Below, in pieces: positions 1 through 56,714 of a DNA stretch of 56,714 nucleotides. The stretch covers positions 1 through 56,714 of IMG/VR virus record IMGVR_UViG_3300030104_007656; one strand, 5' to 3'. Made by a program: the position numbers and the translations under genes. Position 1 is the stretch's first letter. Each line of letters opens with the position of its first letter. The notes under the pieces were generated by a model. It worked only from the letters and a program-made list of their open reading frames with translations, was not told the origin of the DNA and did no database searches. The DNA is from a virus.

Positions 1-3000
1 GGCCCCTGCATAGGAACACTTTGACGGTAAGGAAGAATACTATCTTCATGAAGATTAGTTAGTGATATACCAGTAAGTCCGGAACTGTTGAGTCCAGCAT
101 TATATCCTGATACGATGCTAGAACTTATCGCAGTAAACGGAGTAATCTGACTACCCTTGTAGAGGTTGCCGTCTTTGGTTGCTCGGAAAGCTACTTCTCT
201 TTTTTCGTTCGGAACATCTTCATCTGTACAATCCGGAAATGCTTCAAATCTGTCAAAAGTTAAATCACGGAATCTTCGCTTCTTGTTGAGGTACTGATTA
301 ATGCCGCCATAATAAGGAGGTATCAACTTGGCGGAAATACAGACAACAGAGTTTGCACCCCTTTGAGTGGCTTTCTGATCTGTGGCAACAGTGTGAGGAG
401 GTCCAATTTCTCTGGACCAGGCATTTAGGACAGCTTTTCTGGTTGCCAATATACCATCAGAATCAGCGACAAGCGGTGGGACGTTTCTCTCGGCTCTTGT
501 CTGCCACCAAACACAGTTTTCATTTTGATTGCCGCTTACTGGATGATGGTTTTTTGCCCAGCCTGGAATATCCAGACATATTGTACCTCTTGGTGCTCCG
601 AGAAGTCCGCCAGGTCCGCCAGGCTTACGATCTCTAAGTATTGAGATCTTATGTTGAATTTTCGGACGCTCAAGAACATGGTTCTCAACAATTTTACGAA
701 CATCAGATGCGTGACGAGCAGATTCAGGGAAAAACTCTTCAATCACCTGACTCATTGAAGTGTCTAACCATTTATAATAATCAATGTATTTTTCTAAGTC
801 GGGAATATCGTTTCTTACTTTGCGGAAGAAAATCTCTCTAACTTTTTCCATTCGCTTGTAATTTAAGCGATACTTGTTTACTGGCTCACCAATAAGGTTA
901 TTAAAATCTTCAATACTAGCAAACAATTCAAGCATCCTATTAGAGATGCTCCGATACATGGACCTTTCTACAGCAAAGTAGAATGTTTCTGGGCGAGTGT
1001 AAATCCCAAAAGTTTGCTCGTCAGAATTGAGAGCTTGAACCATCTCTTCGCCGCCAACATATTCAGGAACCTGAAGTTTGCTGGTATGAATATAAGCTTT
1101 TCGGACTGGTGTTGAACTAGCAGCAAAGAAATCACCACGTCCAGAATGTTGTCGTAAGTTGATATTACTAAACATTGCTTTCTGGTATTGGCTTGGGTAA
1201 TCCGCAGCAACGGAACCAGAAGAGAAATCCTGAACAACAAAACGACCTGAAGCATCACTTCCTGTAATATTTCCGAAATCCCAGTTTAAGGCTAGCGTTT
1301 GAATGCGAGGTATGTAGACATTTGGATTCTGAGCCTGGAAAGAATAAGCATTCCTATATGGACGGAGGCGTCCGTGGGTATCTGCCTCTTTAGCCTGAAG
1401 ATCTAAGGTTCCGGATGGAAAGTAGTCTGTCCAGAATCTTACACTAGAAGCGCGAACATCTGTCTTGTCTAATAAGCTGCCTGTAAAGTTTGTTCTATGA
1501 GCACCAATATAAATTCTCTTGTTTGACTCTATGATTGGAGCAGCATCATTATAAGTCATAGATGTACTGGCTAGGAAGCTATTTCTTTTAACTCCTGTAT
1601 CATAATTTACGCCATAAAGTTCTAAAGTATATCCATCTGTTGATACTGATGCGCCGTTGATAGCATCTGTAAAAGGATATTTTGTTGGGCGCAAAGATAA
1701 AGTAAAGTTCCACTTTTGATTATCATATACGTCATTGAATATAGAGCTTGATAAAAGCGTCGTGCCGGCACGATTCTTAACAACAAAATAAGCATCTCTA
1801 ACCCGATAATCAGGAGAATAAACTTTAGGATATTCCCCTGGAGATCTGATTGCATATATTTGAAGACCATGGTCATTGCCCGCGGTCTGCCACGTCATAT
1901 CTGTAGAAGTTTGATCCGAATCAAAAGGGGTATGGAAACCCATTATAGAAGATGTTACAACCCTCGGCATTATGTAAGGCAGTAATTCTGGATTGTCTTT
2001 ATCTGGGAAAACTATTTCACTTTGTAAAGAGAAAGCAAACTCTTCAAGATTTACTGATCCTGTTACAAATCCTTTTGAATTAGTATTAGTAGAATCTGGA
2101 TACTGATAAACACTTGCATTTACATCTGCCTGGTTTAATAGTCCTGTAAAATCTGCAAACTTCTTGGTACTTGTTGTGGAAATATAATTGCTCTTGACTT
2201 CAAAGTCTGAATTATCAGGATATGTGTTAAGAGCTATTATTTCCTCGTCAACACCCAAGCAGCGAATAAAATTCCGAATTGATTTTTCTGTACCCTTGGA
2301 TTTCAAAATGAAACTAAGGTTATTATAAATGTTCTTATAAATTGAATTCTTAACTTCTACGAGTCTCTGTTCAAAATTTATTTGCTCATCTCTTTGTAGG
2401 AACTGCTGTAATGTGCCGGCATTCTGGAAGAACTCGGGCATCTCTAGTCCCATGGATTCAACTAGGCGGTCATTGTAAGGATATTCGTTAATAGATCCTG
2501 TAGCACTGCCGCTAATATATCTTACATGGCGAAGCTGCCTGAGAGCCGTCAGTTGATTATAAAGAGTATCAAAATAGCTGGAGAGTATTTGTGTAACATT
2601 TACAATCTCATTTTCGCCGTTTTCTTCTTCTTCAATTATCCAATTAGGAAGATGGTTCAATAAGCGAGCATTGTTATTATAATCATAATTGCTACCAGTC
2701 AAAATATAACCGGCTTTTGTACTCACATAAAGAGGGTTAGAAGTTCTGACAATTGGGTCGCCGACCTCTTTTACCGACTCTAAATTCAAGGAATCAATTG
2801 CTGAAGCTGTGTTTCTACTATAAGTTGGGCTGTATCCTGTAAACGCACCGTTAGACAAGCGTCCAGAATAATCTAAACACACACTATCAATACTAGAAGT
2901 CTGAGTAATACCTTCGTTAAACTTTAGATAAACACCCAAACCAACGTTCGCGTCATATTTGTCTGTGCCACCGCCGACGTTATCAAACCAGTATCTTCCA

Positions 3001-4013
3001 ATTTGTTCATCATTGCGATTAGTTTTCCAGAACCTAAACTCATCAACAGAAGCTGACAGCTTACCATAACCCTGGACTGCCCCTGGAAGACCTGAAATAT
3101 CTGTTCTAAGAGCACCGATATTACCAATCATTGATCCAGTGACTAGTCCAATTGTTGCAGCTACAGCCGGCGGAATAGCTGTTTGAACACAGGCACCATT
3201 CACGAAGAAATCAATTGTAGGGCTGGACCCAGAAGTATTAAATACAAATGAGAAGTTTCGGAAAACTCCGTCTGAAATATTTATGCCGCCGGTTGTAGGG
3301 ACTGAAACTCCATCAAATCCATGAGAGCCCGACTTCATTGTTACATAAAATCTGTCCTCTGTGCCGCTTCTTAATTCAATCCTTAATCTGCCGTACTGAT
3401 CAGATGTGGTGGATGCGCCATTCCAAAGGTCAAAAATAACTTGACGTTCTGATGATGTTGAGGCATCAATTTCTGAGTTCTTCTTTAAAAAGAATTCAAC
3501 CGAGCTACCGCTTGGTCCGCCGAATTCTAGATTAGAGGTTCTATTTTTAGATTCTTTATAGATGGATCCTGAATGGGGTCCGCCTTTGATTTGAATATAT
3601 TCTGCCGAGGAAGAAAAATATCCAGAAGCATGTGAACTTATAGCTCCATAATTTGCACCGATAGTAACATATCCTGTAGATGTTGGATATACATCTTCAA
3701 GGATATACTTTTCTAAAGGGTTTATCTTATTATAAAAGCCGACTCTTTCTAAAATTGATCCATCATATGGATAATAGTTGGCAATATAATTGAAAGCGTT
3801 ATTATAATATTGTTCAGCCGAGCCGAACTTGACAAAGCTTTCTGGATTTGAATAATCAATAGGGGGAAGAAAATATTTCTGTTTTTGCACAGAAGCAGAC
3901 AGATGAGCTTCAGACTCTATTCCATCACCTAGGGTATCAGGCGCACTAAGTTTTAGGAATTTTCCGACAGTAACAAGTTGTTGGTTATTGTCAAATAGTT
4001 TTTTTACACTCAT
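1..4013 (-). CDS. Giant virion protein with LamG-like domain, C-terminus beyond window
   Basis: The frame is open from an ATG at 4013 for at least 1337 codons to the left edge with no stop, so the gene is truncated here by the window. The protein starts MSVKKLFDNNQQLVTVG. Residues about 155-345 look like a laminin-G/concanavalin-type beta-sandwich (LamG_3 family): GSSVEFFLKKNSEID, RQVIFDLWNG, FSFVFNTSG, DFFVNG and a closing DEFRFWKTNR strand. The rest is Tyr/Asn/Ser-rich and typical of a virion surface protein. The ATG overlaps the stop of the upstream gene as ATGA, so translation is probably coupled. It sits last in the baseplate block after gp6- and gp25-like genes, which suggests a tail-periphery or receptor-contacting part. 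The virion location is inferred from context. Confidence 0.85.
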   Translation of the reverse strand, partial: MSVKKLFDNNQQLVTVGKFLKLSAPDTLGDGIESEAHLSASVQKQKYFLPPIDYSNPESFVKFGSAEQYYNNAFNYIANYYPYDGSILERVGFYNKINPLEKYILEDVYPTSTGYVTIGANYGAISSHASGYFSSSAEYIQIKGGPHSGSIYKESKNRTSNLEFGGPSGSSVEFFLKKNSEIDASTSSERQVIFDLWNGASTTSDQYGRLRIELRSGTEDRFYVTMKSGSHGFDGVSVPTTGGINISDGVFRNFSFVFNTSGSSPTIDFFVNGACVQTAIPPAVAATIGLVTGSMIGNIGALRTDISGLPGAVQGYGKLSASVDEFRFWKTNRNDEQIGRYWFDNVGGGTDKYDANVGLGVYLKFNEGITQTSSIDSVCLDYSGRLSNGAFTGYSPTYSRNTASAIDSLNLESVKEVGDPIVRTSNPLYVSTKAGYILTGSNYDYNNNARLLNHLPNWIIEEEENGENEIVNVTQILSSYFDTLYNQLTALRQLRHVRYISGSATGSINEYPYNDRLVESMGLEMPEFFQNAGTLQQFLQRDEQINFEQRLVEVKNSIYKNIYNNLSFILKSKGTEKSIRNFIRCLGVDEEIIALNTYPDNSDFEVKSNYISTTSTKKFADFTGLLNQADVNASVYQYPDSTNTNSKGFVTGSVNLEEFAFSLQSEIVFPDKDNPELLPYIMPRVVTSSIMGFHTPFDSDQTSTDMTWQTAGNDHGLQIYAIRSPGEYPKVYSPDYRVRDAYFVVKNRAGTTLLSSSIFNDVYDNQKWNFTLSLRPTKYPFTDAINGASVSTDGYTLELYGVNYDTGVKRNSFLASTSMTYNDAAPIIESNKRIYIGAHRTNFTGSLLDKTDVRASSVRFWTDYFPSGTLDLQAKEADTHGRLRPYRNAYSFQAQNPNVYIPRIQTLALNWDFGNITGSDASGRFVVQDFSSGSVAADYPSQYQKAMFSNINLRQHSGRGDFFAASSTPVRKAYIHTSKLQVPEYVGGEEMVQALNSDEQTFGIYTRPETFYFAVERSMYRSISNRMLELFASIEDFNNLIGEPVNKYRLNYKRMEKVREIFFRKVRNDIPDLEKYIDYYKWLDTSMSQVIEEFFPESARHASDVRKIVENHVLERPKIQHKISILRDRKPGGPGGLLGAPRGTICLDIPGWAKNHHPVSGNQNENCVWWQTRAERNVPPLVADSDGILATRKAVLNAWSREIGPPHTVATDQKATQRGANSVVCISAKLIPPYYGGINQYLNKKRRFRDLTFDRFEAFPDCTDEDVPNEKREVAFRATKDGNLYKGSQITPFTAISSSIVSGYNAGLNSSGLTGISLTNLHEDSILPYRQSVPMQG

Positions 4014-5527
4014 TTATCTTCTTCTTTAATTTTGAATTTGAACACCTCTGGTTGTTCAACATACTCACCCTGTAAATAGTAAGCAAATGTAATTCCATAT
4101 GCATATCCTGGCTCAAGGTAGGAAGTATCTAATTCAAAATAATTACCGCTCACGTCGTATGAGAGACGACTGAAGTAGTTGTTAGCACTTCCTGTGCCAA
4201 ATGGGATGACCTCCAAATCATCAACAACTCTATGAATACGGTAATAAGAATCTTCTATAACATCTGGGAGTGTTTCCGCTGTTGCTACTGTGTAAATGTT
4301 GGGGTTCCAATTTTTCTTTCTGGAGAAAACCCGAAGGTTCGGGGTTTGACCTTGTGTATAAGAATCTTCTAAATTTGTTATAGAAGTAATATATTCTTCA
4401 CGATATAAGCCATCAATAGTTCCAAATGTTTTAGGCTCGTAAGATGCTGTGTAGAAGTTTACTCTGGAGACGCCAGAACCTGTGTGCCAAACATCAAACA
4501 CTGTATCAAGAGAACTCGTACTTGCGAATGAAGCTGTATAAACACCTGTTATCGTTGCTCCATTTTCTCTTAAGACACCAGCAGCAATACTTGTTGCAGC
4601 AGTGCCGCCCGGCTTAACAAGACTAAGTGCAGTTCCAGTAGGTTCTGAACTTCCTGAATATAGGTCCACTGTCAAGGTTTGGTTAGATAACCCTGGGAGG
4701 TCCTGAAGTTGTCCTCTCACTATATTGTAGAGATATAATGTGTTTAGGTTGTTTGCTGCGCTCGCGACACTACTACTAACAAAAAAGGTGCCACGGTTGT
4801 CTTTTCTTGTAGAATCCCAACGTGCTTCAAGAGTTGGTCGGTAATGAAAATATTCACTAGTCCTAGAGAAGAACTTCTTGGTGTACATTGTTTCCGAACC
4901 AGACACTACTGCATCTGGGAATTTTACAAGAAACCCATAATTTGCCTCTCCACCTACAGCATCCAACCACTTATAAACTTGATCAGAAACATCAAGAGAT
5001 AGGTTCTCTAACCCTGTTTGAAAAGAAAATGTTTTCTTGGTCGCAGCGGGTGCTAAAAATGTTCCACCTGCCTGTGTCCATGTTGAACCGGCGGCAGAAG
5101 ATAACCAACTAGAAGCCCCAAGGTCAGAATAGTTTTCCATATCCAAACCGTAACCTTCGTTCCAAGTTTCGGACAACATATAAACATCCAAAGAAAAATC
5201 TCTAGGTGCTGTGTTGCCATGAGGAGCATTATAAAGGTTTAGATAAAATTTGATACTTCCCGTATCTGCTGGCAAGATACCACTTGCCATATCTGATGTT
5301 ATTGTGGCTATTGGGAACTGGATGATGAAACGGCTCTGTTCTGCGTTTGTTGCGTTGCCGGCAGATGGAGTTGTTGTAACAGAAGCAGACGTCTGTCCAT
5401 GGACGACAAATGCCTCAAGAATATCAGCAGCGCCCATATTTGACTCTTGAGCACGGTTTATCAAATTGCTCTTAAATGCGTTTGTTAATGTATTGTCTTT
5501 GTCGGCGTAATATTTTTTGATAGCCAT
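4010..5527 (-). CDS. Tail/baseplate-associated protein, DNRLRE-like beta domain
   Basis: 505 aa, starting MAIKKYYADKDNTLTNAF. Residues about 40-240 have the pattern of DNRLRE-type beta-sandwich domains found on surface and tail proteins: a FIIQFPI strand, KFYLNLYNAP, SLDVYMLSETWNEGYG, DVSDQVYKWLDA and YGFLVKFPDAVV. The second half is Thr/Ser-rich beta sequence ending in a short lysine/glutamate tail. It lies one base after the gp6-like gene's end and overlaps the LamG-like gene by 4 bases, so it is part of the baseplate operon. No enzymatic motif is visible. A structural role at the baseplate rim or as an adaptor for fibres is inferred from position. Confidence 0.7.
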   Translation of the reverse strand: MAIKKYYADKDNTLTNAFKSNLINRAQESNMGAADILEAFVVHGQTSASVTTTPSAGNATNAEQSRFIIQFPIATITSDMASGILPADTGSIKFYLNLYNAPHGNTAPRDFSLDVYMLSETWNEGYGLDMENYSDLGASSWLSSAAGSTWTQAGGTFLAPAATKKTFSFQTGLENLSLDVSDQVYKWLDAVGGEANYGFLVKFPDAVVSGSETMYTKKFFSRTSEYFHYRPTLEARWDSTRKDNRGTFFVSSSVASAANNLNTLYLYNIVRGQLQDLPGLSNQTLTVDLYSGSSEPTGTALSLVKPGGTAATSIAAGVLRENGATITGVYTASFASTSSLDTVFDVWHTGSGVSRVNFYTASYEPKTFGTIDGLYREEYITSITNLEDSYTQGQTPNLRVFSRKKNWNPNIYTVATAETLPDVIEDSYYRIHRVVDDLEVIPFGTGSANNYFSRLSYDVSGNYFELDTSYLEPGYAYGITFAYYLQGEYVEQPEVFKFKIKEEDK

Positions 5528-5528
5528 C

Positions 5529-7322
5529 TTAGATCACTGCTCCTATGATATCTGTATCTGGTAACAACACTTCAGCAGCAGCGTCTTCAGGTAGTACCAA
5601 GAATCTTCCATCATCAGAAAGATTGGAATCAATATCAAATCTATAATTACTATAAACTCCACCAACATTATTAACAAGCTCTACTTCGGTTGTATCCACA
5701 ACGCCAGGGACCTCATTCAATAATTTGTAAATTTGAGAAATATAAATAGCCTCTCCGATATTGAATTTGATATTGATATATTCGTCTTTTAATTTCTGTA
5801 TACATGCATCAAGCAATTCATAGCGGTTGATATCTAGTGCCGGCAAAACCTTGAACTTGATACCGATATTGATTACTTTACCATTTAATACATCTATAGT
5901 ATCGTTGATCATTCTGTATTTGTTTAGCCAAACTCTTGTATTTTCTTTAAGATTCATGTTTGGTTCAATTAAATCGCCATTAGAATTTTCAGATAGAAGA
6001 TAAACATTGAGGTTTCGCTTTAGAGAATCTACATCACGAACAACATTAGCACGCTTGACTTTGCCAAACTTTGAAGGCATACGATAAATAAGGTTGATAT
6101 AATCTACACGAGTAACGGCGCGGTTCTGGGATGCAAAAGTTCCGAAAGCTCTTTCTCTTATTTCTTCTGCTGTCAGAATGCTGGTATCTCCCAATATTGG
6201 ATTCTCGTTCTCTACTTCCAAAGATGTCATGACTCCATTTACCAAGTTTAGATCTAACGAGCCCTGGTTCTTAAAGGAGAAAAGAGGCGAAATTACTTCA
6301 TTCAGTCCGTTGACAGCAATATTGATTTGATCTGATGTGTTGGCAGCATATTCAATCGTCAGTGTTGTATTAGTTGGGACAACACCAAATTTATCTGTTT
6401 GGATTAGATTTGTGGGATCAAAAGTCTGGTCTGTTACATGTGTGCGACCATTCACATCTAAAACAACGTCTGCTGGGTCTGCAACGACATCTGTTGTGAT
6501 GTTGTCCTGAGATCCATAACCAAATTGAATATAAGTGTCTCCGTCTGCTTCAAATTCAGTTACAAACCTGCGAGGCACTGGCTTGAGCTTCATGATATAA
6601 GGCACTACTTCACGATCGGCAGATGTATTTTGAAATTCTTTTATAATAACATCTTGTGTGAGGAAATCAACTTCGTAATATTCATTGCCTTGACTATCTT
6701 TTACGGAAATAACTTCACTGATATTTCCTTGTTCTATGTTGATTCTTAGAAATCTTTCATAGTCAGTTACGGTTGTCACTTGTTCATATACTTGTCCAGA
6801 TACAACCTGTCCAAAAGCCTTGATAGCAAAAAACGTTGGATTACCCGTGGAATCATCAACACGAGCAACCGTGACCTCATTATTAGGATTAGTGAAATCC
6901 ACAGGCTCTATCAGAGTAAATGCAGACCCATTCTTTGATGAAATAAGGCTGCCTCTTTGTAATATTGGAAAATAATCTAAGTCAGGTCCACGAGAATTTG
7001 GATCAGCAGGAACAATAATATAAAAAGATGCGAGTCCTGTAGATTTAGCCGCGCCAGGGGTTTTATACCCCAGTGTATTTGAAAGCCTGTTGACATTCTC
7101 GTAAGTTATAGCACTGTCTAGAAAACTTTCATTTGCTTGGAAGTCTGCGTAAAAAGATAACTGGTCGCCAACATAAGCAACCATATCCATCATCAAAGAG
7201 CCAAAAGAAGCTTCAGTAAAATCTTTAAAAGTTGTAGGATAATACCTTTCGGCATAGTTCACCAAATCTTGTTTGATGGAATCAAAATCTCTACTAGTAT
7301 AGTTTATCGGTCTTTTTGCCAT
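5529..7322 (-). CDS. gp6: Baseplate wedge subunit, T4 gp6-like
   Basis: 597 aa, beginning MAKRPINYTSRDFDSIKQDL, the typical opening of T4 gp6-family baseplate wedge proteins, followed by TEASFGSLMMDMVAYVGDQL and a run equivalent to NRLSNTLGYKTPGA. In T4, gp6 dimers form the continuous ring of the baseplate that links the wedges and changes shape on contraction. The length is close to T4 gp6 (about 660 aa). The C-terminal half contains the RERAFGTFASQNRAVT region seen in J-like/gp6 proteins. It is placed directly downstream of gp25, as expected for a baseplate module. Family assignment is from sequence pattern; the structural role is established for the family. Confidence 0.92.
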   Translation of the reverse strand: MAKRPINYTSRDFDSIKQDLVNYAERYYPTTFKDFTEASFGSLMMDMVAYVGDQLSFYADFQANESFLDSAITYENVNRLSNTLGYKTPGAAKSTGLASFYIIVPADPNSRGPDLDYFPILQRGSLISSKNGSAFTLIEPVDFTNPNNEVTVARVDDSTGNPTFFAIKAFGQVVSGQVYEQVTTVTDYERFLRINIEQGNISEVISVKDSQGNEYYEVDFLTQDVIIKEFQNTSADREVVPYIMKLKPVPRRFVTEFEADGDTYIQFGYGSQDNITTDVVADPADVVLDVNGRTHVTDQTFDPTNLIQTDKFGVVPTNTTLTIEYAANTSDQINIAVNGLNEVISPLFSFKNQGSLDLNLVNGVMTSLEVENENPILGDTSILTAEEIRERAFGTFASQNRAVTRVDYINLIYRMPSKFGKVKRANVVRDVDSLKRNLNVYLLSENSNGDLIEPNMNLKENTRVWLNKYRMINDTIDVLNGKVINIGIKFKVLPALDINRYELLDACIQKLKDEYINIKFNIGEAIYISQIYKLLNEVPGVVDTTEVELVNNVGGVYSNYRFDIDSNLSDDGRFLVLPEDAAAEVLLPDTDIIGAVI

Positions 7323-7345
7323 AATATTTGTACTCGCCTCGTCTT

Positions 7346-7750
7346 TTAACTAGTCATTGTTGATGTTATTATTAATTGATCTTCCTCATCATATGGTAAG
7401 ATATTATATGTGATAATGACCCTAACCTCATTAAAGTCCATAGTGGGGTCCTCATCTGAGGTTGTAAAGTTGACTGAAACTAAATTTACCGCTGGTGCAT
7501 ACATGTCTGTTTGTTCTGCCACCCTGGTGGCTATCTCCTGAAATGTGGACGGACCAACGTTTTCAAATAGAAGATTATAAATACCCACACCAAAATTAGG
7601 AATCATGACTCTCTCGCCGGGTGATGTTAGGACAATGTTTTTGAAGTTCTGCTTAACAACCTCTTTGAGAGTCTTATTTAGACGATATGGTCCATCAGTC
7701 TTGTCATAGACTAGAGGGATTTTTGGTGATATTCCTTGTCTTTTTGTCAT
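7346..7750 (-). CDS. gp25: Baseplate wedge/sheath initiator, gp25 (GPW) family
   Basis: 134 aa, the size of T4 gp25 (132 aa). It shows the family hallmarks: a TLKEVVKQNFKNIVLTSPGER stretch with the SPGER variant of the conserved EPR/PGER core, then MIPNFGVGIYNLLFE. Proteins of this family (GPW/gp25, lysozyme-like fold without activity) sit at the baseplate and start sheath polymerisation in myophages, R-pyocins and type VI secretion. It overlaps the end of the 1840-aa gene by 4 bases and precedes gp6, which is the usual pairing. Its presence is the clearest evidence that the phage has a contractile tail. Confidence 0.93.
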   Translation of the reverse strand: MTKRQGISPKIPLVYDKTDGPYRLNKTLKEVVKQNFKNIVLTSPGERVMIPNFGVGIYNLLFENVGPSTFQEIATRVAEQTDMYAPAVNLVSVNFTTSDEDPTMDFNEVRVIITYNILPYDEEDQLIITSTMTS

Positions 7751-10700
7751 GATATAAGTAGGGCTTCTAATCTTCTTTTTTCGTCGGGAGCTTGCTGTCG
7801 GCGTTTGTACAGATTATAATTGTTTCCTTCAGCCTTGGGGTTTAAAGTAGCAAAATTGGCTAAATCCTCAAACACCTCTTCAAAACTAGGGGAAAGACTT
7901 CCGTTTCGCAGACCGTTTACAAATTGCAATGCCACATAATATTTATAATCTTCTTCGCCTATAACTGGTGTATAGTCTTGACTAAACATCCCCATTATAG
8001 TTGCAGCCACGTTTCTCAGTGTCAACTCCGCCTGGGGAGGGTTTTGTTGGTATTTCCAATACACGTTTTGCGCCGCAAAAGTGACGGTTTCAAATACTTC
8101 TCGCGGCGTATCTATACCACCCCAGCGAGCAAAAAATTCTGGCCATGTTCTTCGAAGTACAGAAGACCATTCATTATATATTGTTGCCTCCAATACCTCA
8201 ATACGATCAAGAACATCTTGATTTGTATAATACATCACCTCTATTCCTTCCCATGTAACAACTGGTACTGGATATCTTTGTATCTCGTCTTGGTATTTTG
8301 TAACAACTTGTTCTGTTAGATTACTCAATAACGAATCATCAGCCGCTGAAATTTCTATCTGAGTTCTTACACGACCGGACTTGAATCTCTTAGTAAGGTC
8401 CACGACTCTATCATAGGATATCAAATATAATCCAATAAACGGCGCTAGAGGTAAATAATAGGTTCCATATTCATAACCTTTCTGTGTTAGTCGGTAAGTA
8501 TCGGTATCGCCGATTTTCTCAGTCAGAGTTTCGGATATGAAGGTTATTGCTGCGGTGGCTTGATCTACTGTTAGATCAAAACTCTCCGGTTCGGCTTCAA
8601 GTCCTAGTTGTAATTCTTTATAAAAAGCCAATAAAACTCTTTCATAACGGTTGAGTGTTACCCGCGCCTCGGGGTCGGCAAAGATTGATTTATTGATCCC
8701 TGAAGAGTTGGTTGCTCCGTCGTTGGCTATAATATTCAACATACTATCATAAGTTTTCCCTATGAGTTCTTTTATAAAATCTTTTGGTGTTTGAATATCA
8801 CTAAAATGTAAATTATTTTCTGGGACGTCTCCGAAAACTTTTTGCAGTACCAACGCTTTATCATACATTAGGTAAGTCAAACTTTTATTTTCAAGTTCTT
8901 CAAGGATTTTACGATACAGATAATCGTCAATCATTTTCCTTGTAGCAAGACTATTCCAATGAGGATATACTCTGGTCAAAGGAACAACATTCATAAAAAA
9001 GTATTGTAGTCTTGATTGAATACACATAACAATAGACTGAGCTATCATAACTTCTTCGTTTGTTACGCACACATCGTCATTGACTATAAAAGGGGGTTTA
9101 TTTGTAGCTCTGATATAGGCTAATAATCCGGATCTTTTATCCGACCTAATATATTGATCATTTATTTGTTCGTCAATAAATTCGGTATAATTACCAATAG
9201 ACATGCTGTCTCTATTCCCGCCGAGTTTGGAGTCGGTTTCGGTAAAGGCCGTTACCGGCGTGTCCTGATTTGGACTGGTATCAGTTTCAACAACCCCAGA
9301 TGGAACTATCATGTCGTCAGCAAGGCGGTTGCCAACACTGCCGTAAACGAGCCGCCAACTAATAACCCCATGCATGACATTATTGACTAAGTGGTTCACT
9401 AATTTGTTCGCTCTTGGCGGCATAAGTGGCGTCTCTTCACTTTCTGCAAATTCTCCTTCTACTAAGGGTCCTCCTGTAAATTCTCCTCCGACCTGTCTGC
9501 TTCTAATTCCAGAAAAAAGTCTGTGATAGTCAATGTTGCCAACTCCTTCTTCTGTGTCTCCCGGTTGGGGTCTATACTCTGATAATATTTTCCATCTTCT
9601 TTCAAAAGGATTTTCGCCGGGGGCTGGAGATTCTTTTTTCTTCTTTATATTTGTAAGGACGCGAATCCCGCCGTCGGAAGGGTTAGATGAAACCATGAAA
9701 CAATACGGAAATCCGCCACCGTATAGGTATTGATCAGGTGGAACGACTTCATTTTGCTCATCAAAATATTGCATCAATTTTTTATGCAGCTTCTCATAAA
9801 GAACTGGCAAATCACCATTTCCTTCCTCTTGAGTAATTTCAACAAGATCATTACGAAGCGGCGTCGGTGCGGTTCTCACAGAATAAGAAGCTTCTTGATC
9901 ATCAATATCAGAAAAAACGTCCCAATAACTAAACCAAGGATCCTTTAGTTTTTCAGGTGCAGGATAGGGTAAGTTAACTCGTGATCTTTTGTGTCCGACG
10001 CGCCATGCCGGGGCTGGGGCACGGTAAGAGAAAAAACCATCTTTCATGGCGCGAGCTTGAGCTACCATGATGCGTTGAGAAATCAATTTACGAACAGAAT
10101 AGAAAAGATCCTGACCAATGGCTGTTGTATATAAATTAAATGTAGGATCTTCTGCGTCTTTTGGTGGTTCGCTAAATAACTTATCCCATAAATCAGCGAT
10201 TGTTTGCCACAATGCCTCCGAGAACTCTGCGATTGTTTGAAGGATTTCATTATACCCCTCCATTATAGGGAGGCTGTTTATTAGTTCTAGGATTTTTATT
10301 TCTATATTTTCCAATCCGCGGAGCCAATCACACATGGTATTTATTTTTGCTATTTTATCCTGTGCCAAACTAATGTATTGGGATTCTAATTGTTCTTTGC
10401 TGATATCAAGTCCCAAAGTGTCTAAACTTGTTTCACGACCGGCACAATATGCCTCTAATGGTGAGAATGTAAATTTAGCTAATTCCTCAGCATTTTCATC
10501 ACGCATCTTATCCCCAAGTTTTATAAAGAAGTCTTGGATTTTTTCAACTGAGAATTTTATGTCTCCATATACTGTTGGGTCAATTGTCCTTGTTTCATTC
10601 GCTTCATCTTCAGGGTCTGTGTTTGGATCTGCGGGAAAAGTGATTACTCCATCCTGTACGGTCTCTAATATCAATTCATAAAGAGTATTGTCTCCGTCAC

Positions 10701-13269
10701 CAAAAGTCAAGCGGTCAAGTTCACTTGGTGTACACATATAAGAAACATCTTTAATGAAAGTCTGAACTTGAGTAAATGTGGGATCGGTTTTTTCATTTCC
10801 TCTCATGTTATATAAATTTGCTTCTTTTGCAATTTCTACTATATCAATATCACTCAAATATTCATTAAGGTCTAAAAACCCGTAGCGAAGATCTTTTAGA
10901 ACATCCTCTAAAGTGTCTTGATCAGGTCCATCAGGACCACAACCTAGAGATGCCTTTATTACATCTTTGACAATACCCAGTGCAATACTTTTAATAAACC
11001 CTAAAATAATTTGTATAACCATTTCTTCATAGAGTTCTGTTTGTCTTTGGTGTTTTGATTTAGTAAATCCTTGCAAACCCTTTGGCACTTTAAGATCAAT
11101 AGTAAGAGGAAATCCTATGCCAGGTGGTTTACCAGAAGCATCTAACTCTGGTGACATATTTTTAGGATCTAGTATTTGGGTCTCTATTACATTCCCCATC
11201 ACATCTAATCCACAGAATATTTCTTGGTTTATTCTCTTCTCTATTTCTCTAATATATAAGCGAGGGTTATCCATGGCGCGAGCGGCGTCGCCCAGGGGAT
11301 CATCGGGATTATTAAGTCCAGCCCGGAGCGAATCAGATAGATATGCCTTTGTTACTTCATCCTTGATAAGTTCATCTCTTGCCAATAAAATGGCTTGGCG
11401 AAGAAGGGATCTCATTTTTGATTTTCCAGAAATATTTTGCCAGAATCGCAAGACATCTCCGAGGGCTTGGGCTTGGGCTGTATTACAATCACCACCCCCC
11501 ATATCACTCAAAATCGTAGTTATTTGATAGAATGGATATTTGTTTTTGTTTCTTCTTTTGAGGTTTTCTATTATTTCATTACCCTCTTTATTAAGATTGA
11601 TTATCTTAGTATAAAGTTTTTGTCTTCTTAGGAGTCTAAAGTTTAATAATGATTCTTCTGCTTTTTCTCTGATTTTCTTTGGTGAAAGTTGTACTGCTGG
11701 GTAGATGTATTCTTTAAAGAAATCGGGCCATGGCAGTCTTGAATCTTCGGCTCTCAAAGACTCATCAGAGTAAATTTCATAACTACTTTTAATAAGACTA
11801 AATGTCGTAGGACTCAACAAAGAGAAGGCATTAAGAATTTTCCTGGGGGTTTCTTCGTTTTCCTGTGTGCCATAAAATGTTTTATTTCCTATACCTCGTG
11901 TCATGATAAAACCATTTACTACAAAATATTTGAGTTTATATTCTTCAGAGAAAACAAATTCAACTACGTCGTCATCATTTAGAGTAAATTTGTTGTAAAT
12001 ATATGCCAACGACAACATGTCAATAAAAGAATCCAAGCGAGTAGCTTCTTGATTTAGATTTATGCCCTGTATATCTTCAGGATTTATGCCTTCTTCTTTT
12101 AATTGAATTGAGTACTCCCTAACTGAAGAGACAACTCTTGGAATATATCGGATTAGGTTTGCTACTCTTACAAATTTTCTATGAACAGGTGGAACAGCCT
12201 CTGGGTTGATAAGTATCTGTGCTTTTTCTAAGGGCGTCTTTTCAAATTCATCATATGCTATTGTGGGTCCGCTTCCAGCGTCCAAAGGTCTTATCACACT
12301 TCTTTTAACTCTTACTGCATGTATCCAGCGAGAACCAGGGCGGGGATCTAAGTGTGATATAAAATTAATACTCTCAGAATCTAGTCCAATATTTACAAGT
12401 CTTGTCAAGTTTTCATCAGAATATTTTCCTGTAAACTTCAGCACGCCTGCAAGTCCCTCTCTAACAGCCTTAAGTACAACCCTGGCTGCTTCGTCGGACG
12501 ATCTCCAATAAGACATATCAAAAGTTCGCGTGGAAGCTATATCTGTTCTTGCTGTAAAATAAAACTTATCATCAATAGTATTATAATATACTTTGTTTGT
12601 ATCTGTCCCTGGTCCACAATTGGCTCTCCAGTCATAAATGTCAACATTATTATCGCTGCTGACGAATGAAGTAGCAACAGTGGACATGGAAAAATTTTCA
12701 ATACTCTCAAGCGAATCTAAACTTATTTGGTTCTCTAATCCCACAGAGGACCTCATAAGAGCAAGATATTCATTTGAATGTAGAGAAGGGATAGCAATCA
12801 AACGAGAAGCTAATCCAGCAGGACCCAGGTTGTTGACATTTTCTGGAAGTAAGGAAGAAGGTGTTGAATTAGAGGTATATTTATCAATAGCTCTGATTTG
12901 TTCTAGCCTTGTTACTAGTGTGAGTAATTCTTGATTGGATTTTTCTGCGCTTGGCATCTCTAATTTTATTTTATTACTAATTTCAACTATTATGCTATTC
13001 TGAGGGTATAAAGTGTTATAAGCCTGTAAATCAACTTTTGTAATCTTTAGATTGGGCGTATCTTTTTCAATCCTTAAAGCTTGTAAATCTTCTACACTAA
13101 GTTCTATTACTTGATCTTGTGGTAAAAACATATAATAATTTACACAAGCATCATGAATGACATCTAATACAAATTTGTTTCTATAATCACTGTAATTATA
13201 GCCCATTGAGTCTGCCCAAATGAGAGCAAAAGGATTTACAATATTTTTCTGTTGTTTATTTATTGTCAT
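7747..13269 (-). CDS. Giant 1840-aa protein of the baseplate module, function unknown
   Basis: 1840 aa, the longest complete gene in the window, starting MTINKQQKNIVNPFALIWAD. I recognise no catalytic domain. It is mostly alpha-helical and charged, with a hydrophobic helix at about residues 740-770 (IQIILGFIKSIALGIVKDVI) followed by a Cys/Gly/Asp-rich turn. Helical segments rich in Glu, Lys and Arg recur throughout. It sits between the hub-spike genes and gp25, overlapping gp25 by 4 bases, so it belongs to the tail operon and is almost surely a virion protein. A large central hub or plug, a baseplate arm, or an ejected internal protein are all possible. Its size and central position are unusual compared with the T4 baseplate, which has no such gene there. 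Confidence 0.75.
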   Translation of the reverse strand: MTINKQQKNIVNPFALIWADSMGYNYSDYRNKFVLDVIHDACVNYYMFLPQDQVIELSVEDLQALRIEKDTPNLKITKVDLQAYNTLYPQNSIIVEISNKIKLEMPSAEKSNQELLTLVTRLEQIRAIDKYTSNSTPSSLLPENVNNLGPAGLASRLIAIPSLHSNEYLALMRSSVGLENQISLDSLESIENFSMSTVATSFVSSDNNVDIYDWRANCGPGTDTNKVYYNTIDDKFYFTARTDIASTRTFDMSYWRSSDEAARVVLKAVREGLAGVLKFTGKYSDENLTRLVNIGLDSESINFISHLDPRPGSRWIHAVRVKRSVIRPLDAGSGPTIAYDEFEKTPLEKAQILINPEAVPPVHRKFVRVANLIRYIPRVVSSVREYSIQLKEEGINPEDIQGINLNQEATRLDSFIDMLSLAYIYNKFTLNDDDVVEFVFSEEYKLKYFVVNGFIMTRGIGNKTFYGTQENEETPRKILNAFSLLSPTTFSLIKSSYEIYSDESLRAEDSRLPWPDFFKEYIYPAVQLSPKKIREKAEESLLNFRLLRRQKLYTKIINLNKEGNEIIENLKRRNKNKYPFYQITTILSDMGGGDCNTAQAQALGDVLRFWQNISGKSKMRSLLRQAILLARDELIKDEVTKAYLSDSLRAGLNNPDDPLGDAARAMDNPRLYIREIEKRINQEIFCGLDVMGNVIETQILDPKNMSPELDASGKPPGIGFPLTIDLKVPKGLQGFTKSKHQRQTELYEEMVIQIILGFIKSIALGIVKDVIKASLGCGPDGPDQDTLEDVLKDLRYGFLDLNEYLSDIDIVEIAKEANLYNMRGNEKTDPTFTQVQTFIKDVSYMCTPSELDRLTFGDGDNTLYELILETVQDGVITFPADPNTDPEDEANETRTIDPTVYGDIKFSVEKIQDFFIKLGDKMRDENAEELAKFTFSPLEAYCAGRETSLDTLGLDISKEQLESQYISLAQDKIAKINTMCDWLRGLENIEIKILELINSLPIMEGYNEILQTIAEFSEALWQTIADLWDKLFSEPPKDAEDPTFNLYTTAIGQDLFYSVRKLISQRIMVAQARAMKDGFFSYRAPAPAWRVGHKRSRVNLPYPAPEKLKDPWFSYWDVFSDIDDQEASYSVRTAPTPLRNDLVEITQEEGNGDLPVLYEKLHKKLMQYFDEQNEVVPPDQYLYGGGFPYCFMVSSNPSDGGIRVLTNIKKKKESPAPGENPFERRWKILSEYRPQPGDTEEGVGNIDYHRLFSGIRSRQVGGEFTGGPLVEGEFAESEETPLMPPRANKLVNHLVNNVMHGVISWRLVYGSVGNRLADDMIVPSGVVETDTSPNQDTPVTAFTETDSKLGGNRDSMSIGNYTEFIDEQINDQYIRSDKRSGLLAYIRATNKPPFIVNDDVCVTNEEVMIAQSIVMCIQSRLQYFFMNVVPLTRVYPHWNSLATRKMIDDYLYRKILEELENKSLTYLMYDKALVLQKVFGDVPENNLHFSDIQTPKDFIKELIGKTYDSMLNIIANDGATNSSGINKSIFADPEARVTLNRYERVLLAFYKELQLGLEAEPESFDLTVDQATAAITFISETLTEKIGDTDTYRLTQKGYEYGTYYLPLAPFIGLYLISYDRVVDLTKRFKSGRVRTQIEISAADDSLLSNLTEQVVTKYQDEIQRYPVPVVTWEGIEVMYYTNQDVLDRIEVLEATIYNEWSSVLRRTWPEFFARWGGIDTPREVFETVTFAAQNVYWKYQQNPPQAELTLRNVAATIMGMFSQDYTPVIGEEDYKYYVALQFVNGLRNGSLSPSFEEVFEDLANFATLNPKAEGNNYNLYKRRQQAPDEKRRLEALLIS

Positions 13270-13274
13270 AGTTT

Positions 13275-14195
13275 TTAGTTCGTAGTGTTAAATTTACTCT
13301 TAAAATTGTAAAATGCAAAAGGATTCTTATCCGAGAAATTAAGTTTATGAAACACACTCTTAAGAGTCCAGACATTCATTCTAATTATATGAGGAACTAT
13401 AGACCACATCATTCCCTTTAGTTTTAATTGGGCCGGAACGGCGACGTAGGATACTTTTGATTGAGAAGCCATATAAGTCAACAAAAGTTTAAGTTGAAAA
13501 TCCAGAAATCCTAAAAGCTCCGAGGTTAGATCTTGCTGTCTCACTAGAAGCTCTTGTAGGTCTTTACCTTTTACCAGTGGTTGTAAATTTCTATCATCGT
13601 TACCAGCAATTAGATCAATGCCTCTAACTTGGGTGCCGATAAACCAACCAGAACCAGCAGCATATTTATCAGTTCCGGTTACAATCTTTATACCTTGTCT
13701 TCCAACAATCCGGACAGAATCTGATTTTATAACAATGGCTGGTTCATTTTTTACAAAGCCGACTTTTCCCTCAACTATGCCAAAATATTCATCAGAATCT
13801 ATGTTGGCTGCTTGTTGAGTCATATAAATTCTGGAAGAATCCATATATGTGCTTGGATCTGTTGCTATTGGGTTTCCTTCGGCATCTGCTTCCTTTGCAC
13901 AAACACCATTCAATCCAGCTATTAAGTCTATTCTTGCTACATTGGTCCAGCGACCTTTGCCGCCCAATCCCTGTGCTCTAGTCCCTGGTCTATCTCGTCC
14001 AAGAATAATAACAGCATTAGATTGTCCGTCAATGACTTTTTCGGCAGGAGTAACAGTCAATTTTGGCTTAGCAGCCAACATTGGACCATTACCAAACCCA
14101 GATGATTTATCTTCAATCTCTCCAGGGTTCTGTTTTAGTCTTTTTTCTTTTGTAGCATCTAAAAATGTATCTGCTATTGTTGGTCTTCTAGGCAT
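13275..14195 (-). CDS. Baseplate hub/spike-associated structural protein
   Basis: 306 aa, starting MPRRPTIADTFLDATKEKRL. The central part has short beta repeats with motifs such as NAVIILGRDRPGTRAQGLGG, TNVARIDLIAGLNG, KNEPAIVIKSDSVRIVGRQG and GSGWFIGTQVRGIDLIAGND. They recall beta-helical or OB-fold spike-region proteins, with repeated 'DLIAG' turns. The C-terminal quarter changes to helices (LLVRQQDLTSELLGFLDFQL). It lies between the M23 hub protein and the 1840-aa protein, 2-5 bases from each. A role in or around the central spike is inferred; no enzyme motif is seen. Confidence 0.7.
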   Translation of the reverse strand: MPRRPTIADTFLDATKEKRLKQNPGEIEDKSSGFGNGPMLAAKPKLTVTPAEKVIDGQSNAVIILGRDRPGTRAQGLGGKGRWTNVARIDLIAGLNGVCAKEADAEGNPIATDPSTYMDSSRIYMTQQAANIDSDEYFGIVEGKVGFVKNEPAIVIKSDSVRIVGRQGIKIVTGTDKYAAGSGWFIGTQVRGIDLIAGNDDRNLQPLVKGKDLQELLVRQQDLTSELLGFLDFQLKLLLTYMASQSKVSYVAVPAQLKLKGMMWSIVPHIIRMNVWTLKSVFHKLNFSDKNPFAFYNFKSKFNTTN

Positions 14196-14197
14196 CT

Positions 14198-15337
14198 TTA
14201 TTTCCGCTCATACTGATTGGGCCAAAAATCTGTTTCAGGATCAGAGTGTGCCCCATACTGTGAAACTTGTCCTCCTGTAGTCCATCCAGACTCATGATCA
14301 TATACTACACCAAAATGCAAATGGGGTGGTCCTGCACCGGATTCTCCCGATAAAGCTATTTGATCTCCTGCTTTTACTTTCTTTCCTGAGCCGAAAGCTC
14401 TTGCAGAAGTTGCTACGGAATCTTTTGTAAGGTGCATATAAAGAGTATAAAAAGTATTATCTTTAGTATCTGCCTTATATGCTGTGTGTTTAATGACAGC
14501 ATAATATCCGGCACCATGAGTTTCTGGGTTTTGTGATTCGGCGGCGTAAATGAGTTCGCCATCTAAAGCTGCATAGACGTGTTTATTAACTGGTGTTCTC
14601 AGATCTACGCCTTTGTGATTTGCTGATCCCCCAGGAGGTGGCACTCTTGGTCCAAAAGGTGAAATTATAGTACCTACTGCTGCGGAATTTGTGGTAGGTT
14701 GTGCTGTCAGAGGTCCTTTTGGATAATCTCCGGTGTTTGATCTGGGTATTGGTACTTTCTTTATAGGTCCGCCAGGGGCGTTCCTTGATCGGGAACAAGC
14801 TTTCTTGACTGTTGATTTTTTTGCTTTACCTTCTCCCGGTATTGGAGCTTGACAATTTTCGGATGTTTCGCCCCAATCTGGATCGAGGCTAATTACTTTA
14901 ATAATTGTAGCGCCGATAGCGGCAGTGAAACAAGTATTAGGGTTGTTGATTCTTATTTGTACTTTAGCGCCTGCAATAATGGGCTGCCCCACTATAGCCT
15001 CATCAATATCACATACAATTTGAGGCAAATCAACAGCATTATCATCAGAATTTACAGGTCTGGGACACACATAACTTCTGGGGTCTTCTTCAACTCTTAC
15101 TTTATATGTTACATGTCTATTGTGGTCTTCTGCAAAGAAACTTCCAAGTCTCTCATACCATCGGGGCTCACGGAGAGGACCAGTCAAGCACTTTGCTGTA
15201 AGAACTACATTTTCTTTATATGTGCTTTTTTTCTCAGTTAGTTTTCGGTTACCTTGACGGAGTAACCCATCAACACCATCGGACGGACGCCAGGAAATCT
15301 GACATAAATCAACTGGTTTGTTATCAGAATCTGACAT
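14198..15337 (-). CDS. Tail-associated M23 peptidase (baseplate hub lysin)
   Basis: 379 aa. Residues 1-165 are a beta-rich virion part. A Ser/Lys/Pro linker follows (about 165-215), and residues 222-355 are a peptidase M23 (LytM-type) domain with zinc ligands in H241-K-G-V-D245 and H339-L-H341, plus LYMHL around residue 302. M23 enzymes cut peptide cross-links in peptidoglycan. In myophages this domain on the hub replaces the T4 gp5 lysozyme and locally opens the wall during injection. The ISPFGPR sequence just before HKGVD is characteristic of M23 domains. Position directly before spike and baseplate genes supports a virion-borne role rather than host lysis. Confidence 0.9.
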   Translation of the reverse strand: MSDSDNKPVDLCQISWRPSDGVDGLLRQGNRKLTEKKSTYKENVVLTAKCLTGPLREPRWYERLGSFFAEDHNRHVTYKVRVEEDPRSYVCPRPVNSDDNAVDLPQIVCDIDEAIVGQPIIAGAKVQIRINNPNTCFTAAIGATIIKVISLDPDWGETSENCQAPIPGEGKAKKSTVKKACSRSRNAPGGPIKKVPIPRSNTGDYPKGPLTAQPTTNSAAVGTIISPFGPRVPPPGGSANHKGVDLRTPVNKHVYAALDGELIYAAESQNPETHGAGYYAVIKHTAYKADTKDNTFYTLYMHLTKDSVATSARAFGSGKKVKAGDQIALSGESGAGPPHLHFGVVYDHESGWTTGGQVSQYGAHSDPETDFWPNQYERK

Positions 15338-15342
15338 TCTTA

Positions 15343-15633
15343 TTACTCCTTGTTGAGCATATCAAATAACTGATTTTTGTCTGCTTCTGACAATCCGTCT
15401 TGTTTTGTTGCTATATCTTTTTTATAAACCAAAGTTGCCAACTTGACAAGTTGTTCGTTACTTCTTTGGAGTGTTTCTACAAACTTGGCTGCGACTGGAC
15501 CGCTATCAGAGTAACGATCAGCCGAAACAACCATGTATTCTTTAAGATTGGAAAGCAAGTCTTCAGTGACTTGGCGATCCTTATTTATATTATCTAGAGC
15601 TTGCTCTATTAGGGATTCTAGGTTCTTTTTCAT
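15343..15633 (-). CDS. Small helical protein, possible small terminase subunit
   Basis: 96 aa, almost entirely alpha-helical: a first helix (SLIEQALDNINKDRQVTEDLL) and a second with GPVAAKFVETLQRSNEQLVK. The layout of two long helices, with an acidic C-terminus ending in DKNQLFDMLNKE, resembles small terminase subunits of T4-like marine phages, which form oligomeric coiled-coil rings and select the DNA to be packaged. The match is by overall pattern only and no helix-turn-helix is evident. It lies between the late sigma factor and the hub peptidase, 5 bases from the latter. Another small structural or chaperone protein is possible. Confidence 0.6.
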   Translation of the reverse strand: MKKNLESLIEQALDNINKDRQVTEDLLSNLKEYMVVSADRYSDSGPVAAKFVETLQRSNEQLVKLATLVYKKDIATKQDGLSEADKNQLFDMLNKE

Positions 15634-15648
15634 ACAATAAATAGGAAG

Positions 15649-16338
15649 TCACTTAATTTCTCCTTCATTCCACTTACTCTTGAAAACTCTGAACTTCTCT
15701 CTCATCTTGTTTAAGCAACTGACTATCTGCTTTGTATTCAATCCTGTGATCTCTCTCATATACAGATAAATTGCTTTCTTATTGAAAATTTCTATTTGGT
15801 CCACGTTGTTCATAAGGGTCAAAATTGCGTTTAGGACTTTTTCCTCGTTTGGTTTCAGGTTTGGATTATGCCAGCTTTTTATTTCTACTAATAAAAAGTG
15901 CCAAAATTCTCTTTCTTCTTGTTCGTCAAATAGGTCTTCGTTGTCACTATTGGACACAGCCTCAATCTCGCGGATCATTGAATCATATTCAATCTCGCGA
16001 CGGTTCTTTTTAGTCTGTTGTTTTGCTTTGTGGGTGAACCAGTTTTTTGTGACCACAGAAAAATATGAAAAGGCTTTTGTTCCCTGGGACGGGTCAAACT
16101 TTCCTAAGATAGTTGTTAGCCAGACTTTACAATCTTCCTTTAGATAATCAATGTTTTCCAGGGAAGTAAATTTGTAAGTATAAACAATCTTTGTCACAAG
16201 TTCATTGAAGGCTGGTTGAATATGTTGTACATACAACTCTGTTCTTTTTGTAAGATTGTCAGTTGCACAGTAATCAATAATTGCTTGCTCTGTAACTTTT
16301 GTAAAATAATGATTTTTCTTTTTAGCTTTTCTAGCCAT
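15649..16338 (-). CDS. gp55: Late-promoter sigma factor, T4 gp55-like
   Basis: About 229 aa. The pattern HIQPAFNELVTKIVYTYKF, followed by TTILGKFDPSQGTKAF and SYFSVVTKNWFTHKA, is the sigma region-2-like core of T4 gp55 relatives. gp55 binds host RNA polymerase core and directs it to late promoters (TATAAATA in T4) together with the sliding clamp. The C-terminus (YLMREITGLNTKQIV-like helices, then basic KFRVFKSKW) fits a gp55 homolog. The first ATG would be at 16350, but GGAG in the preceding codons lies 6 bases before the ATG at 16338 (MARKAKKKNHYF), so I place the start there. It overlaps the upstream membrane-protein gene by 8 bases. Confidence 0.85.
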   Translation of the reverse strand: MARKAKKKNHYFTKVTEQAIIDYCATDNLTKRTELYVQHIQPAFNELVTKIVYTYKFTSLENIDYLKEDCKVWLTTILGKFDPSQGTKAFSYFSVVTKNWFTHKAKQQTKKNRREIEYDSMIREIEAVSNSDNEDLFDEQEEREFWHFLLVEIKSWHNPNLKPNEEKVLNAILTLMNNVDQIEIFNKKAIYLYMREITGLNTKQIVSCLNKMREKFRVFKSKWNEGEIK

Positions 16339-16627
16339 CATCCTCTCCATATAACATGCGGGTGTTTATTTGGACGAAATCCTCTACATCATTACTTAGA
16401 TCCTTGGTATGATTTAGAAGACCCTGAAGTGTTTGATCGCCATAAAATGTTTCTAGCCCATAAACTTGGGTTAGATGTTCTTTATAAGAATCAATTGAGT
16501 CCTGTAATGAGTTGATATCATCTGTTGTCATTTTCACGAATTTTATTAGATTGCGACAATACCAAACTAAAAATACATTAGCTGATATTGATAGAGCCAA
16601 AACTAAAACTAATAACGCATCAATCAT
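16331..16627 (-). CDS. Small single-span membrane protein
   Basis: 98 aa. Residues 2-24 (IDALLVLVLALSISANVFLVW) form one membrane helix, followed by a charged helical tail with probable coiled coil (DDINSLQDSIDSYKEHL). A cytoplasmic or periplasmic soluble part of about 70 residues follows a YCRN border. No known family is recognised. It overlaps the FmdB-type gene by 4 bases (ATGA) and the sigma factor gene by 8, so it is part of the same transcript. Small inner-membrane proteins of this kind occur beside the late sigma gene in several large phages, but the role is unknown. Confidence 0.7.
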   Translation of the reverse strand: MIDALLVLVLALSISANVFLVWYCRNLIKFVKMTTDDINSLQDSIDSYKEHLTQVYGLETFYGDQTLQGLLNHTKDLSNDVEDFVQINTRMLYGEDDG

Positions 16628-16890
16628 CTTTTTTCTCTCGCTATCTTTTTTAGTTCTTGTTTTGTTTTCATTAGTTCTTTTTTTCCGTCATGAATTGCTT
16701 CATGGACCTCTGTGCCGATCTTTTTATCTTTTGTGACACTAGTATTTTTGACCACAGATATTGCACTTCCTAAATTCTTTTTTATATTCGTAGAATTACA
16801 ATGAATGCAAGTTATTCCCGGCTCACGATATCGGTGTCTAATCTCAAACTCTTTATTACATTCTTGACACAGATAATGATAAAGAGGCAT
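16624..16890 (-). CDS. FmdB-type zinc-ribbon protein
   Basis: 88 aa. The N-terminus MPLYHYLCQECNKEFEIRH, followed by ITCIHCNS, is the FmdB/CxxC_CxxC_SSSS zinc-ribbon family signature, with two CxxC pairs (C8, C11, C28, C31) that bind zinc. The C-terminal half is a lysine-rich helix (GKKELMKTKQELKKIAREKR). In bacteria these small ribbons are regulators of unclear mechanism. In phages they often lie next to transcription genes, as here beside the gp55-like sigma factor, so a transcription-linked role is possible but inferred. The start overlaps the preceding stop as TAATG. Confidence 0.82.
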   Translation of the reverse strand: MPLYHYLCQECNKEFEIRHRYREPGITCIHCNSTNIKKNLGSAISVVKNTSVTKDKKIGTEVHEAIHDGKKELMKTKQELKKIAREKR

Positions 16891-17087
16891 TATTCTACTT
16901 CAAACTTGTTTTCTTCATTTGTAGTCTCGGTTGAGACAGTTGGTGGATTTACCACATAAACCAAGTCATCACGGACTGTCAGGTTCCAATCAGCTAACAG
17001 TTCTGTAATGTCAGTTTCTTCAGATAAACACTTTTGCAGCGTCATCAAAAGAGCGCCGATTGCTTGTGGTGATAGTTTTATTTGCAT
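16890..17087 (-). CDS. Small conserved-type phage protein, unknown
   Basis: 65 aa from the ATG at 17087 (MQIKLSPQAIGALLMTLQKC). A first possible ATG at 17099 lacks a ribosome-binding site, whereas GGAG lies 6 bases before the one at 17087, so I choose the latter. The protein has one amphipathic helix with LLMTLQKCLSEETDI, then DWNLTVRDDLVYVVNPP and a Thr/Glu-rich tail. No domain is recognised. It is the first gene of the short block leading to the late sigma factor and is joined to the FmdB-type gene by a TAATG overlap. Confidence 0.65.
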   Translation of the reverse strand: MQIKLSPQAIGALLMTLQKCLSEETDITELLADWNLTVRDDLVYVVNPPTVSTETTNEENKFEVE

Positions 17088-17115
17088 TTGAATCTCCATT
17101 TCTAATATAAGTATA

Positions 17116-17829
17116 TTATAAAGGCAAGCCTTTTTTAAATCTTTCTTCCCATAAAATCAAATCTTTTTCAAAATCCGACTTAGTATGTACTGCTTTTCCT
17201 TTGCGAGCAAGCCATTTAGCGGCATACATTGGAAAATGATTTGCGTAATAATCACAAGTTTCTTCCCACTGGTCTACTGATATGGATTTCCCATAATGTC
17301 TTACAGAACCCTCATCCAAAATCCTATAGGAATTCAGAGAACATTCTCTTTGGTCCAATCCATGATATCCCGTAGTAGCGCCGTACCTGAAAGCAAATAG
17401 AATTGATCTGTACTCAGGTCCAATCCATTTTCTTTCTGTATATTTTTTATTTACATCTTCCTCTGTAATATAAAAATCAAATAACCTCATTCTTACAGCG
17501 TCTAAATTGTTATTTAGTTTTTGCCAATTGAACTCTATACGCTCATCAGCATCCATATAAACAAACCAATCATTTTCTGAGAGGTATTTTGATGCTTCTG
17601 TATAAACAGCATGTCTATTTTGAAATTCTGCACGGGCTCTGAACTGGTCCCAAGACTGACCTTCAATTACCGATGTCACTATTGGATGACTCTTACAAAT
17701 CTCAACTGTATTATCTTCAGAGAAATCATCGTATACAAAAACTTGTTCGCAAAACTCTGCCATATGGTCCAGAGTCTCTTGCATGATTTCTGATTCATTC
17801 CGAACCCTTGTCAGTCCGACAATCTTCAT
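17116..17829 (-). CDS. Glycosyltransferase family 2-like
   Basis: 237 aa. GT-A fold signatures: MKIVGLTRVRNESEIMQETL at the start, VFVYDDFSEDNTVEI as the nucleotide-sugar binding loop, and WFVYMDADERIEF, whose D-A-D is the metal-binding DxD. The C-terminal region has Trp/Tyr-rich helices (DQWEETCDYYANHFPMY). It resembles the short GT2 enzymes that add a single sugar to a glycan or protein. It overlaps the next glycosyltransferase gene by 4 bases and is the last of a five-gene sugar-transfer cluster. Substrate unknown; virion, DNA or host-surface glycosylation are the options. Confidence 0.82.
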   Translation of the reverse strand: MKIVGLTRVRNESEIMQETLDHMAEFCEQVFVYDDFSEDNTVEICKSHPIVTSVIEGQSWDQFRARAEFQNRHAVYTEASKYLSENDWFVYMDADERIEFNWQKLNNNLDAVRMRLFDFYITEEDVNKKYTERKWIGPEYRSILFAFRYGATTGYHGLDQRECSLNSYRILDEGSVRHYGKSISVDQWEETCDYYANHFPMYAAKWLARKGKAVHTKSDFEKDLILWEERFKKGLPL

Positions 17830-18707
17830 AATTGTAGATACTCCTGTATTTGCTTTTGAATGTTTAAATTTTCTAAAGCATATTCTCTGTTTTTATTACC
17901 TTGAGTGTGGTCGTATTTGTTTATCTCATTTATGAGACTCTCTTTTGTAACGGGCTGTTGTGTTTTTCTTCCAGAGCAATTATTTTCTAAAAAACCATCA
18001 ATGTTGTGTGATGTTACCATGCCGTCCATAAGTCCCGGTTGATATGGTCTCTGGTCGGCAATTAGAACAGGCTTTCCGCACGCCATTCCTTCATACGCTC
18101 CGCGACCGAGGCTTACTACCAGATCTGCTGTTTTTATCACATTTTGGATGTCAAGTCGTGGTGAGGTGAATTTATTATTATATTCTACCGTTATTCCTAA
18201 TTCAGACCCGATCTCTAATAACATCTGATTGAATTGGTCCGATTGTGATAAGCTAAACATTTTGTTAAGATTTTTTGAAGGACTCTGATCAGGACAAAAA
18301 AGTTCACAATTTATACCGTTATGTATCAACGTTGATTCAATTCCTTTGGTAGATAAATAATCCTGAACTTCTTTAGAAATAGAAACATGTCGTATTCCTG
18401 GCACTGGCTGCTCAAGGTGTGGAAAAATACCATGACATGTTTGAATTATGTTTGAGCCTGGGAATAAATTTAAAACACCATTCACAATAGTTGTGTGGTT
18501 TAGGAACGCCACATCATAAGAATTGGACATTTTATTAATAGAACACCCAAGATTGGATTTTATTATCTCAGACATAACACCCTCTTGCATGGTGAGAATA
18601 TCTACATGGTGTCCGAGGCGAACTAGTTCTTGAGCCATCGTATAAATAAATGTTTCACTACCGCCTAAAGTATGTAAGTGATTTTGTCCTAATAAAATTT
18701 TCTTCAT
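17826..18707 (-). CDS. Glycosyltransferase family 4-like
   Basis: 293 aa from the ATG at 18707 (MKKILLGQNHLHTLGGSETF). An ATG 39 bases further upstream exists, but 18707 forms a TAATG overlap with the preceding gene and restores the usual GT-B start, with the GGSE loop that binds the acceptor/donor. Residues about 200-250 carry KTADLVVSLGRGAYEGMACG, the Rossmann-like sugar-nucleotide site with an E-x7-E-like region (YEGMACGKPVLIAD). The enzyme is shorter than typical GT4 proteins (about 350-400 aa). It is part of a cluster of five glycosyltransferases. Substrate unknown. Confidence 0.8.
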   Translation of the reverse strand: MKKILLGQNHLHTLGGSETFIYTMAQELVRLGHHVDILTMQEGVMSEIIKSNLGCSINKMSNSYDVAFLNHTTIVNGVLNLFPGSNIIQTCHGIFPHLEQPVPGIRHVSISKEVQDYLSTKGIESTLIHNGINCELFCPDQSPSKNLNKMFSLSQSDQFNQMLLEIGSELGITVEYNNKFTSPRLDIQNVIKTADLVVSLGRGAYEGMACGKPVLIADQRPYQPGLMDGMVTSHNIDGFLENNCSGRKTQQPVTKESLINEINKYDHTQGNKNREYALENLNIQKQIQEYLQL

Positions 18708-19933
18708 TACGAGGTTACTTGTCCGGAAAGAAAGTAAAAATTCCACAACATAGAGTATAAAACCTCATCGGAGATTAGCTTGTCTCTGGTATTACTGTGA
18801 GTATGTTTTAAAGAACCCTTTGTGTCATCTAATTTTGAGGACAGAACTAAAGATTCTGCATGATACAAATATACATCAGCACCAGCATAATAAACCTTGT
18901 GACCTAATTGAGAAACTCTTAGGCAAAGATCTGCATCTTGATAACTGCAAGCAAGGGTTTGACAGAAGCCACCAATCTCTACAAATGTTTCAAGATCAAT
19001 AATTTGAAATGCACCTGTAACAAACTTTGTTTCTCTGTTGGTATTAACCTTGTGGTTATCTTTGTCGCTAAATCTTCCATAATGAACCGGAGACATAAAA
19101 ATATGTGCTTGATCTCTCAAGAATGGTGTAGTCACTACATAAGTTCCGCCACCATACTGAACTTTGCCGAAAACACCACGCTCACGAACGGATTCTTCGG
19201 AGGTTTGGAAATCTTTTGCTAATTCTCTGTAGGTCTTATCTTCATCTATAAGATGGCAAAATCCCGTCTCAGGATACAACAACTTTGCACCAGTTATTTT
19301 AGTGCCTGTCTTTTTTGCTTTAGCGTGGGCTTTCAACAGTGTTGGTACAGCTTTTTTATTAGGAGCCCACAGATCAGCATTCCACAAAATAATATCTTCA
19401 TGACCCAGGCGATGATATAAGAAAGCCCCTATATTATTGAGCATAGAAAAGTTAAAAACATCCGACGCATAATCAACCCTAATATAAACTGCGCCATGGC
19501 GGTTAGCAAGTTGTTCTATTTCTTCTGGTTCTTCGGATCTGTCGTCAATAACTGTAACATTGGCAACATTGTTTACACCCATCTCCTCAAGATTTTGCAA
19601 AGTAAATTCTAAGAGATTTACATTATCTTTAATAGGAAGCAAGAGTCCTGGTTTATCAGGATCTATATTCTTAAGGTTTTGATAAGTTACTTTATATTCT
19701 ACATTCTTGCCGGCAAACGGGTAATTGCCAACTGAATTAGATTCTAGAATTTCAATATAATTGGATATCCTGGGATATATGTCCCTCTTTGAATGAACTA
19801 TTGAAATTTCATCCTGCTGGAATTCTGCTTGAATTCTATTGACTTCTGATAGCGCCTCTTTGTTCAATCCCTCATTTTGGGAAAAAATATTACAGTTCAA
19901 GTATTTGTGCGTCGTCGGTTTCTCCCGAAGCAT
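18707..19933 (-). CDS. Glycosyltransferase family 2-like with N-terminal extension
   Basis: 408 aa. The first about 90 residues have no recognised fold. Then LLLPIKDNVNLLEFTLQNL and VTVIDDRSEEPEEIEQL form the start of a GT-A domain, IILWNADLWAP supplies the metal-site region (N-A-D instead of D-x-D), and GAFQIIDLETFVEIGGF plus SYQDADLCLRVSQLGHKVYY is the conserved acceptor-side ED-type motif of GT2 rhamnosyltransferase-like enzymes. The ATG at 19933 has GGGGAG 5 bases upstream, which fixes the start despite a 44-base overlap with the preceding gene. The substituted DxD is worth noting. Confidence 0.82.
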   Translation of the reverse strand: MLREKPTTHKYLNCNIFSQNEGLNKEALSEVNRIQAEFQQDEISIVHSKRDIYPRISNYIEILESNSVGNYPFAGKNVEYKVTYQNLKNIDPDKPGLLLPIKDNVNLLEFTLQNLEEMGVNNVANVTVIDDRSEEPEEIEQLANRHGAVYIRVDYASDVFNFSMLNNIGAFLYHRLGHEDIILWNADLWAPNKKAVPTLLKAHAKAKKTGTKITGAKLLYPETGFCHLIDEDKTYRELAKDFQTSEESVRERGVFGKVQYGGGTYVVTTPFLRDQAHIFMSPVHYGRFSDKDNHKVNTNRETKFVTGAFQIIDLETFVEIGGFCQTLACSYQDADLCLRVSQLGHKVYYAGADVYLYHAESLVLSSKLDDTKGSLKHTHSNTRDKLISDEVLYSMLWNFYFLSGQVTS

Positions 19934-21164
19934 TTAGACTCCCCATCTGATTTATAACTCTATAATACATCTCGTTGATATTTTCTTGAGAGAATTTATT
20001 GCGTATATGTTCTCCCAATAATGCTGCATCTTTTTTATTAGTAATAGGAGATGTCACTAAATTTCTAAGGTTTTTCTGCAATGATTCATTTTTAGGATAA
20101 CACCATTCACATTCTGGAGTAATCAATCCTGGCATAAGGTGATCTTGTTTTACTTTCTCAATATCATATGATGTTTTCAAAAACAAGTTCTTTCTTTTTG
20201 TTTTTCCGCTTTTTTCATTTGTAACCGGGGCATGTAAAAAGTCCATATGACCCGACCACGAAGGAGCAATGACTGGAATGTCGGCACATACGGCATTGAA
20301 AATTGGTATACCGAAACCTTCGCCGTGAGCATGTGAAACATAACCTGTAATAACATCCGAATCATAAAGAGAGAACACTTCCTCTTGAGAAAGGTTGCCA
20401 TGAATTAGATGAACTTTACACTTGTGTTCTGGTGATTTGAAATTCAAGTATTTCTTCAACAAGTCCTTGGTCATCTTTTCATCTATTCGGCTATTATTCC
20501 TCATATAAGTCTTTAGGATAAATGAGGCATCTTCATCATCATTGAATTCATCCAAGAACGAACCAAGCATTTCAAAGATGTTTTTACGTGGAGCTAGCTG
20601 CGACACGCACAAGAAATTTTTGCTCGTAGTGATGGCTTCGTAACCGGAAAATTTTTCTCTTTCTTGAGGAAGGTTGTTATAAAAAGGAATAACCTCAATA
20701 GGCGTCCTAATTTTTTCATTTGTTTGGCTGTCAACGGCTTTCAAAAGGTTTTCTCTAGCATGGTTGGAAACCACTAGAATCTTTTGAACCATATTACAGT
20801 TGGCAACCCATTCTTGAGGAGCAGCCACGGTTTCCAAAGCAGCAGTCACCCCGATGTCATAGTTGGTAACCCTGTGCCACTCGTTAGGAGGGCGCACTTG
20901 AAAACAGCAGTCAAAGCCGTCAGACATAGAAGTGTTGGTAGACTTCAGAAACTTAAGATACTGCTGGGTATTCTCAATCAGGGGTAGGTACTTGCTAGTG
21001 TAGTCAAGATTGCGAGATGCTTCAGCCCACTGGAGATCAACCAAGTGTACTATATGCTTCTGAGGGCTGGATAAGAATGCATCTACTATTACCCGTGCAT
21101 GATCGCTATAGCCGCTAACATTGCAGAAAGATCCGATGATTAATATTTTCTTTTGTTCCGTCAT
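19890..21164 (-). CDS. Glycosyltransferase family 4-like
   Basis: 424 aa. MTEQKKILIIGSFCNVSGYS opens the N-terminal Rossmann half. Residues about 195-230 have FLCVSQLAPRKNIFEMLGSF, the donor-domain start common to GT4 enzymes. VITGYVSHAHGEGFGIPIFN followed by PVIAPSWSGHMDFL is the sugar-nucleotide binding region with an E-x7-E-like motif. It overlaps its neighbours by 4 and 44 bases, so it is co-translated with the rest of the sugar-transfer cluster. The family fits transfer of mannose, glucose or similar sugars from an NDP donor with retention, and a phosphomannomutase gene elsewhere in the window could feed GDP-mannose. Substrate not predictable. Confidence 0.83.
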   Translation of the reverse strand: MTEQKKILIIGSFCNVSGYSDHARVIVDAFLSSPQKHIVHLVDLQWAEASRNLDYTSKYLPLIENTQQYLKFLKSTNTSMSDGFDCCFQVRPPNEWHRVTNYDIGVTAALETVAAPQEWVANCNMVQKILVVSNHARENLLKAVDSQTNEKIRTPIEVIPFYNNLPQEREKFSGYEAITTSKNFLCVSQLAPRKNIFEMLGSFLDEFNDDEDASFILKTYMRNNSRIDEKMTKDLLKKYLNFKSPEHKCKVHLIHGNLSQEEVFSLYDSDVITGYVSHAHGEGFGIPIFNAVCADIPVIAPSWSGHMDFLHAPVTNEKSGKTKRKNLFLKTSYDIEKVKQDHLMPGLITPECEWCYPKNESLQKNLRNLVTSPITNKKDAALLGEHIRNKFSQENINEMYYRVINQMGSLNASGETDDAQILEL

Positions 21165-22411
21165 AACTCAGTCACTCTCCATGCTTGGTAGTTCTTACGA
21201 TTTTCCCACGATCCATACTTTTCGTGAATCTCTTGAAGAAGATTAACCCAAGAAGTGCCGTAGTTGTCAAAGTTGTAGTTCTTCATGACATGTTCACGTC
21301 CTTGTCTTCCTAGTTCTGCTCTTTCTTCAGGTGTCATCGCATATATCTTGTTTAAAGCAGCAATGAAATCTTCCTTTGAAACGCGGTCTTCGTAAATGTA
21401 AGGTACCTGTTGAGAACCGATAAGAGCTTTAGAGGCTGGCTCTAAACCAACTCCAAACCAGTTCTCGCCGTCAGTCACTTGTTCTTGTAGTCCACCAGTA
21501 AGAGTAGCAATGATAGGTGTCTCACTGGATAATGATTCCAAAGTTGACAAGCCGAAACCTTCAGCGTCAGCAATATTGACCGTACAGTCAGCAATGCCAT
21601 AAAGTTTTGCTAAGTCCTCTGCTGACAATCCTTCTTTAGAAAAGATCACCTCTGAGTTAACAAGTCCATAATGTTCTGCTAAGTACTCAAGTGGTTGTCC
21701 GTGCGGATCGTCTGGTTTTGTGTGCATAATCAAACAGGCACTGTTTTGATCTACATGATCCTGCTTTAGGAATTCACTAAACCAATGAATGAGTGTTCCA
21801 CTTTGTTTTCTTCTAGCGTTTCTGTTATTCCAAAAAACAATAAATTTGTCTTTTAGAGCTTTGTTGTTTTTTAGTACGTCTGCTTTTTCTGATGCCGTTA
21901 TTTTCCGGAAAACGTCTACTGGTACTGCATGAGGCAAATAAACCTCTTGTACATCAGGTGAAACATTCTGCACAATGTCGCTGGTAACCTTTGAAATCGT
22001 TACTATTACATCGTTTGAATCATAAAACTTCTGATTGTACATGGGGAGTGGGTAGTTATCCCAGACATGATAATAAATCATGGGAATATTTTGACGAATA
22101 TCCTCTTCAAAAGACCACAACCATTCATAATATCTTGGATCGGTCATAAACCAGAGCATATCTGGTCTTATCTGATTGATTAGTCCTAAAACTTGTTGTT
22201 TTTCGCCGTAACCATCTACAGGAAGAATGTGCCAGTGTTCGTTCTTTTTCATCAAATTGTAGTTGGGATGTTTAATGGCACCACCAAGTGAAAATACTTC
22301 AAACTTTCCAGACTTCAGAAGAGCCTCAATCATGTATTTTGTTTGTGTACCAACACCTGATGGTAACAAAGGGTGGTCACTAATCGTCATGACCTTGATT
22401 CTATCTGACAA
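21161..22411 (-). CDS. Glycosyltransferase family 4
   Basis: 416 aa, a typical GT4 length. The N-terminal domain begins MSDRIKVMTISDHPLLPSGV with a GVGTQTKYM loop. Mid-protein NNRNARRKQSGTLIHWFSEF is the interdomain basic region that contacts the donor phosphates. The C-terminal domain has DCTVNIADAEGFGLSTLESL followed by SSETPIIATLTGG, the E-x7-E motif of retaining GT-B enzymes. It is the first gene of the five-gene sugar cluster, 9 bases after the nuclease gene. This is the best-preserved glycosyltransferase here. Confidence 0.88.
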   Translation of the reverse strand: MSDRIKVMTISDHPLLPSGVGTQTKYMIEALLKSGKFEVFSLGGAIKHPNYNLMKKNEHWHILPVDGYGEKQQVLGLINQIRPDMLWFMTDPRYYEWLWSFEEDIRQNIPMIYYHVWDNYPLPMYNQKFYDSNDVIVTISKVTSDIVQNVSPDVQEVYLPHAVPVDVFRKITASEKADVLKNNKALKDKFIVFWNNRNARRKQSGTLIHWFSEFLKQDHVDQNSACLIMHTKPDDPHGQPLEYLAEHYGLVNSEVIFSKEGLSAEDLAKLYGIADCTVNIADAEGFGLSTLESLSSETPIIATLTGGLQEQVTDGENWFGVGLEPASKALIGSQQVPYIYEDRVSKEDFIAALNKIYAMTPEERAELGRQGREHVMKNYNFDNYGTSWVNLLQEIHEKYGSWENRKNYQAWRVTEL

Positions 22412-22420
22412 TTTATTCTC

Positions 22421-23260
22421 CTATGAACAGTATTCTGTCTTGTAAAACTCACAAGTACCAAAACGATCTTTGCAATTAGTGCAGGAATTTCGGTTCTTGA
22501 TATAGTTTTCCTTTGTGATATTATGCAACGCTTTTGTCAAGGCGTTAAGTGCATCGGTTGTTCTTTTCTTTCCGGCAGTTACCCTGACAAATTCTGCTTT
22601 CTTACCGGGTTTTGCAGTTCTTTTGAGCAAAACAAAATGACAATCCACATCTTTGGGGTCTACTTCATACTTGCGAGCATAAAAATGTTTATAAAAAACA
22701 AGTTGATACGCCATAATCTTGTCGCTTTTCTTTTCACGACGCCAACCCCAAGAGCAGGTCTTCCAATCAATCAGGTGAACCTTTTCGTCCTTCTTGGAAT
22801 AGACCACAAGGTCAATAAAGCCTTTAAACTTTTTTTCTGCTTCCGTAAATTCGGTGATAGGAACATACAGTTGTTCTTCTGCTCGGAGTACTTCCCAATC
22901 CTCGCCCAGTTTACCGAACTTGTCAGCAAGACAACGATAAAGGTCAGGAATGATTTCAATGCCATTCACCAGCCACTCTTTGAGGGCAAAATCCCTTTTA
23001 GCTTCTAGTTGAGCATTATCGGGCAGGGCGTTGAGTTCTGCGATAAATTGTTCTTTAACCAGCGCCATGATGGCACCTTGAGATTTATATTTTTCAGGGG
23101 AAGTCAAAGTAAACTCACAGACAGTATGAATAGCTTTACCAAATGCAGTAAAGATATTCCCCTCAAACTGGGCAACCTTGTCAATATAAGTCAGTTTGTG
23201 ATAATGTGGACAAATGTGCCAATTCCGCCATTCGGAATAGGAGATGTGCTTGCCGGCCAT
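22421..23260 (-). CDS. PD-(D/E)XK nuclease with Fe-S-type cysteines (Cas4/RecB-like)
   Basis: 279 aa. Nuclease core: GFID150LVV and HLID165WKT, with H45 in an upstream helix (GKAIHTVCEF) giving the H...D...D-x-K pattern of RecB/Cas4-family exonucleases. Cysteines C17, C260, C263 and C270 have the spacing of the AddB/Cas4 iron-sulphur staple (one near the N-terminus, three near the C-terminus). Such phage enzymes cut DNA ends for recombination-dependent replication or host DNA degradation. The neighbours are an HExxH protease and PhoH, so the job is most likely nucleic-acid metabolism; no CRISPR or cas1/cas2 genes are nearby. Good match in motif order; substrate polarity unknown. Confidence 0.85.
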   Translation of the reverse strand: MAGKHISYSEWRNWHICPHYHKLTYIDKVAQFEGNIFTAFGKAIHTVCEFTLTSPEKYKSQGAIMALVKEQFIAELNALPDNAQLEAKRDFALKEWLVNGIEIIPDLYRCLADKFGKLGEDWEVLRAEEQLYVPITEFTEAEKKFKGFIDLVVYSKKDEKVHLIDWKTCSWGWRREKKSDKIMAYQLVFYKHFYARKYEVDPKDVDCHFVLLKRTAKPGKKAEFVRVTAGKKRTTDALNALTKALHNITKENYIKNRNSCTNCKDRFGTCEFYKTEYCS

Positions 23261-23272
23261 GTGAACTCTTTC

Positions 23273-23932
23273 TTAGAGATTATGTAATTTCTCTATCTTA
23301 TTATACAACAAAGGGCTGATTTTGAATAGTATTTCTTTATTTCCCATATAAAAAGCTTCAAAACCAGTTGCAAAATATTCTCTGAGGGATACCGATGCAT
23401 AAGGTCTTACAAAGATGCCGGCTGTAGCTAACTTCAGCATATTTCCACCGACTCTATCATATAAGAACACATCTAAGTCTTTGTTGTACTTAATATCTGT
23501 AAAATCATACTCTTCGGTCCAATACCCCTCTGAGCGTAATTCAGCTTCTAGCATTTTTCGTTTTTTTAGAAATTCTGCCTGGATCTCGCCGTCGCCATAA
23601 ATCTCTTTTACATACTCTGTTTCTAGATGGTGTGCCATCTCATGAATCAGATCATCTAGGAGATCAACTAGTTTATCCTGTTTATCTGACAAATAAAGCC
23701 AGTCGTTAGAATATAAGGCTGATATATTTCTGTCGTCAAATTCGTCTCGGTGGGCAATTTCTACACCCTTGAGTCCCTTGAAATAATGTGAAGGAAATTT
23801 ATCTTCAACTGCCCTAAAGACAGGGGAAAAGTCCACACCATCCTCTGCGGGCTCTTCTTGGTTGACTACAACGCTACCAAACCTAAAATGCCGGGTGGTA
23901 TCTTTAGTCTTTTCTAAAATGTAATCTCTCAT
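23273..23932 (-). CDS. Putative HExxH zinc metalloprotease
   Basis: 219 aa. H97-E-M-A-H101 within LLDDLIHEMAHHLE is the HExxH zinc-protease motif. A second acidic ligand is likely in the REYFATGFEAFYM segment about 90 residues later, a spacing like that of lethal-factor-type (ATLF/gluzincin) peptidases. No signal peptide, so it would act in the host cytoplasm. It follows PhoH with an ATGA overlap and precedes the nuclease gene by 12 bases. Cleavage of a host protein or maturation of a phage protein are both possible. Enzyme class is probable, substrate unknown. Confidence 0.72.
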   Translation of the reverse strand: MRDYILEKTKDTTRHFRFGSVVVNQEEPAEDGVDFSPVFRAVEDKFPSHYFKGLKGVEIAHRDEFDDRNISALYSNDWLYLSDKQDKLVDLLDDLIHEMAHHLETEYVKEIYGDGEIQAEFLKKRKMLEAELRSEGYWTEEYDFTDIKYNKDLDVFLYDRVGGNMLKLATAGIFVRPYASVSLREYFATGFEAFYMGNKEILFKISPLLYNKIEKLHNL

Positions 23933-25230
23933 AATATCTCTGCTGCTAAAGTTGCTAATTTGGATCTTTCACCTTTATAAAGAGTCACGTGACCAGAAAT
24001 CTCATAATTCTTAAATTTTTCAACAGCATGTGTAAGTCCATTAGACACAGCATCTACATAGGAATTATCTATCTGCTGAACATCTCCTGTCAAGATAAGT
24101 TTTGTCCCGTGTCCCACTCTCGTAATTATAGTCTTAAGTTCATGCGCTGTTAAGTTCTGAGCCTCATCTACAATAATAAATGCATTGGATATTGAGCGTC
24201 CACGAATAAAGGTCATGGCTTCAATTTCAATAATTCCTTGTTCTATTTGAATATCTAAAGCCATTCTATCTCCATAGAGATGCTCTAGATTATCTCTCAA
24301 AGGGGCTATCCATGGTGCCATCTTTTCTTCAAGAGTGCCTGGCAAGAAACCAATGTCGCGACCCATCGGCTGAACTGGTCTTGTAATAATAAGCTTATCA
24401 TAACCGCCTGAGTTTCTAGTGGTATTGACAACTTGCTCTAATCCACATGCAGCAGCTAACAAAGTCTTACCTGTACCAGCGGGTCCGGTCATTGATACAA
24501 TCTGGATATCTCTATTGAATAACAAATTCATTGCGAACTCTTGTTCTTTATTCTTTGCTGATAATCCCCATATATTTTTGTATTTTACCAATTTTTTCAA
24601 TGGCGTGCTATGGTTCTTGAACTCACAAACAGCGGACTTGGTACTAGCCTTGCTCTTGAGAATTATAAATTGATTAGGGTATAACAAGGCATCTTCAGGT
24701 AAATAAACCTCATCACCTTCATAAAATTTGTTGATTACAGATTCATCTACCTCAATAGTAGTACACCCATCATACAGATTTTTTACTGAACTGATTACTT
24801 TTTGTGGTTGATAATCTTCGCATTTAATTCCGAAGGAATCACACTTGACTCGCATATTAATATCACGAGAAACAACCACAAGTTCGTGTCCTTCGGATAT
24901 AAGCTTTTGGGCTGTAGCAATGATTTTATTGTCTGAATCTTCGCTATTCATACCTTCTGGTAAATAAGTTTTATCAAATTGTGCGGCGAACAACTTACCT
25001 TTACCACTTCCAAGCGTAACACCATCTAATAAACTGCCTTTTGCTCGGAGACCATCTAGAAACCTGTTAGTGACTCTGGCATTAAGCCCTGGAGTGTCTT
25101 GTCTGTGTTTATGTTTGTCTATTTCGTCCAGCACAATTGTAGGGATAGCTATATTCTTCTTGCCGAAAGCTAATATTGAACGAACTTCAGTTAATAAAAC
25201 ATTTGTGTCTAGTAATACTGTTTTGGTCAA
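23929..25230 (-). CDS. phoH: PhoH2-type PIN ribonuclease-ATPase fusion
   Basis: 433 aa. Residues 1-150 are a PIN domain with its acidic residues (D8 in VLLDTN, E36 in LDEID, D98/D100 in SEDSDNK, D123 in SRDIN). Residues 215-433 are a PhoH ATPase: Walker A G249-P-A-G-T-G-K-T256, RPVQPMGRDIGFLPG and Walker B AFIIVDEAQN. PhoH2 proteins couple RNA unwinding with PIN-type RNA cutting. PhoH alone is common in marine phages, while the full PIN fusion is bacterial in style. The start is TTG, supported by AGGAGG seven bases upstream. It follows the tmRNA terminator, so it is probably its own transcription unit or reads through. It could process RNA or recycle host transcripts. Confidence 0.92.
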   Translation of the reverse strand: MTKTVLLDTNVLLTEVRSILAFGKKNIAIPTIVLDEIDKHKHRQDTPGLNARVTNRFLDGLRAKGSLLDGVTLGSGKGKLFAAQFDKTYLPEGMNSEDSDNKIIATAQKLISEGHELVVVSRDINMRVKCDSFGIKCEDYQPQKVISSVKNLYDGCTTIEVDESVINKFYEGDEVYLPEDALLYPNQFIILKSKASTKSAVCEFKNHSTPLKKLVKYKNIWGLSAKNKEQEFAMNLLFNRDIQIVSMTGPAGTGKTLLAAACGLEQVVNTTRNSGGYDKLIITRPVQPMGRDIGFLPGTLEEKMAPWIAPLRDNLEHLYGDRMALDIQIEQGIIEIEAMTFIRGRSISNAFIIVDEAQNLTAHELKTIITRVGHGTKLILTGDVQQIDNSYVDAVSNGLTHAVEKFKNYEISGHVTLYKGERSKLATLAAEIL

Positions 25231-25274
25231 TTTTTGACCTCCTTGTCTATTATAATAAATAGTTGTTTAGACAA

Positions 25275-25298
25275 AGAAAAAGCCGCCCGAAGGCGGCT
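25275..25298 (-). terminator. Intrinsic terminator of tmRNA
   Basis: Read on the minus strand, AGCCGCC-TTCG-GGCGGCT forms a 7-bp GC-rich stem with a UUCG tetraloop at 25281-25298, followed directly by a T run (TTTTTC). It begins at the CCA end of the tmRNA, so it ends that transcript, and the UUCG loop also stabilises the 3' end before processing. Confidence 0.88.
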
Positions 25299-25621
25299 GG
25301 TGGAGGTAGGGAGAATTGAACTCCCGTCTTGTCTGGTTCCACAAAGAGGTCATTTACAAGGTTAGTAATGCTTTTATCGTCGGCAGAACACTTGACTAGA
25401 TCATTTTACTTATGGTGAAAATAATCAAAAACACTTAGAAATTCAAATACGGCTTTCTGTTTTTTGGCTGCCGTCGCCTCAAGCTAAGTCAGGTTATTAA
25501 GCTGCTTGTGCTAGTTGAAAATCGTCGTTTGCGATTAAAAGTTTAAGCGTTTTTAGTGAGCCACGCTTCCCTCACCCTTGCACCTTTTTCACTTTCCCAT
25601 CAATCGATACCGTTTACCCCC
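25298..25621 (-). ncRNA. ssrA: tmRNA (ssrA), complete, with tag ANDDFQLAQAA
   Basis: A 324-nt RNA on the minus strand. The two ends pair as an alanine-type acceptor: 5' GGGGGTA with 3' TACCTCC, including the G3-U70 wobble that marks tRNA-Ala identity, then discriminator A and an encoded CCA. The T arm is GGGAG-TTCAATT-CTCCC. The open tag frame at 25497-25532 (minus) reads ANDDFQLAQAA followed by TAA. tmRNA with SmpB rescues ribosomes stalled on broken mRNA and tags the peptide for proteolysis. The usual end is ALAA; here it is AQAA, so ClpXP recognition might differ. No smpB gene is in the window, so host SmpB is assumed. A sigma70-like promoter lies upstream and a terminator directly downstream. 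Confidence 0.95.
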
Positions 25622-25631
25622 TTATGACATT

Positions 25632-25660
25632 ATCTTAGTATATAACGAAGAACTTGTCAA
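25632..25660 (-). promoter_or_regulatory. Sigma70-like promoter for tmRNA
   Basis: On the minus strand TTGACA (25655-25660) is followed after 17 bases by TAAGAT (25632-25637), ten bases upstream of the mature tmRNA 5' end. The -35 is a perfect consensus and the -10 matches at four of six positions. A short 5' leader would be removed by RNase P. This shows the tmRNA can be made by unmodified host RNA polymerase early in infection. Confidence 0.75.
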
Positions 25661-25770
25661 GTTATTTATCTTCATAATATGCTAGCAATAGCTGTCATGG
25701 CTTTCAAAGCTCACAATAGCAGTATAATAGTTAAAAAAGAAGTGTTAAGTTAAAAAAGTTAAAAACTGAA

Positions 25771-26559
25771 TTAAATTTCTAAATCTAGATCAAGTTCTTC
25801 TTCTGCACCCTCGGCTTCTTCATCTTCAAATTGATCTAAATCTTCTTTTTCTTTCTCTGCTTCATATTCGGGGGTTGTGACGTCTGGGAGAGTAGTTGTC
25901 AAGTCATTTTCAAACTTATCAAAGTATAACAACAAGTTTGTGATCAAATAATCGTAGAACAAATCCCTATCTTGGTCATCTGCTAGCATGTCATATGCAT
26001 CTACTATTTGTTTTTCTACTCTCTTAAAGGTGTCAGCAGCAAAATTCCTGCCTGTTTCGTTCTGGTCATCTATTTGAACGAACTCTTCTTCTTCGTCGGC
26101 ATCTTCAATATCAATAAATTCACCATCTAAATCTTCTAGTTCTTCATCGCCATCAATAACAATATCAACATCTTCAGACAAAATATCTTCGCTTATTTCA
26201 TAAACTACATTTTCTCCGATATCTTCAGCATCAGTAGTTACTTCAATTGGTCGCAGTGCGCCTTTGATAGCATGGACCAGATGATTACGAAAAGATTCTC
26301 TCTGATCAACAGAAGTGGTCAACATCAGGTAATCGTCTTCAATTGTAGGGATAATGTTTCTGAGAAGGTCAGCTAAAACATTAATACCAGTATAGGTGCT
26401 AGGCTCTTCAGTGCCTGTTTCGGCTTCAACTAACAAAGTTCTAATAACAGATCTCAGTTGGGATTCTTGTTCATGAATTGCCTTAAGACGATCCTTTAGT
26501 TTTCCGCGAACATATTCGCGAATCAACTGTTCAGCTATTAAGGTTTCTCTGTTTATCAT
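25771..26559 (-). CDS. Acidic protein with N-terminal tag, possible head/scaffold protein
   Basis: 262 aa, very acidic (long Asp/Glu runs such as DGDEELEDLDGEFIDIEDAD and an acidic C-terminus). The N-terminus MINRETLIAEQLIREYV carries an I-R-E tripeptide at residues 13-15, like the shared tag seen on several other proteins in the window. The middle has a helical region (NVLADLLRNIIPTIEDDYLM) and FKRVEKQIVDAYDML. No enzyme motif. Acidic helical proteins near head genes in T4-like phages include scaffold or core proteins, so a prohead-core role is possible. It is 20 bases from the 1137-aa gene. Family not recognised. Confidence 0.7.
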   Translation of the reverse strand: MINRETLIAEQLIREYVRGKLKDRLKAIHEQESQLRSVIRTLLVEAETGTEEPSTYTGINVLADLLRNIIPTIEDDYLMLTTSVDQRESFRNHLVHAIKGALRPIEVTTDAEDIGENVVYEISEDILSEDVDIVIDGDEELEDLDGEFIDIEDADEEEEFVQIDDQNETGRNFAADTFKRVEKQIVDAYDMLADDQDRDLFYDYLITNLLLYFDKFENDLTTTLPDVTTPEYEAEKEKEDLDQFEDEEAEGAEEELDLDLEI

Positions 26560-26579
26560 AGTTAAAAAATCCTCTATAA

Positions 26580-29500
26580 TTATCTTCGTCTTTGTCGTTT
26601 AGGACGATTTACTTTAGGTTTATTACTTTTTTTGCGTCTTTTCTGTGGGAAAGAAGCAGGAGCATAGCCAGGAGAACCCAAAGGTGCCCCAGTGGCAAAA
26701 CCGTTTCCACCGCCCTGTACAGCGCCGCCAGCCTGAGCAGACATTTCTTCTATAGCTGCATTTATTTCAGAGTCTATTTGATCAGTTGGTTTAAATATCC
26801 TCCATACCTCTTCGCCGTCAACAACGTCAGGCATATAAGATAGAAACTCTTCTTTCTTGTTATCTGTAATAAAATCCCGCATATGTTCAGCACTATAGGT
26901 AATACCCTCGGAAGAAGTTATGGGGTCTTCTTCAATTTCCTCTACTGACACGCCAGGGTTATGTCTTTCTGCATATGATTTAGCATTTTGAAAACGGGTA
27001 TCCCCTTCGTCCTTACTACTTTTGATTAGTAATATTGTATCTTGTGGTCTTGATTTTACAGGGTCAGCCAAAAATTCGTATACTGTAGTGACAGGACTTC
27101 TATAGTCTGCAATTTCTACGCTTATATTTGGCGAGGCATCAGAAGATGATAAGAGTTTAGACCATATTTCTAGTGACTGTTCAGCAGATACCTCTGGTTT
27201 ATCCACAGGGCTGATTAAGACCATCACATTGTCTACATCTGATCTTTTTGCTACTTGATTCACAAATTCATAATGACCTTTATGAGGTGGCTTGAACTTA
27301 CCGGGGAATAAAGCAATCCGTTTACCTTTTTCTTCGGTGAGAGATTGAACAGATTCATTGCGTTGACCAGGCGCTTCAGAATCTGAAATCTGTTGTGACA
27401 TTTCATCAGCAATAACCTTAGATTGGTCAATAGCTTGTTGTCCAGCACCGATAGCATCGCTTCTTTTGCGGTAAGTGAAATAATTATTTACGTTTTCGGC
27501 TAATCTAGCAGTCGCATCAAAAACTTTCTGAAGATTATCAGACAAGTATTCCATATATTGCTCTGCTACACTTATAATTCTATCAGAACTATAAGGAAGA
27601 GACCCTAGAGCTTCATAGTCAACCATCGGAGCAATTGCCTTCAATTGTGATGGACTAATTGACCATTGTCTCTGAGATGATTCTACTAGTAAAGATTCGT
27701 TCAATAACTGTAGGTCATCCCACATTTTTCTACATTCGGACACAGAATATTGATATTCTTTTCTGTTAGCAGGTTCTGCATCAGGTTGTATATCTTCACC
27801 ATCAGGCACTTCATCAGTTATGGTTATTTTTTCTTCCTCTTCTTTGTTAGAAAGTTTACGAGCACGCTCTTTAGGGTCATATCCAGCGGTTAGCTGAAGT
27901 AATTCATATTGGACATCCCAGTTTTTGGCAGAACGTATCTTATTTAAAGATTGTTTACGATCCATGCCGGGCAATAAGAACAAATCAGCTTCTTTTACTA
28001 ATCCGCCTTTTCCGCCTGTAATCAAAGCGTCAATAAAATTATCCCTAGTAAAAGTAAATTTCTCAAGGACGATCTGTTCACCATCTTTTCTACCAACGAT
28101 GTAAACCATAAGTCCAAATTCTTCTAGTGAATCTATAAGATTAGTGTAACTTCCTTCAATATCTGTTATCTTTCCTTTTTTTCCTGGGGCTAAACCTTTT
28201 AGTAGTTTGAGACTTACAGGTACAGCCTTGCCACCTTTCAATTCAGAGAATGCAATCAAATCCTGAATAGGAAGATTACCTTTTTCAGTTCTGCCGGCCA
28301 CTTGTTCACCACGAAGTAATCCAGCCATAAAGCCTTCAAAAACGAAACCAGCAGGCGCTTCCCCGAAAGACTCAATAACAGCCTTGACAGATTCTAATAA
28401 AATTAAAGTACTGATGATTCTTCTAGGAGATCTAATACCACCCTTTGGATTATTGATACTATCATTTAGAAATTTAAGCTTTTCTTGGATGGTTGCACCG
28501 CCACCAACAGTATCAAATATTTTTTGAATTTGTTGCCTTTCCATAGATTTGGGATCACCCCAAGCCTCAGTTGGTACAAATTTAGGAAGGGACAAGACAA
28601 ACTGTTTTGCTTTTTCTCGCTTAATGTTCTTCTCGTCTTCTGTTAGAATATTTTTAGATCGGGAAACACTTTCTTTGGCGACAACAGGAGATGTTCTCCC
28701 TCCAAATTTAAACATTCCAAGAATTTGATTGAGGGGTGCAAAATTACCAGAGAACTTGTATGTGTGTCCATCATAATCAAAAACAACAGCCTCAACAGGA
28801 GTGGTTATTTGAGAAAAGTCTTTGATTTTGTTTAGGTGTCTTTGCATTACTTCCATGGCAGCAGGGTTTTCGGAACCCATTGCTGTCAATTCTCTAACTG
28901 CTGTTCCTAATTCATCTCTTAGGCGGATTACTTCCTTATCAGTATCTGCAATAAAAACACTATCAAGTCCTTTTAATAGTTCTACAGCAAAATCATGAAT
29001 AATTATTTCAAGTGGCTCAATAGCTTGTTGTAATAAAGATTTTCTACTATTGATTACTTGATTTAGATCTTGAAGATCTTGTGGGACCAAACCCTTCTTG
29101 AGTGCCCTTAATCCGATATTGCCGGGTAATTTCAAGAGATACTTTACAATCTCATCTTTCATATTATCTGGCAACTCTGTATCCAGACCATGGTATAAAC
29201 GAGAATATAAATAATCAGTCATGGTTGAATCATCTGATAATCCATTTTGTGACATTTCGCGATTGATCTTATTTATAGATGATTTTATTATCTCTTCGTC
29301 TTCTAATTTTTGAAGTTGTATGATAGCCTTTCTGGCAAGATTGAAGGGGCTGTCGGATAATTGTTGTTGCATCTTCTCTAGATTATTATCAATAATTTCT
29401 AAAGATCCCTCTGGGATGGGTCGTTTTTCTGCCTTTTCACTGTCCCATAGGAAATGTCCCACTCCATGTATTTTAAGCGTCTTATGATCATACTTGATAA

Positions 29501-29993
29501 CATTGACAGAACCTGGGTCATTAGAATCTCCATCTGTACCTGGGTCCATTATCTCTGCATTATACCATATATCAGCATCCCGACCAAAAGCCTTTATTTT
29601 TTCTTCGGAAGATAGTGCCTCTACAGCTTTTTCAAATGCTGCGAACCCACCTGTGAATGCTTGAGTCAATCCACCTCGTCCAGCAAATTTGGTAGCTAAT
29701 CCTTCAGCATCAAGTCCGCCAGCTTTTAGATTTCCTTTATTTCGGGCTCCGCGGGCTCTACCTTTTGTGGATTGGGGTGTTCTTCGGGACACCTTATTTT
29801 CCATCTCATCTTCAGGAACATATATAAAATCATCGTCCTCTAAAGAATAAGAGAGAAACAGGTTCTGTCCATCTACTTTCTCTTCAAATTCTAATTCTGC
29901 ATTTGCAGCTAATTTTAGAATCTCTTTCATCTTGCCAAAAGATAAAGTAGGATTATCGTAGAGATGGTCCATGTGACCTGCAACACCACCCAT
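26580..29993 (-). CDS. Two-headed protein: ligase-like nucleotidyltransferase plus HIGH-type cytidylyltransferase/NMNAT-like domain
   Basis: 1137 aa. The N-terminal part looks like a covalent nucleotidyltransferase (RNA/DNA-ligase type): motif I K39-V-D-G in EFEEKVDGQN, a motif III-like WYNAEIMDPG, motif IV-like EAVVFDYDG and a motif V-like YKFSG near residues 400-415. The middle (about 540-620) contains FEGFMAGLLRGEQ and KAVPVSLKLL, which may be a restriction-endonuclease-like fold. Residues about 895-1060 form a HxGH nucleotidylyltransferase (LFPGKFKPPHKGHYEFV), the fold of NMN adenylyltransferase. The tail is basic (KRRKKSNKPK, KRQRRR). ATG at 29993 has GAGGAG 7 bases upstream. It could ligate, cap or adenylylate RNA, DNA or NAD precursors; the substrate is inferred only from motifs. 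Confidence 0.8.
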   Translation of the reverse strand: MGGVAGHMDHLYDNPTLSFGKMKEILKLAANAELEFEEKVDGQNLFLSYSLEDDDFIYVPEDEMENKVSRRTPQSTKGRARGARNKGNLKAGGLDAEGLATKFAGRGGLTQAFTGGFAAFEKAVEALSSEEKIKAFGRDADIWYNAEIMDPGTDGDSNDPGSVNVIKYDHKTLKIHGVGHFLWDSEKAEKRPIPEGSLEIIDNNLEKMQQQLSDSPFNLARKAIIQLQKLEDEEIIKSSINKINREMSQNGLSDDSTMTDYLYSRLYHGLDTELPDNMKDEIVKYLLKLPGNIGLRALKKGLVPQDLQDLNQVINSRKSLLQQAIEPLEIIIHDFAVELLKGLDSVFIADTDKEVIRLRDELGTAVRELTAMGSENPAAMEVMQRHLNKIKDFSQITTPVEAVVFDYDGHTYKFSGNFAPLNQILGMFKFGGRTSPVVAKESVSRSKNILTEDEKNIKREKAKQFVLSLPKFVPTEAWGDPKSMERQQIQKIFDTVGGGATIQEKLKFLNDSINNPKGGIRSPRRIISTLILLESVKAVIESFGEAPAGFVFEGFMAGLLRGEQVAGRTEKGNLPIQDLIAFSELKGGKAVPVSLKLLKGLAPGKKGKITDIEGSYTNLIDSLEEFGLMVYIVGRKDGEQIVLEKFTFTRDNFIDALITGGKGGLVKEADLFLLPGMDRKQSLNKIRSAKNWDVQYELLQLTAGYDPKERARKLSNKEEEEKITITDEVPDGEDIQPDAEPANRKEYQYSVSECRKMWDDLQLLNESLLVESSQRQWSISPSQLKAIAPMVDYEALGSLPYSSDRIISVAEQYMEYLSDNLQKVFDATARLAENVNNYFTYRKRSDAIGAGQQAIDQSKVIADEMSQQISDSEAPGQRNESVQSLTEEKGKRIALFPGKFKPPHKGHYEFVNQVAKRSDVDNVMVLISPVDKPEVSAEQSLEIWSKLLSSSDASPNISVEIADYRSPVTTVYEFLADPVKSRPQDTILLIKSSKDEGDTRFQNAKSYAERHNPGVSVEEIEEDPITSSEGITYSAEHMRDFITDNKKEEFLSYMPDVVDGEEVWRIFKPTDQIDSEINAAIEEMSAQAGGAVQGGGNGFATGAPLGSPGYAPASFPQKRRKKSNKPKVNRPKRQRRR

Positions 29994-29994
29994 G

Positions 29995-30234
29995 TTACTT
30001 CTCCTCGTTCAGAAGCTTTAGTTGTTCTTCTAAAGAATTTACACGTTCATTTAGAGTTCTTACATGGCGTTTAATAGAACGAAGGTGTTCTTTGGCTACC
30101 GAGAGACGATTCGTGTCTCTTTTGTTTGTAACTCTCACGCTTGTAATAATATCATATAACGCCTGTACAGACGCAGCGGGATCTATTCTTAAGTCTTCTT
30201 TTAATAGAAGAGCTTTAGTCAGCTTTTTTAGCAC
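29995..30234 (-). CDS. Small coiled-coil protein, overlapping basic-protein gene
   Basis: About 79 aa from a GTG at 30234. The open frame runs further upstream but only antisense-like to the lysine/alanine-rich code of the neighbouring gene, giving an artificial Leu/Lys sequence. The part after GTG looks real: DPAASVQALYDIITSVRV, then a basic helix and a heptad-like coiled coil (VRTLNERVNSLEEQLKLL). It overlaps the 64-aa gene by 20 bases in the +1 frame; translational coupling, or a +1 frameshift at AAA AAA G, would join the two. It ends 1 base before the 1137-aa gene. Start and independence of this gene are uncertain. Confidence 0.6.
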   Translation of the reverse strand: MLKKLTKALLLKEDLRIDPAASVQALYDIITSVRVTNKRDTNRLSVAKEHLRSIKRHVRTLNERVNSLEEQLKLLNEEK

Positions 30235-30409
30235 TTGATTTCTTCTTAGCTTCTTTTTTAACAGGAGCCTTTTTAGCTTTAGGTTCTTCTTTTGCAGGAG
30301 CTTCTTCAGCTTCAGCTTCAACAACAGGCTCTACTACTGGAGCAGGTGCTTTACCTTCAGCAGCTAGGGCTGCTGCACGACGACGTTTTCTTAATCCTGG
30401 GCTTGCCAT
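30215..30409 (-). CDS. Small Lys/Ala-rich basic protein (histone-tail-like)
   Basis: 64 aa, starting MASPGLRKRRRAAALAAEGK, then Ala/Glu/Pro-rich spacer and a lysine-rich tail (KKAPVKKEAKKKSSAKKAD). The composition is like bacterial H1-type histone-like proteins and C-terminal tails that bind nucleic acid, but no folded domain is present. A strong AAGGAGG lies 8 bases before the ATG. The acidic middle beside a basic tail could self-neutralise until DNA is bound. A DNA-compacting or packaged internal protein is a reasonable guess. Its stop lies inside the start of the coiled-coil gene in another frame. Confidence 0.72.
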   Translation of the reverse strand: MASPGLRKRRRAAALAAEGKAPAPVVEPVVEAEAEEAPAKEEPKAKKAPVKKEAKKKSSAKKAD

Positions 30410-30478
30410 TTTAATATCCTCCTTGGGGAAAGTGAAACGAATATGTAATATAAATAGTTACTAAATTCTCTCTATGTC

Positions 30479-30934
30479 CTATGCGGAACCTGATTCTTCA
30501 ATGATAACACCCCCATCAACCACTTTGAATACATATTTAGCATACGATCCGCTGGGGTTTGTGCCATTAATATACAGGTAATTTGAAGAACCTGAAACAT
30601 ATAGATTTTTCTTTGCTGTCAGTAAATCACCATCAAGTGTAAACCATGAAGTGTTTGTATCAATTGAGGCAACACTGTTTGTTACAGAAGTTGTAAGATT
30701 ACTGACTTTTAGAATATTATCTGTCAAAGATGCATCAAGGGCTGTTATGGTTGAATTTATAGTAACAACATCAGCATTTAAAGTAGATAATTCAGCAGAA
30801 TGAAGTGTGTCTAAGGACAGGTTTTTTTGGAACTCTAGTGCATTTTCTAAATCGTGCGCCGCCAAAAGCTTTTCAAGCGCAGTATTAGTGGCGATGACTG
30901 GATCAATAATTCCTAAATTTCTTTTCTTGCCCAT
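30479..30934 (-). CDS. Small fibre-like structural protein
   Basis: 151 aa. Residues 20-100 are helical with spaced Thr/Ser/Asn (ITALDASLTDNILKVSNLTT), typical of a trimeric coiled-coil fibre stalk. Residues 100-151 are beta-rich (WFTLDGDLLTAKKNLYVSGS, then YAKYVFKVVDGGVI), as in a fibre tip. No signal or enzyme motif. The gene ends 69 bases upstream of the 64-aa gene and follows another structural-looking gene by 5 bases. A short head or tail fibre, or decoration protein, is inferred from the pattern and not from a recognised family. Confidence 0.68.
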   Translation of the reverse strand: MGKKRNLGIIDPVIATNTALEKLLAAHDLENALEFQKNLSLDTLHSAELSTLNADVVTINSTITALDASLTDNILKVSNLTTSVTNSVASIDTNTSWFTLDGDLLTAKKNLYVSGSSNYLYINGTNPSGSYAKYVFKVVDGGVIIEESGSA

Positions 30935-30939
30935 TTTAT

Positions 30940-31395
30940 CTATTCAGAACCAGCATAGTAGCCAAGGTCTGCATCCTTGAGGTCTAATCTGTAATGTCTG
31001 TCCACATATCCAAAAATATTAATTTTGCTAGCTTGGGCTGCCTTTGCATATATTGCAACACCTTGATGAGGGATTCCTGGGTATATTTGAATAAGTCCTG
31101 TTCTTTTTGGTATTTCTATGGCAAAAGTTTTTGTAGGATCTGCAAAGGTTCCTGTGCCACCAATCTCTATTTCTACCTCTATATTGCTTACGGTGTCATG
31201 ATTACCAGCCCATAAGAATATTTCATCAAAAGCATAATCAGTAGTTGTATGAATTAGAGTACCTGTGGTTAATACAGAGATTCCATTAGTTGAAGTTGCA
31301 GCAGACAATGCAAGTCTGGCGTTCTTGCTGGGTTTCCATTTATAGGCTGTACCTGTTACAAGCGGTTTGGCGGATTGATTTCCTAAATTAGCCAT
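30940..31395 (-). CDS. Small beta-rich structural protein
   Basis: 151 aa, starting MANLGNQSAKPLVTGTAYKW. It is mostly beta strands and Gly/Thr-rich (GISVLTTGTLIHTTTDYAFD, then VEIEIGGTGTFADPTKTFAI), ending with NIFGYVDRHYRLDLKDADLG. It looks like a virion decoration or fibre-adaptor protein, not an enzyme. It is 5 bases from the short fibre-like gene, so the two are probably partners, and it is separated from the lipoprotein island by 45 bases. Family not recognised. Confidence 0.66.
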   Translation of the reverse strand: MANLGNQSAKPLVTGTAYKWKPSKNARLALSAATSTNGISVLTTGTLIHTTTDYAFDEIFLWAGNHDTVSNIEVEIEIGGTGTFADPTKTFAIEIPKRTGLIQIYPGIPHQGVAIYAKAAQASKINIFGYVDRHYRLDLKDADLGYYAGSE

Positions 31396-31440
31396 TTTTA
31401 AAAATACCCTCCACAGAAAGGATCATTATACATATTATGT

Positions 31441-32331
31441 CTAACGAAAAACCTTTTCAAGTTTTAGGTTCATTTCCTCAATCCAGACTCTATCAATTTG
31501 AGTATTGATTGCCGGCTTTTTATTAGTTTTCTCCCAGAGCCACATCTCACCCTTTGCTACAGCCTTCCTTAAGAATACTTTAATAGCAACCAAAGGAGAA
31601 GATAAACCAACATTTTCAATTACGGGATATCCTGCAAAAATAACACCTACAAGTTCATTATCTTTATTTATAATTGGCGACCCGCTTGATCCAGGTTTGG
31701 TTGGTATTGTATAAATGGAGTACCCACGATTATGAAATCCTGAAAACACTCCCTTGAAGATAAGAACAGATCCTGGCCAAAACAACCCGTGTGGTGCTGC
31801 CATATTTGTGACGGTTTCACCTTTTGCTGGCTCTTCGTTAGCAACTTTGAGAACAGGGTGACTGGTATAAACATCTGAAACCTGCAATAAACATAAGTCA
31901 AAACGACGGTTTATATCAACGACACGAGCCCTATATTCAGAACCCTCTAAATCCACAACAGTAAAAATAGATCCCTTATTTATTACTTTGTAACCGTCAA
32001 TATTTTGAACTTTAGGAATTTTGTTTTCACAAGAATGACCAGCAGTCATAACATATGATACGCTTTGAGATACTTCGCTTCTGAAAACATATGATCCAGA
32101 GGAAACATATCTCATCATTGCTTTTTGGCAAGCGACTTTATCTGTTTTAGGATCTTTACCACAACCTTCAAGTTCAATTGAATGACGAATTTGCACGAAT
32201 GCATGTCTTGGTAAAATTTCTTTTTCTGATGCTTGGTTGACGTTAACCGTAGCACATCCACTGACGCAACTAGACAAACTAAATAACGAAATTATAAGAA
32301 ACTTGACGTAAATTGGTGTTTTTTTCTTCAT
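31441..32331 (-). CDS. Secreted trypsin-like serine protease lipoprotein
   Basis: 296 aa. The first 22-26 residues are a lipoprotein signal (KFLIISLFSLSSC, with another lipobox VSGC at C26), so the mature protein would be anchored in a membrane and face the periplasm or outside. The fold is chymotrypsin-like (trypsin/HtrA type): H99 in VMTAGHS, D145 in RRFDLCLL and S216 in KPGSSGSP form the catalytic triad. No PDZ domain is seen. Extra cysteines suggest disulfides. It is divergent from the plus-strand genes beyond it and looks like an acquired gene (moron). It may change the infected cell's surface or cleave a receptor. Confidence 0.85.
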   Translation of the reverse strand: MKKKTPIYVKFLIISLFSLSSCVSGCATVNVNQASEKEILPRHAFVQIRHSIELEGCGKDPKTDKVACQKAMMRYVSSGSYVFRSEVSQSVSYVMTAGHSCENKIPKVQNIDGYKVINKGSIFTVVDLEGSEYRARVVDINRRFDLCLLQVSDVYTSHPVLKVANEEPAKGETVTNMAAPHGLFWPGSVLIFKGVFSGFHNRGYSIYTIPTKPGSSGSPIINKDNELVGVIFAGYPVIENVGLSSPLVAIKVFLRKAVAKGEMWLWEKTNKKPAINTQIDRVWIEEMNLKLEKVFR

Positions 32332-32412
32332 AGCTTAGTAACTAGATTGAAAGGATACTATTTATCCACAGTAAATCAATACAAATCATTTACTAAAGGA
32401 ATGGAATTTCAA

Positions 32413-32667
32413 ATGATGAGCACCATTATGTTATCTGGTCTTTTGCTTTTTTCGGGTCAAAGCCTTGATTTTCCTAAAGTTTGGCAGAAGATAGAAGGCA
32501 AATGGTCTTATGTCGGTCAAATTAAGGAAAAAACACAAATTTTGATTTGGATAGAAAAGAAAACAAAAACTCCAAATAATAAGATACTTAATAAAGAGAT
32601 AAAGAAGATGCCATTTATCACTTTATCCCCATCGGGAGAGGTACTGAACCTAAATCCACTCCCATAA
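32413..32667 (+). CDS. Small secreted protein with N-terminal signal
   Basis: 84 aa from the ATG at 32413 (MMSTIMLSGLLLFSGQS). An open frame extends further back to 32347 but only from a TTG. GGAA lies 6 bases before the chosen ATG. The N-terminus is a hydrophobic signal peptide; the remainder is lysine-rich (FPKVWQKIEGKWSYVGQI, then IWIEKKTKTPNNKILNKE). No domain is recognised. It starts the plus-strand island, which continues 13 bases later. Exported, probably periplasmic; role unknown. Confidence 0.55.
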   Translation: MMSTIMLSGLLLFSGQSLDFPKVWQKIEGKWSYVGQIKEKTQILIWIEKKTKTPNNKILNKEIKKMPFITLSPSGEVLNLNPLP

Positions 32668-32680
32668 GGAGCGGTTTTGT

Positions 32681-33151
32681 ATGTTCAAACTCCTAACAAG
32701 AAGAATTACCCTCTTGGGCATTTTGGCCCTTGTTGCGGCTACTGCGTTACATTATCAAATAAAGGCTAACAGCCTATATAAGACTGTTTTTCCGAAAGAG
32801 TCTACATTTTATACCCCTGGACAACATAACAATTGTAAGTGGGTAGTACACATCAGCAGCGAAATAACAACAGAACCTGGGGATAACTCAGCCGCGCAAA
32901 TAGGAATACCAGAAGTAAGCAAAGATGGGTATATTGCCGGTATTTTGCAAAATGGTCCTGGTAACTCTCTCTTATTCGCTTTTAAATTACCAACCCAGTC
33001 TGATGAATCTCCTCCTATTATAATGACTTCTGTTTATAAACCACAGGATTTACCATTACAGCAGGTGAGATTCCGAGTATTCAATAGTACTGCGATGACA
33101 ATGATACTGTACTCAACATATGAAAAATGTATTGAGGCTACAATGAAATGA
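32681..33151 (+). CDS. Exported or membrane-anchored protein, unknown
   Basis: 156 aa. Residues 8-25 (RITLLGILALVAATALHY) are a signal peptide or N-terminal membrane anchor after a basic start. The mature part is beta-rich (NNCKWVVHISSEITTEPGDN, GYIAGILQNGPGNSLLFAF) with only C52 and C150, which could form a disulfide. AAGGAG lies 9 bases before the ATG. The stop overlaps the next gene's ATG (ATGA), so it is co-translated with the metal-motif/vWA lipoprotein and may act with it. Not assigned to a family. Confidence 0.72.
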   Translation: MFKLLTRRITLLGILALVAATALHYQIKANSLYKTVFPKESTFYTPGQHNNCKWVVHISSEITTEPGDNSAAQIGIPEVSKDGYIAGILQNGPGNSLLFAFKLPTQSDESPPIIMTSVYKPQDLPLQQVRFRVFNSTAMTMILYSTYEKCIEATMK

Positions 33152-34407
33152 GACGGTTAGTTTTCTTTCTGGTTCCCTTGGTTTTATCTGCCTGCCAAGC
33201 TTGTCTTGAAGACGACCAGTTAGTGCCGCTTGAGTGCCGCCCAGGAGAACAACAACTGTGTGATCACACAGGAGCTATATTATCATCTCTTAATCCAGAT
33301 GACCCACCGAAAAAAGCCGGACAATGTAGCTATGGAGTAATGACATGCAGTTTTGATGGCTGGTCAGAATGCATAGGGGCAATAGGACCAGAGCCAGAAG
33401 TTTGCGATGGATTAGATAATAATTGCGATGCACTTGTTGATAACAATTTCCCAGAAGAACATCAATTGTGCGGGTTTGTTGAGGGTGCTGATTACGGTGT
33501 CGGTATTTGTGCGCCAGGTGTTATGAAGTGTGATAATGGAAATCTTTATTGTGACGGACATGTCGGACCTGAAGAAGAAATATGCGACGGGCTTGATAAT
33601 AATTGTGACGGATCTGTAGATGAAGGTGTTGCTAATACTACAGCCATTGTTTGTTATGAGGGTCCTGATGGTACAATGGCTATCGGTGAATGCCGGGCAG
33701 GAGTTAGGTACTGTCAGGATGGTGGTTTTGATGGACCATGCGACGGACAAGTTTTACCGATAGAGGAAATCTGTGATAATCTTGATAACGATTGTGATGG
33801 TGAAGTTGACGAAGGTTTTGATACTCGTGGCGTAGATTTGGTTTTTGTTTTAGATATATCTGGTTCGTTTGAAGACGAGATAGACTCTATGATAGAAGGG
33901 ATCACGCCGCTTTTAGACGACCCGATAACGAGCAATTTTCGCTTTGGGCTTGCTGTCATAGGTAGACAGAGCAGTGGACAATTTGAACCACCAATTCATC
34001 GCCACTCTGAGATGGTAACTAACTTCGTTCCTGCTGATGAATTTTTAGAATATCTTGAAGCTGCTAAGCTTTTAGAGGATGGAGGAATTGAGCCCTCTAT
34101 TGATGCAGTATTATGGTCAATGAATGGTATGTATCCTTTTGGCTGGACCCCAGGGAGTCAAAAAGTCATAATATTAATGACAGATGAAATAGCTCAAACT
34201 ATTGTTAGTAATAATGTAGCACAAGTCAATGCTCATGCTGTTGATCACGGTTTTGAGATATTTGTTTTTGCTCTCCCTGAACATCATACATCATTCTTAC
34301 AGATGGTGAGAGGCGAGGGCGATAGGCTGTTTACACCGGCAGTAAATGCCGAAACTGTCTTTCAGCAAATTAGACAAATATTTGAGGACCTATGTATCGG
34401 TCGTTAG
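33148..34407 (+). CDS. MopE-motif / vWA lipoprotein
   Basis: 419 aa. Lipobox LSAC with C16 after a signal peptide. Three copies of the putative metal-binding motif (MopE-type, PF11617) occur at about residues 84-103, 144-163 and 206-224: EVCDGLDNNCDALVD, EICDGLDNNCDGSVDEG and EICDNLDNDCDGEVDEG. From residue 229 comes a von Willebrand A domain with MIDAS D236-I-S-G-S240 (VFVLDISGSFEDE). Such surface lipoproteins are typical of Myxococcota and relatives and uncommon in phages. Adhesion, or masking of the host surface against further infection, is possible. The convergent minus-strand gene overlaps its end by 4 bases. Confidence 0.85.
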   Translation: MRRLVFFLVPLVLSACQACLEDDQLVPLECRPGEQQLCDHTGAILSSLNPDDPPKKAGQCSYGVMTCSFDGWSECIGAIGPEPEVCDGLDNNCDALVDNNFPEEHQLCGFVEGADYGVGICAPGVMKCDNGNLYCDGHVGPEEEICDGLDNNCDGSVDEGVANTTAIVCYEGPDGTMAIGECRAGVRYCQDGGFDGPCDGQVLPIEEICDNLDNDCDGEVDEGFDTRGVDLVFVLDISGSFEDEIDSMIEGITPLLDDPITSNFRFGLAVIGRQSSGQFEPPIHRHSEMVTNFVPADEFLEYLEAAKLLEDGGIEPSIDAVLWSMNGMYPFGWTPGSQKVIILMTDEIAQTIVSNNVAQVNAHAVDHGFEIFVFALPEHHTSFLQMVRGEGDRLFTPAVNAETVFQQIRQIFEDLCIGR

Positions 34408-34832
34408 TCCTCTAAGGCTTCCACAATTTCGTCAGATTCTTCTTCATCTTTTTTGCTAGAGTCAAAGTCAACCTCAACGGTTTCTTTTCCTTTCTCAAAA
34501 GCAAATCCAACATTTCCACTAGTGGTTATATATTTGCTACCACTACCTTCCTTCTTGAATTCTTCCTCTAATTGACTATACATATATTTTTCAATATTTT
34601 CTTTGAGAGACTTGGTATTATTCAAGAGATGTTCAACAATAATCTCTAATCTTTCAGCCATTTCAAGAGACTTTTTAGGGTCTCCGTGCTTAAGACTTGT
34701 GAGTAAAAGTGGAATAACATTGGGATGACTCTTTTCAAAAGCCTCTATAGAATCTAGAGCCAATAAATGAAGAAACTTCCCAGCTTTATAATTTTTGATA
34801 TTTAACTTTAGTTCTATATCTTTAGGTTCCAT
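34404..34832 (-). CDS. Unrecognised charged cytoplasmic protein
   Basis: 142 aa, starting MEPKDIELKLNIKNYKAGKF. It is helical and charged with a Leu-rich region (FLHLLALDSIEAFEKSHPNV, then LLLTSLKHGDPKKSLEMAER) and an acidic C-terminus (DDSSKKDEEESDEIVEALED-like). No signal peptide, no motif known to me. It ends convergent with the vWA lipoprotein gene and lies 30 bases after the J-domain gene's stop, probably co-transcribed with it. Could be a client or partner of the J-domain protein, by position only. Confidence 0.6.
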   Translation of the reverse strand: MEPKDIELKLNIKNYKAGKFLHLLALDSIEAFEKSHPNVIPLLLTSLKHGDPKKSLEMAERLEIIVEHLLNNTKSLKENIEKYMYSQLEEEFKKEGSGSKYITTSGNVGFAFEKGKETVEVDFDSSKKDEEESDEIVEALED

Positions 34833-34862
34833 TTTATCTCCCCCTTGGTATAGTATGTATAA

Positions 34863-35417
34863 CTAGTAATTATCTTCTACATGTTTCCGGATAATTTCTT
34901 TAATTTTTTCCTTTTCTTCGTCTGTTTTGGCATGAGCCCATGACCAGGCAAGAGTCAATTTTATGTCTCTAGTTTCTGCCTCACCTTTCTGAATATATTT
35001 CTCCAATTCGTCTGAGACTTCCGTAGAATCAATATCGCTTGTTTTGATATTCAAAGTTGAAGCAATCACAAATAAAGTGGCTAAATCTCCATCGTTGTAT
35101 GCTTCTGAGGCTTCCGAAAAATACCCGGTCAAAACTTCAGAGTCCACCTTATCGGGATGTGTTGCTTTTGAAATCCTTCTATAAAGTTTTTTCATATCTT
35201 TAGATTTTTGTTTTTTCTCTTTTTCTAATTCTTCGTCTTTTTTATCCTTGGAGAGTTCTTTTGCTCTTTTCATCATTTTTTCATATTCGTCTGGGAAATC
35301 TTTATAAAATTGTTCCTTGAATTTCATAAACTTTTCTTGAGTTTCCTCAAGATCCTCTGACACATACTGTGCATGAAATACTAGTTTTTTTATATTTTTA
35401 GGACTTTCATCGGACAT
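34863..35417 (-). CDS. J-domain (DnaJ-like) protein
   Basis: 184 aa. Residues 76-118 carry the J-domain core: KKLYRRISKATHPDK with H87-P88-D89, and a following helix FSEASEAYNDGD that resembles helix III-IV of DnaJ. J-domains stimulate Hsp70 (DnaK) ATPase. The first 70 residues are a charged, probably coiled helix, and the C-terminal part is helical too, with no zinc-finger or substrate domain. In phages such proteins recruit host DnaK to replication or virion assembly. It lies between the unknown 142-aa gene and the terminator that closes the fibre genes. The HPD motif is intact. Confidence 0.8.
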   Translation of the reverse strand: MSDESPKNIKKLVFHAQYVSEDLEETQEKFMKFKEQFYKDFPDEYEKMMKRAKELSKDKKDEELEKEKKQKSKDMKKLYRRISKATHPDKVDSEVLTGYFSEASEAYNDGDLATLFVIASTLNIKTSDIDSTEVSDELEKYIQKGEAETRDIKLTLAWSWAHAKTDEEKEKIKEIIRKHVEDNY

Positions 35418-35441
35418 ATTATAAGTATCCCCTTAAAGAAA

Positions 35442-35468
35442 GAAGGGGCGGCATAAAGCCACCCCTTC
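35442..35468 (-). terminator. Intrinsic terminator after fibre genes
   Basis: The plus-strand sequence GAAGGGGCGGC-ATAAA-GCCACCCCTTC is a near-perfect inverted repeat (11-bp stem with one G-U/A-C position). On the minus strand it is followed by TTTCTTT. It lies 34 bases downstream of the last fibre stop codon, so it ends the three-fibre transcript; the T run is modest and interrupted by C. Confidence 0.7.
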
Positions 35469-35501
35469 CAAAAAACCTTTACTGATATTTAGTACTATTG
35501 T

Positions 35502-37016
35502 TTATGCACCTGCTTTGACTTGGAGCGTTAGAAGCTCTTCAGCGTTAGAGGAATCATAAACGAAGAGAAGGTCAACCTTATCTGTACCGTCTACCAACTT
35601 GAGCAGACCACCATTAGATGCATCACCCGCGAAAGCAAACTTAGCTTTGAAAGCATCAACGTTTGCTTGAACAGCAGCATCACCACCAGAGCGATCAACA
35701 GCTTCAGCAGCAATAAGTACACCCAAAGCATTATCAGCAGCCGTGCGAGTAGCACTGGCAACATTGATATCAGCAGCGCGAGCAGCAATCTCGGCATCAA
35801 CATTTGCGTCAATACTAGTATCAGCAGACAAACGTGATGATGCTTCAGCAGAAATTGCAGCACTACGTGCAGCAGATTCAGCAGCAAGATTGACACTAAT
35901 ACTAGCATCAGCAGATGCAGCTACTGATTTCTCAGAAGATACAACGCCTACACGATTAGAAATCTCGTTAGCAACTTGATTTATTAGTGCAACATCAGCA
36001 GCTTCACGAGCCGCAACTTCTGTAGACAATGCCGCATCCTCGGAAGAAATCTCGCTAGAGAGATTTGCACTGAGAAGAGTATCGCCTGAAGCCATGCTGG
36101 ATGCTTCTGCCGTTAATGCAGCAGCACGATCGCCAGCTTCGGTAGCAAGATTGTCACTGACAATAGTATCACCAGAAGCGTAAGCAGTTTCTTCGCTGTT
36201 GACAGCAACCTTACGAGAACTGATTTCAGAACCTAACAAGGTATCAATGGAAGTATCAGCAGCTTCGTGAGCAACAACCTCGGAAGAGATGCCACCAGAA
36301 CGAGCAGCGATTTGAATAGTCAAATCACCAGCAATTGCTGTATCCACGGATGCACGTGCAGTAGCTTCGGCAGCAACCAAAGTACCACGAGCGATTACAG
36401 CAGAAGAAATATCTTCAGACTGTGCTACGTCGCCTGACAACTGAGAACTAGTTTCAGAAGAAAGATCTCCGGATCTTGCAGCAACTTGTGCTAAAATCTT
36501 TGTTTCCAAAGATGTGTCAGCATTACCACGGTTTGTTTGCTCACCAGCAATCGCACCATTGCGAGCACCAGTCTCTACAGCAAGACGATTCTGAATGCTA
36601 ACATCAGCAGCACCACGTGATACTTCTTCAGCAGCAATATCAGCAATTCGTTCAGACTTGGCAGAACTCAAAGAGGCTGCCAAAACAACATCACCAGACT
36701 CACGTGAAGAGAGTTCTGAAGATAGAGCACCCGAGCGACTAGCAACTTGGGATGCGATATTCACTGAAATCAGATTATCACCTGCCAAACGCGAGGATGC
36801 TTCTGATGAAATTGCAGCATCTTCTGCTACCAATTCATTAGAAAGGTTTTCGTTAATAACAACGCGATGACTAGCTTCAGCACTAAACTGAGCGTTTAGG
36901 GTTACATCACCACCGCCTTCTGGAATAGCAACTTTTAGAAATTCACCTAGCTCGTCGTGAGCAAGCATGGACTTCTGAAGGACTAAGCCTTTTTTATTAG
37001 AAAGATATGTAGCCAT
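35502..37016 (-). CDS. Long repetitive fibre protein, paralog 1
   Basis: 504 aa. A conserved N-terminus (MATYLSNKKGLVLQKSMLAH) is shared with the next two genes. Residues about 50-445 are degenerate repeats with Ala, Ser and Asp-rich units such as AAEASSRLSADTSIDANV and EISNRVGVVSSEKSVAASAD, typical of alpha-helical, trimeric coiled fibre stalks in marine phages. The C-terminus is a small cap (KFAFAGDASNGGLLKLVDGTD). The codon bias and Ala/Ser richness are unlike neighbouring genes. It is the last of three similar genes. Probably a tail or head fibre that contacts the host. No receptor specificity can be deduced. Confidence 0.8.
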   Translation of the reverse strand: MATYLSNKKGLVLQKSMLAHDELGEFLKVAIPEGGGDVTLNAQFSAEASHRVVINENLSNELVAEDAAISSEASSRLAGDNLISVNIASQVASRSGALSSELSSRESGDVVLAASLSSAKSERIADIAAEEVSRGAADVSIQNRLAVETGARNGAIAGEQTNRGNADTSLETKILAQVAARSGDLSSETSSQLSGDVAQSEDISSAVIARGTLVAAEATARASVDTAIAGDLTIQIAARSGGISSEVVAHEAADTSIDTLLGSEISSRKVAVNSEETAYASGDTIVSDNLATEAGDRAAALTAEASSMASGDTLLSANLSSEISSEDAALSTEVAAREAADVALINQVANEISNRVGVVSSEKSVAASADASISVNLAAESAARSAAISAEASSRLSADTSIDANVDAEIAARAADINVASATRTAADNALGVLIAAEAVDRSGGDAAVQANVDAFKAKFAFAGDASNGGLLKLVDGTDKVDLLFVYDSSNAEELLTLQVKAGA

Positions 37017-37060
37017 TTTATTTTTGTCTCCTTATAAAATGATTATTACAAAAGTGCTAA

Positions 37061-38566
37061 TTATGCACCTTTGTGGAGTTCTAGAAGTACAACACCGGAA
37101 ACGGTGGTGAAATTCATGCGGACAACATCGGAACCATCAGTTAGGGTGAGATTTGCACCAGCAGCTTGTGTGACATCGCCACTGAAGCCGAACTTGGAAT
37201 CCAAGCTTGAAATTTCATTCATGATGACTGTATCAGCAGCCAAGCGAGATGAAGACTCAGAAGAGATTTCACCTGCTTTTACTACATCAGCAGATTGACG
37301 AACAGAAACTTCTTCAGACAAGTCTGATGAACGAGCACCAGCAGCGCCGATGATCTTGGCATCAAGACTGTTGTCTTTATTAAGACGTGTAGCTTCTTCG
37401 GCAATAACAAGAGCAACACGCTCTGAAATTTCAGAAGAAATGCTAGAATCAAGAGCACTGTCACCAGCGGCTCTGATTGTTGCAATTGACCCGACAGCAG
37501 TATTACGATCAGATTCTTCACCAGTAATAAGAGTCATGATGCTATTATCGGCAGCAAGACGAGAATTACCTTCAGTAGTAGAATCAGCAGCGCGAGCAGC
37601 TTCTTGAACATCAATAGCATCAGAAACAGCTTGATCAGCTACAACACGAGAAGATGCCTCGGTTGACACAGCTTGACTTCGTGCTGTTGCTTCAGCAGCA
37701 ATATTTACACTAATTGCACTGTCGGCAGCGCCACGTGCTGCTGCCAAAGAAACAAAAGCATCACTAGCAACGGCGAACTCTGTAGAAATTGCTTGAGACA
37801 AGAGAAGATCCTTAGAGGCACGAGCAGCAGCCAAAGATGTCATTTCAGAACCACGTGTACCAGCTTCAGATGCAATATTGGCAGCAATATTGTTATCACC
37901 GAGTAGGCGAGAAGAAGCTTCAGAAGACAAAGCTGCTGAGCGACCAGCAATTTCAGCAACCAACGCTGTAGAAAGCGCCTTGTCGGCAGCAGATCTTGTA
38001 GCATCTTGTGCAGAGTGTGCAGAAGCACGGTTAGTTGCTTCATCACTGATCAAGGTACTCAAAGAATTATCAGCAACCAAACGAACTGACATTTCAGTTG
38101 ATTGATCTTTCTCGGCATTACTAAGTTCAGCAGAGATTAATCCATCAAGTGTACTGTCAGCAGCAACACGAGAACTTACAGCCACAGAGAGATCAGTACT
38201 TCTATCACTTGACTCGGTTCCGAGTAGTGTAGAGATGCTGTTATCACCTGTAAGACGAAGAGCTTCTTCTGCAATGACAAGTGATGTACGTGAATCAACT
38301 TCACTAGAAATAGAACCACTTAGGACCACATCACCTGAAAGGCGTGAGCTACGCTCAGCAGAAGCAGCAATAGAACGAGCACTAGCTTGATTGCTAACTG
38401 CTGTTGCAATGCTATCACGTTCTGTTTTTTCTAGAGCCAATTTCTCATTGACGTTTTTAGATCCGTCTGAAACCAATAGGAGTGCAGCTAGTTCAGAGGA
38501 CGCATCAAGCATCTCCTTCTGTAGGACTAAACCATCTGCATCACCGGCATTAATATATGTAGCCAT
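37061..38566 (-). CDS. Long repetitive fibre protein, paralog 2
   Basis: 501 aa, nearly the same length as the flanking paralogs. N-terminal GLVLQKEMLDASSELAAL matches the paralog pattern GLVLQK-x-ML. Residues about 50-450 are Ala/Ser/Asp-rich repeats (AEATARSQAVSTEASSRVVA, EISERVALVIAEEATRLNKD). The C-terminal cap reads KFGFSGDVTQAAGANLTLTD, equivalent to that of paralog 1. The long open antisense frames across these genes are by-products of the repeat composition. AAGGAGG precedes the ATG. An independently varying receptor-binding fibre is the best guess. Confidence 0.8.
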   Translation of the reverse strand: MATYINAGDADGLVLQKEMLDASSELAALLLVSDGSKNVNEKLALEKTERDSIATAVSNQASARSIAASAERSSRLSGDVVLSGSISSEVDSRTSLVIAEEALRLTGDNSISTLLGTESSDRSTDLSVAVSSRVAADSTLDGLISAELSNAEKDQSTEMSVRLVADNSLSTLISDEATNRASAHSAQDATRSAADKALSTALVAEIAGRSAALSSEASSRLLGDNNIAANIASEAGTRGSEMTSLAAARASKDLLLSQAISTEFAVASDAFVSLAAARGAADSAISVNIAAEATARSQAVSTEASSRVVADQAVSDAIDVQEAARAADSTTEGNSRLAADNSIMTLITGEESDRNTAVGSIATIRAAGDSALDSSISSEISERVALVIAEEATRLNKDNSLDAKIIGAAGARSSDLSEEVSVRQSADVVKAGEISSESSSRLAADTVIMNEISSLDSKFGFSGDVTQAAGANLTLTDGSDVVRMNFTTVSGVVLLELHKGA

Positions 38567-38633
38567 TTTTTATTTCCTCCTTAGAAAATAAATCTGTAAT
38601 CTAAACAACCAAATAATACAAAACCAACAAAGA

Positions 38634-38657
38634 GTTCTTGAATCTTAGCTCAAGAAC
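38634..38657 (-). terminator. Hairpin at stop of third fibre gene
   Basis: GTTCTTGA and TCAAGAAC form an 8-bp perfect stem around an 8-base loop spanning the stop codon region of the third fibre gene. On the minus strand it is followed by TCTTTG, so the T run is weak. It may slow or partly end transcription between the fibre genes, or protect the mRNA end. Confidence 0.4.
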
Positions 38658-40153
38658 ATCTTCACTAGAGTTGCATTTACCTTGACAAACTTAGCTGTTA
38701 CGGAATTACCGGAAGTAGCATCAGTCATTACGAAATTACCACCACCAGCACCGTCACCACTGTAAGCAAGTCTATCAGTAAGAACTTTTAGTTCAGAACT
38801 TCTAGCAGCATCACCAGCAGAGCGATCACTAATAGCGGTATTCAAAACAGCAGCCAAGGAATTATCAGCAGCCAAAGCAGCAGCTTCTTCAGCGATAACA
38901 AGTGCTGTACGTGCAGAAACTTCTGTAGACAATGCGCTTGATTCAGTGGCATCACCAGCGATACGAGCAGTACTAGCATCGGCAATATCAGAACCACGAT
39001 CAGAAATACCATTGGTCAACTTGAGAGCAGCAGATGTATCACCAGCAGCGCGCAAGACTTCTTCGGCAGTAATAGCAGAAACGCGAGCAGAAACAGCAGT
39101 TGAAAGATCTGCGGTAACTACGACATCACCAGATTGACGAGAACTCGTCAAGGCTGTGTGGTCTGTAGCACGAGCAGCAGCTTCGGCATCAATCTCACCC
39201 TGTAGAAGGAGATCAACTGAATTACGAGCAGCAGCTTCAGCAGTAACGGCAGCTATACGAGCAGCTTTTGCAACAGATAGAGCAGAACTATTAGAAGAAT
39301 CACCAGCTTCACGAGCAACGACTTCCTCAGAAATCTTAGCAACGCGATTAGCAACAGCAGCGTCCTTATCAGCAACAAGTGTTACATCAACACTACCACG
39401 GGCAGTGATTTCAGCAGCAATTGCATTAGAGTATGCAAGTTCTTCAGCATCTAGAGCGGCAGAAATAACTGCATCACCAGATTCACGCTCACTCAAGCGA
39501 ACACTCAAATCGGAAGTGCGATTTACTACTTCTGAAGAAAGAGTAGCAGCCAAAAGAGTATCTCCAGAAAGTCTGGAAGAAGCAACAGCGGCTAAGCCAG
39601 AATCTTCGTTACCTAGTTCTGTTGTCAACTCACCGTCAACAGCAGTATCGCCAGCGCCGCGAGCATTAACTGCCACGACCATCAAAGAAGCACGTGCATC
39701 TTCAGCATCACTAAGCTTGGTATCAAGACTTGAGTCTTCAGTACCACGCGTACCAGCTTCAGCAGCAACAGCAGCATTCATTGCTAACAATTCAGCAGAA
39801 ATAGCTGTTGATTGAGCAGTATCACCTGCTTGGCGAGCAGCAACCATAGCATCAAGATCAACAGTTGCTCGTGAAACTTCAGCAGACAATGCTGAGCTTT
39901 GAGTATTATCACCCGTACCACGAGCATTAATTGTTACTGTCATGTCAGATGCACGAGCAGAAACTTCAGAACTTAAGGATGCTGAAACAACACCTCTTGC
40001 TGTTGATGCTTCGCTAAAAGCAAGGTTTAGTTTTTTATCTAAACCAGACTCGGGTTCGGAAACCATTAAAACTTCAGCAAGATCAGCGGATGAATCAAGC
40101 ATTTTCTTTTGTAAAACTAAACCAGAATTGGATGCGGCGGTAATATAAGCCAT
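38645..40153 (-). CDS. Long repetitive fibre protein, paralog 3
   Basis: 502 aa. Starts MAYITAASNSGLVLQKKMLD with the same GLVLQK-x-ML anchor as the two downstream paralogs. Residues about 55-440 are repeats of Ala/Ser/Asp-rich helix-forming units (AAVASSRLSGDTLLAATLSS, ARNSVDLLLQGEIDAEAAAR). The C-terminal cap is RLAYSGDGAGGGNFVMTD with a different last strand (AKFVKVNATLVKMFLS) from the others. First gene of the fibre operon, preceded by AAAAGGAGG. The shared N-terminus indicates one attachment site on the virion for all three, while the different repeat surfaces and caps suggest alternative receptor contacts. Confidence 0.8.
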   Translation of the reverse strand: MAYITAASNSGLVLQKKMLDSSADLAEVLMVSEPESGLDKKLNLAFSEASTARGVVSASLSSEVSARASDMTVTINARGTGDNTQSSALSAEVSRATVDLDAMVAARQAGDTAQSTAISAELLAMNAAVAAEAGTRGTEDSSLDTKLSDAEDARASLMVVAVNARGAGDTAVDGELTTELGNEDSGLAAVASSRLSGDTLLAATLSSEVVNRTSDLSVRLSERESGDAVISAALDAEELAYSNAIAAEITARGSVDVTLVADKDAAVANRVAKISEEVVAREAGDSSNSSALSVAKAARIAAVTAEAAARNSVDLLLQGEIDAEAAARATDHTALTSSRQSGDVVVTADLSTAVSARVSAITAEEVLRAAGDTSAALKLTNGISDRGSDIADASTARIAGDATESSALSTEVSARTALVIAEEAAALAADNSLAAVLNTAISDRSAGDAARSSELKVLTDRLAYSGDGAGGGNFVMTDATSGNSVTAKFVKVNATLVKMFLS

Positions 40154-40500
40154 TTTATATTTTCCTCCTTTTTATATGTTACGAAACAATTTTGAGACTG
40201 ATGAACAACCAGGGTTACCCCTTTTGTGCAACATTCTAAAACCTTCCTTTTGTGTGAACGTTATAGAAACCATTTCGCTATCACTTGTATCTAGTCTCAG
40301 AGATAGATAACAAAACAGCAAAACGATTTATATTTTGTGAAACATTCTTTCGTATAAAAATACGAAACACTTTATCAATTAGTCTTCAAAATGACAAAAG
40401 GAAAAGGTTAGAGAACATTGCGGCAAATTAGATTTAGTTAGTCTTGTCTAAGATGCCCTCTATAAACGCTGCACCACAGAATATATTCAAACTTTTTATA
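40154..40500 (-). promoter_or_regulatory. Leader of fibre operon: inverted repeat, late-promoter-like box, short open frame
   Basis: About 350 bases without an accepted gene. Minus-strand TATAAATC at 40325-40332 is one base off the T4 late-promoter box TATAAATA, which would fit the gp55-like sigma factor in this genome. TTTCGTAT-4 nt-ATACGAAA at 40348-40367 is a perfect 8-bp inverted repeat, possibly an operator or RNA hairpin. A short open frame at 40172-40234 with AAGGAAGG before its ATG would encode MLHKRGNPGCSSVSKLFRNI. The frame is open further upstream, so it may be a small gene or leader peptide. All of this is weak evidence. Confidence 0.3.
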
Positions 40501-40524
40501 AAAAAAGCTCCCTAAAAAGGGAGC
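40501..40524 (-). terminator. Intrinsic terminator after tRNA genes
   Basis: On the minus strand GCTCCCT-TTTT-AGGGAGC (40507-40524 in plus coordinates) is a 7-bp stem with a 4-base loop, followed by TTTTTT. It starts three bases after the CCA end of the tRNA-Ser gene. It closes the tRNA transcript and separates it from the fibre operon. Confidence 0.85.
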
Positions 40525-40526
40525 CC

Positions 40527-40614
40527 TGGAGGAAGGAGAGGGATTCGAACCCTCGGTGGGTTTCCCCACACAGCATTTCCAATGCTGCACCATCGGCCTC
40601 TCGGTCATCCTTCC
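40527..40614 (-). tRNA. tRNA-Ser(GGA)
   Basis: 88 bases with encoded CCA. Acceptor GGAAGGA pairs with TCCTTCC, the anticodon stem-loop is CAGCA-TTGGAAA-TGCTG with anticodon GGA (reads UCC/UCU), a long variable arm follows (TGTGGGGAAACCCA), and the T arm is GAGGG-TTCGAAT-CCCTC. The discriminator base appears to be U rather than the G usual in bacterial tRNA-Ser, which is odd. It is the last tRNA before the terminator. Confidence 0.9.
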
Positions 40615-40667
40615 ATATATAAGCAGTTTGAAGACATACTTAGGTCATACGCTAGAATCGCACTCTA

Positions 40668-40743
40668 TGGTGGAGAGTATCGGAGTCGAACCGATCACCC
40701 CCTGCGTGCAAAGCAGGCGCTCTACCAGATGAGCTAACTCCCC
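40668..40743 (-). tRNA. tRNA-Ala(TGC)
   Basis: 76 bases with encoded CCA. Acceptor GGGGAGT pairs with ACTCTCC and includes the G3-U70 wobble that alanyl-tRNA synthetase recognises. The anticodon loop is TTTGCAC with anticodon TGC (reads GCN, mainly GCA). D and T arms are intact (AGCTCATCTGGTAGAGC; ATCGG-TTCGACT-CCGAT). Confidence 0.93.
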
Positions 40744-40781
40744 AGCACCATAACTAGAAGACGGACACATAAAAACATTAT

Positions 40782-40901
40782 TCACTTCTTTTTAAACCTA
40801 AAATCAATCCACGACTTTATGTAATACATTAAACCTAGCCAGACTGAAAAAACAAGCCCATCTGTGTAACTTAGATTATTCCATACATCTAGAAAATTCA
40901 A
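40782..40901 (-). CDS. Tiny membrane protein between tRNA genes
   Basis: 39 aa, from a TTG start at 40901 with a perfect AGGAGG five bases upstream, ending at TGA 40782. The product is MNFLDVWNNLSYTDG, then LVFSVWLGLMYYIKSWIDF and a basic RFKKK tail: one membrane helix with positive end. The strong ribosome-binding site argues for translation. It is too short to compare with a family. It lies between tRNA-Ala and tRNA-Thr genes, an unusual place for a protein gene. Confidence 0.6.
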   Translation of the reverse strand: MNFLDVWNNLSYTDGLVFSVWLGLMYYIKSWIDFRFKKK

Positions 40902-40944
40902 TTATACCTCCTGAAGCAGTTTATGGACTTGCTTAGGTCTTATA

Positions 40945-41020
40945 TGGAGCCGCTTATCCGACTTGAACGGATGACCGTCGGTTTACAAAACCGAAGCTCT
41001 ACCAACTGAGCTAAAGCGGC
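40945..41020 (-). tRNA. tRNA-Thr(TGT)
   Basis: 76 bases with encoded CCA. Acceptor GCCGCTT pairs with AAGCGGC, the anticodon stem-loop is TCGGT-TTTGTAA-ACCGA with anticodon TGT (reads ACA), and the T arm is ATCCG-TTCAAGT-CGGAT. The discriminator is T. It lies 2 bases from the next tRNA, so they are processed from one transcript. Confidence 0.92.
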
Positions 41021-41022
41021 GT

Positions 41023-41099
41023 TGGTAGGGGGCCAGAGACTTGAACTCTGAACCTACTGATTATGAGTCAGTTGCTCTAACCAATTGAGCTAACCCCCC
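41023..41099 (-). tRNA. tRNA with CAT anticodon, likely Ile2 (AUA) or elongator Met
   Basis: 77 bases with encoded CCA. Anticodon stem-loop ACTGA-CTCATAA-TCAGT; anticodon CAT. It lacks the three G-C pairs of initiator tRNA, so it is not fMet. The acceptor is GGGGGGT/GCCCCCT with G1-U72 and T7-G66 wobbles. A TilS-like gene about 1.5 kb away converts C34 of tRNA-Ile2 to lysidine so that it reads AUA, and AUA codons are common in this AT-rich genome. Therefore I favour Ile2, but sequence alone cannot separate it from tRNA-Met. Confidence 0.85.
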
Positions 41100-41115
41100 A
41101 CAGTTATATTATACT

Positions 41116-42006
41116 CTATTCTTTCTTTTGTTTATCGTTTTTTGGAAAACCGTTTTTGACTAATAATTTACCCATTTGCACATAATCTTTATTGATTTCA
41201 AAACCTGCCCATTCATAACCTCTTTGCTCGCAGACAAAACATTCACTACCAGTTCCAGCAAAAGGAATCAAAACAGTTGCAGTCTGCCCCTCTTCAATAC
41301 AAGCATCTAACAGAGTTTCTGTAACCTTGACTGGTTTTTGAGTGGGATGAGAAATCAGGTCACTAATATCCGCTTCTTGGTTTTTCATTTCTTTTTTCTG
41401 GCGAGAGGTAATAAGCTTATCCATTGAAGGCGAATAAAAGAATCTTTCTTTAGAGCCAGCACCACCAGCTAAAGATGGAGAACAAATAACATCTCTAGGA
41501 AGAGCACCCTTATCATTTACAGTGTAGAGAGTTTCCTCACTGTCACCAAATCTTCCTTTAGTGCTTGGTCGTTTCCTTTTCTTATCTTTGTAGCCTTTAA
41601 TAAAACGATCTGTATATGGAACCCTCACCTGATCTCTGTAGAACGTTTTATCTTCTTTCCAACAGCACAGGATAGATTCATGAGTTCTTTGCCAAAAGTT
41701 TAAGCTGGGAACAGTTTTGTTAGTATAGTGCCAAACTAGCCAACGTTGGTTTAGGTTAATATTGACTGATAAGTGTGCTAACACTTCGGAAAACCCATAA
41801 ACATACATTGTTCCATTTGGTTTCAAAATTCGTTCACATTCTGTTAACCACTGTTGAGCCCAGGTAATATATTCAGATATTTCAAGTTTTGTCTTATTAT
41901 TACCGTAATCTTTGCCTATATTGTACGGTGGATCTAGGATAATACAATCCACACTATCTGATTTGACTTTTTTGAGTCCTTCAATTACATCAATATGATA
42001 AATCAT
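41116..42006 (-). CDS. DNA adenine/cytosine-N4 methyltransferase (beta-type)
   Basis: About 296 aa from the ATG at 42006 (MIYHIDVIEGLKKVK). Two GTG codons just upstream are less likely because GGAG lies 5 bases before the ATG. Catalytic motif IV DPPY follows SVDCIIL near residue 25, and the S-adenosylmethionine motif I FAGTGSE lies near residue 250, after HPTQKP. This order (IV before I) is the beta class of amino-methyltransferases, which methylate adenine N6 or cytosine N4. The next gene upstream encodes a restriction-nuclease-like protein, so the two may form a restriction-modification pair, or the enzyme may protect phage DNA. Target sequence unknown. Confidence 0.88.
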   Translation of the reverse strand: MIYHIDVIEGLKKVKSDSVDCIILDPPYNIGKDYGNNKTKLEISEYITWAQQWLTECERILKPNGTMYVYGFSEVLAHLSVNINLNQRWLVWHYTNKTVPSLNFWQRTHESILCCWKEDKTFYRDQVRVPYTDRFIKGYKDKKRKRPSTKGRFGDSEETLYTVNDKGALPRDVICSPSLAGGAGSKERFFYSPSMDKLITSRQKKEMKNQEADISDLISHPTQKPVKVTETLLDACIEEGQTATVLIPFAGTGSECFVCEQRGYEWAGFEINKDYVQMGKLLVKNGFPKNDKQKKE

Positions 42007-42027
42007 CACCACTCCACAGGGAGTATT

Positions 42028-42642
42028 TTACCACATTTCAATTTCTTTGATAAATGGCAAGTCAATTAATTTGTAATAGTTGTTGATGCCGCCAACAATA
42101 TAATCATCATTGTCAGCTTTCTCACCGCCTTGTTGTTTTCGGAACGGTTCTCTGTCTAATTTGTTGATATACTCAACAAAATCTTCTTTTTCCATGAAAT
42201 ATGCACGAACCACTGGCGGTTGTATGTCGCGAACCTTCTCAGAGAGAAGTTGATTCTCCTGATTGGGATTTGGATTGATGCCAAAAAAGATAAAACGCTC
42301 CCAATCTTTCTCAGCAGCAATATGATTAAAGGTGAACCCATCTGGTTGAATTAGTTTTTTACCAGTTTTTGAATTCTTGGGCGAATTTGCCAGAGAGAAC
42401 TTGATTTCTGTTTTATAACCATCAATGATTCTGTCATGCCCAGGATTTGTAGGTGATTCAACCGTGGCACCTAATTGCAACTCCATAAAACCCTCAACAT
42501 ACTCTTCGCCGAAGTGACCTTTTTGTTTCGGGTCCATCCGGGGATAATCCTCAAAGTAAGTACCTTTCCAATTATTGTGTAGAGAGCGATCAATATACTC
42601 TTTAAGGTTTTTATTTTCAAAGATTTTTTGATGTAGACTCAT
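42028..42642 (-). CDS. Restriction endonuclease-like PD-(D/E)XK protein
   Basis: 204 aa. A helix with acidic residues (FGEEYVEGFMELQLG), then NPGHD70RIIDGYKTE79IK81F, gives the D...E-x-K core of type II restriction enzymes. FNHIAAEKDWERFIFFGINP resembles the conserved beta strand after the active site in several such enzymes. It is directly upstream of a beta-type methyltransferase (21 bases) and overlaps the TilS gene by 26 bases. AAGGA lies 8 bases before the ATG. Together they look like a type II restriction-modification pair carried by a phage; degradation of host or rival phage DNA is possible. The nuclease call is by motif only. Confidence 0.72.
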   Translation of the reverse strand: MSLHQKIFENKNLKEYIDRSLHNNWKGTYFEDYPRMDPKQKGHFGEEYVEGFMELQLGATVESPTNPGHDRIIDGYKTEIKFSLANSPKNSKTGKKLIQPDGFTFNHIAAEKDWERFIFFGINPNPNQENQLLSEKVRDIQPPVVRAYFMEKEDFVEYINKLDREPFRKQQGGEKADNDDYIVGGINNYYKLIDLPFIKEIEMW

Positions 42643-43237
42643 TTTTGTATTCCTTTTCTACGAGTTTACGAAATGTTTTTTCAACGCCTGGATTTACGAT
42701 CCGAGCATGGGGCATAATATCGTGCCTAATAATACTTCTCATGAATTTCCTGTCTGCATTCCCTGGGTCTATAAGAAACGGTACTTCTTTCCTGTTACAC
42801 CAGTCCTCCAGAGAGTATTTAGACGTAGAGATAAATGGTCTAATAACGTTTTTGTTGTTATAGGGGATAATCTTACCCTGACCGTGTATAGAAGAGAATA
42901 AAAACCACTCAATCACATCGTCTAAATTATGACCCGTAACAATCGGCATATTGAAACTATGGAAGAACTTATACCGCTCATCACGCCAATGCTCTTCAAG
43001 TGATTTTTTCGGCGGACAAGAATTATAATTAATTCCAATCACAACAGGGATATCTCTTCTATCACAAAAATCTTTTACAAACCTTTTACACTTTTTGCCG
43101 AACTCTGTACCATGATCAAAATAACAAGCTGTTACATCGTGGTTATTATTGAGGAAATCTAAAATAGCCATAGAGTCGGGACCGCCACTGACTGCAACCC
43201 CTAACTCTCTTGGTAAATTTCCTAAGATTCGTAACAT
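42617..43237 (-). CDS. tilS: Short TilS-like tRNA(Ile)-lysidine synthetase
   Basis: 206 aa from the ATG at 43237, with AAGGAG about five bases upstream. A longer frame begins inside the neighbouring tRNA-Arg gene and is not credible. MLRILGNLPRELGVAVSGGP, continuing DS, is the PP-loop (SGGPDS). TACYFDHGTEFG, VTGHNLDDVIEWFL and RPFISTSKYSLEDWC match the catalytic core, including the HNLDD motif. TilS ligates lysine to C34 of tRNA-Ile(CAU) so it reads AUA. The protein has only the N-terminal catalytic domain (E. coli TilS has about 430 aa). It would serve the tRNA(CAT) encoded nearby or the host tRNA. Confidence 0.9.
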   Translation of the reverse strand: MLRILGNLPRELGVAVSGGPDSMAILDFLNNNHDVTACYFDHGTEFGKKCKRFVKDFCDRRDIPVVIGINYNSCPPKKSLEEHWRDERYKFFHSFNMPIVTGHNLDDVIEWFLFSSIHGQGKIIPYNNKNVIRPFISTSKYSLEDWCNRKEVPFLIDPGNADRKFMRSIIRHDIMPHARIVNPGVEKTFRKLVEKEYKNESTSKNL

Positions 43238-43247
43238 CTCAACTCCT

Positions 43248-43324
<77 letters not shown>

Positions 43325-43382
43325 AAATGTGAAGAGTTTTCACCCGATCAATTACGGGATTCCTATCCGTGTGTATCTAACC

Positions 43383-43522
43383 CTACAAACCGTCTTCCAC
43401 ACGCAACTCTTCTAAGGTATGTGGGTACTGTAGGTAGGGACGCTGGCTCTTTTTAGCTGCCTGCCAGATCGGCTCAGGTTTACCCTTAACGCTTATCTTC
43501 GCCGGGTGTTTGCCTTTTTCAT
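43383..43522 (-). pseudogene. Small gene broken by a one-base frameshift in a homopolymer (or frameshifted in translation)
   Basis: An ATG at 43522 has GAGGAG four bases upstream but runs into a stop after 9 codons. Shifting by one base in the A5 tract after ATG gives an open frame of 46 codons: MKKGKHPAKISVKGKPEP, then WQAAKKSQRPYLQYPHTLEE and LRVEDGL, ending at TAG 43383. The composition is like a real protein and the ribosome-binding site is strong. A missing A (sequence error or mutation) or programmed frameshift on AAAAAG could explain it. It overlaps nothing else and separates the 68-aa gene from tRNA-Arg. Family not recognised. Confidence 0.45.
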
Positions 43523-43523
43523 G

Positions 43524-43730
43524 TTACTCCTCGTCTGGTTTGAAACCGATACCACCGTGCCAGAAATCAATAGCACTTTCTGGTGCTGCTGTTCCTGTAT
43601 CTGGAATAGTATCAATCAAATCATTGACGAACTTATCCACAGAAGCATTGAAATCCTCAAGGGATGCTCCCTCTTTGCTAAGGATTTGTAGTGTAAAACT
43701 ACACTTCCATTGTTCATTATTTTTGGACAT
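43524..43730 (-). CDS. Small unknown protein
   Basis: 68 aa, starting MSKNNEQWKCSFTLQILSKE. A helix KFVNDLIDTIPDTG and an acidic end (WHGGIGFKPDEE). AGGAGA lies five bases before the ATG. No signal or known domain. It is the second last gene of the early-type cluster before the tRNA region and probably co-transcribed with the LysM lipoprotein gene upstream (34-base gap). Confidence 0.68.
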   Translation of the reverse strand: MSKNNEQWKCSFTLQILSKEGASLEDFNASVDKFVNDLIDTIPDTGTAAPESAIDFWHGGIGFKPDEE

Positions 43731-43764
43731 TGTTTTCTCCTAATCCAAATAAGTGATAATGTTA

Positions 43765-43977
43765 TTACTTCTTGCGAAGTTTAAGATTCTTACCGGCAAT
43801 AATAATATTAGGATTCTTAATATTGGGATTCAACTTCTGGAGCTTTTTACGGCTAATCTTATGTTTCATTGCAAGTTCGCTAAGAGTATCACCCTTTTGA
43901 ATACGAACTGAGATTGTCTGACTATGTGAACAACCAATGAAAGAAAGGGCGAGCGAGAATACTAATACATTTTTCAT
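43765..43977 (-). CDS. LysM-domain small lipoprotein
   Basis: 70 aa. Residues 1-15 are a hydrophobic signal with FIGC (C16) resembling a lipobox. Residues 22-67 are a LysM domain (RIQKGDTLSELAMKHKISRK, then LNPNIKNPNIIIAGKNLKL), which binds glycan chains of peptidoglycan. ATATAAGGAGAAATAC before the ATG gives a good ribosome-binding site. It would sit in the cell envelope. A role in blocking superinfection or in lysis timing is inferred only from comparable small phage lipoproteins. Confidence 0.82.
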   Translation of the reverse strand: MKNVLVFSLALSFIGCSHSQTISVRIQKGDTLSELAMKHKISRKKLQKLNPNIKNPNIIIAGKNLKLRKK

Positions 43978-43988
43978 TGTATTTCTCC

Positions 43989-44303
43989 TTATATTCCATA
44001 AACGCCGATGACGTCTTTTGCTTTATCTTCTAAAATATTACCACGTGGAAAGTTTTTAGTAGGTGTTTTCCAAGAAGCAGGTTTCCAAATCAAGCCGTCC
44101 TCTTTACTGACGAAAAACCAAACACTCTCCTGAAAACTACTGATTTGTTTAGCAACTTTATAATATTTACTGCCGGGATAGACTTTGATCTCCGGAGAAT
44201 CAAGCCTGTTAAACTTTTCGGAATAATGTTCTTTGAGCATTTCTTCACACTCTTTGATGAAACCTTCCAAGTGAAACTCAACTTCGGGATTTGCAATCGC
44301 CAT
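43989..44303 (-). CDS. Small unknown protein
   Basis: 104 aa from the ATG at 44303 (MAIANPEVEFHLEGFIKECE), with GGGAGA five bases upstream. The frame continues further upstream to 44450 but that part is antisense-like and lies over another small gene. The protein is helical and basic, with VWFFVSKEDGLIWKPASWKT in the second half. Not recognised. It ends 11 bases before the LysM lipoprotein gene and follows the 51-aa gene by 10 bases. Confidence 0.65.
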   Translation of the reverse strand: MAIANPEVEFHLEGFIKECEEMLKEHYSEKFNRLDSPEIKVYPGSKYYKVAKQISSFQESVWFFVSKEDGLIWKPASWKTPTKNFPRGNILEDKAKDVIGVYGI

Positions 44304-44313
44304 TTTAGTCTCC

Positions 44314-44469
44314 CTAAAATAAGAAGGTGTTCTTGACAAGGTGGTCAACAACCACATCGTGGATTTCCATAGCATTTTTGGGATGCTCTTTGATGGCGTC
44401 ATACCAAGCGTCAAGCGCACTTTGACCTTTGGCGTTGAAAATGTTTTCAATATGATCTTGAACCGACAT
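44314..44469 (-). CDS. 51-aa early-type protein
   Basis: 51 aa: MSVQDHIENIFNAKGQSALD, continuing AWYDAIKEHPKNAMEIHDV and DHLVKNTFLF. AAGGAG lies six bases before the ATG, and a sigma70-like promoter (44490-44517) lies about 20 bases further upstream. One amphipathic helix bundle, no known domain. Strong promoter, tight spacing and a good ribosome-binding site make translation likely. Confidence 0.7.
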   Translation of the reverse strand: MSVQDHIENIFNAKGQSALDAWYDAIKEHPKNAMEIHDVVVDHLVKNTFLF

Positions 44470-44489
44470 AACTCTCTCCTTATAATACT

Positions 44490-44517
44490 ATATTATCACA
44501 TTGATATTAGAAGTCAA
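44490..44517 (-). promoter_or_regulatory. Sigma70-like early promoter
   Basis: On the minus strand TTGACT (44512-44517) and TAATAT (44490-44495) are separated by 16 bases. It lies just after the stop of the 159-aa gene and before the 51-aa gene. It has the same layout as the promoters at 45025 and 46626, so this is a recurring early-promoter type. Confidence 0.65.
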
Positions 44518-44522
44518 GCTTT

Positions 44523-45002
44523 TTACGAAGCTTTTTCTAAATCACGCTCATAATAATGATTGTCATAACGAGGGTTTTCACGCTGCTCAATGACATCAAT
44601 CTTATAACCACCACCTCGCTGAGCTTCTGTGACTAGTCCGACTTTACCAGCAAGCTTAGCACGCATGTTGCGCTTATTTTCTTTGAAGCGAATAAGAGAC
44701 CCAACAGGAAACTTAGGGGGCAACGGAGCACAAGTATTGATAGCTTGGGTGATATTATCTACAAAATAACCTGCAAAATAATCCGTATGAGGATCGCTTA
44801 CATCCCCATCCCTGGTAACCTTAATAAGACAGATCTTGTTACCACCGTTAGTCCTATCATAAAAACTAATGACCTGATTTGATCCCTCAAAGCGAATATA
44901 CCAAAGCGAATCGTTGGCACGTTTCTGCTCTTTGATATCTACCTTAAGATTGATCTTTTTGGCACGATTTTGGATCTTTTTGAGTGCTGACTCTAACTTC
45001 AT
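44523..45002 (-). CDS. Unknown protein with small C-terminal beta module
   Basis: 159 aa. N-terminal basic helix (LESALKKIQNRAKKINLKVD), then a mixed alpha/beta part (RFEGSNQVISFYDRTNGGNK). Residues about 100-145 (VGSLIRFKENKRNMRAKLAG, KVGLVTEAQRGGGYKIDVI) look like an SH3-like small barrel. No family is recognised. GGGAGA lies before the ATG at 45002 and a sigma70-like promoter (45025-45052) directly upstream. It is an early-type gene with unknown role. Confidence 0.68.
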   Translation of the reverse strand: MKLESALKKIQNRAKKINLKVDIKEQKRANDSLWYIRFEGSNQVISFYDRTNGGNKICLIKVTRDGDVSDPHTDYFAGYFVDNITQAINTCAPLPPKFPVGSLIRFKENKRNMRAKLAGKVGLVTEAQRGGGYKIDVIEQRENPRYDNHYYERDLEKAS

Positions 45003-45024
45003 AACTTCTCTCCCTTACAACACT

Positions 45025-45052
45025 ATAATAGCATTAATACGAAAGGAGTCAA
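45025..45052 (-). promoter_or_regulatory. Sigma70-like early promoter
   Basis: On the minus strand TTGACT (45047-45052) is followed after 16 bases by TATTAT (45025-45030), 23 bases before the ATG of the 159-aa gene. Host-like, so it should work at the start of infection. Confidence 0.7.
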
Positions 45053-45064
45053 GTAAAAATGAAA

Positions 45065-45244
45065 TTAAAAACCAGTTACTTCTGGTGGAAATAAATCAAC
45101 CTGAATCTTAGGATCACAAGCAACCAACTCTTTTGGTACCTCAAAGAAATCCATATCAATCATAAAAGTTTCTACAGCTTCACGGAGGGTAGGAGCCCAA
45201 ATGGTAAAACTAACACCACGAACCTCAATCTGAAAACACTTCAC
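45065..45244 (-). CDS. 59-aa protein with GTG start
   Basis: 59 aa from GTG at 45244: MKCFQIEVRGVSFTIWAPT, LREAVETFMIDMDFFEVPK, ending VDLFPPEVTGF. The GTG overlaps the stop of the membrane-protein gene (GTGA) and has AAAGGA six bases upstream, so translation is probably coupled. It looks like a small alpha/beta protein. Function unknown. Confidence 0.68.
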   Translation of the reverse strand: MKCFQIEVRGVSFTIWAPTLREAVETFMIDMDFFEVPKELVACDPKIQVDLFPPEVTGF

Positions 45245-45459
45245 TTTTTGTCCTTTCTTGAACGCTTATCAAGCATATACCGAAATTGTTCCTTTTGCAA
45301 GCTTTTCATGGTTAATTTTCTCTTTTTGTTTATTTTCTTCAGCAACTCTCGCTGCTTCTTGCCGTGCCTTGATCGCAGCCATGCGAATAGGGCAATTCCT
45401 CCAAAGGGCAAAACCAGGGCTAATAGAATACCAACCACTAGCGTAAATACTGTAATCAT
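45241..45459 (-). CDS. Small membrane protein with basic tail
   Basis: 72 aa. Residues 2-28 (ITVFTLVVGILLALVLPFG, GIALFAW) are one membrane helix, followed by a highly basic tail (KKINKKRKL, RSRKDKK). A different frame from an ATG at 45463 gives an unrelated soluble-looking sequence with the same ribosome-binding site. I prefer the membrane frame because of its hydrophobic start and coupling to the next gene. Could be an inner-membrane protein with RNA or membrane binding through the tail. Unknown family. Confidence 0.6.
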   Translation of the reverse strand: MITVFTLVVGILLALVLPFGGIALFAWLRSRHGKKQRELLKKINKKRKLTMKSLQKEQFRYMLDKRSRKDKK

Positions 45460-45462
45460 TCA

Positions 45463-46227
45463 TCAGTACTCCTGTAATGCCAATATTAGTTCGGCTGGAC
45501 CTTGTACATCATGATATGCGGCTGCCTGCATCGCTATATCTAAATCGTTTCCGTCTTTACAAATCTTATCCCCAAAGAAAACACATTGGTCTGGGGATTC
45601 TATCATATTGGAAAAGGCATAACTCTTATCCCAACCTTCTCTTGTAATATCAATAGAAATCTGTCCGCCAAGTCTGAAAGATAATCCCCATCCTTGAAAC
45701 TCTTTTCTGAGTTGTTGAACGATCTTTTTGCGCTCACCACTTTTTAGATCCCACTGAACATAATCTTCTCGCTGATCTCTTGAACAGTTGCGACCTAAAA
45801 CAGAAAAGTTGATCTGGCTTTCTCGCCACTCAATAAAAGTTCCTGTTTTTATTTTAGTGTGAGTTTTGCTAGCTATTTTTAGCAAGACATTAATTATGTG
45901 ATTTATATCAGCACTTGAATAGTGATCTAATAATGTTACTTTATGAATTAGTTCTGGTTCCACGGGACTAGTTTCATCATCCATATCTAAATTACAGTTA
46001 TAGACTCTGGTTCCGTTACAAGCATATACCCGGTCAAATAAAAACAAAAGATCATCTTTGGGGATCTGTTCTTCTATTTTTTCTAGTTCCGAACCTGTGA
46101 CCAAATGACGCTTGGTTCCGGCTGCTGTGGACTTGAGAGCAGACAATACATCGTCTGTGATAGGTTGACGTGGTTCAGTAAGTGTACCATCCATATCAAA
46201 CAGTAGGGCTTTTGGGATTAGTTTCAT
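45463..46227 (-). CDS. Eukaryotic-type phosphomannomutase (HAD, PMM family)
   Basis: 254 aa. Catalytic motif D11-M-D13-G-T in LLFDMDGTLTEP. The cap has SELEKIEEQIPKDDLLFLFD, FIEWRESQINFSVLGRNCS, and the core GWGLSFRLGGQISIDI, GWDKSYAF and FFGDKICKDGNDLDIA. This is the PMM1/PMM2 family pattern, which interconverts mannose-6-phosphate and mannose-1-phosphate through an aspartyl-phosphate. Bacteria usually use an unrelated ManB/AlgC type. It fits GDP-sugar supply for the glycosyltransferase cluster. All key residues appear to be present. The gene is flanked by small early genes and is probably an acquired metabolic gene. Confidence 0.87.
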   Translation of the reverse strand: MKLIPKALLFDMDGTLTEPRQPITDDVLSALKSTAAGTKRHLVTGSELEKIEEQIPKDDLLFLFDRVYACNGTRVYNCNLDMDDETSPVEPELIHKVTLLDHYSSADINHIINVLLKIASKTHTKIKTGTFIEWRESQINFSVLGRNCSRDQREDYVQWDLKSGERKKIVQQLRKEFQGWGLSFRLGGQISIDITREGWDKSYAFSNMIESPDQCVFFGDKICKDGNDLDIAMQAAAYHDVQGPAELILALQEY

Positions 46228-46233
46228 TTTATG

Positions 46234-46599
46234 TTATCCGATTATGTGAGAAAACAAATCTAAATCAACGGGAGGTATCATCAAATATCCAATAACGTTA
46301 TATTCATATTCGTTTGTTAGATAGTACTGATCACTAGATAATTTAGAACTTGTCTTGATCAAAGAACTTGTTTCTGGAAATAATAGTATTGTATAAATTA
46401 TGATTTTCTGATTGTCTTTGTCTAGGTCACCGTAAAATGCGTCTATGGTGACTCCTAGACGATTATGTTTGGTTGCCCTTACTACGGTACCTAAGTCCAT
46501 CGCTTCATCTGGAATTTCCTTACTCCCAGACAAATCATCCGATAATGCATCTTCTAAAACACCTTTTAATTTATTTAGAATATCTTCACTAGTGGACAC
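46234..46599 (-). CDS. Unknown protein, GTG start
   Basis: 121 aa from GTG at 46599 (MSTSEDILNKLKGVLEDALS). N-terminal helix, then LGTVVRATKHNRLGVTIDAF and KIIIYTILLFPETSSLIK, an alpha/beta protein without a recognised motif. A sigma70-like promoter (46626-46653) lies just upstream, so this is the first gene of an early transcript that continues to the phosphomannomutase gene (6-base gap). The exact start is uncertain because the GAGG site is about 11 bases away. Confidence 0.62.
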   Translation of the reverse strand: MSTSEDILNKLKGVLEDALSDDLSGSKEIPDEAMDLGTVVRATKHNRLGVTIDAFYGDLDKDNQKIIIYTILLFPETSSLIKTSSKLSSDQYYLTNEYEYNVIGYLMIPPVDLDLFSHIIG

Positions 46600-46625
46600 A
46601 GGTTATAATACCTCACTACCAATAT

Positions 46626-46653
46626 ATAATATCACAGAGTGAGATAATGTCAA
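46626..46653 (-). promoter_or_regulatory. Sigma70-like promoter overlapping cysteine synthase stop
   Basis: On the minus strand TTGACA (46648-46653) followed after 16 bases by TATTAT (46626-46631), a near-consensus promoter. It overlaps the last codon of the cysteine-synthase gene and drives the early-type gene cluster downstream. Confidence 0.72.
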
Positions 46654-47624
46654 GAAATACGAATAAAATCTATTATTTTTACGTTTCTGGATAAAGATTC
46701 TTCAGAATTAGAACACAGGTCAGTTGAAAGATATTTCTTATTATCGTCACACAGTATAGTGGCAGTCAGATCATCTGGGAACTCCGAAGCCTTCAGAATA
46801 GCTGAAAAAACGTTAGCGCCTGATGATATTCCTACTGAAAGTCCTACTTTATTCAGTTGTCGGGCTATATTAATAGCATCTTTGTCCGACACTCTTATAA
46901 TTGGACTTAGGGCATCTAGATTTAGTATCTCTGGTACAAAACTGTCGCCTATTCCTTCAATTCTATGCCCTTTATCCTTGTTATTGATCGGAAATACCGG
47001 AAAAGCACGAAAATCCTTATTTCTATCGGTAAAATAGTGATGAAAGCCCATTATTGTACCGCCAGTGCCTGCCCCGGCAACAAAAATCTTCAATTTAGGC
47101 AAATTGTTGTCTTCTAGGGCTTGTTTGATTTCCGGTGCAGTAGTATTCATATGTGCAAAGACATTCCATGCATTATTGAACTGTTTTGGTCCAAAATAGC
47201 TCTTTTTCTTGCTTTTTTTAGCTGCAAGCTCAATACAATGCATAAATCCACCGTCTTTTTCACTTATTTCTATTAATTTTGCACCATAGAACCTTAAAAG
47301 AGACTTTCTCTCTTCAGAAAGCCAGTCTGGCATGTATATTTCAACTTTGCTACCCAAATAAGCGCCCATTGCAGCAAAGGCAATGCCTGTATTACCGCTG
47401 GTAGCCTCTACGATGGTATCACCTTCATCAAATTGAGATAAATTCTCTGCGCTCTCTAGGATTTGCAAAGCCATTCGGTCTTTTATACTACCAGAAAAGT
47501 TCCATGCTTCGTATTTTGCATAAACTACGACTTTTTTGCCATCTAATTCGGCAATTATCTTAATGAGTGGAGTGTTACCAACGAAATTTCTTAATTTCCG
47601 TATCTTCTGTGCAAATTCAGACAT
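46650..47624 (-). CDS. cysK: PLP-dependent cysteine synthase-like enzyme
   Basis: 324 aa, the CysK length. The PLP lysine is K48 in FSGSIKDR, the substrate loop TSGNTG is at 75-80, the phosphate-binding GTGGT at 186-190, and ISSGAN near 268 binds the cofactor. IEGIGDSFVPE near 222-231 is typical of O-acetylserine sulfhydrylases. These enzymes make cysteine from O-acetylserine and sulfide; the cystathionine beta-synthase branch is also possible. All catalytic residues visible are intact. A phage-borne copy would be an auxiliary metabolic gene supplying cysteine for sulphur or glutathione needs. It follows PrkA by about 10 bases. Confidence 0.85.
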   Translation of the reverse strand: MSEFAQKIRKLRNFVGNTPLIKIIAELDGKKVVVYAKYEAWNFSGSIKDRMALQILESAENLSQFDEGDTIVEATSGNTGIAFAAMGAYLGSKVEIYMPDWLSEERKSLLRFYGAKLIEISEKDGGFMHCIELAAKKSKKKSYFGPKQFNNAWNVFAHMNTTAPEIKQALEDNNLPKLKIFVAGAGTGGTIMGFHHYFTDRNKDFRAFPVFPINNKDKGHRIEGIGDSFVPEILNLDALSPIIRVSDKDAINIARQLNKVGLSVGISSGANVFSAILKASEFPDDLTATILCDDNKKYLSTDLCSNSEESLSRNVKIIDFIRIS

Positions 47625-47634
47625 GCTCTATGCC

Positions 47635-49578
47635 TTAGCTATCTCTCCACAGATTATTAGCAGCAAACTTGATGACTTCTTCCGCTGAATCTTCATTATA
47701 TCCATACTCTTCAATCAAAGTTGCTACCATTTCGTTGTATTTTCCTTGTTGCTTCTTGTCGCGACTCTTAGATTTAGTCACAATTCGTGAGATTTCCTTG
47801 ACAGAAGAGGTTAGCTTGCTTTCAATCGCTTCACGAAGCGGAGCATAACTCCTCCAGTCAACTTTCTCACCACGACGGAGCTTAGAAAACATATAGGCTG
47901 TAATGTCAACACGGAAATTTTCTTTAGCAGTACCAATAATAGCAATTTGCTCCTCAATTGATGCCATAAACGTCTCATCTGGTGAGATTTCTTCGTTTGT
48001 TACATTATCTTTCACGGTTGACATGTTGACATATGCTTCTGCATGGTCCAAGTAGTTGTTGAAAAGTGCTTCTGCCTGCTCATCATAGGCAGAAACAAAA
48101 GCCTTGGTGATTTCCTTCTCTAGAATGCTCAAGTACTCGTCATGAAGCGTCTTACCTAAGAAGTCTAAGTAGCGATTGCGGTCATCTTCAACTACAATCT
48201 GGTCCTTGACCTGTTTGATAAGCGCATCACGGATGGAAATTGGAGTTACCATGTTCTTATCACTGTCAGATAATGAGGAATCAATAGCCTTCATAATGAA
48301 TCGCGTAGAGATTCCGGTCATACCTTCGTCTCTAGCTTCATCTCTGAGGTCATTAATATCTATTTTCTTGACATGTCCCTTTTCAATGACTTCTTCACCA
48401 TCATAAAGTTTCATCTTGGTTAGTGGATCAACTTTATTTGACAAGTGAAGACGACTCAAAACAGCAAACATAGCAGCAATTTCAAGAGTATGCGGCGCAA
48501 TGTGACCATCAAAGTCAGATAAACCTAGCATTTTTTCATAAATCTTTTGTTCCTCGGAAACTTCCAAGCAGTAAGGAACATTCACACGAACAATACGATC
48601 AAGAATTGCTTCATTTGTATTTTCAGATTTGAATTTATTCCATTCAGCCTCATTACAGTGAGCTAAGATTACACCATCAAAGTAAATCATTGGACCTTTG
48701 CCTGGTGATGGTACTGCTTTTTCCTGAGTTGCTGTAATCATTGTATGTAAGAATTCAATTTCGTTCTTGAAAACCTCAACAAACTCAACGATACCACGGT
48801 TGCCAACATTAAAGGCACCATTCAAAGACAAAACACGAGGATCATCCTCAGAGTATAAATCTAATTTAGAAATATCTTCACTACCAACCAAAATTGTGAC
48901 ATCTTGACTATTGGCATCCATTGGAGGGACAACACCGACACCCCGACGACCACGTACTGAGAAAGATGACTGAGCTACAGGCATGGCTGTATAATCATTA
49001 TCAAACTCTTCTTTTAGTCTGTGCCGACAAACAGGGCATAAATCACCTTCTATTTTGATTCCATAAATCTTTTCAAACTCTGGCCTCAAAGATCTTGGGA
49101 TAAGATGTAGCGGTTCTTCGTGAATTGGGCACCCTTCAATGTGATACATTGGTTCACACTCTTCTAGTGCTGATTTGATATGCTCCATGAGAGCAGACTT
49201 ACCTGCACCAACTGGACCTAGTAATAGCAGCACCTGGCGGCTTTCTTCGCCCTTGAGAGATGCAGAGCGCAAGAATCTCATGATTTTTGCTAGTGATCTT
49301 TCCATTCCAAAGAATTTGCTTTGGAAGTAATCATATGTTCTTACTTCCTCTCCGCCAAACAATTTATTGCAGCGGGTATCTGATTTAGACATTCTTGTAA
49401 TACCTTGACCAGCAAGGACTTCATACAAGCGTCTGTGTGCTAATGAGGTGATAGACGGATCTTTCTCAATCTCTTGGAGATATTCTTGTAAATTACCGCT
49501 AAACTTTTCAACTGTTTTCTTTTCTCTGTGTTTTTCAACCAGTTTTAAGAATTTGCTTGATTTATTTTCTTTTGGCAT
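47635..49578 (-). CDS. prkA: PrkA-type serine protein kinase (YeaG-like)
   Basis: About 647 aa from the ATG at 49578. A TTG nine bases upstream is an alternative start. The PrkA AAA-type N-terminal domain has Walker A GPVGAGKS near residue 125 after YFQSKFFGMERSLAKIMRFL, an internal zinc-like set (CPIHEE, CPVCRHRLKEE), a SVRGRRGVGVVPPMDAN loop and VILAHCNEAEWNKFKSENTN. PrkA/YeaG phosphorylates target proteins during nitrogen starvation and sporulation. Here it directly follows SpoVR (6 bases) and DUF444, as a complete three-gene set. The whole set within a phage is most unusual. Intact length argues it is functional. Confidence 0.92.
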   Translation of the reverse strand: MPKENKSSKFLKLVEKHREKKTVEKFSGNLQEYLQEIEKDPSITSLAHRRLYEVLAGQGITRMSKSDTRCNKLFGGEEVRTYDYFQSKFFGMERSLAKIMRFLRSASLKGEESRQVLLLLGPVGAGKSALMEHIKSALEECEPMYHIEGCPIHEEPLHLIPRSLRPEFEKIYGIKIEGDLCPVCRHRLKEEFDNDYTAMPVAQSSFSVRGRRGVGVVPPMDANSQDVTILVGSEDISKLDLYSEDDPRVLSLNGAFNVGNRGIVEFVEVFKNEIEFLHTMITATQEKAVPSPGKGPMIYFDGVILAHCNEAEWNKFKSENTNEAILDRIVRVNVPYCLEVSEEQKIYEKMLGLSDFDGHIAPHTLEIAAMFAVLSRLHLSNKVDPLTKMKLYDGEEVIEKGHVKKIDINDLRDEARDEGMTGISTRFIMKAIDSSLSDSDKNMVTPISIRDALIKQVKDQIVVEDDRNRYLDFLGKTLHDEYLSILEKEITKAFVSAYDEQAEALFNNYLDHAEAYVNMSTVKDNVTNEEISPDETFMASIEEQIAIIGTAKENFRVDITAYMFSKLRRGEKVDWRSYAPLREAIESKLTSSVKEISRIVTKSKSRDKKQQGKYNEMVATLIEEYGYNEDSAEEVIKFAANNLWRDS

Positions 49579-49583
49579 GTGAT

Positions 49584-50900
49584 TCAAAACTCCCAGGTGT
49601 CTTCTTCAATAACTGTGGTGAACTTAATAGTGCCTGCCCACAGTTCATTGATATAACCAAACACTTTATTCGCTTCTGACAATTCTAGGTCCCTTCCGTC
49701 GTGCTCATGTTCCAATATTAGTGTACCATCTTTTAATAATTCTTTTACAACAATCACGGGCACTGAATTTAGTCCTACATTCTTAATTAGATCGTCACGA
49801 ATAGTTCTCCAACTATCTTCTCCTGATACGTCTCGGATCCTAGTGACTCCTTCGCGATTATCAAAAGAATATGTAAACAAATTCAGATCCTTGCACAACT
49901 CTAGGTCAAAATAAGTTTTTATAAAAGTTTCGTCATTATGTGTTTCTCTGGCACGCAAACATTCTTCAAAACCGTGAACTTCTTCAATGCGTTTGAAGAT
50001 CTTGTACCCAAGGTGATAAGGGTTTACACGACCCAAGTGAGGTCTTATGACTTGGTTATGCAGGCGTATAAAGGCTAGATAATAATCATCTGGGATCCCA
50101 AGTTTTTGAACTATCTTTTCGTGCATCAAAACGGCCCAACCCTCGTTCATGACTTTTGTCAAAGCTTGAGGAACAAAATAGCTAGACTCATCAGCCACAA
50201 TATTAATAAGATCTTTTTCCCAGGGTTCTAGAAAACGATTATGATCAGCTATAAACCTAAGAAGGTTCTGGTCTGGCTCTAGAGGTATTTTATTTATATT
50301 GAAATCTTCCCACTTACCAGTGGTATCATTTAGCATAAGATTTTTATAATATTCTTTTAGCTTTTTATGATCTCGGCGTGCTACGCCTGGTGTTCTTGGT
50401 ACTTGAAATCTTATAGCGTGGCACGCATCAAGTATCCTCTCAACCTTATCTATACCTATACTGGGGTCTTCCATATACTTCTTGACGCGTTTACCCGCAG
50501 CTTTGAAGCGATCAATTGCCGTTTCGGCTCTGGTCTCGGTAAACATACGGTTGTTCTTGAAAAAGTCACTATGACCGACGCAATGTGCCATTGTAAGTAT
50601 GTGGGTAGACATTGGGTTTTCTGTCATAAGATATGCAATACTGGGGTTTGAATTTATAATCATTTCATATGGTAGTCCGGACATGCCGAGATTATACTCT
50701 GTTTGGATACGGTCAAAAGACTTTCCATAAGACCAGTGACGATAATGAGTTGGAAGCCCGGAATAGGCCATGTGTCCAATCATTTCTTTATAATCACATA
50801 TTTCATAAGAAATTGGGTACCAATCCAACGTAAACTCTTCACCAAGTTTGCAGATCTTATCATCCCAATCTTGAAGTTCTTCCATAGACCAATCAGCCAT
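49584..50900 (-). CDS. spoVR: SpoVR family protein (YcgB-like)
   Basis: 438 aa. Hallmark regions: DWYPISYEICDYKEMIGHMA, GLPTHYRHWSYGKSFDR, YNLGMSGLPYEMIINSNPS, AHCVGHSDFFKNNRMF, and ADESSYFVPQALTKVMNEGW. SpoVR is conserved in spore-formers and many Gram-negatives (E. coli YcgB), where it acts with PrkA/YeaG and YeaH in the stress response. The molecular role is still unclear. The start overlaps DUF444's stop by one base (TAATG), and its stop lies 6 bases before PrkA's ATG. No parts appear to be missing relative to the family length (about 430-510). Confidence 0.92.
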   Translation of the reverse strand: MADWSMEELQDWDDKICKLGEEFTLDWYPISYEICDYKEMIGHMAYSGLPTHYRHWSYGKSFDRIQTEYNLGMSGLPYEMIINSNPSIAYLMTENPMSTHILTMAHCVGHSDFFKNNRMFTETRAETAIDRFKAAGKRVKKYMEDPSIGIDKVERILDACHAIRFQVPRTPGVARRDHKKLKEYYKNLMLNDTTGKWEDFNINKIPLEPDQNLLRFIADHNRFLEPWEKDLINIVADESSYFVPQALTKVMNEGWAVLMHEKIVQKLGIPDDYYLAFIRLHNQVIRPHLGRVNPYHLGYKIFKRIEEVHGFEECLRARETHNDETFIKTYFDLELCKDLNLFTYSFDNREGVTRIRDVSGEDSWRTIRDDLIKNVGLNSVPVIVVKELLKDGTLILEHEHDGRDLELSEANKVFGYINELWAGTIKFTTVIEEDTWEF

Positions 50901-52090
50901 TAGTTCTTTGCTCCAAATAAACGTTTAAAGGATTTCCAGATATCTTTGTGGTTTGCAAGCCTTATTCTTTTTAGAGACTTATCTTCCACCATTGAAACCC
51001 AGTCCCATAACTTCTTCTGAGTCTCTAATCCATAGAACATACCGCCGGCATCATCATATGCCCTGAAGTCTCCAATTTCGGTATAACACATCATCTGGTT
51101 CACTTCTTTTAGTTCTCTGAGAGCCTCAATAGCTTCTTTGTTGTCAATAGCCCAGTTATCGCCATCACCGCAATAAAACGTATAAATATTCCAATTATTC
51201 GGATGGTATCTTTTATTAATGATTTCCTGCACTTTTCTTAGTCCAGTGGATACAAGAGTACCACCAGCAGGCACTTGAGTAAAGAATTGCTCTTCATTTA
51301 CTTCTTTTGCCTCGGCTGTATGGGAAACAAAAACAACATCAACTTCAGAATAACGATGATTCAAAAACTGATACAACAAAAAGAAAAAGCTTCTAGCCAG
51401 GAATTTTTTAGATTTTGTCATAGACCCCGAAACATCCATAACAAAGAATATTACAGCCGTCGTGTTCTCTTTCTGTACTGGTGCGATATGTTTATAACGT
51501 AGATCACTTTCGTGAAAGGTGAATCGCTCACCGCTCTCTGGGTCATAGCTGCCGGACTTGATGGCTGCTTTTTTTCTTCTGATCTTTTGTTTTATTGTTT
51601 CTTTCTTAGATAAGCGAGGGCGAATACCATAAGGTCGCTTTCCTTTACGCTTCATCTTTTCTTCGGTGATGAATTTAAATCTTTTCTTTTCTAGGTCCGG
51701 AAGATTTAGATCAGCAAACAGATACTCTGCCAGTTCTTCTAGAGACATTTCTATTTCGTAAGATTCTTCGCCTGGCTTATTGCCGGCTCTTTCTCCTGGC
51801 TGTTGTCCTCTTTGTTGTTTGCGTCCTATTTGTTGTCCTTCTTTAACATCAACGCCTTCAGCGGAGCCCACACGTTTGTTTTTTTGATTATTTCCGTAAA
51901 CAAAGCGGTGCTCTTTGATCCCCTTCACAGGGATCCTTACTTTCTTTTTACCGCTCTGTCCAATTATACTTTCTTCAGCAACAACATCTCGGATACTATC
52001 CTTGATAGCTCTTTCAATCTTTTTACGGTGACGAGTACGGTCGCCCGCCGCACGATCAGCAATTGTTTTATGTTCTTTGAAAGTACTCAT
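50900..52090 (-). CDS. DUF444 / YeaH-type vWA protein
   Basis: 396 aa. N-terminal basic region (FKEHKTIADRAAGDRTRHRK) typical of YeaH/DUF444, then a von Willebrand A domain with MIDAS D219-V-S221-G-S223 (FFVMDVSGSMTKSKKF), and SHTAEAKEVNEEQFFTQVPA. In E. coli yeaH is co-transcribed with the PrkA-type kinase yeaG. Here it is first of a DUF444-SpoVR-PrkA operon. The linker between residues 70 and 110 is Gln/Gly/Arg-rich. The MIDAS is intact. Probably binds partner proteins through a metal; the partner here would be the SpoVR or PrkA protein. Confidence 0.9.
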   Translation of the reverse strand: MSTFKEHKTIADRAAGDRTRHRKKIERAIKDSIRDVVAEESIIGQSGKKKVRIPVKGIKEHRFVYGNNQKNKRVGSAEGVDVKEGQQIGRKQQRGQQPGERAGNKPGEESYEIEMSLEELAEYLFADLNLPDLEKKRFKFITEEKMKRKGKRPYGIRPRLSKKETIKQKIRRKKAAIKSGSYDPESGERFTFHESDLRYKHIAPVQKENTTAVIFFVMDVSGSMTKSKKFLARSFFFLLYQFLNHRYSEVDVVFVSHTAEAKEVNEEQFFTQVPAGGTLVSTGLRKVQEIINKRYHPNNWNIYTFYCGDGDNWAIDNKEAIEALRELKEVNQMMCYTEIGDFRAYDDAGGMFYGLETQKKLWDWVSMVEDKSLKRIRLANHKDIWKSFKRLFGAKN

Positions 52091-52150
52091 GTATTATAGA
52101 CCCCGTAGTAAATAGTTTATTCAGGGACTAAACAAAAAGACTATTATTTA

Positions 52151-52624
52151 TTATTCTTCTTCGGGCGCAGGCTCTTGGCTTAGTTTGTCACGCCATGATC
52201 TCTGATCCTTAAGAACTCTAGCATCATAAGATTCCATAGAGAATATTTTTGGATCCACGGGCTCTGTTGCTGTGGTTTCGCCCGTTTTAGAAGCTTTCTT
52301 ACTTTGAACAGATTTCATAGAAGCCAAGACATCAATCATATTACCGCCTGTTGTATTACGACGGCCCATATCCTCAACCTTTTCAACAATACCAAAATAG
52401 TAATCTCTTGAGTCTGTTCTAAAATTGATAACACTGAATATGACAGCATCCCCTTGTCCCGCCTCACGGCGACCGACTTCTACGCCACCAAACAACTCTA
52501 TGTTGCCCTCAAAACGCTCTCTTTTGTCTCTCTTGGATAATTCTTCAGGTGTTTCATCTCTTTCTAGAAGAGCTTTGACCTCTTGGATAACTAGTTTTCT
52601 GAGTTCTGTCTTTGTAAGTTTCAT
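52151..52624 (-). CDS. Tagged protein, unknown
   Basis: 157 aa. It starts MKLTKTELRKLVIQEVKALL, the MKLTK-x-x-L-R tag shared by several genes here, with the tripeptide I-Q-E at residues 13-15 and L-L-E soon after. The rest has FGGVEVGRREAGQGDAVIFS and a Ser/Lys/Thr-rich linker to an acidic end. No domain is recognised. If the tag is a capsid-targeting sequence, the mature protein would start near residue 16. It is 60 bases upstream of the DUF444 gene. Confidence 0.7.
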   Translation of the reverse strand: MKLTKTELRKLVIQEVKALLERDETPEELSKRDKRERFEGNIELFGGVEVGRREAGQGDAVIFSVINFRTDSRDYYFGIVEKVEDMGRRNTTGGNMIDVLASMKSVQSKKASKTGETTATEPVDPKIFSMESYDARVLKDQRSWRDKLSQEPAPEEE

Positions 52625-52671
52625 TTTATCTTAGCCTTGATGTTAAATGTAAATTTGTAAATTTGTGATTT

Positions 52672-53121
52672 TTATTTGTCACCCATGGGTCCAAACCCCA
52701 GGTCTTGGGATTTCACTTCAGGAAGTTTCGTCTCAAATTTAGGTGGCTTGGTTGACCCTGTTTCTTTATCTGCTTTATATGAAACATACCTCTGTAATCT
52801 TCTAGCATTGTGCTTTGCTAGGTTGAGCATCTTTATCTGTTCTTCAATCTTAGTTAGTTGATCAGTAAGTTTTATAAACAAATCACTGGCAGCAAGCCGA
52901 CCTTGTGATAGAACATCAATCCATTCTTGCTGAACTTTTTTGAGTTCAGGGGTATTGCCATTAAATAGGAATTCACCTTCAGCGATATCTTCTCGCACGT
53001 CTTCAAAATAATCTTGGACTTTTCTAAGATATGCAAAAGCAGGGGTTCTCTCCCTTTCTCTTCGTTCGTTGACTATCTCTTCTTTGATGAGTTCCCTAAT
53101 CGTGTTTTTTGTAAGTTTCAT
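52672..53121 (-). CDS. Tagged protein, unknown
   Basis: 149 aa. MKLTKNTIRELIKEEIVNER has the shared tag with I-K-E at residues 12-14. The following helices (YLRKVQDYFEDVREDIAEGE, then LFIKLTDQLTKIEEQIKML) suggest a coiled-coil/bundle, with a Thr/Lys/Pro-rich C-terminus. The stop overlaps the 375-aa gene's end by one base. Possibly packaged with DNA; not recognised. Confidence 0.7.
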   Translation of the reverse strand: MKLTKNTIRELIKEEIVNERRERERTPAFAYLRKVQDYFEDVREDIAEGEFLFNGNTPELKKVQQEWIDVLSQGRLAASDLFIKLTDQLTKIEEQIKMLNLAKHNARRLQRYVSYKADKETGSTKPPKFETKLPEVKSQDLGFGPMGDK

Positions 53122-54248
53122 TAGTAATAAGTCTCCCCTTCAGGGTGGTTTTCTTTATAAACCTTCATTAAATAGTCAGCGAAGCTGTAAATATCTTTTT
53201 TGCCAATACTCCTCATCAATGAAGCTAAACTTTCCAAAGCATCTCGGGATGCAGGCTTAGAACTGCTGTTATGTAAAGCATTCTTTATATCTTCTACTGC
53301 GGCTGTGGGTTGTTTCGCAAGTTGATGAAAGAATTGTTTAGCTTTTCTTCTTCTATTTCTTTCGTTTGTGTAACCATCTTCGCTGTCACCAGTGATCAAT
53401 TCCTCTGGCATCTTTTCTTCGCCTTTGAGGATTGCCTCTGCTGCTAGTGTGAACATTCGTAAATCATCCGTACCATAACCGGGACTATCAGTTATTTCTC
53501 TGAAGCTTTCACCCTTTGGTATTTTCTCAAGCTCTGTTTCTGACTCGCTCAGAGCCTGCTCAAATTGTTTCCAACTTGTTAGTGCCTTATCTTGGGAGAC
53601 GCCAAGTGTCATCCAAGTTTTGGGATTGATGTGAATATAAAAAGGTATACCCTTATCTTCTAGCATCTCAGCCACTTTTCTGCCGTAGTGATAATCAGCA
53701 AACCTAAGCTGAGACTTTTTGACAAGTTCAAACTTACCAGTTTTCCAATCTGTAGTACGGGTATCATAAAGTGGTAAAGCGATGTGAACAGCAGTTATAT
53801 ATTTGTCAGCGTCGTCAATAAATGGTTTGTCAGTTATGATGCGATCCTCTGCTTCAAACACATCATCGTCAGTTGGAGAATAGAAAGTCTTTCCCATTTT
53901 AGCTGACTTTTTAGAGGAGCCAAAATCACTTGTAGCGAAATAATCTACTGGTACACCCTTGAAGCGTTGTCCTAGTTTTCTGCCGTCAAGCTGTAGAACA
54001 GCACCATAAGGATGGCGACTACTGAAAGCTCCATAGGAAATAGATGGTGTCCTTGTCGTAGACATATAATACATCTTACCCTTGGTGTGTTCTGATTCGC
54101 TATCAGGCTTGGTAAAAGCTCCGGACGTAAGAAAACGATTATCTTTGAGAGCAGCAGCTAATCTATAAAGTTGAGTATGGTGCCACAAAACATCAGACAA
54201 GCCTTCTTTAATAACGAACTTACGCCATGAATCAAAATGATTTTTCAC
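53121..54248 (-). CDS. Tagged protein, possible ADP-ribosyltransferase-like effector
   Basis: 375 aa. The N-terminus MKNHFDSWRKFVIKEGLSDV has the tag W-R-K-F-V-I-K-E, with I-K-E at residues 13-15. Then WHHTQLYRLAAALKDNRFLT, YYMSTTRTPSISYG and a later EDRIITDKPFIDDADKYITA resemble the order H-Y-type loop, S-T-T-R and acidic strand of phage and toxin ADP-ribosyltransferase-like proteins. The domain is uncertain: the exact catalytic Glu is not clear. A tagged ADP-ribosyltransferase would parallel T4 Alt, which is packaged in the head and injected to modify host RNA polymerase. The second half is helical and charged. Confidence 0.68.
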   Translation of the reverse strand: MKNHFDSWRKFVIKEGLSDVLWHHTQLYRLAAALKDNRFLTSGAFTKPDSESEHTKGKMYYMSTTRTPSISYGAFSSRHPYGAVLQLDGRKLGQRFKGVPVDYFATSDFGSSKKSAKMGKTFYSPTDDDVFEAEDRIITDKPFIDDADKYITAVHIALPLYDTRTTDWKTGKFELVKKSQLRFADYHYGRKVAEMLEDKGIPFYIHINPKTWMTLGVSQDKALTSWKQFEQALSESETELEKIPKGESFREITDSPGYGTDDLRMFTLAAEAILKGEEKMPEELITGDSEDGYTNERNRRRKAKQFFHQLAKQPTAAVEDIKNALHNSSSKPASRDALESLASLMRSIGKKDIYSFADYLMKVYKENHPEGETYY

Positions 54249-54250
54249 AA

Positions 54251-55042
54251 TTAGCCCTCTACAGACATCATTTTATCGTATGAGTTTGTTTTTGTATCAG
54301 ATAAAATGCCAAGGTATCCATTTCTTCTCAACACCTTGAAAGCTAAATTCTCTACGGAATATTCACCTACAGTCTCTAGCCCTGTTTGACGAAATCTTTT
54401 AATTTTTGCCTTTACTTTGTTAGCTTGGTCAATTGCCTCTTGATACTTTTCTTCATTGTAAAGTTCAACAACTTCGTCAATCTGATTTTCAATCGCAGCC
54501 GCTTTAAGCTGAATATCACGATTATCAATCTGTGGATTCTCACGATCAGGTTTTACAATCCACTCATCATCCAAGATAGAATAAAGTCCTGAAGCTACGT
54601 GAGGTTCTCGGGAATCTTGCCCATAGATCTCAACCTCATAGCCAAGCATTGTAATATCGTGAGCATTGTTCCAAACGTTTTTGGCAGCCATAAAATAATC
54701 ACGAACCAAATCTTCATCTTCATTTATTTCGGAAAAATCAAAAAGCACATGAAGATCCACATCTGAAAAGCGTGAGTAATTGTAGTTTGCAAGTGACCCT
54801 GTAAATGTAATATCTTTCAAGGTAGCATCGCCAGTGTTACTGCTCTTGATAAAGTCCAAAGCAATATCTAAAAGCTTTTTCCGAATTTCAGGATCAAGCT
54901 TATCTCCTGGTTGATTCCAAAAGTCTTTGTTTAGTTCTGAATGTGGTTCAAAAGAAAAAGGAATCTTGATCTCAATGTCAAGGTCCTCTGATAAATATTT
55001 TCTCCAATTTCTGGATATTGTGTGCATTGATATATCGGTCAT
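54251..55042 (-). CDS. Tagged pol-beta-type nucleotidyltransferase
   Basis: 263 aa. Active site G82-S in FTGSLANYNYSRFSD94VD96LHVLFDF, the GS...DxD pattern of the DNA polymerase beta superfamily. Third acidic residue possibly in YEVEIYGQD. The N-terminus has W-R-K-Y-L-S-E (residues 13-19) like its neighbour's tag. Such domains transfer NMP to proteins, RNA or antibiotics. As part of the tagged set it might be injected to modify a host target. It overlaps the 72-aa gene by 4 bases and is 2 bases upstream of the 375-aa gene. Confidence 0.75.
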   Translation of the reverse strand: MTDISMHTISRNWRKYLSEDLDIEIKIPFSFEPHSELNKDFWNQPGDKLDPEIRKKLLDIALDFIKSSNTGDATLKDITFTGSLANYNYSRFSDVDLHVLFDFSEINEDEDLVRDYFMAAKNVWNNAHDITMLGYEVEIYGQDSREPHVASGLYSILDDEWIVKPDRENPQIDNRDIQLKAAAIENQIDEVVELYNEEKYQEAIDQANKVKAKIKRFRQTGLETVGEYSVENLAFKVLRRNGYLGILSDTKTNSYDKMMSVEG

Positions 55043-55257
55043 GGTGATCCTGCTGGTCCTGATTTTCCTAGTGTTGGTTTTTCTGTATAAGGTTTGGTAT
55101 TTTTTACTGGTCCCATCGCCAACTTCTTGTACATCTTCTTGAATGACTTGAGATATGTGCTTTGTGGTCGCTTCTTAAGATAAGAGTAAGGATCAGATTT
55201 TAATTCGGCTAGAGTTTCTCTGATGACATTTCGTAAGTGTGATTTGGTTACTTTCAT
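55039..55257 (-). CDS. Small tagged protein
   Basis: 72 aa, MKVTKSHLRNVIRETLAELK, with the tag tripeptide I-R-E at residues 12-14. The rest is basic (YLKKRPQSTYLKSFKKMYKK) and ends in a Gly/Pro/Ser-rich tail. It overlaps the neighbouring genes by 4 bases on both sides, so it is co-translated. No domain. If cut after the tag, it would be a small basic DNA-binding-type peptide. Confidence 0.68.
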   Translation of the reverse strand: MKVTKSHLRNVIRETLAELKSDPYSYLKKRPQSTYLKSFKKMYKKLAMGPVKNTKPYTEKPTLGKSGPAGSP

Positions 55258-55616
55258 TGATCTTTTACTTCTTTTTTACATCTTTCATATTTTTTTTCAG
55301 TAGCCTCTGACCACTCACTTCTTTTGGTTGTGCCGGCTTTCTCTCCTACGGATTTTGTACAGATAGCATACTCATTTTTTTCTTCTGTGATGCCTTCTTT
55401 TACCATGCCGAGCGTAGTGCGAAGGTCATTAAGTTCACAAGGGCTCATTTTCATGTGAGCGCCATACGCTTCCAGTGCTGATTCATCTTTCCATGACTCG
55501 GCACCATGGTCCTTGATAGCCCAATGTTTATAATCATAAGCCATGTCGGCACCGTGTAGCTTGATATTTATTGCTTCACGAATTACTGTTTTCAGTTGAG
55601 ACTTCGTTAGTTTCAT
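55254..55616 (-). CDS. Small tagged protein, unknown
   Basis: 120 aa. MKLTKSQLKTVIREAINIKL carries the shared tag with I-R-E at residues 12-14. Then a helical, His- and Cys-containing part (GAHMKMSPCELNDLRTTLGM, NEYAICTKSVGEKAGTTKRS, EKKYERCKKEVKDQ). Cysteines at about 59, 85 and 114 might form disulfides or bind metal. It overlaps the upstream 49-aa gene's 3' end by 41 bases. Not recognised. Confidence 0.68.
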   Translation of the reverse strand: MKLTKSQLKTVIREAINIKLHGADMAYDYKHWAIKDHGAESWKDESALEAYGAHMKMSPCELNDLRTTLGMVKEGITEEKNEYAICTKSVGEKAGTTKRSEWSEATEKKYERCKKEVKDQ

Positions 55617-55725
55617 CTTTTAGTTCCCTTATACGCTTCATAACAGCAGCAGTAAGCTTTTCAGATCGCGCATGTTCTTTCAATCCTGAGCGTATTTGTT
55701 TCCAGATTGCGTTTTTAGTGATCAT
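55576..55725 (-). CDS. Tiny tagged-like protein
   Basis: 49 aa: MITKNAIWKQIRSGLKEHAR, continuing SEKLTAAVMKRIRELKD and a Thr/Ser/Asn tail. GGGAG lies eight bases before the ATG. The start resembles the neighbours' MKLTK tag (M-I-T-K-N-A-I-W) and includes L-K-E at residues 15-17. The long overlap with the next gene is on a different frame. Probably a real, small tagged protein. Confidence 0.5.
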   Translation of the reverse strand: MITKNAIWKQIRSGLKEHARSEKLTAAVMKRIRELKDETNEVSTENSNS

Positions 55726-55761
55726 TGAGTATGCTCCCGCGTATTATAACTAGTTTTCTTT

Positions 55762-56166
55762 TTATTCTTCGCCTTCAAAAAGGGCTCGGATCGGGTAGAT
55801 GGAAATAATCCGATTAGATTTCTTGTAATAACCGATGCTCTCAATAATATACTGCCTCTCATTTAGGCGGGGATAAAAATGAACCTTTACTTCATAAGAG
55901 GTTTTGTCCGACAGTCTAGTCTCCGGCAAGATTTGCAAAGTTTGCAGACCGCCAGCCTGCTCTCTAAGTGTGTTGTAATTCAATCCAAGAGCAGTAAAGT
56001 GGTTCAACCCACTCGTCGCGGAAATTTTTGCTTGGTTTGTCCGCCTTTTGTTGCCAGCAATCATCATTTCCAAGTTGATGGTAGAAAATAATAACATTGC
56101 ACTCATGCCAATGAAGGCAGACATCATCAAGACTAGGATAAGCGTCATGCCTTTACGGTTCAACAT
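55762..56166 (-). CDS. Type IV pilin-like (PilX-type) protein
   Basis: 134 aa from the ATG at 56166 (MLNRKGMTLILVLMMSAFIG). A short positive start, RKG, then a hydrophobic helix MTLILVLMMSAFIGMSAMLL, and STINLEMMIAGNKRRTNQAK resemble the N-terminus of PilX-like minor pilins (processed after G6; the residue at +5 is not Glu). The remainder is beta-rich (YEVKVHFYPRLNERQYII). Such a protein could be a pilus subunit mimic made by the phage or a host-derived moron. The longer upstream frame (to 56199) is possible but the ATG at 56166 fits pilin start better. Confidence 0.65.
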   Translation of the reverse strand: MLNRKGMTLILVLMMSAFIGMSAMLLFSTINLEMMIAGNKRRTNQAKISATSGLNHFTALGLNYNTLREQAGGLQTLQILPETRLSDKTSYEVKVHFYPRLNERQYIIESIGYYKKSNRIISIYPIRALFEGEE

Positions 56167-56500
56167 TGACCATTCTATCTCTTGTTGGAGCAGGAGCAAC
56201 TTGATTTAGCAGTTGGTAGCCTTGATTTAGCAAAAGATTATCCTCAACCCATTGTGTAGTACGGGCTTTACAGAGGTTTTTAGGTACTCTGCGGGCTTCA
56301 CACTCGCGTTCTTTGGGTTTGACAACCTCACAAAAACACCTCACTCGGTTTTGTAGTTCCAACTCCGGTGATAAAGTCACTCCACGAGGCAAAACTTCAT
56401 TTGTTCCCGGCACCCATTTAGGGCAATCAATTTGTTGCAGTTGATAAGCTTGATTGAATAAATTTGCAAATACAAGCAAAAACAAAGACTTATAGATCAT
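56153..56500 (-). CDS. Exported cysteine-containing protein
   Basis: 115 aa. Residues 1-20 (MIYKSLFLLVFANLFNQAYQ) are a signal peptide. The mature part has six cysteines (C26, C55, C57, C66 and others) and motifs QQIDCPKWVPGTNEVLPRG and VRCFCEVVKPKERECEARRV, so disulfide-bonded and periplasmic or secreted. No family. It overlaps the pilin-like gene by 14 bases and the last gene of the window by 11 bases. Confidence 0.66.
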   Translation of the reverse strand: MIYKSLFLLVFANLFNQAYQLQQIDCPKWVPGTNEVLPRGVTLSPELELQNRVRCFCEVVKPKERECEARRVPKNLCKARTTQWVEDNLLLNQGYQLLNQVAPAPTRDRMVNVEP

Positions 56501-56714
56501 TGGCTTTTCCTTTCATAAAATTGTTTAGAATAGTAACAAAGTTTAGTTTGCCATCATCACGAGAAAAATAAACAACAGGAGTCGCGAGCATGGGCAAGTG
56601 AACCACCAAGTCCATTCCCGTGTACTTCATGATGTACTCTACTTCATTTTCCGTCAGAGACGTCATTATATTCTTCTTTGCTAATTTCTTCGGGGAATCC
56701 AAAGAATGCAGCGG
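56490..56714 (-). CDS. Small unknown protein, may extend beyond window
   Basis: At least 70 aa. The frame is open to the right edge. TTG at 56702 (MDSPKKLAKKN) and ATG at 56666 (MTSLTENEVEYIMKYTGMDL) are possible starts; neither has a strong ribosome-binding site in view. The protein has YIMKYTGMDLVVHLPMLATP and YFSRDDGKLNFVTILNNF. No domain is recognised. The end overlaps the exported-protein gene by 11 bases. Confidence 0.5.
   Translation of the reverse strand, partial: PLHSLDSPKKLAKKNIMTSLTENEVEYIMKYTGMDLVVHLPMLATPVVYFSRDDGKLNFVTILNNFMKGKANDL

Follow-up and report, generated by a model that had tools for sequence, protein, structure and literature searches.

DUF444, SpoVR and PrkA, three genes of a machine that serves bacteria in starvation and sporulation, were found complete, adjacent and co-directional, in that order, on the minus strand (52090-47635) of a viral contig, and their relatives form a deep lineage in distant T4-like phages from the sea. 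The window analysed here is the whole of this contig, an IMG/VR virus record of 56.7 kb without end repeats. Our leading reading, held with somewhat less than even confidence, is that the trio is a phage-owned, vertically inherited AAA+/vWA module that slows and preserves the infected cell.

The trio and its neighbours

An earlier reading made from the sequence only had proposed a complete DUF444-SpoVR-PrkA set at 47635-52090, and three full-length open reading frames with strong Pfam matches do occupy exactly this span. The features referred to in the text are listed below.

50900..52090, minus strand: DUF444, a YeaH/YhbH-like vWA protein of 396 aa, trio gene 1 (Pfam PF04285, 1.3e-104)
51419..51436, minus strand: DUF444 MIDAS motif D219-V-S221-G-S223-M, with T278 and D309 farther along the chain (from residue invariance)
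49584..50900, minus strand: SpoVR/YcgB-like protein of 438 aa, trio gene 2 (Pfam PF04293, 4.1e-117, residues 3-378)
50571..50585, minus strand: SpoVR H106-C-V-G-H110, candidate metal-binding helix (conservation and model helix 97-116)
50121..50144, minus strand: SpoVR E253-G-W-A-x3-H260, the remaining half of that candidate site (conservation and model helix 249-267)
47635..49587, minus strand: PrkA/YeaG-like AAA+ protein, trio gene 3 (Pfam AAA_PrkA, 1.2e-141, and PrkA, 1.2e-78)
49195..49218, minus strand: PrkA Walker A motif G124-P-V-G-A-G-K130-S131 (K130 corresponds to K116 of Escherichia coli YeaG)
48289..48303, minus strand: PrkA R429-F-I-M-K433, with a sensor-2-like Arg and the residue matching YeaG K426 (mapping, invariance of R429 and model helix 428-441)
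52109..52118, minus strand: AAACTAYTTA leader motif just 5' of DUF444, common to the close relatives of the window

The third gene has both PrkA domains and the Walker A motif, the first is a DUF444 protein with its MIDAS, and the second belongs to the SpoVR family. The top NCBIfam match of DUF444, TIGR02877 (YhbH, 2e-113), falls under the cut-off of that equivalog model, and the C-terminal sub-domain of SpoVR is matched slightly under its Pfam cut-off. PrkA is 650 aa long from a mechanically called TTG; the start used by its close homologues, an ATG at 49578, gives 647 aa. The reported 1-base overlap between DUF444 and SpoVR was confirmed, SpoVR overlapping the DUF444 stop, but the gap between SpoVR and PrkA is 5 bases (TGA ATCAC ATG) and not six. 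The Walker A motif (GPVGAGKS) and the MIDAS residues (D-x-S-x-S...T...D), described earlier as intact, are so and are invariant across relatives.

The GC content of the trio (0.394) is close to that of the window (0.389), and thus the trio is not a compositional island. Directly downstream lie two genes, one for a PLP enzyme similar to CysK/CysM and one resembling HAD/phosphomannomutase genes; the former, cysteine-synthase-like, was considered as a fourth member and rejected, being absent beside the trio in several close relatives. The sequence-only reading was not borne out for two other neighbours: the baseplate-wedge-like gene lies at 5529-7322, 40 kb off, and no sigma-factor gene turned up in the scanned proteins of the window, for which library coverage varied by ORF. 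The AAACTAYTTA leader might, tentatively, be a translation-control hairpin, and its one exact copy in the window, against a chance expectation of 0.57, is weak alone. A role as a phage-wide promoter was rejected on that single exact copy and on the lack of any excess when one mismatch is allowed.

Phages that carry the trio

A protein scan of IMG/VR with PrkA gave at least 163 viral stretches with relatives, from which 80 loci with 63-96% identity were taken. The nearest relative (locus L012, on the 178 kb contig G001) has a PrkA that is 96% identical and the same neighbours on either side. Gp23 and terminase of the T4 type are present on this contig and on nine more trio-bearing viral contigs (114-294 kb); the 57 kb window itself has neither. 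Judged by the phage genes on these trio contigs, the window contig is a phage, and the chromosomal or chimeric origin that had been named as a refutation of the earlier reading is ruled out. A contig assigned to "Methylococcaceae TMED69", which might have been taken for a bacterial owner, has gp23 and a trio in viral order, and was set aside as a phage contig in a metagenome bin. The nearest named gp23 sequences are those of Flavobacterium phage immuto (47%) and Rhodothermus phage RM378 (44%), followed by a Microcystis phage, with the cyanophages farther away; the carriers are therefore distant T4-like phages, some of them jumbo-sized.

All three genes are present in 79 of the 81 viral loci examined, always in the order DUF444-SpoVR-PrkA and with no gene interrupted, and any contig that is long enough has the full trio in this one order, across four distinct genomic contexts. 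As these loci had been picked by PrkA, a second scan was run with SpoVR. It returned at least 376 viral relatives, and among the 80 loci taken from these, 79 have a complete trio in the same order and one stops at a contig end.

Ancestry, constraint and gene order

In each of the three phylogenies the marine viral sequences form a single clade (SH-aLRT 100, 100 and 99 for PrkA, SpoVR and DUF444), thus answering the earlier question of whether these genes are a phage clade. In the PrkA tree its sister group is a clade of Clostridia type; in the other two trees it falls amid or next to that same set of bacterial sequences centred on Clostridia. The closest cellular PrkA among the matches listed is also of Clostridia type, at 53-62% identity. 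Sampling for donors comprised one bacterial genome scan (among the matches listed, and the sole coverage of Bacillota) together with about 300 genomes of each of two phyla. No closer donor was found in the roughly 300 Pseudomonadota, 79 other genomes with PrkA scoring 596-809 bits against at least 1065 for the viral sequences, nor in the roughly 300 Bacteroidota, just two of which have PrkA. A bacterial donor closer than those sampled may possibly exist.

Pairwise distances of the three genes correlate with one another (r 0.86-0.91, 78 loci) and also track those of gp23 (r 0.58-0.77, 12 contigs with gp23), PrkA being clearly more conserved than the capsid protein (e.g., 89% against 64% between loci L012 and L018). 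Against the nearest relative, dN/dS was 0.018 for PrkA, 0.022 for SpoVR and 0.028 for DUF444, which are rough values with dS near saturation. The recent or broken copies that would have told against a working module were sought in related phages, and none was found. The trees and substitution rates indicate that the trio is phage-owned, vertically inherited and strongly constrained, with no recent capture.

Bacterial three-gene loci are arranged PrkA-DUF444-SpoVR in 62 of 64 cases, the other two (Paenibacillus) having SpoVR and DUF444 on the opposite strand, and the viral order occurs in none of the 64. The viral DUF444-SpoVR-PrkA arrangement is a rotation of the bacterial one. The trio has thus entered phages several times, and the rotated order occurs in two of those lineages, which either chance or a shared constraint could explain.

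The predicted machine

The structural model of PrkA (pLDDT 83) has an AAA+ core, and its top fold matches in the PDB are AAA+ proteins, among them CbbQ, NorQ, the NorQ-NorD vWA complex, BchI and Lon. The core is of the CbbQ/NorQ type (CbbQ 5c3c; NorQ 9qh4/9qh8; target TM-score 0.65-0.69), and RavA was among the weak profile matches. In sequence, PrkA matches the solved "Serine protein kinase" 9xip over its full length (3e-96); the PDB entries for a full-length PrkA are 9xip, 9xiq and 9xir. The Walker A lysine K130 is invariant and K433, the counterpart of YeaG K426, is conserved, whilst R429 would be the sensor-2 arginine.

The MIDAS residues D219, S221, S223, T278 and D309 of DUF444 are invariant in 31 viral and bacterial sequences. 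With an AAA+ PrkA and a MIDAS-complete DUF444, the pair resembles AAA+/vWA machines such as NorQ-NorD, and by analogy with these the two proteins may physically bind each other. In SpoVR the residues H106, H110, E253, G254, A256 and H260 are invariant in 32 sequences, and the model (pLDDT 85) places H106/H110 and E253/H260 on two helices; on conservation only, these four form a plausible candidate metal site. The predicted SpoVR model has no fold counterpart in the PDB at E<=0.001. SpoVR is RNA-bound during sporulation in Bacillus subtilis (PMC12456014), and across bacteria YcgB is co-conserved with YeaH and YeaG (PMC2375023).

A proposed brake on the infected cell

In E. coli, YeaG and YeaH jointly quiesce metabolism in nitrogen starvation, and the mutants stay active, survive less and regrow sooner; the pair has been termed a metabolic brake, for which K116 and K426 of YeaG are required (PMC4664914, PMC10954441). 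The earlier proposal that a phage copy could keep a starved host metabolically active runs counter to these E. coli results, in which it is the deletion mutant that stays active; if alike in function, the phage copy would slow and preserve the cell.

We infer that the three proteins would act together in infection and do for the phage what the bacterial trio does for bacteria. In this scheme the AAA+ motor would be PrkA, served by DUF444 as the vWA adaptor that bears the MIDAS, while SpoVR, with its candidate metal site and its RNA-bound state in B. subtilis, would be a third component. The infected cell would be pushed into a slowed, stress-tolerant state, and a starved marine host might thereby survive until the slow infection of a large-genome phage is complete.

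Three observations count against the brake reading. The position of YeaG R232, needed in E. coli, is occupied by Ser in the window PrkA, as it also is in a Clostridium relative. The bacterial roles vary by species, covering starvation, sporulation and osmotic stress. In one clade the trio lies within a structural cluster, a position that would also suit a late or virion-linked role.

Genomic context and alternative readings

The surroundings of the trio vary while the trio itself stays together. In the clade of the window it precedes a small conserved gene and the HAD/PMM-like gene, often with the CysK-like gene in between, and six loci (e.g., L054) have it by itself, opposite in strand to the genes around it. 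The long genomes of one large clade have a divergent GroEL-like gene and a PIN-PhoH gene a few kb downstream of it. A further arrangement, seen in 17 loci (the L024/L059 clade), puts the trio directly 3' of the neck and gp15-like (tail-stabiliser) genes, inside a capsid-to-tail cluster with gp23 upstream where the contig reaches; several of these continue into the tail sheath gene, and some have a 4-base overlap onto the preceding structural gene. The order in L059 is gp23, neck, gp15-like, a further gene (f13), the trio, two more genes, sheath, tube and hub.

These last arrangements give some weight to a role in proteostasis or virion assembly, in which the AAA+/vWA pair would serve as a chaperone specific to head, neck or tail assembly, remodelling proteins of the phage or the host in the late stage of infection. 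The GroEL-like gene, found within a few kb of the trio in 34 loci, is in keeping with this, as is the placement of the trio between the minor head protein and TerL in Thermus phage Lalka27b and near TerL in phiYS40. However, the cluster occurs without the trio in most gp23 relatives: it is absent from this site in 28 of the 30 gp23-relative loci with room for it, f13 and sheath adjoin directly on the short contig L287, and PrkA is missing from 15 related contigs, among them contigs of 185 kb (the longest) and 159 kb. The trio is thus an accessory module outside the general virion plan. In other clades, moreover, it is 70-110 kb from gp23 or solitary on the opposite strand. We regard the assembly role as unlikely, though the likeliest of the alternatives. 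With its cellular homologues, patchy occurrence in related phages and purifying selection, the trio has the properties of an auxiliary host-derived gene set.

A more speculative synthesis, which we consider doubtful, would be that phages took over the whole PrkA-DUF444-SpoVR machine at least twice and rotated it so that PrkA came last, and that in one marine clade it became integrated into the head-neck-tail cluster. The outcome would be a dedicated AAA+ device associated with late infection or with the virion, in a role unseen in bacteria; it might set the metabolic state of the cell where the virions mature or of the next one that they enter.

Another alternative takes PrkA as a host-takeover kinase that redirects the cell by phosphorylating host proteins. 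The family name is serine protein kinase, K433 is conserved, and a phosphorylation report in B. subtilis and the phenotype of E. coli K426A are cited for such an activity (PMC13001217, PMC4664914). Yet the predicted region 411-650 is all-helical and has no beta-sheet of a kinase N-lobe, so that the predicted fold is not that of a Hanks-type Ser/Thr kinase, and none of the best 50 PDB fold matches of the model is a protein kinase. Purified PrkA of Bacillus anthracis forms ATP-dependent oligomers, is without a kinase P-loop and is negligibly active as either kinase or protease (PMC13001217), behaviour with which the predicted AAA+ fold agrees. As K433 lies four residues past the sensor-2-like R429, beyond the AAA+ core, its mutation may act through the ATPase function. 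The model thus makes the "stress kinase" label of the sequence-only reading doubtful, and we think a takeover kinase quite improbable.

Counter-defence, by which the trio would silence host toxin-antitoxin or stress responses that abort infection, is in our view very unlikely. Starved E. coli needs YeaG to repress mqsRA and dinJ/yafQ (PMC4664914), and a yeaG mutation, E414K, was fixed in a T7-resistant E. coli line (PMC10044975); however, both links are indirect and come from a single host, and no defence genes were seen near the trio in an annotation made without the PADLOC library. That the trio is passive cargo, a recently captured host operon without selected function, would agree with its absence from related phages but is scarcely tenable in the face of a dN/dS of about 0.02, no broken copies, a deep viral clade and an order kept through rearrangements.

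Significance

Individual genes of the trio are already known in phages, and the records of Thermus phages annotate their trio gene by gene; a literature search that took in few subscription journals found no account of the three linked genes as a marine phage lineage that is deep, constrained and rotated in order. Most ocean bacteria are starved, and how phages reproduce in such cells is an open question. That phages carry a conserved, strongly constrained version of a system which bacteria use in starvation and sporulation suggests that they control host quiescence directly, making the trio a candidate phage switch over the starvation state of the host. The bacterial machine is itself poorly understood, PrkA having been called variously a kinase, a protease and neither. 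Hundreds of phage sequences, the AAA+/vWA reading and a naturally rotated operon should together allow clear tests of the nature of this machine and of which parts cooperate.

Comparison with known systems

The operon PrkA-YhbH(DUF444)-SpoVR, present in Clostridia among other bacteria, comprises the same three full-length families, as do yeaGH and ycgB of E. coli, from which the phage trio differs in being rotated, phage-borne and in a separate viral clade. The view that no standard phage module has all three genes did not hold, as both Thermus phages and huge phages have the whole trio. Thermus phages phiYS40, phiLo, MN1 and the Lalka phages have vWA/DUF444-SpoVR-PrkA in the same order as the marine trio; their PrkA is about 33% identical and belongs to a separate long-branch lineage, grouped in the tree with Paenibacillaceae/Alicyclobacillus-type and Chloroflexota sequences, and hence a separate acquisition. 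The huge uncultured phages LR745206, LR756504 and LR756511, unlike the marine clade, retain the bacterial order, and the trio genes of LR745206 and LR756504 are of proteobacterial type. PrkA and SpoVR have also been reported in Ralstonia phage RsoM2USA (PMC8504454). In a virome from the ETNP oxygen-minimum zone, spoVR was the most abundant "sporulation" gene and was classed as auxiliary (PMC8940887); it was read there as sporulation, apparently with no mention of the linked trio, its clade or its order.

As a machine, the trio is best compared with NorQ-NorD, CbbQ-CbbO, RavA-ViaA and BchI-BchD, in each of which an AAA+ protein has a vWA partner. Unlike these, PrkA has an extra, predicted all-helical C-terminal domain, and SpoVR is a component without a counterpart there; the modelled AAA+ core of PrkA, however, matches those of CbbQ, NorQ and BchI, and its partner DUF444 likewise bears the MIDAS motif of a vWA protein.

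Genes and leader flanking the trio

The DUF444-SpoVR-PrkA trio is bordered in the window by a conserved leader element, which is also found in the related loci L012-L022 and L040, and by a gene for a putative PLP enzyme:

52091-52140, minus strand: AAACTAYTTA leader element, immediately 5' of the trio
46650-47624, minus strand: CysK/CysM-like PLP enzyme, immediately 3' of PrkA

In several relatives AAACTAYTTA is able to pair with the start-codon region, or lies in a hairpin loop near the ribosome-binding site. The CysK/CysM-like gene is found behind the trio in only some close relatives, and the enzyme encoded in the window scores under the curated cysteine synthase cut-offs. Soon after PrkA in the related locus L045 (6494-7855) a divergent GroEL-like protein of ~440 aa is encoded, with homologues in 34 loci; the HSP60 matches of this protein and its homologues are weak.

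A slot with variable cargo was observed within the structural cluster of a further relative (L059:2725-19614), flanked by the neck/f13 gene on one side and the tail sheath on the other. In L059 this slot holds the trio and a large variable protein, in L341 f13 is followed by Laminin_G-domain genes, and in L287 it is almost empty.

Other features of the window

The window also carries RNA genes and a protein-coding stretch on the plus strand, the rest of the contig being mostly minus-strand:

25298-25621, minus strand: Rfam-confirmed tmRNA gene encoding the tag ANDDFQLAQAA
40527-43324, minus strand: five tRNA genes (Ser, Ala, Thr, Met, Arg)
32681-34407, plus strand: vWA/MopE-metal-binding protein

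A PIN-PhoH2 gene (23929-25230) adjoins the tmRNA gene, and the tRNA genes surround a TilS-like gene (42617-43282) and one for a DNA methyltransferase. Three ORFs of ~500 aa each (35502-40153, minus strand), at least some of them mutually related, lie where GC is higher and the AT skew is reversed; the two that were scanned had no family match.

The trio in a bacterial bin

The 306 kb contig NHDW01000006.1 (L100), an apparent bacterial owner of the trio, is part of a GTDB species genome that bears the label Methylococcaceae bacterium TMED69. It encodes a T4-type gp23 capsid protein together with the trio in viral order, and is a phage contig within that bin.
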